This document shows positions 1 to 38,365 of a stretch of 38,365 nt of DNA, one piece after another. The notes beneath the pieces are model-generated. The model saw only the letters and a list, made by a program, of their open reading frames with translations. It searched no databases and had not been told where the DNA came from. Every line of letters begins with the position of its first letter. Within the stretch, counting starts at the first letter, position 1. The stretch is taken from contig JABABQ010000074.1 in NCBI GenBank assembly GCA_014238155.1, forward strand, positions 1-38,365, written 5' to 3'. The position numbers and the translations under genes are program-made. This stretch comes from Rhizobiaceae bacterium (GTDB lineage Bacteria > Pseudomonadota > Alphaproteobacteria > Rhizobiales > Rhizobiaceae).

Positions 1-590
1 AATGGTCGAGAGAGCACGGACAAAGCCAAAATGCGCCTCCCGGCAGCGCGGGTTACGTTAACCTCAACCACCGGGCACCGACATCCCCCATGTTGACGAC
101 GCCTCGAGACACCTCCGAACGGGGAATGTGCGGCGAGTATAACGGCGACGGAGAGGGCGGGGATAAGTTTTTGCGGCGAGGGTGGTGTTTGCTGGGTTTT
201 GCCGGAGTTTATCCCCGCCTGTCGCCGCCGCCACCGCCGTTGGCCCAGTTGAACAAAGCCACCAATCATCCTCAAAGCCGACCCTGGATTTTCAAGAATC
301 CTAAAACTACCAATGCCGCTTGGAGCTCATATCGGCCGATTTGGCCGCGCCGCAATTTGAATTGGTTGGAGGTTTTCTGGCCTTCAATCATGGCCCGGAG
401 CGGAAGTTGGCCTGTAATGGATATTGACGGTTAATCGGACTTTAGTGGGCATTTTCGTTTACCGCGCGAACCAGAACTACACCCTGAGAACCATTGACGA
501 TGGAAACCTGAGCTCATCGTTTTGGATTCTGTCCACACAACTGAAGTTTGGAGGGCTTTGAAGGGCAGGGATATCATCATGGGTTTCGCC
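1..590. other. left-edge region without a supported gene
   Basis: No reading frame here looks like a protein family I recognise. The 114-codon plus-strand frame at 90-434 is rich in Pro, Trp and Arg and reads like a translated GC-rich spacer. The stretch holds a small inverted repeat at 51-63 (GGTTA, three bases, TAACC) and the larger inverted repeat at 143-227 listed separately. It lies downstream of the cytochrome P450 gene, so it may contain that gene's 3' untranslated region and transcription end. I cannot place a terminator with a clear T-run. Confidence 0.5.
143..227. repeat. long imperfect inverted repeat (hairpin)
   Basis: The arms GGCGGGGATAA (156-166) and TTATCCCCGCC (209-219) are perfect 11-bp complements. 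A second pair, CGGCGAC (143-149) and GTCGCCG (221-227), extends the stem outwards across an asymmetric bulge of six bases on one side and one on the other. The loop is about 42 nt. There is no poly-T tail directly after either arm, so a simple intrinsic terminator is not obvious. It may be a structured 3' end of the P450 transcript or a short palindromic repeat. Confidence 0.6.
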
Positions 591-1904
591 TTATTTGTCT
601 TTGCCCCATTCGACATGAAGTTCCTGGGACCCCCGAAAGGTCAGTGTAGGGATGAACTTCCAATCTTGGTTTTTGACCAGTTGCAAGCCGGGCAGGCGCA
701 TTGACAACTCCTCCAGAATCACCCTCATCTCCATACGAGCCAGCGGCGCTCCCATGCAAAAGTGGGCACCGAGCCCAAGGCCAAGGTTGCGCTTTGCGTT
801 AGGGCGCCGGATATCAAACTGCTCTCCAGCCGGGAACATAGTATCATCTCGGTTGCCGGAACCAAGCAGAAGCAATATTTTTGCATTTTCGGGAATTATT
901 GTATCTGCTATTTTTGTTTCTTTGGTTGCGATCCTTCGCCACGTGAAAATCGACGTGTCATAGCGCAAAATTTCCTCTACTGCATTGGCAGCGAGGCTCG
1001 GATCGTCGCATAAGGCCGCCCACTGTGCCTGGTCGGATAACAGGGCGCGGATGCCGTTTGCTGATGCCTGAGTTGTAGTTTCATGGCCGGCGAACTGCAT
1101 CAGAAACATAACATTATAGAGGTAGTTTATCGTGAATCGAGATGGATCTTCGCGATGAATGCGCACCATATCACCGAGATAGTTATCGCCGGGATAGCAT
1201 AGTGCCGCATCGACCAGTTCTTTGGTGAATTCCCAGTGTTGGCCCATGTCTTTCATCAGCTTGACCTGCTCGACGTCGGTGGGCCGTCCCCAATTGACGA
1301 TAGCGCGGCTGGAGCCAAGGCGCTTTACCAGCACCGCGTCATCGTCCGGTGCACCAAGGAAAATGAATATCGCCAGTGCCGGAACCTCATAAAGCATCTG
1401 GGAGACAAGTTCCGCCCGACCGTCATTTACGAAACGGTCAATGTAGCTGGACACGATCTGGCGTACACGCGGCTCGACTTCCTTGACCCGTTTGGGAGTG
1501 AAGGCATCGCCAAATATCTTGCGATGAGGACGATGAGTGATACTGGCCTCGTCGACAAGGCAGGGTTCAATGGCTATGTCCAGCATGTCGCGGACTTCCG
1601 CAGCAGCAGGACATAGCGGCGTGACAGGGTGGCGGGCGAGCGCAGGCGAGAATGTCTCCGGATCTTGGAAGACTTTGCGAATGTCGTCGTAGCGTGTGAC
1701 CACCCAATAGTCGTTTTCTGGGCTGTAGAATACGGCTTTCTCTGACCGGGCACGGGCGAAAAACTTATAGGGGTCGTCGATATAGGCGCTCGAAAACGGT
1801 TCGAAATCCGCGGCAACCCCGTCAACTGGGCATTGAACAGGTGCAGCTGCCTCAAATACCTCGGTGTCTGACTGAAACATGCCTAGTCCGTCAAATTTGG
1901 ACAT
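591..1904 (-). CDS. cytochrome P450
   Basis: A 437-residue soluble bacterial P450, predicted to hydroxylate or demethylate a small organic substrate with electrons from a separate ferredoxin and reductase. Neither partner is encoded in the window. Visible hallmarks are the I-helix oxygen-activation motif AGHETT (272-277), the K-helix ExxR (E311, R314) and the heme-ligand loop with GAHFCMG, where C383 is the thiolate ligand. The usual Phe seven residues before the Cys is Leu (L376), which is uncommon. The ATG at 1904 has a GAGG-type ribosome site upstream, and the length is normal. It follows ligC on the same strand after 348 bp. A role in feeding the ring-cleavage genes, for example O-demethylation of a methoxylated aromatic acid, is plausible from context but unproven. 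Confidence 0.93.
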   Translation of the reverse strand: MSKFDGLGMFQSDTEVFEAAAPVQCPVDGVAADFEPFSSAYIDDPYKFFARARSEKAVFYSPENDYWVVTRYDDIRKVFQDPETFSPALARHPVTPLCPAAAEVRDMLDIAIEPCLVDEASITHRPHRKIFGDAFTPKRVKEVEPRVRQIVSSYIDRFVNDGRAELVSQMLYEVPALAIFIFLGAPDDDAVLVKRLGSSRAIVNWGRPTDVEQVKLMKDMGQHWEFTKELVDAALCYPGDNYLGDMVRIHREDPSRFTINYLYNVMFLMQFAGHETTTQASANGIRALLSDQAQWAALCDDPSLAANAVEEILRYDTSIFTWRRIATKETKIADTIIPENAKILLLLGSGNRDDTMFPAGEQFDIRRPNAKRNLGLGLGAHFCMGAPLARMEMRVILEELSMRLPGLQLVKNQDWKFIPTLTFRGSQELHVEWGKDK

Positions 1905-2252
1905 CCGTGTTGCCTCTCGTTCCTACGCAGCCGTCGACACCTTATCAGGGTCGAAGTTGAATGAGAAAGGCTTTTGGATAGAGAGTATATTGAAACTGAA
2001 TTCCGGCGCCACTCGGTTCGGCCTTCCTCCGTTATGAAGTGGTGCCTGGCGCGTACAGCGACATCAACCAACGCCCGCTCGCGCCACTGCTTGAAGCTGA
2101 ACAGCGTGTTGCCAGTTGAACAACATTCGAAACTGAAAATGGCACTTTGTCTGCCTTGCGGCCATCCAGTTGTTGCATAGCGGGCGGCGTTGCCACTGAA
2201 TTTCGCCCAAGAGACGGCGCTCCGATTGTTTCCTCACTTTGGACCCTTGTCC
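1905..2252. other. 348-bp spacer between ligC and the P450 gene
   Basis: I see no recognisable gene here. Short frames exist on both strands (for example minus 1883-2071), but they have no family resemblance and no good ribosome site. The gap is much wider than the 1-12 bp gaps inside ligA-ligB-ligC, so the P450 may have its own promoter. No convincing promoter hexamers or terminator could be assigned by eye. Confidence 0.45.
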
Positions 2253-3197
2253 CTAACTCATGGACTTTTCAATAGCGTCCAGCACCTGCATGGCGGCCAA
2301 TCCCTGAGCTACCGAGGAAACCGGTTCGCGCCCTTCCTGAATTGCGCTGACAAACTCCCGGTCAGCCAGTTCAATGCCGTTATTTGAAACCGCAATGCCA
2401 GACAGATCGACGGGTTCATTGCGTCCGTCAAACAAATCATCATAGCTGGCCAGATAGGTGCCATTGTCACAGATATAGCGAAAGAACGTTCCAAATGGCC
2501 CGTCATTGTTGAACGACAGAGATAACGTACATAACGCGCCAGACGGTGACTTCATGCCAATGGTCATGTCCATGGCAATGCCCAGTTCAGGATGTTTGGG
2601 GCCCTGCAGGCCAAATACTTCGCTGGGGACCTCGCCGGTTTGATGAATAAACAGATCGACCGTGTGACAGGCATGGTGCCAGAGCAGATGATCGGTCCAT
2701 GAGCGGGGCTTGCCCAGTGCATTCATATTGGTGCGGCGGAAGAAATAGGTTTGCGCATCCATTTGCTGGATGTTCAATTCGCCGTTTTTGATGCGGTTGT
2801 GAACCCATTGATGGGACGGATTGAAGCGCCGCACATGGTCGACCATCGCCACCAGACCGGTTTGCTTTTGCACACGGACCAGTTCTTCCGCGTCTGCCAG
2901 GCTGTCGGCCATGGGAATTTCAACAAGTACATGTTTGCCGGCTTTGAGACACTGGATCGCCTGTGCCGCGTGAACCTGAGTCGGGGTCGCCAGAATAACC
3001 GCATCAACATCGTCGCGACTGAGGCAGTCTTCCAGGCTGGTCGATGCATGGGGAATGCTTCGCTCGCTGGCAAAACCATGAATATCGTCCGCTTCAACCC
3101 CCATGACTGACGTCACCTGAACATCATCAATGTTTGCCAGAGCATCAATATGTTTCAGACCGAAAGCACCGGCAGCACCGGCTACGCAAATTCGCAT
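2253..3197 (-). CDS. ligC: 4-carboxy-2-hydroxymuconate-6-semialdehyde dehydrogenase (LigC-type, Gfo/Idh/MocA family)
   Basis: A 314-residue NAD(P)-dependent oxidoreductase of the Gfo/Idh/MocA fold. In the protocatechuate 4,5-cleavage pathway LigC oxidises the cyclic hemiacetal of 4-carboxy-2-hydroxymuconate-6-semialdehyde to 2-pyrone-4,6-dicarboxylate. The protein opens with a Rossmann glycine motif (GAAGAFG, 7-13). It carries EIPMADS, QTYFFRRTNMNA, SWTDHLLWHHACHTVDLF and FRYICDNGT, which I recognise as close to Sphingobium LigC and which separate it from generic family members. Length equals that of LigC. The ATG at 3197 follows an AGGA ribosome site. The start lies 11 bp after the ligB stop, so the two are co-transcribed. 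Confidence in the family is very high, and in the specific substrate high because of its neighbours. Confidence 0.93.
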   Translation of the reverse strand: MRICVAGAAGAFGLKHIDALANIDDVQVTSVMGVEADDIHGFASERSIPHASTSLEDCLSRDDVDAVILATPTQVHAAQAIQCLKAGKHVLVEIPMADSLADAEELVRVQKQTGLVAMVDHVRRFNPSHQWVHNRIKNGELNIQQMDAQTYFFRRTNMNALGKPRSWTDHLLWHHACHTVDLFIHQTGEVPSEVFGLQGPKHPELGIAMDMTIGMKSPSGALCTLSLSFNNDGPFGTFFRYICDNGTYLASYDDLFDGRNEPVDLSGIAVSNNGIELADREFVSAIQEGREPVSSVAQGLAAMQVLDAIEKSMS

Positions 3198-3208
3198 GGT
3201 TATCGTTC

Positions 3209-4443
<1,235 letters not shown>

Positions 4444-4591
4444 GTGCCAATCAGTTTCGGAAAGCGTGAAAAATTGTTGTTTTGTCTCAATCAGCTTAAC
4501 CAATACTCGCGCAGCAAGCAAAAATAATGTGCCGGTATCCTTCAATTTCCGATGACGGATTTAGACTTTAAACCGGGGTAACCGGGGTTGG

Positions 4592-5245
4592 TCATAAAGG
4601 CTTGCGGGCAATGATAAACAGGCTCTTGTTTTTTCCGGGGCTCCATTTGGCCTGAATCTCAAAACCAGTGTCCTCGATGGATTCTATCAGGTTAGGCGTG
4701 GTGAAGACGCTGAGCGTCGGCAACACACCGAAGAATTTTCCCAGCGGTGCGATCAGCTTGAAAATCTTCATGTGATCACCGAGGCAGGCAGTGCTTGAGA
4801 CAAATATTCCTCCCGGTTCCAGCATGTCGTAGACTGCGGCAATGGCAGCGTCGCGATTATCAAGCAGGTGCAAGATGCTCAAACCCAGCACAACATCGTA
4901 TTGGGCGGAATTTGCAGCGATGGATTCAATACTGGCTTGTTCAAATTCAACGTTTTGAATTCCAGCATCACCGGCTTTGGATTTGGCGATTTCGATCATC
5001 TGGGCCGATATGTCTGTGGCATGAATATGTGCAACATGTGGGGCGTGGGCCAGAGCGGTTGAACCGGTACCGCAGCCGAATTCGAAAACTTTCATATGAG
5101 GTTTCAGAAATTCCCGGGTCATCTGAAGTTTCTTTTGATAGGTGGCTTCGTCCGCCACCGGGCGTTTGGCATATCGGCTGGCAATGCGATCCCAGAAACG
5201 AGCCGAGCGAGGTGTTGCCAAACGATTGCTGTGGGTGACGGTCAT
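4592..5245 (-). CDS. class I SAM-dependent methyltransferase
   Basis: A 217-residue Rossmann-fold methyltransferase. Motif I, FEFGCGTGS (54-62), binds S-adenosylmethionine; the acidic end of the next strand is in HATDIS, and DVVLGLSILHLL is motif IV-like. It resembles the small-molecule methyltransferases of the UbiE/Methyltransf_11/25 group, and the substrate cannot be read from sequence. It is the first gene of the minus-strand lig cluster and lies opposite the LysR regulator, about 85 bp from the inverted repeat in the shared promoter. Handling of a methylated or catecholic aromatic is suggested by position only. The ATG at 5245 has only a weak GAAAG-type ribosome site. Confidence 0.85.
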   Translation of the reverse strand: MTVTHSNRLATPRSARFWDRIASRYAKRPVADEATYQKKLQMTREFLKPHMKVFEFGCGTGSTALAHAPHVAHIHATDISAQMIEIAKSKAGDAGIQNVEFEQASIESIAANSAQYDVVLGLSILHLLDNRDAAIAAVYDMLEPGGIFVSSTACLGDHMKIFKLIAPLGKFFGVLPTLSVFTTPNLIESIEDTGFEIQAKWSPGKNKSLFIIARKPL

Positions 5246-5329
5246 TGGTGTGCTTTCAGTAAAAATACGGGTTGATTTGATTTGATCGCGGCGGTTTTTG
5301 CAACGTCAAGCCTACGATTTCGCCGTCAT

Positions 5330-5349
5330 TACACTTGTACAGTAGTGTA
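5330..5349. promoter_or_regulatory. inverted repeat in the divergent lig/LysR promoter
   Basis: TACACT (5330-5335) and AGTGTA (5344-5349) are perfect 6-bp inverted arms separated by 8 bp. They lie between the methyltransferase start (5245) and the LysR start (5378 or 5390). LysR regulators usually bind partly symmetric sites with a T-N11-A core in such divergent regions, so this is the best candidate operator for autoregulation and lig control. Confidence 0.5.
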
Positions 5350-5389
5350 TGGAATTGACGAAATTTGCCTAAATGATATGCATAATTGC

Positions 5390-6277
5390 ATGGACTGGCG
5401 CAGAATCAACTTTGACTGGAACCGGGCAAGAGCCGTTTTGGTGACTGCGGAGGAGGGTTCGCTTTCGGCAGCCGCACGGGCGCTGGGCGTGGCTCAACCG
5501 ACACTGGGCCGGCAGGTGCGTGCATTGGAACAAGAACTCAACGTGGTTTTGTTTGAACGGATCGGGCATGGACTTACGTTGACACCGAGCGGAATGGAGC
5601 TGGTGGAGCATGTTCGTGCCATGGGCAATGCTGCCGGTCGCGTTGCTCTGTCTGCGTCAGGGCAATCTCAATCGGTAGAGGGAACGGTCAGCATTACTAC
5701 GACCGAAGTGGCGGCTGCTTATATTCTGCCGCCAATTGTCGAGCGCCTGCGACAGGAACATCCGGCCATCCATGTTGATCTGGTGGCCTCCAATGAGTTG
5801 CGCGATCTGCGGCGGCGGGAAGCAGATATTGCCGTTCGTAGTGCGCGCCCGACTGATCCCGATTTGGTGGCGCGAAAAATTTGCCGCCAATCTGCCCGGC
5901 TGTTTGCCACCAGCGAGTGTCTGCAGCGGTTTGGGTGCCCATCTGACAACGCTTCTTTGAGCAAAGCTGAATTCATCGGATTTGAAGATAACCAAACATA
6001 TTTGCAAGGATTGAACGATTTAGGGTTGAGCCTTACCGAGCGCAATTTTCCAATCCACTGCGGCAATCATCTTGTGCAATGGCAAATGGTCAAACAGGGC
6101 TTGGGGATCGGCGTGATGATGTCACAGATCGGTGATGCAGACCCTGGTGTTGAGCGTGCAACTCCCTGGTTGCCCGCCTTTGAATACGATGTTTGGTTGG
6201 CGGCTCACCGGGAAGTGAATACCAGCCGCAGGGTACGCCTGGTGTTCGATTTTCTGGTTGCTGAATTGATGACTTAA
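5390..6277 (+). CDS. LysR-family transcriptional regulator
   Basis: A 295-residue LysR-type regulator. The N-terminal winged helix-turn-helix covers residues about 6-66 and includes EEGSLSAAARALGVAQPTL and a following LEQELNVVLFER segment. The effector-binding domain (about 90-290) contains VSITTTEVAAAYILPPIV and GLGIGVMM, typical of this family. An ATG at 5378 is an equally possible start, adding four residues; neither has a strong ribosome site. An open frame extends further upstream but is not family-like. Its position divergent from the methyltransferase-ligABC genes makes it the likely local regulator, responding to an aromatic intermediate. That is inference. It ends 18 bp from the convergent giant gene. 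Confidence 0.9.
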   Translation: MDWRRINFDWNRARAVLVTAEEGSLSAAARALGVAQPTLGRQVRALEQELNVVLFERIGHGLTLTPSGMELVEHVRAMGNAAGRVALSASGQSQSVEGTVSITTTEVAAAYILPPIVERLRQEHPAIHVDLVASNELRDLRRREADIAVRSARPTDPDLVARKICRQSARLFATSECLQRFGCPSDNASLSKAEFIGFEDNQTYLQGLNDLGLSLTERNFPIHCGNHLVQWQMVKQGLGIGVMMSQIGDADPGVERATPWLPAFEYDVWLAAHREVNTSRRVRLVFDFLVAELMT

Positions 6278-6295
6278 CGTCGAGCCAGACGGCAC

Positions 6296-9200
6296 TTAAG
6301 CAAGCAAATCATCGGTTTGCTGAACATTGGTCAAGTCAGGACGGGTAAGGGGTTCATCGTCTTCAGAGGCCGCCTGTGCGAACCAAACATCTTCGGTGAG
6401 AACTTTTGTGCCATCTTCCAACGTCGCAGACGAGCGGAACAGATCACGCCCTTCTTCATCCTGAGCATGTGATTCCAGGGTTAATTCAATTTCGGAAATC
6501 CCCATTTCGTTCAACGTGAATAATTCACCTTCATCTACGCGGGCATTGCCATCATCCACCCAGAGATTGAGCCCTGTGCCTTCGTCCCCGGAAATAACCC
6601 CGTCAGAATTGCTGTCGAACTCTGCCAGTTGCTGATAACCGTGCTCATATTCTCCGCCCTGATCGCCGAACAGACGTGTGCCATTCATGTCTGAGGCAGC
6701 ATTGCCGTCGACATTATTGACCAGCAGCGCATCGCCACTGCCGTCCAGCCATTCGATGGTTTCAAGATCGTCATCGCCATCGGTGTCGAACTGGACCGTC
6801 TCTCCGAGCTCGCGAATTCCGGCTTTGTTCTGGGCGGTGGTTTCGCCGGTGACGTTGATTTCTCCGTCTCGATTCAGGTCAAACGCCAATGGGGAAGTCG
6901 CGAGGACTCCATCCTGATCCCAGACAAAGGCAAAGGGTTGGTTTTTGTTTTCGCCGGTATCGTTTTCCAGTTCGACGGGCGTGCCCCAGGAGTCACCGTC
7001 CCACAACACGTAGTTGAGGTCATGACCGTCGTCCTGAACCGCCAACATGATTTCATTGGAATACGGATTACTGTCCAGGGTCATTGAATTGATCTTGTCG
7101 CCGGCATCAAAAAGAACCTGCTCGGCAGACCAACCACCAACCGAATCCCAGGTCCGATAGTGTACCGTATTTGTGGCGTCTTCGCTATAAGTCACCAATG
7201 CTTCGCCGCTTTTGTTTTCAAATGCAACTGCGATATTTGGGCTGGTGATTGACTCTACAGACGTTTCGATCTCGACAGCTGCTTCCCAACTTGTTCCGTT
7301 CCAGACACTGACCCAGCCATCCCCACCCTGCGAAATGACCCCCATGACAACGTGGTCGGAAGATAAATCATTCGAGGTGACAATCCACGCTGGATCGCCT
7401 GAAACAGTTCCCGGCGCCGACAACGAAGATTCTGAACTCCAACTGCTTCCATCCCATACTCTGTAGAATACGTCGTTGGATCCTTCTTTGCCGTACGTCA
7501 CAATTGCGTCGCCGGAATCCGCTTCGTGAGATACGGCAATTGCTGTTTGATCGGACTCATTATCTCCTGATGTGTCCAGAGACACGATATTTCCGAAACT
7601 GTTGCCATCCCAGACGAACGCATAATCGTCGGCATCCTTGTCGCTGACCACAAGAACCATCTCATCAGACTTCGGGTCGAAGGACAGCTTCATATGCTGT
7701 GGTTCGTCACCGGTGTAGCCGGGAACGCTTTGAACGCTGCTCCAGCTGGAACCGTCCCAGGTTGCATAGCGCAGTTGCTGTCCTGAAGATTGACCATCAT
7801 CGTTCCAGACTATAACGGCGTCGCCGCTGGTTTGTTCATAAGCAATTTCGGCGCCCCACCAGTAGCCTTCGCTTACCTTGCCGAGGGTGCCCAGCGATAC
7901 TTCTGCCCAGGTCGACCCATCCCACATTTGGGCGACAACATCCTTGTTGTTGATTGTGCCGACGACGATGATTTCGTCTCTGGTGGGTGCTTCTGCCGCC
8001 TGCAGAGTGCGAAACTCGTCTCCCAGGTCATCTGTGCTGACATCGCTGCCGAAGGAGGTTCCGTCCCAGTCATTTGCTACCGGAGTGTTGGAACGGTCGG
8101 AAAAAATTGCGGTGCCGGTGGTGATTTCGTTGACGTTTGTGACTTCGATGGTGATGTTGCGTGAGAATGTTGCCAAGCCTGAATCCGTTACTTCCACCGT
8201 AACCGCATGGGAAGTTGCCAATTCGTAATCAATCGTCGCGCCGGATTTGACGCGCAGCTCATCTCCGACAATTTCAAACAAACCCGATGGATCGCTGGTC
8301 AGTGCATAGGTGAACGTATCGCCAATATCGATATCGGTGGTCGTGAATGTGGCGATCACCGTGCCGGCAGCGCTGTTTTCGACCACGCCAACAATGTCCG
8401 CTGGAGTGCTGTTGGTAAAACCAGGTTCGCCGGATTGCGTCAGATTCAGATCATTACCGGAGACCACGTCAGTGACGGTTGTGGTTTCACCATCAGTAAA
8501 CTGCCAGTTTGCCACCATGTTTGGTTCGGCAGCCGACAGCGTAGTATTGGAACCGGCTGCAATTTCAACTGGTGTTCGCACGTCATCAAATATGCGGATG
8601 TCGTAATAAGTGCCGGCAAAGATTTGTGCTGGATCGAAGGTACCTTCGAGACTGTCCTGTTCCTGCCCAAATACGGCAACACCTGTGCCGGTGATTGTGT
8701 GACCGGGATTCAGGCCGGTGCCGGTGGCCACAGATACGCCATCTTGATACAGCGCCCAATCACCAGATGTGTTGTCCCAGTTAAACGACAGCGTATGCTG
8801 ACCACCGTCGAGCAGTCCTGAGGGGTCATAAGTCCCCGACGGGATCGACAGAACCGATCCGCCCAGTTCGATCAGGATATAGGGGCTGACACTGGCATCA
8901 AAAATTGTGATTTCCAACTCGTCGGTTGGGCCGCCATCGAAATAATTGAAGATCGGAATATGCTGGGCTGTCGTTGGGTTGGTACTGGAAAATTGAGTTT
9001 CAATTGTAAATTGGGTCAGGCCACCGAGAATTGCGCCGCTGTTATCCGGTTTGAAATAGGCCGCATCGCCACCGTCCGTATTCAGCGAAGTGCCGGTATT
9101 GCCCACTGCCGACAGCCCGGTTGGCGCATCATTGGCGGGAGTTAAAGTCATCGACACAGTTGCCGAGTTTGACGTTGCGCCGAGATCGTCCTGCACCGTG

Positions 9201-12200
9201 TAGGTGATGGAAGTGACGGTTCCTTCATAATCTGGTTCCGGCGTGAATATGATCTGACCCAACACAGTGTTGACCGTCCAGGTGCCTTCTCCCGCCACGA
9301 CCAGAGGGTCGCCCGCAGAGGCGGTACCGGCAATCTGGATCGTGGTTGGATCCAAAGTTCCGTCAATATCATTGTCATTGGCAAGTACGGATACAGCGAT
9401 GAAACTGTCCTCAAGGACTGTGTCGCTGTCATTGGCGGCTACAGGTGCGTCATTGACTGGATTCACGGCGATGGTTGCTATGGCTACATTTGAATTTGCC
9501 GCACCATCGTTCACCCGAACGCTAATGGAGCGGTCGGTGGTGACTGGGTCGTCGCTGGTGTTTTCAAAGCGGATTTGGTCTATGGCGGTCTGGTAGTCCG
9601 CAGGGCTAGCTGCTCCAGTCAGAGTTAATACTCCGGTAACCGGATTATAGGCCCCCGCTGCAATACCTGGCGGCAATGCCCCAAATACAGATAATACATC
9701 ACCAGTTTGAACATTTGTAATTGTGATGGTTGCTGACTGAATGTTTGTCGAGTCGATATCAGTCACGATCGAAAGATCGGAAATCTGCACACCGCCAGCA
9801 TCTTCGGTAAAAGTGCCGCTGTAAGGGGTAGGGTCAGGATAAGCAGCAGCCACACTGATGTTGTCGATATAAGCGACCTCATCTTCGTCTTGGTTGAGTT
9901 CAAAACGAATATACGTAGTTGCTGACATATACGGTGTCAGATTGAGCGTGATCCCCTGATAGGAGGAGCCACCGGAAGATGTTGTGTAGATTTGTGTGTA
10001 GTTGGTTCCGTCGGTCGATACTTCGACCCGAAACCGGCCGTCTTCGTCCCAGTCACCGGTTCGGCGCAGATCAAAAGTCAGTTCTGCAGAATCGGCCGTT
10101 GAAAGGTCGAGAATTCGCTCAATGGCATCTTCGGTTAATCTTAAGGAATTATCGCCGCCATCGCTGACGATTTGAACATCACCGCTTGACGGCCCATTGG
10201 CCTCACCGACTTCCATCCAGTTTGATGCCCAGACCGAACTTCCAGTGGAACCGCTGTAGTTTCCGCTTTCAAGATCATCGGCAAATGTCTCACCGGCGGT
10301 ATTATCTGTTGAATCCAAATCAATCAGCGGTGGCATATTTGTTCCGCCAACAGTTACGCTGACGCTTGCCGTGTCTGAACCACCGGCTCCGTCTGATATG
10401 GTGTATGATATCGTATCTGGTCCTGAATAGTTCAGGTTGGGTGTGTAGGATAGAGTGTTGTCGGGATTAACTCCGACTGAACCGTTAGACGCGCTGGCCG
10501 AGACAACTTGCAGAGGGCCGCCGTCGATATCGTTATCATTTGCCAGTACGACAATAGTTTGTGTGACGTTGATTGGGCCCGACGAAGCATCGTTGGCGGC
10601 TACTGGAGCGTCGTTGACGGGGGTGATTGCTACCGAAACCGTGGCCGGATTGGACGTCGCGCCGAGATTGTCTTCGACGGTGTAGGTGATGTCGGTGACG
10701 GCACCATCATAGTCGGCTTCCGGTGTAAAGGTGATTTCGCCGGAGATCGTATTCACCGTCCAGGTCCCCTGACCAGCCACGACCAAAGGATCGCCCGCAG
10801 ATGCAGTGCCGGTAATCTGAACAGTTGTAGGTACAATAGTGCCATCGACATCGCTGTCATTTGCCAACACATCGATGATCACAGAACCGTCTTCAACAAC
10901 GGTGTCGCTGTCATTGCTCGCTGTCGGCGCGTCATTGGCGGGGGTGATTGCTACCGAAACTGTCGCCGGGTTGGATGTCGCGCCGAGATTGTCTTCGACG
11001 GTGTAGGTGATGTCGGTGACGGCACCATCAAAATCCGCTTCCGGCGTAAAGGTGATTTCGCCGTTTATCGTATTGATTGTCCAGGTCCCCTGACCAGCCA
11101 CGACCAGAGGATCGCCCGCAGAGGCGGTGCCGGTAATCTGCACAGTTGCAGGCACCAAAGTTCCGTCAATATCGCTGTCATTTGCCAGCACATCGATCAC
11201 CACTGAACCGTCTTCAACGACGGTGTCGCTGTCGATGGCTGCTACCGGGTCATCGTTGACCGGGGCAATTGTGGCGATCACTTGCGCAAGTTTGGACCCC
11301 AGTCCGCTGGTGTCGGATACGGTATAATCTATCGGAGTTGGAAGACCGGAATATTCTGGTTCACCGGTGAAAGTGATTTCTCCGGTGACAGCATTTACCG
11401 ACCAGGTCCCTTCGCCAGCCACAATCAACGAATCCCCCGGATTGGTTGTGCCCAATATGTGAACCGTCGTTGGATCGATGGGATCATCACCAGCGATGTC
11501 GTTTGCCAACACGTTGATAACCAAAGCGATGTCTTCAAATCCGTTGGCGACGTCGTCGACTGAGTTTGGTGGTTCGTCATTGATGCCGAACAGAATAAAG
11601 GTCTGGGCAGCGACAGAATCGATAATGCCATCATTGACGGTAATATCGACAATTCGGTTGGTCGCTACAGGGGTTGCCGAATTGCTCTCAAACTGGACCA
11701 GTTTCAATGCATCCAGATAAGTGGCATGGGTGCCGGCACCGGTAATTGATATGTCGATATCGCCGCCGGATATGGTTGAAGTCCAGGAAAGTCCATTGAC
11801 CGTTCCAGAGCCACCATTGGTAACGGTAACGCCATCGACAATAAGTGCGTCGCCATTATCGGCAATTGTCAGGTGAACATGCGCGGATTGCAGTATGGTT
11901 CCATCGATATCGACGATACTCGAAGACGAATCCATTAGGCTTATGGGAGCACTGCCATTTTGGTAATCGACCTGATGGTCCGTGTCGCCGGGGTTGGCGT
12001 CATTGACAATAACCTGCACATTGTCGATCGAGATATCATCACCTGTGCTGCCCGGGCCGGGCAGGTTCTCCCAGGTGAACTGAATATCTGCCGTGTCCGG
12101 GACGCCTGCTGGCAGGTTCAGCTCGATCGTCGTATAGGTCCAGTTAAAATAGGTGGATTCCGAGATCGTCGCAGGCGATCCGCTGGCTCCATTGAGAAAC

Positions 12201-15200
12201 AGAACAGAAGCCGTGCTGCCGCTCAAAGAAGTGGTAATAGTCGCGTAATCCACTCCACCGATGGACAGGGTCAGCTGTTGCGGATTGCCCGTTGGCCCGG
12301 TAACATTGTTCCAGCCAAGATCAAACCGGACCAATGCCGTGCCATTTGAACCCGGTCCGTCTGAAAGCCCGGTCAGGCCGGTTTGCGTCAGCGTTGCTGC
12401 CGGACCAAGAGTGTCGTTATTGACTGCCGGAGAATTCGGGCTGACACCACCACTGGAAAACGAACCAGAGGCCGACCAACCGGTCCAGTTGCCAGTCGTG
12501 CCGCTGGAGAAGCTTGAATTGGCAACAGAATTTTCGAAATCTGAAAGGTCTATTACCGGCGTGTCGTTGACCGATGTAATGCTAACCGAAACGGTTGCAG
12601 GATTGGATGTGGCACCGAGATTGTCCTGCACGGTGTAGGTGATATCAGTGACCAGACCCACATAATCAAGCTCGGGCGTGAAGGTGATCTCGCCAGTGGC
12701 CGCGTTGACTGTCCAGGTGCCCTGACCCGGAACCACAAGTGGAGCTCCGGCTGATGCAGTGCCGGTAATTTGCACGGTGGCAGGAATCAACGTGCCATCC
12801 ACATCACTATCATTGGCCAGCACGTCGATGACCACCGCGCCGTCTTCGCTGACACTGTCGGCGTCAGCTACGGCGACAGGTGCGTCGTTTGTTCCTGAAA
12901 TGCTGACCGAAACGGTTGCCGGATTGGAGGTTGCACCAGAATTATCCTGCACGGTGTAGGTGATGTCGGTGACTGATCCAGAATAGTTGGCCTCGGGGGT
13001 GAAAGTGATTTCGCCGGTTAATGTATTGATCGTCCATGTGCCTTGGCCGGGGACGACCAGCGGATCACCTGCAGATGCAGTGCCGGTAATCTGTACAGTG
13101 GCTGGAACCAATGTTCCATCGATATCGCTGTCATTGGCCAGCACGTCGATAGCGACCGAACTATCCTCGGCGACGCTATCACTGTCATTGATCGCGACCG
13201 GTGGGTCGTTGACAGCAACGATGGTGATATTCACCTGGGCCAGTTTGGACCGCATGCCATTGATGTCGGAGACCGAATATTTAATCGGGGTTGGAACACC
13301 TGAAAATTCCGGCTCGCCGGTAAAGGTTATTTCACCGGTGATTGCATTAATGGACCAGGTGCCTTCACCGGCCACGATCAGCGGGTCACCAGCATTTGCA
13401 GTATCCTGCAATTGTACGGTCGACGGATCGATGGTGTCGTCGCCAGCAATATCATTGGCCAATACGTCGATAACCAGCGGAACGTCTTCAAATCCGTTAC
13501 CAATATCATCGGTCGGGTCTGGCGGGTTCACATCGACCCCAAGCAAAATAAATGCCTGTGCAACAGCAGAATCGTCGATGCCGTCGTTGACGGTCATATC
13601 AATGATTCGGGCCGATTCAACGGGGTTGCCAGCGGTGTTTTCAAACTCCAGCAAAGACAATGCGGTCAGATAATCTGCATGGGTGGCTGCACCGGTTATG
13701 TCAATTTGCACAGTTACTCCGGAAATCGAAGATGTCCATGCCAGACCATTGACGGTGCCTGATGACCCATTCCCGGCAATACTGCCATCAACCAATAATC
13801 GGTCGCCAACTTCTGCATTGGTCAAAACAATTCGAGCAGATTGTATAATTGTTCCGTCGACATCGGTGATTGATGAGCTGGTGTCCAGCAGCTGTTTTGG
13901 TGGATCGCCGGCGGTATAGGGAATCTGTGTGTCTATGTCTGAACTGTTACTATCAGCAATCAAGACCACGACATTGTCGATCGATGCTTCGTCGGTGTGA
14001 TCTCCAGACGGATTCAGATTTAACCAAGTGAACGTTATGTCGCCGGTGTCCGACACGCTGGCCGGTAAATTGACTTCAACAGGGTAATAATCCCAGTCAT
14101 GTTCTTCAGAGCTTGTTATTATGGTTGCTGGACCGGTCGCACCGTTGAGATAGGTGACGCTAGTTGTTGTCCCGGGCCCACTCGATGTCGTGATCCGAGC
14201 ATAATCCACCCCGGCAATCGACATGGTTATCTGGATGCTTTCGCTCTCGTGACCATGATCACTCCAACCGAACTCAAATGACACCAGAGCTGCACCATTT
14301 GCACCTGGACCTGTCGCAAGTCCGCTGAGTCCGGTCTGGGTTACCGTCGCCAATCCATTGGTATCGTGATTGGTAACCGCCGGCGCGTTGGCACCTGCAT
14401 CGGCACCATCAAAACTGCCAGTTTCGCTCCAGTTCGCCCAGTTTGGGGAATTTCCGTCGGAAAACGAACCATTTACAATGATATTTTCGACATCTGAGAG
14501 ATCCAGCACCGGAGCATCATTTACTGAAGTTATTGCAACGGAGACAGTTGCGGGATTGGAGGCCGCTCCGGAATTGTCCTCCACCGTATATGTAATGTCA
14601 GTAACGGCACCGTCATAGTCAGCTTCAGGTGTGAACGTGATCTCGCCGGTGAGCGTATTGACTGACCAAGTGCCTTCGCCGGGGACAGTCAGCGGATCAC
14701 CTGGAGAAGCCGTGCCGGTTATCTGAACGGTTGCGGGAACCAGTGACCCGTCAATGTCGATGTCATTGCCCAAAATGTTGATAGTAACCGAATTGTCTTC
14801 GACCACGGTGTCTGAATCTGCATTGGCTACAGGGGCATCATTAACCGGTGTAATGGAGACAGAAACGGTCGCTGGATTGCTGGTCGCCCCGAGATCGTCT
14901 TGAACCGTATAAGTGATATCGGTGACGGCTCCGTCATAATCGGCTTCGGGTGTGAAAGTTATTTCTCCCGTCAAAGTATTGACGGTCCAGATACCTTCCC
15001 CGGGTACCGTGAGAGGATCTCCTGCCAGGGCTGTTCCGGTTATCTGGACTGTTGCCGGAACCAGCGTGCCGTCGAGATCGCTGTCATTGGCCAGCACGTC
15101 GATGGTAACGGAAGATTCTTCGACAACACTGTCACTGTCCGCAACTGCGACAGGGGCATCATTGGTTGAAGTAATCGTGACTGAAACACTGGCCGGATTG

Positions 15201-18200
15201 CTGGTGGCACCGAAATCGTCCTGGACGGTATAGGTGATGTCGGTGACCGAACCGTCATAGTCGGCGATTGGGGTGAACGTGATCTCGCCGGTCGCCGGGT
15301 TGATCGTCCATGTTCCCTCGCCGGGTATAGTGAGTGGTGCTCCGGCCGAGGAAGTGCCGACAATTTGTACGGTGGCGGGAACCAGCGTCCCATCAAGGTC
15401 GTTGTCATTGGCCAGCACGTCGATGGTGACAGCAGAATCTTCAGCCACGGTGTCGCTGTCTGCAACGGCCGTCGGCGCATCATTGACCGGCGTGATGGTA
15501 ACGGAAACGGTCGCTGGATTACTGGTTGCTCCCAGATCGTCCTGGACGGTGTAAGTGATGTCGGTGACAGCGCCGTCATAGTCCGCCTCAGGTGTAAAGA
15601 TGATCGCACCTGACAGTGAGTTGATCGTCCAGATACCTTCTCCCAGGACGACCAGCGGATCACCTGCTGATGCCGTGCCAGTTATCTGAACGGAGGCAGG
15701 GACCAGCGTGCCATCGAGGTCGTTGTCGTTGGCTAAGACATCGATACTAATTGAAGAATCTTCCACGACACCGTCGCTGTCTGCGACCGCAACTGGTGCA
15801 TCATTCACCGATGTTATTGTCACGGAAACTGTTGCTGGGACGCTGGTTGCGCCGAGATTGTCTTGAACAGTGTAGGTGATATCGGTGACCGAACCGTCAT
15901 AGTCGGCTTCGGGCGTGAAGGTAATTTCACCGGTTAATGTGTTGATTGTCCATGTGCCTTCGCCGGAAACCGCCAGCGGATCACCAGCAGAAGCAGTGCC
16001 GGAAATCTGTACTGTTGCCGGCATTAACGTGCCATCAAGATCGCTGTCATTTGCCAATACATCGATGGTAATCAAACTATCTTCGAAAACCGTGTCACTG
16101 TCTGCTACCGCAACAGGTATGTCGTTGACCGCAGTTATCGAGACGGAGACAGTTGCAGGGTTTGAAACTGCTCCGGAATTGTCTTCCACCGTGTAGGAAA
16201 TGTCGGTCACAGGACCCGTATAGTCAGCCTCGGGAGTGAAGGTGATCTCACCTGTGGCGGTGTTTATCGTCCACGTACCCTCACCAGGGACCACGAGCGG
16301 ATCACCTGCCGATGCAGTACCGGTAATTTGAATTCTTGATGGATCAAGCGTCCCATCGAGATCAATGTCATTCCCCAAGATATTGATGGCGACGGAGCCG
16401 TCTTCAGCGACCGTGTCTGAATCGTCGTTTGCAACCGGTGCATCGTTTACCGCGTTTACGAAGATAAACTTGGTACCGATGACAGTCCCGCCATTGCCGT
16501 CATCCACCGTATAAGTGATTGTATCCAACCCGTTGAAATTGAGGTTAGGGGTGTAATTCAGGGAAGAATCCGGGTTGATCGTCACTGTGCCATTGGTCGA
16601 GCCGGCTATCGTGACAGATAGAATGTCGCCATCAATGTCGCTCGCATGGGTCAGTACGTTGATGTTGTTGAGTGCATTGTCTTCGTTGATATTGCTCAAC
16701 GGTGGAGACCCGGCAAGGGGATCATCGTTAACCGGTGCAACCACAATATCGAGGCTTCCCGCACTGATACCACCATTGCCATCATCAATGGTGAAACTTA
16801 TTGTATCGGTACCGTTATAATCACCGTTAGGCGTGTAGTTCAAAGATCCGTCACCATTGATGGTCACACTGCCATTGAGTGCAGATGCTGCGGTGACTGA
16901 TACGATGTCGCCTTCTGCATCAGTGACGAAGGAAAGCACATCAATTGAACCCAGACTGGTGTCTTCGTTGGTGTTGGAGTTTGGAATGGCACCCGCAACC
17001 GGCGCGTCATTGGAGCCGGTGATTGTGACAGAAACCGAAGCCGGGTTAGACAATGCGCCATCATCGTCTCGTGCTGTGTAGGTGATGTCAGTGACAGCCC
17101 CGTCAAAGTCGGTTTCCGGAGTAAATGTAATTTCGCCCGAAAGACTGTTGACCGTCCAAATGCCTTCACCAGCGACAATCAACGGGTCACCGGGCAAAAC
17201 CGTACCGGTTATTTGCACACTGGTCGGATCAAACGTGCCGTCTATGTCTGTATCATTCGCCAATACATCAATGGTAACCGACCCGTCTTCGGCAACAATG
17301 TCACTATCGACATTGGCAATCGGTGCGTCGTTAATGTCTGTTATAGCGACCGAAATGCTGATCGGATTGGAGATGGCACCAAGGTCATCCCTGACGGTAT
17401 AGCTGATGTCGGTTACCGGGCCATTATAGTCGGCGATCGGAGTAAAGGTAATCTGGCCTGAAATCAGGTTGACTGTCCATGTGCCTTCACTGGCAACGAT
17501 CAGCGGATCGCCTGGGTTCAACGTGCCGACGATCTGAACCGTCGCCGGGTCCAGGGTCCCGTCTATGTCGATGTCATTGGTGAGAATATCAATTGTTGTC
17601 GATCCGTCTTCAACAACTGTATCCGTGTCGGCCACGGCGATCGGTGCGTCATTGACCGGCGTAATAGAGATCGAAATATTGATCGGATTGCTGACGGCAC
17701 CTGTATCATCACTCATCTGATAGGAAATATCGGTGACCGGGCCGTCGTAATCGGCAATCGGTGTAAAACTAATCTCCCCAGTTAGTAAGTTGACCGACCA
17801 GGTACCCTCACCAGGGATCACAAGCGGATCACCCGGATTGGATGTGCCGATAATTTGCACGCTGGCGGGATCCAGTGTTCCGTCGATATCTATGTCATTG
17901 GAAAGGACGGCAACGGTGACAGTTCCGTCTTCCAGCACTGTGTCGCTGTCAGCCACGGCAATCGGTGCGTCGTTGACCGGTGTGATTGAAACTGAAACCC
18001 CGATTGGGCTGCTGCGCGCTCCAAGATCATCGGCCACCGTGTAGCTGATGTCGGTGACGGGACCATCATAGTCGGCTATCGGCGTAAACGAGATTTCACC
18101 AGTTGTCAGATTGACGTTCCAGGTACCTTGCCCTGGGACAAACAGCGGTGTGCCCGGTGCCGGAGTGCCGCCAATTTGAACGCTGGTCGGATCGACGCTG

Positions 18201-20158
18201 CCATCTATGTCGGTATCGTTGGCCAATACGTCAATGACTATGGTTGCGTCTTCCAGCACAACGTCACTGTCGGCGAGAAGTCGAGGCGCATCATTGACCG
18301 AATTCACAACCACTGTGAAGGTGGAACTGTCGATACCGCCGTTACCATCACTGATTGTATAAGTGACTGTGTCGGTTCCAAAATATTCGCTGTTTGGGGT
18401 GTAGTTCAGCGTATTATCTGGATTGACGGTGACGCTGCCATTGTTGGCACTGACGGAAATGACACTGAGCGAATCTCCATCAATATCTGAGGCCAGAGCC
18501 AAGGCATCAATATTGCTCAAAGTTGTGTCTTCGTTGGTGGTTCCCGTCGCAACGGAACCGGTCACAGGAGCGTCATTAACTGGCAGAACACTGATTGCAA
18601 TCGAACTGTCAGTGATATTTCCACTGGTATCGGAAATTGTATAGGCGATGACATCAGAGCCGTGGAAATTGGGGTCTGGAATATAATCCAGTGTTCCGTC
18701 GGCATTGATTGTCGCTGTTCCGTTATTGGCAATCGCACCGGTTACGGTCAGCGAGTCGCCCTCCGGGTCGTAGGCTGCATTTAATACATTGATGCCGAAA
18801 AGACCGACATCTTCCGGGGTGCCGACAGAAGGTGCAATACCTGCAAAAGGCGTTTCGTTTGCGGCAGCCGGGCCGCCAGCACCGGCATCAATTGCAGCGT
18901 CCTGCGCCAGGTCCACGCTTGATTTGGAAGACGACTTGCTCTGATTTGAGCCGGATCTCTGTGAGAGGTCGATGACGGCAGCGGAGTCTTCCAACAGCAG
19001 GTCATCGTCTTCGTTTTCTTCCTCATCGGTGACCGGTCTGTCGCTGCTTAAATCAAGCAGGTTTTGCGCCTCGCTGCCGGTGGAACTATTGTGTCCGCTC
19101 TCACCGCTCAAACTGCCAATTTGAGCCAGTTCCAGAGCCTTGGCTTTGTCAATGTTGTTGGACTGGTTGGCGGTTGATTTTGCGGTCAGGGAAAAGCCCC
19201 GAGCCGACAGCGCTGCTTGGCTGGCAACCGAATATAGCACGGCTGCGGCAGCAGCATCGCTTTGAGACCCGGCAGGGATGACGCCACGATTCAGGACATC
19301 GCGGGTATCAAGGCCTTTTTCCGACTGAATGATCCACTTGAACTGAGTGGACATGACTTGCCCGGTGGAAGTGGCGATGGACACCATGACGGTGTGAGTT
19401 TCACCATCTCCTCCGTCGCTGTTTAGTACCCCCTCGATGTGCATGCGGCTGGCGTTATAGTTCAAACCTGGAGGCAGCCCGGAAACTGATACTGCAACAT
19501 TGTCGTCGATCAGCAGGTCAGACAGATACCCCCCGATATCGAGGCTCACATGGGTATCCATGCCGTCAAATTGATTGGGAATAAGTTGACTGCCCAGCTC
19601 TTGAAGCGGCGTTTGGTTCTCGATGCGAATCTTCATGACCTGGGTCGACCAATGACCGTCATGAACAACGAAAGTTATATTGTCGCGAGGTGCCTGGGAC
19701 TCATCAGGTCGGTATGAAAGGTCTCCATCGGAGAGGATCTCAACTTCACCATGAGCCGCCCAGGCTTTGGTGACAATGGGGGCCTCCCCACTGAATTCCG
19801 GCAAATATCTTGCAACTGCAATGCGCGTGGCACCTTCCTGCAAAGCGGTTACCGGTTGTATGTAGTCGCTTGTGTCCTGTTCATTTGGGAAGAACTCGTT
19901 TTCGGCAGGCGTCAGACTATCCTGGCTTGCGGCGCTGGAGAGTTGCCCGGCAGAGTCGATTGAAATACTCAGGTCGTCAAATCGAATTTCCTGGCAATTG
20001 TCCAACACATCATAATCGGCATCAGTCCAAAGCAGCGCTGAACTTCCGGGTGTCAATTTCCATTCAAAGTCTGTTGAATTACCCGGCACAGTGTAGACGG
20101 AGCGACCGTCCACGACTTCCAGGGTTTGACCAAATTTAGCAGTTTCCCGTGGCGGCAT
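6296..20158 (-). CDS. giant tandem-repeat surface/secreted protein (Ig/cadherin-like repeats, LamG, EF-hand-like C-terminus)
   Basis: One uninterrupted 4620-residue frame, probably an adhesin or matrix protein. From the N-terminus: a leader of about 120 residues without an obvious signal peptide; a putative Ig segment (about 190-270, SGLPPGLNY); and a Ser/Asn/Gln and acidic linker (about 300-435). Residues 436-3676 hold five short (about 95) and seventeen long (about 107) repeats. The long ones share the pattern [32 protein letters not shown]. Three larger inserts of about 300 residues interrupt them (about 1880-2206, 2531-2856, 3276-3566). A LamG-like domain (about 3677-3920), a cadherin domain (about 3922-4012) and WDG-type repeats (about 4016-4412) follow. 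The C-terminus has calcium-binding DLNRDGEI and [12 protein letters not shown] loops. Type I secretion is likely, but no transporter or classic GGxGxD repeats are visible here. Confidence 0.93.
10616..14521 (-). repeat. two-copy tandem super-repeat of about 1.95 kb inside the giant gene
   Basis: Two consecutive blocks (14521-12569 and 12568-10616) have the same internal order: a large insert domain beginning NDxPVxDLSDxEN, an atypical repeat with ANGFED or GNGFED and FTGEPE, then two standard 107-residue repeats. Counting from the N codon of each block's opening motif to the next gives 1953 bp for both blocks. The copies have diverged clearly at nucleotide level, so the duplication is not recent. 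Single 321-bp units at about 10.62-11.24 kb are much more alike and look younger. Confidence 0.8.
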
Positions 20159-20506
20159 GGGGAAATAACTCTCGATTTACCCATTAAAATGCGCCGCGCA
20201 TACGGGTAACAAATTGCGCCGCGTTGAAGTGCGAAACCACTACACAAATCAATCAATGCCTTATTGTGACTTTTTCGAGTTAAATTAGCCTTAAGTGGGT
20301 CATGCCAATTCAATCCAATTTCAACCTTTGATTAATGATAAAAATTCGCGGTTTTCCGCAATGATGGGCGCAATGAATTTTGTTTTTGTTTTCAAAGATT
20401 TGACTTTGTTGCCCTGAGTATATTGGTGATTGGAAATAATGGCAGACGCTCGATGTTGCTTCTGCCATAGTGAGCGATAAATTGTGCATTTAGGATTCTC
20501 GATTAT
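20159..20506. promoter_or_regulatory. divergent intergenic region (giant gene / glutamine-synthetase-like gene)
   Basis: This 348-bp region separates two outward-facing genes and should hold both promoters. It contains a direct repeat TGCGCCGCG at 20190-20198 and 20215-20223 (25 bp start to start) in the leader of the giant gene, and the inverted repeat at 20439-20468 in front of the ligase gene. The 20250-20420 part is AT-rich. I could not pick a single convincing -35/-10 pair by eye. A minus-strand frame at 20053-20313 crosses into it but has no family features. Confidence 0.5.
20439..20468. promoter_or_regulatory. 8-bp inverted repeat upstream of the glutamine-synthetase-like gene
   Basis: ATGGCAGA (20439-20446) and TCTGCCAT (20461-20468) are perfect inverted arms with a 14-bp spacer, ending 38 bp before the ATG at 20507. 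The 30-bp footprint suits a dimeric repressor site. It could also fold as a leader hairpin in front of the AGGA ribosome site at 20492-20495. Confidence 0.45.
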
Positions 20507-21874
20507 ATGTCTGACTCTCAGCCCTTTGAAGATTTGAAACAGCAGGTAAGCGCTGGAAAAGTGGATACCGTTCTGGTTTGCCTGGTGGACATGCAGGGCC
20601 GTTTGATGGGTAAACGTTTTCAGGCAACAAATTTCATTGAACATGCCTTTGAGGAAACTCATTGCTGCAATTATTTGCTTGCAACGGATTTGGAAATGGC
20701 AACTCCTGATGGCTATGCAGCTACAAGTTGGGAGAGCGGTTACGGCGACTATGTCATGAAGCCGGATCTCAACACCATTCGACCCATGCCATGGTTGGAT
20801 GGCACCGTCATGGTGCTGTGTGACGTGCTGGACCATCACAGCCATGAAGAAGTGCCCCATTCTCCGCGAGCAATATTAAAGGCGCAGGTGCGGCGGTTGG
20901 CCGATCTTGGCTATGTGGCGAAGACGGCAACCGAACTTGAGTTTTTCCTGTTTGAGAAAAGTGTCGATGAGATACGGAAATCCGGTTTTTCTCAACTTGA
21001 ACCCATCAGTGGTTATAATGAAGACTACCATATCCTGCAGACGACGAAGGAAGAAGATGTCATGCGGCCGCTGCGTAACCATTTGTTTGCAGCGGGAATT
21101 CCTGTTGAAAACTCCAAAGGTGAGGCTGAGGCCGGGCAGGAAGAGCTGAACATTCGTTTTGCCGATGCTCTGGATTGCGCGGATTACCATTCGATCGCCA
21201 AACACGCCACCAAGGAAATCGCCTGGCAACAGGGCAGAGCTGCGACATTTTTGGCGAAATGGGACCACAACCGCGTCGGTTCGTCGTCCCATATTCATCA
21301 ATCCCTGTGGACCGATAAAGGTGAAAGCGTTTTTTTTGATGCCGACGCAGAACATGGCATGTCGGATGTGATGCAGCACTATGTTGCAGGATTGATCAAA
21401 TATGCACCGGACTGCACCTATTTTTTGGCACCGTATATCAATTCCTACAAACGATTTTCTGCAGGCACATTCGCACCAACCAAAATCACCTGGTCGGTCG
21501 ACAACCGCACGTCCGGGTTCCGATTATGCGGGGAGGCCAGCAAGGCCATCCGCATGGAGTGTCGCATTGGTGGGTCCGATATCAACCCTTATCTCGCGAT
21601 TGCAGCGCAATTGGCCGCCGGGATCAAAGGGTTACAGGATAAACTCAAACCTGTTCCGGCGACCCAGGGCGACGTTTATAAAAGGGCAGATGCAAAAAGC
21701 ATTCCCCCGACATTGCGAGAGGCCGCTGAGACATTGCAGAAATCAAAGATGTTGCGTGAAGCGATGGGTGATGATGTTGTGGACCATTATGTGCGTGCGG
21801 CCCGGTGGGAGCAGGAGGAATTCGACCGGATTGTCACAAGTTACGAAGTCGCGCGCGGTTTCGAAAAGGCATAA
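20507..21874 (+). CDS. glutamine synthetase family ligase (gamma-glutamyl-amine synthetase-like)
   Basis: A 455-residue ATP-dependent ligase of the glutamine synthetase fold. The beta-grasp N-terminal domain covers about 17-110 and the catalytic domain about 115-450. Metal and substrate residues typical of the fold are visible: ELE (143-145), the EAGQEELNI segment (about 208-216), SHIHQSL (261-267, in place of the GlnA histidine loop) and RMECRIGGSDINPY near the end. It is not the housekeeping GlnA, lacking the GlnA-style adenylylation loop and sequence signatures. Relatives glutamylate amines such as putrescine, isopropylamine or ethanolamine. The iron alcohol dehydrogenase 55 bp downstream supports a role in amine or amino-alcohol catabolism. 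The actual substrate is unknown. Confidence 0.88.
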   Translation: MSDSQPFEDLKQQVSAGKVDTVLVCLVDMQGRLMGKRFQATNFIEHAFEETHCCNYLLATDLEMATPDGYAATSWESGYGDYVMKPDLNTIRPMPWLDGTVMVLCDVLDHHSHEEVPHSPRAILKAQVRRLADLGYVAKTATELEFFLFEKSVDEIRKSGFSQLEPISGYNEDYHILQTTKEEDVMRPLRNHLFAAGIPVENSKGEAEAGQEELNIRFADALDCADYHSIAKHATKEIAWQQGRAATFLAKWDHNRVGSSSHIHQSLWTDKGESVFFDADAEHGMSDVMQHYVAGLIKYAPDCTYFLAPYINSYKRFSAGTFAPTKITWSVDNRTSGFRLCGEASKAIRMECRIGGSDINPYLAIAAQLAAGIKGLQDKLKPVPATQGDVYKRADAKSIPPTLREAAETLQKSKMLREAMGDDVVDHYVRAARWEQEEFDRIVTSYEVARGFEKA

Positions 21875-21929
21875 ATTATGATTCGGGCCAGAATCGCCCT
21901 CGCATTCAACACTCCAAAGGCAACTTGTT

Positions 21930-23075
21930 ATGAAACTTACCGGTAATTGGACCTATCCCACCTCCATTCGTTTTGGCGCTGGGCGTATTGAAGAACTCGC
22001 GCAGGCATGCGCTGCAGCCGGATTACGCAAACCGCTGTTGGTAACCGACCGTGGGCTGACCAATCTGGATATCACCACGCGCACGCTGGCACTGATGGAA
22101 CAGGCAGGACTTGGCGCAGCGTTGTTCAGCGAAGTTGATCCCAACCCAAGTGACGTAAATTTGGAAGCAGGATTGAAACGGTATCGTGAGGGCGGTCATG
22201 ACGGGGTCATTGCCTTCGGTGGTGGGTCGGGTCTGGATCTGGGTAAAATGTTGGCATTTATGGCGGGTCAGACCCGACCTTTGTGGGATTTTGAAGATAT
22301 CGGCGACTGGTGGACTCGCGCCGACCCCGACGGAATCGATCCGATCGTCGCAGTTCCAACAACTGCAGGAACCGGTTCGGAAGTTGGTCGCGCAAGCGTC
22401 ATCACAAACTCCGCGACACAGGAAAAGAAGATAATATTTCACCCCAAAGTCCTGCCAACAACGGTGATATGTGACCCGGAACTCACCATGAGCATGCCCT
22501 CGGCAATTACAGCGGGCACCGGGATGGATGCTTTTGCCCACTGTCTGGAAGCCTTCTGTTCTCCGCATTATCACCCCATGTCACAGGGCATTGCGCTCGA
22601 AGGATTGCGGCTGGTTAAAGAAAACCTGCTAACCGCCTTTCAACATGGAAGCGATGTGGAGGCGCGGTCCCATATGATGGTAGCTGCAGCCATGGGGGCA
22701 ACCGCATTTCAAAAGGGATTGGGGGCCATTCATGCCCTGTCGCATCCCATTGGCGCAATGCACCACACCCATCATGGAACGACAAATGCGGTTGTGATGC
22801 AGGCGGTATTAAACTTCAACCGACCGGCAGTAGAAGACAGGCTTGACCAGGCGGCAGCCTATCTGGGTATCGATGGAGGGTTCGATGGACTGTACGATTT
22901 TGTTGGACAATTGAATAACGCATTGTCGATCCCCAAAAACCTTTCGCAACTCGGAGTGGAAAATGTTGACATGGACAGGCTTGTCAAGGATGCAATGGGC
23001 GACCCTTGTGCCGGTAGTAATCCTGTCAAAATGACGGCTGAAAACACTCGAAAACTTTATGAAGCCTGCTTGTAA
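21930..23075 (+). CDS. iron-containing alcohol dehydrogenase
   Basis: A 381-residue group III (iron-dependent) alcohol dehydrogenase that interconverts an alcohol and an aldehyde with NAD(P). The nucleotide-binding GGGS (97-100) and PTTAGTGSEV are present. The four metal ligands of the family appear to be D200, H204 (DAFAHCLEA), H268 and H282 (the latter in a His-rich MHHTHHG). Length is normal. It begins 55 bp after the glutamine-synthetase-like gene, with an AAAGG site upstream, so the two probably form one transcript. The dehydrogenase may act on the alcohol or aldehyde made from a glutamylated amino-alcohol, which is inference from pairing. It ends 11 bp from the convergent YjbR-family gene. 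Confidence 0.92.
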   Translation: MKLTGNWTYPTSIRFGAGRIEELAQACAAAGLRKPLLVTDRGLTNLDITTRTLALMEQAGLGAALFSEVDPNPSDVNLEAGLKRYREGGHDGVIAFGGGSGLDLGKMLAFMAGQTRPLWDFEDIGDWWTRADPDGIDPIVAVPTTAGTGSEVGRASVITNSATQEKKIIFHPKVLPTTVICDPELTMSMPSAITAGTGMDAFAHCLEAFCSPHYHPMSQGIALEGLRLVKENLLTAFQHGSDVEARSHMMVAAAMGATAFQKGLGAIHALSHPIGAMHHTHHGTTNAVVMQAVLNFNRPAVEDRLDQAAAYLGIDGGFDGLYDFVGQLNNALSIPKNLSQLGVENVDMDRLVKDAMGDPCAGSNPVKMTAENTRKLYEACL

Positions 23076-23086
23076 CCTGAACGGCT

Positions 23087-23443
23087 CTAAAGGCTCAGTT
23101 CTCGCCGTTTGGCCTTGGTCAGTTTGGCCACCACAAGTTGGTGCGCCATGTCAATATAAGCTTTTATGTCGGAATTGCTGAGCGCATCTGAGGTCTGCAG
23201 CTGAACCCATTTGTAGCGTCCCAGATAAGGCGAAGGCTCAATGTCGGCTTGCTCGGTCAGCATCATGAAAGCCATGTCGCTGGCCTTGAATCCAATTTTG
23301 AAATCACCGCTGTGTTTGCCCCAGGTCGATGCAAGGGCAAACACTTTACCACCAACTTTCCAAACGTGAGCACCGCCCCATTGGATCACCATTTCTGTGG
23401 CCGCCAGACCACCGCAAAAGCCATCAAATTCTGATAATTTCAT
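23087..23443 (-). CDS. MmcQ/YjbR family protein
   Basis: A 118-residue small protein of the YjbR (CyaY-like fold) family. Family features include the early GG(L)A.E..IQWGGAHVWKVGGKVFA-type segment, FKIGFKASDMAFMML, and PYLGRYKWVQL followed by a C-terminal helix. The biochemical function of the family is not established; a nucleic-acid-binding or scaffold role has been suggested from its fold. I chose the ATG at 23443 because the upstream extension (to 23503) overlaps msrA and is not family-like. The start lies 8 bp after the msrA stop, so it is the last gene of that operon. Confidence 0.85.
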   Translation of the reverse strand: MKLSEFDGFCGGLAATEMVIQWGGAHVWKVGGKVFALASTWGKHSGDFKIGFKASDMAFMMLTEQADIEPSPYLGRYKWVQLQTSDALSNSDIKAYIDMAHQLVVAKLTKAKRRELSL

Positions 23444-23451
23444 CAGCTTTG

Positions 23452-24114
23452 CTATGCCTTGCTTGGTACCGGACAGGCGATTCCAACACCCGCCAGATTG
23501 CAATATCCTTCAGGGTTCTTGGCCAGATATTGCTGATGATATTCTTCGGCAAAATAAAACGTCGGAGCGTCCAGAATTTCGGTGGTAATCGCACCTTTCC
23601 CGATTTTCGCCAGCGCTTGAGCATAGGCATCTCTGGAGGCCTCTGCCTGCTGTTTCTGCTGCGATGTCGTGGTGTAGATTCCGGAACGGTATTGGGTGCC
23701 GGTATCGTTGCCCTGGCGCATACCCTGCGTCGGATCATGGGTTTCCCAAAACAATTTCAGCAGTTTTTCAAATGAAATCTGATCGGGATCGTAAACCACG
23801 CGCACGGTTTCGTTGTGCCCGGTAAGGCCAGTGCAGACTTCGTTATAGGTTGGATTGGGCGTTGTGCCGGATTGGTATCCTGCCGCAGTGACCCACACCC
23901 CCTGCTGCTCCCAGAAAAGCCGTTCGACACCCCAAAAACATCCCATGCCGAAAAACACTTCTTCCCTGCCGTCGGCGGCAGCGGCGACGGCGGCAATCGG
24001 TCGTCCGTTGACAAAGTGGTTCTCGGCAGTCGGCAGCGGCTCCGGCCGACCTGGCATGACGGTCTCGGCAGTTGGCATTTTCATTTTGCTGGTCAGTCTG
24101 TCGATCAGGAACAT
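23452..24114 (-). CDS. msrA: peptide-methionine (S)-S-oxide reductase MsrA
   Basis: A 220-residue methionine sulfoxide reductase A, which repairs the S-epimer of oxidised methionine using thioredoxin. The catalytic motif GCFWG is at 58-62 with nucleophile C59. YHQQYL and the C-terminal segment with C-N-L-A and I-A-C-P supply likely resolving cysteines. The N-terminal extension before the catalytic domain ([10 protein letters not shown]) matches the E. coli MsrA style of about 212 residues. I chose the ATG at 24114, which has AAAGG upstream. A start at 24192 would run into the preceding spacer. Flanked by a small membrane-protein gene 31 bp upstream and the YjbR-family gene 8 bp downstream, it sits in a three-gene operon. 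Confidence 0.95.
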
Positions 24115-24145
24115 GGGAAAGCCTTTCTTATTTTCAGTTTGCGTC

Positions 24146-24481
24146 TCAGCGTCCGGCAAATCTTCCATAAGGATTTTCACGCCGCTGGCCAAATTTCAAC
24201 AAAATCATAGCCACCAGAAAGAAAATCAACCAGCTGGGAAGTTTGAGCAGGTTTAACAACACCGGATCCCACAGATAGGGATGAGACCATGTCAGAACAA
24301 GTTCGTGGGTAGAATCCAGTGATTGTGGACTGATGGCGGCCCAGGAACCGGCAAGAGAGGTCAATATCATTTCCGAAGCAGTTATTGATTTGGTAATGTC
24401 GAGCACTGCCAGCACCACGGCCAGTGCAAGCACAAACAATCCGATAATCTTAAACAGAAAATGAAACACCCGGATGCCCAC
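24146..24481 (-). CDS. small membrane protein of unknown function
   Basis: A 111-residue protein with two strong hydrophobic segments, about residues 8-30 ([16 protein letters not shown]) and 80-98 ([12 protein letters not shown]), joined by a polar loop and ending in a basic tail ([14 protein letters not shown]). I recognise no named family with certainty; similar small proteins occur in alphaproteobacteria. The longest start is GTG at 24481. A second GTG at 24469 sits at a better distance from the AAAAAGGGG ribosome site and may be the real one. It is followed 31 bp later by msrA, suggesting cotranscription and perhaps an envelope stress context. Confidence 0.7.
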
Positions 24482-24776
24482 CCTTTTTCACTTGAATTGT
24501 TATAAAGAGGATTCTGGATTTGTCATCCAACAGGTAACGGCATGCTCACTGTGAACCTGTTTATACCCGTCTAATTCACCGTTCAGCGGGACGTTCGGGA
24601 TCAGCGATATGCAACAATTATGATCAAATCAATTATACATCAACTTCATGGTCACAATGCGGTTGAAACCTGTGTCGTGTTATGTGTATATCCGCGGGCG
24701 CTGCGAAATTCAGCGCCGGGATTGAAAAGTGGGTGAGATCAGTTGTAGCTGATTTTGATATGGCTCGATCGACAAC

Positions 24777-24866
24777 GGAGAGGTGGCCGAGTGGTCGAAG
24801 GCGCACGCCTGGAAAGTGTGTAGGCGGGTGACCGTCTCCAGGGTTCGAATCCCTGTCTCTCCGCCA
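24777..24866 (+). tRNA. tRNA-Ser (GGA anticodon)
   Basis: A 90-nt class II tRNA. The acceptor stem GGAGAGG pairs with TCTCTCC (last pair G-T). The D-arm region is GGCCGAGTGGTCGAAGGC. The anticodon stem CACGC/GTGTG encloses loop CTGGAAA, giving anticodon GGA (reads UCC and UCU). A long serine-type variable arm follows, then the T-arm GGGTTCGAATCCC. Discriminator G and the CCA end are encoded. No duplicated 3' end suggesting an integrated element was seen nearby. Confidence 0.97.
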
Positions 24867-25193
24867 GCAACCCATGACACTAATCTCCGATTGGCGAATC
24901 CGTTTGTAAGTCGCTGAATTCACGCGACTATCAAAGGTGGCTGGGCATTCCAGTCTGAGTATTTTGAGATAATTTTGGCCTTCGACATAAATTCAGGCGG
25001 AAGTATCTCCGCCGATCCGTGGGAAGGGTCAGACGGTACAGATGAGTCAAACGGCTGAATGCAGTCGTAATGTGCCGGTTGACAAGCGTGGATTAAATAC
25101 CTCGTTCCTGCCTGGCCGGCAGAATTTCAAACCAGGCAGGTTGGCGCATAGCAACCTGCCAACGCCAACAGGCCAAAACCTCCGGTCTGATAA
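24867..25193. other. intergenic region after tRNA-Ser
   Basis: No gene is visible in these 327 bp. About 40 nt after the tRNA there is a hairpin, AGTCGC (24909-24914) with GCGACT (24924-24929), without a T-run. It could mark the end of the tRNA precursor. The paired hairpins at 25107-25160 lie next to the stop of the cytochrome gene and probably belong to its 3' end. Confidence 0.5.
25107..25160 (-). terminator. overlapping alternative hairpins at the 3' end of the caspase/redox operon
   Basis: Read on the minus strand after the cytochrome stop (25194), a perfect 9-bp stem forms between positions 25160-25152 and 25143-25135 (GGCAGGTTG with CAACCTGCC, 8-nt loop). The downstream arm is shared with a second 9-bp stem, 25140-25132 with 25115-25107 (CCTGCCTGG with CCAGGCAGG, 16-nt loop). 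The two stems are mutually exclusive. There is only a weak T-rich stretch after the first. It most likely stabilises or ends the operon transcript. Confidence 0.5.
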
Positions 25194-28100
25194 TCAGTGT
25201 TTCACATTGAAGGTCACAGTGTGGACGGCCGTATTTCCCTTGGACTTTTCAACCTTTTTGGCCAGTTTGAAGGAAATACCACGCGTTGCCGGCTTGTTGG
25301 ACGTCGCGGCAATGGCTTTTGCGGCTTCAACAGACAGTTTTTCAACGCCTAGCCCCTTTCTGCTGCAATAGATAATCAGGGTTTCGCTGTGGCCCGGTTC
25401 ATCGAACTCGATGTGTCCAGCGTCTTGCAAGGGAATTCTCTTGGCTTGTTTGGCACGCAACCAAGGATCTCCAACCAACTCCGGCGGGAACACCTCCACA
25501 TTGCCACTGGACTCCACATACAGGATCTGCATTTCACAGTCGTGATTACTTTGAACAGTAAACGCAAGCTTCTCGCCAACCTTGACATTGGTGCTTGCCA
25601 CTTTGAGCGAGAGTTCCAGCTTGTCTCCGTCAACATATTCCTTCTGCTGATACTGTGGTACAATGGCTTTGTAGGTATCTGCAGGAGCAACGACCTTTTC
25701 GACCGGTCCGGCTTCATATGGTTTTTCAGCATGAACTGCTTTCACCGTTTCCACATATTCTTTTTTTGCAACTTTCTTGCCGTATTGCGTTTGGTGATTC
25801 GAAATATGCTGTACCGTCAGCGGATCAAGGCCGGTTAGCGCTTTTTGCAAATACGGAAACTGCTGTTCCACTTCAAATCGGGGAACTTTCGCACCGCCTT
25901 CGAGTTGAAGAATTTTCTGCATGGCAAGTTGCTGGACGGAAGGATCGTTGATGCGGAGTACCGCCGACCTAAATTCATCGGCCTCCATATCGAACTCTGC
26001 TGAAAATTCTTCGAGATTTAAGTTGTCTTCGTAAAGATCCGCGTACCAGGTAACGATTTCCTTGTTGCCAGGTGCAACACGACTTTTTTGACGACCGTTA
26101 ATTGCCTTTTCCGTCGCGCCGATTTGTTCGAGACTGCGAACGAACCGGTCTTTGTCACGATCGTAAAGTTTGTCCATTTCGACCTGTTCGATGTACATAG
26201 ACAGCAGGAATTTGGATTGATCAACGTCGAATTTGTTGGTTGTCTGGATATGCTGGCGCATAGTGTCCAGCTTGGTCAAAATTCCATCTGCATGGCAATC
26301 AATACACGATCGGCCGTTTATGATGGTTGGTGCCTTGTCCTTGGGACGTTGTTGGTAGGAAACGATCTTCTCTGGACCTTCATCAATCCTGTTACCTTTA
26401 TTGTCAGACAGATAGTAGCCCTGCATTCCATTGGGCAGCGAGAAGATCATTTCGCCACCATCATGCTCGAACGGCTTCAAATGCAGTGCCAGTGGCACGT
26501 TGTCTTCAGGCCCATGCGGAAAATCACGCAAGCTTTGTGAACCAAAACTTCCAGCAAAATCATAAGACTTCCAATAATATCCGCCTTGCGGAAGATCGTG
26601 TCTCTCCACCATTCGGTTATTTGCCGAGACGCCAGACGCGCCGCGATCAAAAGCTGCACGAGCAACATCACCCCGATCAATATTACGCTCAACGTTAATA
26701 CCAAGGCGTTGTTCAAGCTCGCGAATGTGTTTCGGTAAATTGAGTAGTGCATGATAAATTGCCGGACGCGAGGAATTCGCCATAAACCAGCCAGATCGCA
26801 GAATTGGCAATACTGTCCTGGTCTCTTTTGTCAGCGCAGAAAGGGTCGGATCGCTGTAGGGATCAACACCGTAGGGATAGGCATTTACCAACACGTCCCA
26901 TTGGTATTCCTCCCAACCGAGATCCCGAATATCAATCCGGACCAAAAGATCCTTGGTGTTGTCGACAGGTTCCGGCACGACAAGGCTGGTGCCCAGTGAC
27001 ACCGAGTTCAACATCTTGTTGAAACCAGCAACATACAATGTTTGGCGTTTGTTATACTGCTCGTCGGTCTCACAGGGAAAGCGTCCGTTGTAATGGTTGC
27101 GAAAAGTGAAATAGCGAATATATTCTCGGTCCAGCTCATCCTGCTTACCCAGATCGTTCAGTGCAGCACGGACAAACTCTTCGCGTGGAATTACTTTGCG
27201 CATACGCGGTGGTTCAGCAATGGATTGCGGAGCGGATTGGGCCGATGCGCTGGTAGCTCCAAGACTGGATATCCATTCACCCAACCGGGCAACTTCGGCA
27301 GCAGACGGCTGCGAGCCCAACGGCATGCGACCCGATGTAATCGACGTATAAAGACGTGAAGATGCAGGATCACCCGGTGTCACAAATGAAGCGTCAGCAG
27401 CAATTGCAGCAAGCGAACCTGCAGGAAAACTACCTTGAGAGCTTTGTCCCAATCCGTGACAGTTTCGGCAGAATTTACCGATGAAATCGTCAGCGTCAGC
27501 AGCGAGCTGTCCTCCTTGTTCAGATTGTGAAGCGGTCGCGGAACTGACAGCACCGGTGCAGGTTTGCACTTCAAGTTTTGGCGGGGCGATCTTGACTTCT
27601 GCGCCTTTTAAATAGGCAAATATTGCCAGTCGATCGTCGTCAGAGAGCTTCGCTGTCTGCTTCGTGATCTTTCGCATAACAGGATCAGTAATCGGCTGAC
27701 CATTTAGCTTCTTTGCTTCGACAAGAACTCCCTTCGTGAACACATCTGGGGAGGATAATCCGTTCATTACAGCCGCAGTAATTGCCGGAGCATAAGCCCC
27801 GGTGAGCCCATTAGCGCCTTCCAATGACTTCTCTTCCAGGGTCCCATAAGTCGTGGATCGTGGTGTGTGACAAGATCCGCAAGCGCCAACACTTTCAACG
27901 AGGTATTTGCCGCGAGACAATTGGTCTTCGGTGCCAGGCACCCACCTGCGCGTGCTAAAATTGCGCCGCTTCCAGAAAGACATGGTCGAGTTCATGTTGT
28001 AGGGAAAAGAAACTTCATGCTCGGGAACAGAATTATCAGACCGAGACAGGCCCATGATATAGGCTTTAACATCGAGGACATGCTCTGGCTTCATCCCTGC

Positions 28101-28487
28101 ATAGTTGGTGTAGGGGAAAACTGGAAAATAATGGCTTCCATCGGGCGAGATGCCGTTCAACATCGCATTGAGAAAATTGGCATTTGTCCACTTGGCCAAC
28201 CCATTTGAACTGTTCGAGAGATTTGGCGTATAAAATGTACCAACGTAGGAATCCATTTTTAATCCGCCGCTCAGCAGATCTGGATCATCGGCGGTGCCGT
28301 GGCAGGAGCCACAGGCACCGGCATTGTATAAAATTTCGCCGTTCTTCAAATCGGGTTTGTATTGTTGATAAGAACCTTGTTCAAAAAGCTCGGCGGATTG
28401 AACCGACAGCGACATGGCAGGAATCGTCAGAATTCCTACAAGTGCCGCTAAAATAGTACGCTTGTATTTGTGTGCCAGTTTAATCAT
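25194..28487 (-). CDS. exported multiheme c-type cytochrome with C-terminal DUF4384-like domain
   Basis: A 1097-residue exported protein with four CxxCH heme c sites at about C59-H63, C203-H207, C340-H344 and C728-H732. A signal peptide covers about 1-32 (cleavage after VQSA). The first 300 residues resemble the diheme cytochrome subunits of membrane alcohol dehydrogenases (GTFYTPNLS, FPYTNYAGM, VLDVKAYIMGL). Residues about 330-410 resemble planctomycete-type cytochrome modules, with a probable distal Met in RMPLG. The middle (430-940) is unassigned and holds the fourth heme. The last 145 residues (GDKLELSLKV..., VEVFPPEL) look like DUF4384, a domain often attached to caspase and kinase proteins. 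I chose the ATG at 28487 over a GTG three codons upstream because GGTGGATGAG precedes it. It is the last gene of the caspase-OmpA-flavocytochrome operon. Confidence 0.87.
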   Translation of the reverse strand: MIKLAHKYKRTILAALVGILTIPAMSLSVQSAELFEQGSYQQYKPDLKNGEILYNAGACGSCHGTADDPDLLSGGLKMDSYVGTFYTPNLSNSSNGLAKWTNANFLNAMLNGISPDGSHYFPVFPYTNYAGMKPEHVLDVKAYIMGLSRSDNSVPEHEVSFPYNMNSTMSFWKRRNFSTRRWVPGTEDQLSRGKYLVESVGACGSCHTPRSTTYGTLEEKSLEGANGLTGAYAPAITAAVMNGLSSPDVFTKGVLVEAKKLNGQPITDPVMRKITKQTAKLSDDDRLAIFAYLKGAEVKIAPPKLEVQTCTGAVSSATASQSEQGGQLAADADDFIGKFCRNCHGLGQSSQGSFPAGSLAAIAADASFVTPGDPASSRLYTSITSGRMPLGSQPSAAEVARLGEWISSLGATSASAQSAPQSIAEPPRMRKVIPREEFVRAALNDLGKQDELDREYIRYFTFRNHYNGRFPCETDEQYNKRQTLYVAGFNKMLNSVSLGTSLVVPEPVDNTKDLLVRIDIRDLGWEEYQWDVLVNAYPYGVDPYSDPTLSALTKETRTVLPILRSGWFMANSSRPAIYHALLNLPKHIRELEQRLGINVERNIDRGDVARAAFDRGASGVSANNRMVERHDLPQGGYYWKSYDFAGSFGSQSLRDFPHGPEDNVPLALHLKPFEHDGGEMIFSLPNGMQGYYLSDNKGNRIDEGPEKIVSYQQRPKDKAPTIINGRSCIDCHADGILTKLDTMRQHIQTTNKFDVDQSKFLLSMYIEQVEMDKLYDRDKDRFVRSLEQIGATEKAINGRQKSRVAPGNKEIVTWYADLYEDNLNLEEFSAEFDMEADEFRSAVLRINDPSVQQLAMQKILQLEGGAKVPRFEVEQQFPYLQKALTGLDPLTVQHISNHQTQYGKKVAKKEYVETVKAVHAEKPYEAGPVEKVVAPADTYKAIVPQYQQKEYVDGDKLELSLKVASTNVKVGEKLAFTVQSNHDCEMQILYVESSGNVEVFPPELVGDPWLRAKQAKRIPLQDAGHIEFDEPGHSETLIIYCSRKGLGVEKLSVEAAKAIAATSNKPATRGISFKLAKKVEKSKGNTAVHTVTFNVKH

Positions 28488-28553
28488 CTCATCCACCCTG
28501 TTTACCCTATTATCCCGTTTGCACCGTTGAGCTGGCCGAAAATGCCAGTTTGA

Positions 28554-29810
28554 TTATCTGAATTCAAACAACTCAAATTTCACCGATGACAATTTCTTGC
28601 CCATATTTTTCAAACCTTTGGTGATCGCCAGCCGCAGCGGCGGCGGACCACAAAACATCATTGAAGCGCCATCTATCTCGAAATCAACCAAATCCGTCAG
28701 TTTTTGTGCATCAAGCCGTCCCTCTTCGTCAGAAGAGAAAAGAATGTAAGAGAATTTGTCTACCTCTTCCACTTTGCTAAGCAACGCCTGTTGATCAACC
28801 GCTTCACCTGCATCGCGTACGCAATGGAACAGACAGACTTCCTGCGAGAGCGAATTATCCAGTTCCTGTGCCATGGCCAAAAACGGCGTTACACCAATGC
28901 CGCCAGCAAGCCACAATTGTCTCGAACTTTTGGAATTAAACTTGAAGCGGCCATAGGCGCCTTGAACTTGCATCTGGTCACCCACGGCAACGTTTTCATA
29001 AAGACGCTTTGTGAAATCCCCGGACGCCTTGATTGCAAAACTCAATCCGCCAACTTCATCCCGACCGGCAATAGTGAACGGATGTGGTTCTCGCAGTCCA
29101 GACTTCTTTATGTTTATCACGGCAAACTGGCCAGCAACACTTTTCAAGGGTCTGGATACCGGCTTTGCTGATATCAGTGCGGAGCCTGCTTGTTGATCAA
29201 CGGATGTCACTTCATATTTACGCTTCCGTAAAAACGGTGCCAGTTGCGTGTAAAGGAAACTTGCAACGCCAATTACGGCAAATAAATTCAGGTAACCAGC
29301 TAACAATGCATTGCCATCAAAAGGCCGCTTGATGAACATTTGATGGAACGTGATAAAGACAAACGCAACACCAATGAACCGGTGGCTTTGACGCCAGATG
29401 TGGTAGGGTACTTCATATTTGGTGAAGGGAATTTTTTTCACCAGGCTGAAAGCAATCAGGACCAGTAGGCTCCAAAATCCGATAGTAGCCGCGTCCTTAG
29501 CGAGATCATTCAGCCCGCCAGTCAGAACTTGCCCCTTAAAATTGGGGGTGACAAAATAGTGCACCAAAATTAGTGCCAGCGCGATTTTACCGGTGGTTTT
29601 ATGAGTGCGGTACATACGATCCAGACCGCCGAACATGCCCTCAAAATATCTGGGACGGGTCGCCAAAAATTGGTTTAACGCCATCGCGACAAAAGCCACA
29701 GAAGACGCAGCCAAAGAGCCCCAGGTTGAAAGTCCAGTATGACTTGCAGCGGGTATTGATAATAAAAAGGTAACAATCAACAACAGATAAACACAGATCG
29801 TACCGACCAT
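28554..29810 (-). CDS. ferric-reductase/NADPH-oxidase-like flavocytochrome b
   Basis: A 418-residue inner-membrane oxidoreductase. The N-terminal half has about six or seven hydrophobic segments and two histidine pairs spaced like bis-heme b ligands (H70 and H84; H143 and H156). The C-terminal half is a cytosolic FAD/NAD(P) module with FAD-binding PHPFTI (242-247), GAYGRF, NAD(P)-binding GGIGVTPF (303-310) and FCGPPP (386-391). Relatives move electrons from cytosolic NAD(P)H through two hemes to the outer face, reducing Fe(III), oxygen or a partner protein. The adjacent exported tetraheme cytochrome is an obvious candidate acceptor. The start lies 11 bp after the OmpA gene and the end 66 bp before the cytochrome gene. 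Confidence 0.9.
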   Translation of the reverse strand: MVGTICVYLLLIVTFLLSIPAASHTGLSTWGSLAASSVAFVAMALNQFLATRPRYFEGMFGGLDRMYRTHKTTGKIALALILVHYFVTPNFKGQVLTGGLNDLAKDAATIGFWSLLVLIAFSLVKKIPFTKYEVPYHIWRQSHRFIGVAFVFITFHQMFIKRPFDGNALLAGYLNLFAVIGVASFLYTQLAPFLRKRKYEVTSVDQQAGSALISAKPVSRPLKSVAGQFAVINIKKSGLREPHPFTIAGRDEVGGLSFAIKASGDFTKRLYENVAVGDQMQVQGAYGRFKFNSKSSRQLWLAGGIGVTPFLAMAQELDNSLSQEVCLFHCVRDAGEAVDQQALLSKVEEVDKFSYILFSSDEEGRLDAQKLTDLVDFEIDGASMMFCGPPPLRLAITKGLKNMGKKLSSVKFELFEFR

Positions 29811-29821
29811 AATCAGACTTT

Positions 29822-30496
29822 CTAGTACGTGCTGATGTTAATGATTTCGACGCGCCGGTTTTCCGAAGCCGTCGGATCGTGTGTGTTTTTGAGTTTGTGT
29901 TCTCCAAAGCCAATGGGAACGAGTCGCTCGGGACTGATATCACCAATTTGAACGACCAGTCGGGCAACGGAATCTGATCTTCTTTGCGAGAGTATCTGGT
30001 TGAAGTCATCAGAGCCCTTGGCGTCAGTATGCCCCCCCAATATGACGCGTGTTTCAATTAACAATGGATGATTTAGCGCTTTGGCGAGTTCCATGACCTG
30101 AGCAATTGACGTCCCGTTCACTTCGGCTGAGCCAAACTCGAAACCAATTTCGAAATCAAGCTTTGGCAAGTCATATTTCTTCACCACATCGACAATTTTT
30201 GATAGGTCCTTGGAACTGTAGGTCGGAGCTTTGTAGTCATTCTTTTTAGCCTCAGAATTGACCGTAAACTTGATGCCACGCGTGTTGCCTAGTGAACCAA
30301 GAAACCCTTTGTCGCCATTGGACATGGCCGACTTTGACGCACCTAACGAACGGGTCAGACTACGGGTGAGGGGCTTTTTCTTGGCCAATTTCTCAACAAT
30401 GTCTGATTGATTGACTTCTGCAGCTTGAGAAAAAGTGGTTACTCCCAACAACAAAATAAGGGAGCTAACGGTCGCAGCACCAATTTCCCTAAACAT
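29822..30496 (-). CDS. OmpA-family (peptidoglycan-associating) exported protein
   Basis: A 224-residue exported protein with signal peptide 1-26 (cleavage after FSQAA). A low-complexity Lys/Ser/Arg-rich segment follows (about 35-95), then an OmpA C-terminal domain (about 113-224). The peptidoglycan-binding hallmarks are GHTDAKG (155-161), the QRRSDSVARL helix and ENRRVEI (211-217). It has no lipobox Cys and no N-terminal barrel, so it is probably a periplasmic or outer-membrane-linked tether. The ATG at 30496 has GGGAG seven bases upstream and was preferred to the frame's first codon at 30523, which overlaps the caspase stop. It lies 29 bp after the caspase gene and 11 bp before the flavocytochrome gene. 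Confidence 0.92.
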   Translation of the reverse strand: MFREIGAATVSSLILLLGVTTFSQAAEVNQSDIVEKLAKKKPLTRSLTRSLGASKSAMSNGDKGFLGSLGNTRGIKFTVNSEAKKNDYKAPTYSSKDLSKIVDVVKKYDLPKLDFEIGFEFGSAEVNGTSIAQVMELAKALNHPLLIETRVILGGHTDAKGSDDFNQILSQRRSDSVARLVVQIGDISPERLVPIGFGEHKLKNTHDPTASENRRVEIINISTY

Positions 30497-30525
30497 GATT
30501 TTCTCCCGTTCCTTCATCAACATTG

Positions 30526-32298
30526 CTAGTTCTTAAAATAGAAATTCTTCCTTAGCCCGGAATTCGTCCACGGCGATTGCTGTTGGTCGGTTGCTACAAA
30601 AACGTCTGAGCGCACCCGTTTCAGCATCGCCTCGATTTCCAGCTTTGGAGTACCAATGTGGTTCAAAAGCGCTGTGGTGAACGGGCTGTTTTCTCCGTCA
30701 CCGTCAAGCGCTACTTCTCCTGGTGCTGTGGCAAACCCAATCAGCAGGTTGCCCGAACTTGAAGGGCTCGCAAGACCTCTGCCAATAAATGCCGAGCGGG
30801 TTGCACCAACTGAACGAGCAAACCTTCTGGAAAGTGGATTGTCTCTGCAAGCGTCAATCAGGGCGATTGAAACGCGTCCTGGCTGATCAACAAATTGCAA
30901 TATTGATGACAGCTGAATGGTTTCAAAGTCGAGTGCGGTAGAATCTTCCAGTTTGGCGTCAATGGGAATGAGGTAATTGGAGCCTTTCACCTGCATTGCG
31001 TGACCGGCATAGAAAAATAATGCAGCTTCGGAATTTGGCAGTTCTCGTACAAAATCTCGAATGGTTCGTTCCATTGCGGATTTGCCGCCATCAAGCCCAA
31101 TGATGACGATGAAGCCGAGTTGCTTGAGTTTTTCGGCGACACGGGCAGCATCGTTTTTCGGGTTTGGCAATGCCGTTGTATGTTGATAAGCCGAATTCCC
31201 AAGCACCAGGGCAACCCGCTTTCCGATCTTTTCTGGTTTGTCTTCTTCACCCACCGGGCTCGGGTTTTTTATGACCGCAATATCAATCGTTTCGGGTTTT
31301 TTCGTGGGTTTGTCTTTCGGCGTGATATCGTTGTCTGGAGGACCAAATGTTGGAACTTCCGCTGCCGCCAGGTAAGTAACTTTGACCCAACCTTCCACCG
31401 AAGGTGCAGGCTTTACCCGATACCAATCCTGGTATTTCCCGGTAACCACCAAATTGGTTCCCTCGCGCAATCGCGCGACTTCGAGATAGTTGCTGCCCGG
31501 ACCTTTTCGCAGGGCCACGAAATCAAATCCAGCTTTTGCCAATCCAAATATTCTTAACTTCGTGCCATTATCGACTTCGCTAATTGCAATCTCTGGTTTG
31601 GGAACAACAGGCGTTGCAGGTTTTACCGGCTGTACGTAGGCAATGCCTGGGGTAACGTAGCGACTATACAACCAACCAGATCTACCGGATTGTATGCGGA
31701 CATTGTACCACCCCTTGCGCTTGCCAATAATCTCAAATGGAGTGCCCTGGGTGAGACGCTTGATCTCTGTTCTGGACGTGCTCGGTCCTGACCTAAAAGA
31801 AACATAGCCATCACCATTGGATAACAAACCAGAGACGTAACCTGGCCCGTTTGAGCTGCGGTCAATGGTAACGGGGGTTCCGCCATCGACATTCAGCTTT
31901 GTAGAGCTCAATATAGCAGATCCGTTCGTTCCGGTTACTCCGGAAGACGACCATATCAACTCGACGAACCGTTCGCCGGAATGAAAATAGCTGTCGTGAG
32001 GAATAACTCCCCGAGACTTTAATCTGCTCGCAATTGTGTTACCGCTCGACCGATTTATCCAGCCCAGGCTAATCGCATACCAACCATTATTAGAGCGAAA
32101 TACGGCTACGTTGCCGGCACTTCTAGCCAGTTGCCGAGCATAGCTGATGGCAGAATTGGGATTATCACGGCTTGCGACAACGAGCCAGGCCGCGTTTGAA
32201 CCGGGATAAATCGCTGCACGTCCAGCCAGATTGCTGGCAAATAGCAGCACCATCGCCAGTGCAATTTTTATCACCGTAGCTTTCAGAACGAATGTCAT
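30526..32298 (-). CDS. exported caspase-like (peptidase C14) protein with SPOR-like and two SH3 domains
   Basis: A 590-residue protein. A signal peptide covers about 1-28 (LAGRAA). A SPOR-like segment follows at about 35-115 (AWLVVASRDNP...YARQLARSAG). Two bacterial SH3 repeats come next, about 162-216 (VSFRSGPSTS, GWLYSRYV) and 256-312 (VALRKGPGSN, GWVKVTYL), then a Pro/Lys linker. The caspase domain (about 358-590) has catalytic H433 in FFYAGHAMQ and C484 in LIDACRDNP, both intact. SPOR and SH3 modules usually bind peptidoglycan, so a wall-associated cysteine protease is likely. The ATG at 32298 has GGGAG upstream. It is the first gene of a four-gene operon and is preceded by an AT-rich promoter region with a repeated hexamer. 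Confidence 0.92.
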   Translation of the reverse strand: MTFVLKATVIKIALAMVLLFASNLAGRAAIYPGSNAAWLVVASRDNPNSAISYARQLARSAGNVAVFRSNNGWYAISLGWINRSSGNTIASRLKSRGVIPHDSYFHSGERFVELIWSSSGVTGTNGSAILSSTKLNVDGGTPVTIDRSSNGPGYVSGLLSNGDGYVSFRSGPSTSRTEIKRLTQGTPFEIIGKRKGWYNVRIQSGRSGWLYSRYVTPGIAYVQPVKPATPVVPKPEIAISEVDNGTKLRIFGLAKAGFDFVALRKGPGSNYLEVARLREGTNLVVTGKYQDWYRVKPAPSVEGWVKVTYLAAAEVPTFGPPDNDITPKDKPTKKPETIDIAVIKNPSPVGEEDKPEKIGKRVALVLGNSAYQHTTALPNPKNDAARVAEKLKQLGFIVIIGLDGGKSAMERTIRDFVRELPNSEAALFFYAGHAMQVKGSNYLIPIDAKLEDSTALDFETIQLSSILQFVDQPGRVSIALIDACRDNPLSRRFARSVGATRSAFIGRGLASPSSSGNLLIGFATAPGEVALDGDGENSPFTTALLNHIGTPKLEIEAMLKRVRSDVFVATDQQQSPWTNSGLRKNFYFKN

Positions 32299-32645
32299 CC
32301 CCGATCTCCCACTGCCCCCACCAGATAATGTTTCACAATGCCAATAGTTACAAGCCTGATTGAAATTCGATCCGTGTTTTTTTACACATCGAACAGGTTA
32401 GATGCATTTTGGGCGCTATCGAATATCGAATTAATGAAAAAAAAATTTGATAGTTTGTAAATTCATAACTTCTTATCGAAATTAAATTTATTTTACAATT
32501 TTGAATTAGATCAAAAGTAACTTAATTAATGTTCATATTATTAAACGCAAAATTTGTTTTCGTTATAATTATTAGTATAAATTTTTACATTATTATAGGA
32601 ATCGATTTTATTACATAAAAACGACACGATCTCGTCTCATCTGGT
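32299..32645. promoter_or_regulatory. AT-rich intergenic region before the caspase/redox operon
   Basis: This 347-bp spacer lies between two minus-strand caspase genes. Its centre, about 32420-32620, is extremely AT-rich compared with everything else in the window, with runs of A and T and many TTAAT/ATTAT steps. Such DNA is typical of promoters bound by nucleoid-associated silencers. It should contain the promoter of the caspase-OmpA-flavocytochrome-cytochrome operon. A weak hairpin before TTTTT near 32620-32635 on the minus strand might end the upstream caspase transcript. Confidence 0.6.
32366..32480. promoter_or_regulatory. cluster of five ATCGAA/TTCGAT hexamers, including a bulged inverted repeat
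   Basis: ATCGAA occurs at 32388-32393, 32418-32423, 32425-32430 and 32475-32480, and its complement TTCGAT at 32366-32371. The last three direct copies share the longer form TATCGAA, two of them in tandem. The first two face each other around GTGT and ACAC and a T-run (32366-32393), forming a hairpin with a 2-nt bulge. The hairpin lies about 70 bp upstream of the caspase start at 32298. Five copies in 115 bp is unlikely to be chance and suggests a regulator-binding array. Confidence 0.5.
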
Positions 32646-34085
32646 TTAATTTACACTGAAACTTGGAATAATCGACACCAACCCCAAGTGATGAAGGGTC
32701 TCCAATGTTAAACCGTTTGGTTTCAATTGGTTTCTGGTTTGATAATCGACAAGCGATTTCTTTGATCCCGAACCGAAATCCCCATCAATGTCACCGGAAT
32801 AAAAGCCTTCATCCTGCAGTTTTCGCTGTATTGTCTGGAATTGTTTGGTTTCCAATACCACAGTAAAATCAGAGCCTTGTAGGTTAACTCTTGATTGTTG
32901 GTGGCCCCGTGACTTTGCCGCCATCAAAAGTTTGGTGCCTTTTACGAAATCCTGTTTCACTCCCTGGCCGTTGATATACATGACCCCAAGATTGTTGATG
33001 GCATGGATATAGTCTTGATCTGCGGACCGCTTGTAATGAGGGATCGATTCCTTGTAGCGGCCATTTGAATCATAAGCCCGAGCGAGATTGTGAAGCAGGC
33101 GCGGATGATCCGGTTCGGTGACCAATGCCTTCTTGCAGGCGACAATCGCTTGTTTTGATTTAATGGCGTCAAAGTCGACGCCCTTTATGCTAAGATTGTT
33201 GTAGGGCTCAACGGCCAGATAGTCACATTGGCTGGGTTCTGGGACGCGAAAATAAAACTCGTCAGTGAGTTTGACGAGATATTCAGGTTTCTGGCCACCA
33301 TTTGTATCCCTGATTACATCAGCCGCGACTCCGCGCAACATCCGGCCAATTTCCATGCCGGGTTCTTCAATCCGCTTTAAAAGTGCCCTGGTAAATGGAC
33401 TGTTGTCGCCAGTGCCATCTTCGGCAACTTGACCGGGCGCGGCGGCATAGGAGATCACAGTGCCATAGGTCTCAAGGTCGGTCTGTGTAAGGTCGTCCTC
33501 ATCTAAAATATTGCCCATTTGGCCAAGGCCCGAACCGACAAATCGAGACGCCCCCTCAGATTTTGCAGAGGCCTTGAGCAATTCGACAAATGGATTGTCC
33601 CTGCAGGCATCAAGAACAATAATCTTTGTCTTTGCCAAGTCGTCCATCAGGTTGACGAACTTTGCCAATTCAAATGTCTCGTTTACTACGGAAGAAATAG
33701 TGTTCAGCTGCGCATCGATGGGAATGAGATAGTTGGCACCGTCAATCTGGACGCTGTGACCGGCATAATACAGCACAGCGACATCGGCTCCTTTCAGCTC
33801 CTTATACAACCGATATTCGAGCTTCTCAAAGTCACCAACACTGGGATTATCCAGTCGAATAACTGCAAACCCCAACCGTTCCAGGGCATCGCCAACGTCA
33901 TCGGCATCTTTGACTGGATTAGGCAGAGCAGCAGTATGCTGATAGTCGCTAACCCCAATGACCAGCGCGATCCTTTTCTGATCCCCATTATAGAGGCTTT
34001 TCTGCAGCGCATGGGCGGCCGAAAACCAAATAGACGCCATTGCCAAGGCAGCAATTGCCAACTTCAACAGGTAGTTCTTGCGCAC
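32646..34085 (-). CDS. exported caspase-like (peptidase C14) protein with Sel1/TPR-like and peptidoglycan-binding domains
   Basis: A 479-residue protein. A signal peptide covers about 1-27 (KNYLLKLAIAALAMASIWFS then AAHA). The caspase domain (about 36-285) has catalytic H110 in LYYAGHSVQ and C161 in VLDACRDNP, both intact. A region with TPR/Sel1-like helices follows (about 300-395, LARAYDSNGRYKESIPHY and LGVMYINGQGV). A C-terminal peptidoglycan-binding domain (about 415-470, IQRKLQDEGFYSGDIDGDFG) ends the protein. I chose the GTG at 34085, with GGAG eight bases upstream, over a GTG at 34115, because it gives a proper signal peptide and does not overlap the upstream SH3 gene. It starts 16 bp after that gene, so the two are probably cotranscribed. 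Confidence 0.9.
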   Translation of the reverse strand: MRKNYLLKLAIAALAMASIWFSAAHALQKSLYNGDQKRIALVIGVSDYQHTAALPNPVKDADDVGDALERLGFAVIRLDNPSVGDFEKLEYRLYKELKGADVAVLYYAGHSVQIDGANYLIPIDAQLNTISSVVNETFELAKFVNLMDDLAKTKIIVLDACRDNPFVELLKASAKSEGASRFVGSGLGQMGNILDEDDLTQTDLETYGTVISYAAAPGQVAEDGTGDNSPFTRALLKRIEEPGMEIGRMLRGVAADVIRDTNGGQKPEYLVKLTDEFYFRVPEPSQCDYLAVEPYNNLSIKGVDFDAIKSKQAIVACKKALVTEPDHPRLLHNLARAYDSNGRYKESIPHYKRSADQDYIHAINNLGVMYINGQGVKQDFVKGTKLLMAAKSRGHQQSRVNLQGSDFTVVLETKQFQTIQRKLQDEGFYSGDIDGDFGSGSKKSLVDYQTRNQLKPNGLTLETLHHLGLVSIIPSFSVN

Positions 34086-34101
34086 ATTTATCTCCAACAA
34101 T

Positions 34102-35355
34102 TCAACACCCTTCACCGGAACTCAAACAGGCGGGACCATTGGCAATTGCACTTTTGCAAACAGGCCTGCCCAGCGGGTTGATGACCGGTTTTTTCACCTT
34201 CTTGCTCGCCGATTTCCGTTTCTTTACCTGCGCTTTTGCCAGTTTTATCTGGGACTTGTTGGCAGCCTGAAAAGGCAATTGGATGCCAGGGCCCTTGGGA
34301 TAGTTCCAGCAGATTTCGGATGTGGCGCCCTGAAAAACCGCTTCATTCCCATTCGTCTCGTAACTTTGCCACAATTTACCAACCCGGGCACATTCTTTCC
34401 TTTGTGACCGGGTCAAAAAGCATCCGTCCACAGGATGATAGTTGAGTTTGCAATCGCTCCACGGGCGGTTTCTTTTGAAGCAGCGGGATACATTTTTCGC
34501 CATGTCCGCAAAGGATTTGCGCTGGATACGCCGACCGGTATCGGGAGAATATTCTGTATAGACAACGACACCCGCCTCAGCGCCGTATCGCTGTTTATAC
34601 TCTTTGAGTAGCCGCTCGGTGATCTTGAACCATTGCTGCCCTCTTCCTTTGTAGGCCACTTCCGTTGCGGAAAATTGATCAAAAACAACGCTTTGAAGAA
34701 CCGAGATCCGGGCTGCATTGCTGAACCCACGATCCCTGAGGATCTTCTCCGCGCGCCAAAAGTCCTTTATTCGTCGATCCATTTCGTCGCCACCTGCCAC
34801 CCGCTTCGACTGACCGCCTCCACATTCGACCAATTGCATAAAGACCCACCCCCAATTTCGGTTTCGGCCCTGGTATTTGCCAACGGCGTAACCCCAGGGG
34901 CGACCTCTGGAATCATTTTTTGTTCGGACCACAGATATCTTGCGTCCGTTGCGCAATCGATTGACGACTTTGCCGTTTGGGCGATCCCGAACATTGAGAG
35001 AACTATCATTTGGATCTGCAATGATACATTCTTTACCGCTGGAGTTTGACGTGGATCGAGTTGAAGTTCCGCTGCAATTAACCGATTGCATAAAGACCCA
35101 CCCCCAATTGCGGTGCTGTCCCTGGTATTGACCTGAGGCATGGCCCCATGGACGGCCTCGAGGGTCGTTCTGAATTGCTCCGATGGTTACACTCCGCCCG
35201 TTTCTGAGCTGGTTTATGACGGTACCATTGGGACTGTCACGGACATTGAGTGACGTATCGCTGGCATCCTCGATGACACAGTCTCGAGCTTCAGACGCTG
35301 AGACCAAAACCAAAACGAACAGCGGAGCCAAAGCCACCAGCAACAAATTTTTCAC
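34102..35355 (-). CDS. exported protein with two cysteine-bracketed SH3 repeats and an unknown C-terminal domain
   Basis: A 417-residue protein with a signal peptide (about 1-23, ending SASEA). Two SH3-like repeats of 69 residues follow (C26-C94 and C110-C178). Each begins and ends with Cys and shares SLNVRD.PNG, GRPWG and NWGWVFMQ. At DNA level they are a clear duplication (35280-35074 and 35028-34822). The remaining 230 residues contain helices, six or so further cysteines and a very basic KKRKSASKKVKK segment, and match no family I recognise. I chose the GTG at 35355 because GGGGA precedes it; a TTG at 35367 is the alternative. It is the first gene of the pair with the TPR-caspase and is divergent from the third caspase, so it may be a partner or substrate of these proteases. 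Confidence 0.8.
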   Translation of the reverse strand: MKNLLLVALAPLFVLVLVSASEARDCVIEDASDTSLNVRDSPNGTVINQLRNGRSVTIGAIQNDPRGRPWGHASGQYQGQHRNWGWVFMQSVNCSGTSTRSTSNSSGKECIIADPNDSSLNVRDRPNGKVVNRLRNGRKISVVRTKNDSRGRPWGYAVGKYQGRNRNWGWVFMQLVECGGGQSKRVAGGDEMDRRIKDFWRAEKILRDRGFSNAARISVLQSVVFDQFSATEVAYKGRGQQWFKITERLLKEYKQRYGAEAGVVVYTEYSPDTGRRIQRKSFADMAKNVSRCFKRNRPWSDCKLNYHPVDGCFLTRSQRKECARVGKLWQSYETNGNEAVFQGATSEICWNYPKGPGIQLPFQAANKSQIKLAKAQVKKRKSASKKVKKPVINPLGRPVCKSAIANGPACLSSGEGC

Positions 35356-35537
35356 GAATCCCCGCAATGTTTAGAGCTACCCATCAGCACGAAGTTAAAC
35401 GACCTCAGTTGCGGATCGCAATGGTTTTTATGATTTTCAGCCAGACAATGCCTCGCGCATGACGGCGTCTAACCGACTGGCAATACAGCAATACTTCAGC
35501 TACTAAATACGGCCTATGGTAAGTAAATGGGTGCGGG
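35356..35537. promoter_or_regulatory. divergent promoter region between SH3-protein and caspase genes
   Basis: This 182-bp space serves two outward-facing genes of the caspase group. It contains a small palindrome, TTGCG-GAT-CGCAA (35409-35421), followed by a T-rich stretch. It lies roughly 55 bp upstream of the minus-strand start and 116 bp upstream of the plus-strand start, a position suitable for a shared operator. The hexamer found upstream of the other operon is not repeated here. No certain -10/-35 elements could be assigned. Confidence 0.4.
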
Positions 35538-37568
35538 ATGTTCAACAGGCCACTAAAAACCAGCCGTAAAACGGAGTATACGCTTTTCTTCGCCATGGTC
35601 TTGTGCGTGACCCTATTGTTCGTCCAGTTCTTCACGGTGAGCCAAGCTCAGGCAGGTAAGTTTGCACTTGTGGTGGGTAATGACAGCTACGACAATGTGG
35701 CCGATCTGCAAAAGGCGGTGAATGATTCTCAGGTAATTGGCGAAACGCTGGAATCCCAGGGCTTTACGGTAATCCGGGGAACCAACCTGACGCGCCGGAA
35801 TATGAATCAGACCATCGCAAGGTTTACCGGACAGTTGCAGCAGGGGGATGAAGCTGTATTTTTCTATGCCGGGCACGGTGTTGAAATCGCCGGCCAAAAC
35901 TTTTTGCTCCCCACTGATATTCCAGCCGCAGGGGCCGGTTCCGAGGATTTTGTCAAATCTGAATCGGTCGCGGTATCGCGCGTTCTGGACAGCATTCGAT
36001 CGCGCGGGCCGCGGGTGTCAATATTAATACTGGATGCCTGCCGCGATAATCCATTTCCAAAGAATGGCACGCGCAGCCTTGGCGGTACGCGTGGCTTTGT
36101 CGGGATGAATGCGCCCAAGGGCACGTTCATCATGTATTCGGCCGGCGTTGGTCAAACCGCACTCGATCGGCTTTCAGATAACGACCCCCATCCCAACTCT
36201 GTGTTTACCCGTAGTCTGGTACCCTTGTTGAAAACTCCGGGTTTGCCAATCACGAAGCTCACGCGGCAATTGCGCCGCGATGTAGAGGCCCTTGCGCAGA
36301 AGGTTTCTCACGACCAGCGCCCGGCCTATTACGATGAGATTACCGGCGACTTCTTTTTCAGGGCAAAGCTGGAAACAACTGCGCCACCAAATACGGATAC
36401 AACCGCCAATCCTCCTACGCCGCCTAAACCGGTTATCACGCAAAATGATAATGCCCGACTGGCCTGGGACATTATCAAGGATTCCAACCGGATTGGTGAT
36501 TTTGAAGCTTTTGTCGATACATTTGGCAGTTCCTTCTTTGCCAAGCTTGCTGCCAACCGCATTAAGGAATTGAAAGACAAAGTCGCGATAGTCAAGCCAG
36601 TTCAACCCAAACCCAAACCCAAGCCCAGGACGGTCGTTACGCCGAAGCTGCCTTCCGGCCCTGAAGTCGTAATTTTGCCATCGAAATTCTGGCCCATTGG
36701 CAAATGGCCCGAAGGCCTGGTATCCGATGAAAACAGTCTTTGGGTCGCCGAAAGTGGTCTGCGTCAGATCGCCCAGGTGAGCAAGACAGATGGTCACATT
36801 ATTAAACGCATCAAGGTTGGGCGGCTTCCGGTCGATATGGAAATTGTACCCGATGGCACAATCTATTCTTTAGTATACACCAGCCGGTTGGTTTGGTCAC
36901 AGCCCAAGCGCGGCAAAGGCCGTTCTTTCGCTCGATTGCGCCATTATCCTGAGGCGATGGAGAGCGACGAAAGGGCAATCTGGGTTCTCGTTCTGCCAAA
37001 TGGTTCTTCTGAATCGGCAAAAGTCGTCCGACTTAACCGGAGAAATGGAGATGCCATTGGCTCCCACATCCTGCCTCAAAACGCTAGCGAACTGGTGCTC
37101 CATGATAACGTTCTTTGGGTCGTCCACGGCCTTGGACCGGGTGGAGGCATGGTATCAAAACTTGACCCGGACACGCTGGCCGATCTTGGATCGGTTCGCA
37201 CGCTGGATTCGATTTCCAAGATTGATGCCAACAGCTATGGTGTTTTCGCGGCTGGTGGCATTTGGAATCAGTCGGGCGTGGTGGTTAAATTCGACCCTCA
37301 TACTGGTGATCAGGTGGGTCGGGTCACGCTGCCCAGCCAGTTCATCTATTCAATGGCGGTCAGTCACGACTATGTCATCGTGGCAGGTTATCAGGGGCGT
37401 ATCTGGATCATCGATGCCCAAGATATGACTGTGCGGCGCCAGATTGATCTGGAAAACGGTCCATTTCAACCAAGCCACATCCTGGCTGAAGACAACAGGC
37501 TGTATATTACGACTCACGGTGGTGGTGACCAGGGTGCCGTTGTGGTGGTGGACAACTGGCGACCCTGA
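35538..37568 (+). CDS. exported caspase-like (peptidase C14) protein with C-terminal beta-propeller-like domain
   Basis: A 676-residue protein. An N-terminal hydrophobic segment (about 14-39, ending SQAQA) is a signal peptide or anchor. The caspase domain (about 40-275) has catalytic H113 in FFYAGHGVE and C168 in LILDACRDNP, both intact. A linker rich in Pro and Lys (about 285-390) includes a short helical segment and a run of PKPKPKP. Residues about 395-676 repeat a beta-strand pattern (SLWVAESGLRQIAQV, VLWVVHGLG, RIWIIDAQD, RLYITTHGG) like a six- or seven-bladed YncE/NHL-type propeller, suited to ligand or protein sensing. It is transcribed away from the other two caspase genes. The ATG at 35538 has a GGGTG site upstream. 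Confidence 0.9.
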   Translation: MFNRPLKTSRKTEYTLFFAMVLCVTLLFVQFFTVSQAQAGKFALVVGNDSYDNVADLQKAVNDSQVIGETLESQGFTVIRGTNLTRRNMNQTIARFTGQLQQGDEAVFFYAGHGVEIAGQNFLLPTDIPAAGAGSEDFVKSESVAVSRVLDSIRSRGPRVSILILDACRDNPFPKNGTRSLGGTRGFVGMNAPKGTFIMYSAGVGQTALDRLSDNDPHPNSVFTRSLVPLLKTPGLPITKLTRQLRRDVEALAQKVSHDQRPAYYDEITGDFFFRAKLETTAPPNTDTTANPPTPPKPVITQNDNARLAWDIIKDSNRIGDFEAFVDTFGSSFFAKLAANRIKELKDKVAIVKPVQPKPKPKPRTVVTPKLPSGPEVVILPSKFWPIGKWPEGLVSDENSLWVAESGLRQIAQVSKTDGHIIKRIKVGRLPVDMEIVPDGTIYSLVYTSRLVWSQPKRGKGRSFARLRHYPEAMESDERAIWVLVLPNGSSESAKVVRLNRRNGDAIGSHILPQNASELVLHDNVLWVVHGLGPGGGMVSKLDPDTLADLGSVRTLDSISKIDANSYGVFAAGGIWNQSGVVVKFDPHTGDQVGRVTLPSQFIYSMAVSHDYVIVAGYQGRIWIIDAQDMTVRRQIDLENGPFQPSHILAEDNRLYITTHGGGDQGAVVVVDNWRP

Positions 37569-37643
37569 ACCAGAATTTTTACAAAGAGATCGGCAGTGGG
37601 TTGGTTGATGTTCTGGGCTCGAGTTTTGTGTGTTTTGCGAGAT

Positions 37644-37912
37644 GTTTGTTTTGCGCTCACGCAGGCGGGCGAAGGCCCGCCGCTCCGCGGGGGCGCGCCA
37701 TCAGGCGCGGGCGGCTCTTCGCCGCCTGATACGGAGGGCGCGGAATGCGCCTCACCATGACGACGGCAAATTATTTATCCCCACGCTCCCTGGCTCTGAA
37801 CCATCCGTAGAAGACGGCGAAGAGCCGTCCGGGCCGGTCAAGCTCGCCCCCGCGGAGCGAAGGGTGCGAAGCGCCCGACAGCGTGAGCGCAAGCGCAAAG
37901 CGCAAAACAAAC
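37644..37912. repeat. GC-rich multi-hairpin palindromic element with matching ends
   Basis: The ends are perfect 13-bp inverted repeats, GTTTGTTTTGCGC (37644-37656) and GCGCAAAACAAAC (37900-37912). GCGCTCACGC (37653-37662) also pairs with 37881-37890, and CGCTCCGCGGGGGCG (37681-37695) with 37845-37859. Local hairpins inside include GGCGGGC-GAAG-GCCCGCC (37664-37681), GACGGC-GAAGA-GCCGTC (37813-37829) and GGGTGC-GAA-GCGCCC (37862-37876). It encodes no transposase. It looks like a non-autonomous repeat or large REP-type structure, just after the last caspase gene. Confidence 0.7.
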
Positions 37913-38335
37913 CGAGCCGTTCCCACGCCCGCAATTTTTAGCGTCTGGGTATTGTTTGTGCTCAATACAACGGTCTCGTCGTATCGCTCAGCTCGGAGAG
38001 GATGCTTACGCTTTGTGAACGCGAGGAGATATCGAGAGGGCTTATCATCAAAATGTCACTGCGTTCGATTGCGCAATTGTAGCAACGTTCTGCATCGACA
38101 ATAAGTCGCGAAGTCAGGCGTAATGGAGGTGCCACGAACTGCCATGCTGCTTCATCAGATGCCGCCGCATGGGGTCGTGCTCAACGCCCAAAACCCTGAA
38201 AGTTAGTGGGCAATGACTATCTCTGCCAGCGGCCATGTGTGTCGCGTTAACAGGCCGATTTCAGATAATGGCACAAGACTGCTTCTGACAATGTATCAAT
38301 CACAAAAAAGGGCTTGCAAAAAGGGAGCCAATGGT
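37913..38335. other. right-end intergenic region, nothing recognised
   Basis: About 420 bp with no frame resembling a known protein. A 73-codon plus frame (37883-38104) begins inside the palindromic element and reads as arbitrary sequence. The region probably contains the promoter of the gene that starts at 38336. Confidence 0.4.
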
Positions 38336-38365
38336 ATGGACCCCGCCACCTTCAATCGGCGATCT
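38336..38365 (+). CDS. start of a gene leaving the window (partial)
   Basis: The ATG at 38336 lies eight bases after AGGGAG (38322-38327), an ideal ribosome site, and opens a frame reading MDPATFNRRS before the window ends. An ATG at 38331 is in another frame and closer to the site. Ten residues are too few to name a product, so this is a start-site call only. Confidence 0.35.
   Translation, partial: MDPATFNRRS

What the first reader, a model, noticed from the sequence alone, without database searches (positions are those of the whole stretch)
25194..37568. Exported caspase proteases clustered with a trans-membrane electron-export chain
Seen: three caspase-fold genes, an SH3 protein, an OmpA protein, a flavocytochrome b and a tetraheme cytochrome c lie together, nearly all with signal peptides. 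Known: caspase homologues are common in alphaproteobacteria but their roles are mostly unknown; ferric-reductase-like proteins pass NAD(P)H electrons outward. Inference: the locus may be a periplasmic redox-sensing or redox-triggered proteolysis system, acting on the envelope or on cell fate.
Basis: partly seen in the sequence, partly recalled or inferred. Interest (0 to 1): 0.85.

Follow-up and report, generated by a model that had tools for sequence, protein, structure and literature searches.

The report
Electron-export genes paired with exported caspases
In many alphaproteobacteria, genes for an NADPH-oxidase-like membrane protein and a four-heme cytochrome sit, in a conserved block, beside genes for secreted caspase-type proteases, which suggests that electron flow or gas sensing at the cell envelope controls, or works together with, these proteases.

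Summary
In detail: seven genes (25194-37568) encode a tetraheme cytochrome c with C-terminal DUF4384, a NOX-type flavocytochrome b, an OmpA protein, three C14 caspases with intact His/Cys motifs, and an SH3-like protein; six look exported, one is membrane-bound. The only C14 and DUF4384 matches found in this genome lie here. None of the 66 has a caspase without the NOX gene. An annotated Neorhizobium plasmid repeats caspase-OmpA-flavocytochrome-cytochrome at 37-47% identity. The protease type changes while the redox pair stays. So this is a conserved envelope module. Most likely NAD(P)H electrons pass through the NOX-type protein to the cytochrome, whose fourth heme sits in a domain without a clear solved relative (weak similarity to gas-binding cytochrome c'-beta), and the proteases read out its state. 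Association strong; electron route likely; gating of proteolysis is inference.

The parts
25194..28496 (-). P0001: exported tetraheme cytochrome c (CxxCH at 62, 206, 343, 731); residues about 45-299 (first two hemes) like the cytochrome subunit of fructose/alcohol dehydrogenases; central domain (about 425-900, fourth heme) without clear solved relative; C-terminal DUF4384 (971-1047)
   Evidence: Pfam; conservation; structure
28554..29810 (-). P0002: NOX-type flavocytochrome b (H70/H84, H143/H156, FAD motif HPFTI at 243, NADPH motif GIGVTP at 304)
   Evidence: Pfam; PDB relatives; motifs
29822..30523 (-). P0003: exported OmpA C-terminal domain (peptidoglycan-binding type) protein
   Evidence: Pfam
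30526..32298 (-). P0004: exported caspase, two SH3 domains (SPOR-like start below cut-off) + C14 with YAGH / DACRDNP; its only Cys is the catalytic one
32299..32645 (-). AT-rich intergenic stretch before the P0004-P0001 gene run; possible promoter region (no promoter shown)
   Evidence: sequence; the scan lists no promoter-like site in it
32646..34115 (-). P0005: exported C14 caspase + TPR/Sel1-like + PG_binding_1
   Evidence: orthologue 47% over 456 aa in the Neorhizobium module
34102..35367 (-). P0006: exported SH3-like protein with Cys-containing C-terminal half; overlaps the P0005 start; relatives stand directly upstream of P0005-type caspases in three other loci
35538..37568 (+). P0007: exported C14 caspase + propeller-like C-terminus, divergent from P0006

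Best explanation
This is one example of a conserved envelope module of alphaproteobacteria that joins an electron-export line to exported clan-CD proteases. The NOX-type flavocytochrome takes electrons from cytoplasmic NAD(P)H and carries them over two b hemes to the periplasmic side (inferred from motifs). The adjacent tetraheme cytochrome c, rather than O2, is its likely acceptor: hemes one to three relay, and the fourth sits in a conserved domain that may bind a small ligand. The redox or ligand state of the cytochrome is then passed, perhaps through its DUF4384 domain, to caspase or CHAT proteases held near the peptidoglycan by OmpA, SH3 and PG-binding domains, and sets when they cut envelope proteins. 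Shown: gene content, motifs, conserved linkage, exchange of protease type. Inferred: electron route (about 0.7), gating of the proteases (about 0.35), anchoring (about 0.6).
Confidence: 0.42

Rival explanations
1. Envelope damage repair without gating: the NOX-cytochrome line removes ROS or NO (or reduces a damaged substrate, as MsrPQ does), and the exported caspases independently clear damaged proteins; they share a stress regulon.
For: NOX-type proteins can deliver electrons to periplasmic partners other than O2; weak c'-beta similarity of the fourth-heme domain; OmpA and PG-binding parts fit envelope upkeep; the cytochrome also occurs without caspases.
Against: Explains less well why proteases of different type are kept so close and why none of the 66 full-flank loci has the protease without NOX; DUF4384 shared between cytochrome and some caspases.
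Confidence: 0.27
2. Reductant supply: the line keeps the lone catalytic cysteine of the exported caspases reduced in the oxidising periplasm, comparable to the DsbD/DsbG system (recalled).
For: Catalytic domain has one Cys in 92 of the 92 cluster-3 caspases with a recognised motif (95 examined) and in 25 of 35 of cluster 16 (36 examined); odd totals of Cys in 87 of 95 and 29 of 36 (proteins under 350 aa left out). P0004 and mature P0007 have only the catalytic Cys.
Against: Control: 21 caspases from genomes without the module look the same (single Cys in the catalytic domain 19 of 21, odd total 17 of 21). Mature P0005 has two further Cys. Hemes do not usually reduce thiols directly (general knowledge).
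Confidence: 0.13
3. Biological conflict or cell death: a periplasmic caspase system triggered by envelope attack (phage, competitor, predator), with the redox line as sensor.
For: Caspase type and number vary (five in L131), accessory domains are diverse, P0006-like genes are multiplied around the Neorhizobium module; PADLOC's caspase model matches the caspases (E 4e-7 to 2e-16).
Against: No other defence component recognised among the nine proteins scanned beyond OmpA-part matches to ZorB and a TPR match; largely fixed gene order in most Rhizobiaceae loci.
Confidence: 0.1
4. No functional link: neighbourhood by descent or hitchhiking.
For: Many of the loci are related Rhizobiaceae; L034 and L070 have no protease within 10 kb.
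Against: Linkage persists at 35-40% identity with rearranged order and different protease families; 36 C14 genes in about 25.4 Mb of six carrier genomes gives about 0.03 expected per 23 kb.
Confidence: 0.06

Closest known systems
Bacterial NOX (SpNOX; Hajjar et al. 2017, PMC5676040)
   Same: H-X12/14-H pairs, FAD and NADPH motifs, fused dehydrogenase; full-length similarity to PDB chains that I recall as SpNOX
   Different: Stands beside a dedicated tetraheme cytochrome, OmpA and caspases; superoxide production untested
MsrPQ periplasmic methionine sulfoxide repair
   Same: Ferric-reductase-type membrane protein that feeds a periplasmic redox partner
   Different: P0002 has its own FAD/NAD domains; the neighbour is a multiheme cytochrome, not MsrP
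Metacaspase operons of Asplund-Samuelsson et al. 2012 (PMC3501461)
   Same: Multi-caspase operons in Alphaproteobacteria; OmpA in 14 predicted metacaspase operons
   Different: 'cytochrome' and 'redox' do not occur in its main text; its supplements were not seen
Cytochrome subunit of Gluconobacter fructose/alcohol/aldehyde dehydrogenases (triheme by recall)
   Different: Central domain with the fourth heme and DUF4384 added; no dehydrogenase gene in the block
Cytochrome c'-beta / P460
   Same: Best structural match of the central domain; beta-sheet heme fold (passages)
Prokaryotic orthocaspases/metacaspases (C14)
   Same: Caspase domain and His/Cys motifs
   Different: Exported, with SH3/PG-binding parts and tied to redox genes

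Membership tests
NOX family (bacterial) | two H-X12/14-H pairs at least 20 residues apart | tested here: met
   H70/H84, H143/H156; 75 of 75 orthologues
[quoted passage not shown]
   HPFTI 243, GIGVTP 304; 74 of 75 have both (motifs)
NOX family (bacterial) | 3 to 7 transmembrane helices | tested here: met
   hydropathy finds 5 segments, two of them overlapping; crude method, not TMHMM
NOX family (bacterial) | NADPH-dependent superoxide production | not testable with these tools
   needs enzyme assay
Peptidase C14 (caspase) | caspase domain | tested here: met
   P0004, P0005, P0007; 37 of 37 (window's three included) and 19 of 19 module proteins scanned
Peptidase C14 (caspase) | catalytic His and Cys motif | tested here: met
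   YAGH and DACRDNP in all three window proteins; in relatives recognised in 92 of 95 cluster-3 and 35 of 36 cluster-16 proteins
Peptidase C14 (caspase) | protease activity | not testable with these tools
   needs assay
MsrQ | ferric-reductase membrane domain without fused FAD/NAD domain | tested here: not met
   P0002 has both domains; MsrQ and Fre are separate proteins (passage)
Cytochrome c'-beta / P460 | beta-sheet heme c fold | tested here: inconclusive
Dehydrogenase-associated triheme cytochrome | three-heme fold | tested here: inconclusive
Dehydrogenase-associated triheme cytochrome | cognate dehydrogenase gene next to it | tested here: not met
   none among P0002-P0007
Known anti-phage defence system | components of a described system | tested here: inconclusive
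   PADLOC: only a single-protein caspase model, ZorB-like matches of the OmpA part and a TPR match

The most novel reading that the evidence does not exclude
A bacterial redox-caspase switch: an alphaproteobacterial NOX-type enzyme feeds electrons to a multiheme, ligand-sensing cytochrome c in the periplasm, and that cytochrome activates or restrains exported caspase/CHAT proteases, a cytochrome c-caspase partnership in the compartment corresponding to the mitochondrial intermembrane space. (No homology to mitochondrial cytochrome c or the apoptosome is claimed.)
Probability: 0.3. Interest if true: 0.93.

Novelty: new variant of a known kind. Interest (0 to 1): 0.74.

Why it matters
What bacterial caspases do (function unknown for 70 of 217 predicted metacaspase operons) and what bacterial NOX enzymes feed are open questions. 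A conserved four-gene block gives each a testable partner: a dedicated cytochrome for the NOX, and a redox line for exported caspases. It occurs in genera with cultured strains (Ensifer, Rhizobium, Shinella, Roseibium, Hoeflea; titles), so a gene removal can decide it. If the cytochrome does control the proteases, it would be a cytochrome c-caspase link in relatives of mitochondria.

Tried and rejected
Sequence search of the central domain (A1) in the PDB: nothing convincing, best E 0.45; excised sub-domain (A5): best E 1, otherwise short CxxCH matches. Foldseek for the central domain: no match with E <= 0.001. These absences do not show a new fold.

hhalign of the cytochrome DUF4384 against the cluster-3 C-terminus was weak (probability 16%, E 0.0016 for one comparison; a control with another cytochrome region gave E 0.59), so I rely on the Pfam counts.

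Single-cysteine caspases as a sign of the module: rejected as specific after the control set (21 caspases from 20 stretches of genomes without a central-domain match in the listing).

Cytochrome C313/C475 occur together (79 both, 6 neither, 1 truncated at its start), and the six without are NOX-less loci, probably one lineage (no tree made), so not used as proof. L127-L129 could not be aligned there.

Promoter-like sites were fewer than in shuffles; terminator-like 26 against a mean of 16.5, not interpreted. The first gene caller (longest ORF) lost true genes; replaced and checked with six-frame pieces. In one search the caller failed on L124 (no module gene recognised); L124 has the contig length of L080, where the genes are found, and was not used. 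My caller also dropped P0006 for its low codon score (2.6); I keep P0006 because relatives exist. Search for P0006 in 199 genomes of the order: 20 with matches, own genome included, mostly short stretches in the SH3-like half.

Literature: 10 searches; no listed paper had a title or abstract start about a NOX/ferric-reductase-cytochrome-caspase block. The library holds open-licence papers only. Seen: passages and section 13 of PMC3501461; outline, abstract and sections 6, 14, 16 of PMC5676040; passages of PMC6426788, PMC11928373 and PMC11031084; all others as listings only.

Rows dropped: in the counts of representatives L006, L007, L009, L010 were left out. The 80 loci are the best 80 of 121. 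The window is one of the 66.

Full report
WHAT IS THERE. Between 25194 and 37568 lie seven genes. On the minus strand, in order of transcription: P0006 (SH3-like), P0005 (C14 caspase + TPR/Sel1-like + PG-binding), P0004 (SH3 x2 + C14 caspase), P0003 (OmpA), P0002 (flavocytochrome b), P0001 (tetraheme cytochrome c with DUF4384). P0007 (C14 caspase with a propeller-like tail) is on the plus strand. With the first possible starts P0006 and P0005 overlap by 14 nt; a 347-nt AT-rich gap precedes P0004; then P0004-P0003-P0002-P0001 follow with gaps of 2, 11 and 57 nt. All have a hydrophobic N-terminus (P0006 by eye; the rest), P0002 being a membrane protein. The three caspases keep their His and Cys motifs. 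In this genome three C14 matches were found, all here, and one DUF4384 match, in P0001.

IS THE NEIGHBOURHOOD CONSERVED? One scan of named genomes with P0001 gave 80 loci (the best 80 of 121). Profiles run on six-frame pieces gave, for the 66 loci with at least 5 kb on both sides of the cytochrome: 59 with NOX-type gene, OmpA and caspase-fold gene within 10 kb (58 with C14; L093 with CHAT only); 4 with NOX-type gene and OmpA only; 3 with OmpA only. Of the four, L063 has next to its OmpA gene a 1656-aa protein ending in a CHAT domain (E 5e-47), and L076 has the cluster mate of that protein (not scanned by Pfam); L034 and L070 have none. So 61 of 63 loci with the NOX-type gene have a clan-CD protease if L076 is accepted. 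None of the 66 has a caspase without the NOX-type gene. After removing cytochromes above 90% identity, 34 loci with such flanks split 27, 4 and 3. The NOX-type gene is on the same strand and at most 81 nt away in 77 of 77 loci that have it. Six carrier genomes have 36 C14 genes in about 25.4 Mb, so roughly 0.03 would fall in a 23-kb stretch by chance.

Against: the cytochrome also occurs alone.

The loci are not only close copies. Gene order is fixed in most Rhizobiaceae loci (NOX-cytochrome-OmpA-caspase-caspase, cluster 3), but in others caspases of the DACR[DN]NP type stand upstream, downstream or divergent, in L093 a TPR-CHAT protein is neighbour (L081 has its cluster mate), and in L131 five caspases surround the block. 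An annotated Neorhizobium petrolearium plasmid, found separately, reads caspase family protein - OmpA family protein - ferredoxin reductase family protein - c-type cytochrome. Identities to the window: cytochrome 37.5%, flavocytochrome 44%, OmpA 38%; the caspase is nearest to P0005 (47% over 456 aa), whereas in the window P0004 stands next to OmpA. Exchange of the protease while the redox pair stays is the strongest argument for a functional link.

Among 101 related genomes, nine have a cytochrome match that spans the central domain, as I read the listed ranges; all nine have C14 genes, against 48 of the other 92. P0002 relatives with at least 43% identity occur in six genomes, each next to the cytochrome; paralogues of about 33-36% identity occur elsewhere, and the four placed on a tree fall outside the module clade (support 0.865, 30 against 4 sequences). 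In an even draw of 398 genomes of the phylum the central domain was found in 3, the own genome included, all in this class.

THE PARTS. P0002 meets the published sequence filters for NOX proteins: 74 of 75 orthologues have the FAD motif, the NADPH motif and both His pairs. The best PDB relatives are the 8qt6/8qq7/8qta chains, E 8e-36 over residues 9-417 for the first; one search names them FAD-binding FR-type proteins, and I recall them as SpNOX. The NOX authors report that SpNOX reduces cytochrome c directly and that acceptors other than O2 are possible.

Caspases: 37 of 37 and 19 of 19 scanned proteins match C14; among the 37, accessory domains include SH3 (10), Sel1 (5), PG_binding_1, SPOR and LprI (4 each), which fits a place at the peptidoglycan. 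The catalytic Cys is mostly the only one in the catalytic domain, but 21 caspases from genomes without the module look alike, so this belongs to exported caspases in general.

P0006: its C-terminal half matches three proteins around the Neorhizobium block (22-24% identity, best E 1e-11). One of them ends 10 nt before the P0005-type caspase; P0006-like frames also stand directly upstream of P0005-type caspases in L096 (cut by the contig end) and L105. A profile seeded with these ends on eight proteins: four around the Neorhizobium block, one each in L096 and L105, and the N-termini of the CHAT proteins of L063 and L076. The part shared with the CHAT proteins seems, by eye, absent from P0006 itself. 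So P0006 is a candidate partner (regulator, inhibitor or substrate) of the caspases; which one is unknown.

MECHANISM. Most likely electrons go NAD(P)H - FAD - two b hemes - c hemes, and the state of the cytochrome is coupled to exported proteases. The first half rests on established NOX chemistry and adjacency; the second on linkage, protease exchange and the shared DUF4384. Nothing here shows direction (activation or restraint), ligand, substrate or outcome. Rivals are listed with weights.

KNOWN OR NEW. Asplund-Samuelsson et al. (passages and section 13) report OmpA in 14 metacaspase operons and multi-caspase operons in Alphaproteobacteria; 'cytochrome' and 'redox' do not occur in their main text. 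Ten searches of the open-licence library (call numbers under Tried and rejected) listed no account of the redox-caspase block. Families are known; the assembly appears undescribed there.

VERDICT. Observation confirmed; conserved module well supported; redox-gated proteolysis remains a hypothesis worth testing.

Noticed in passing
window 6296-20158 (-): A 4620-aa protein made of Big_9, cadherin-like and CshA repeats, probably a giant surface adhesin (Pfam).
   Followed up: partly
window 24777-24866 (+): tRNA-Ser (GGA) about 330 nt beside the end of the cytochrome gene; a tRNA at the edge could mark an insertion site of the block.
   Followed up: no
L132 7926-9820 (also L133, L134): Paralogous NOX-type genes (about 33-36% to P0002) stand next to a 172-175 aa protein with two hydrophobic stretches and a LuxR-like helix-turn-helix end (by eye).
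   Followed up: partly
L168 2999-4126, 11182-14755: Four related cysteine-containing proteins with signal-like starts surround the Neorhizobium module; part of them also matches the N-termini of the CHAT proteins of L063 and L076.
   Followed up: partly
P0001 residues 313 and 475: Two cysteines occur together in 79 of 86 cytochromes and are both missing in the six loci that lack NOX and caspase genes; one further sequence is truncated.
   Followed up: partly
window 23452-24192 (-): MsrA-type peptide-methionine sulfoxide reductase lies beyond the tRNA; probably unrelated to the block.
   Followed up: no
L148-L167: Caspases of the order outside the module mostly have an odd number of cysteines, as if one free catalytic Cys plus disulfides (17 of 21).
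   Followed up: partly
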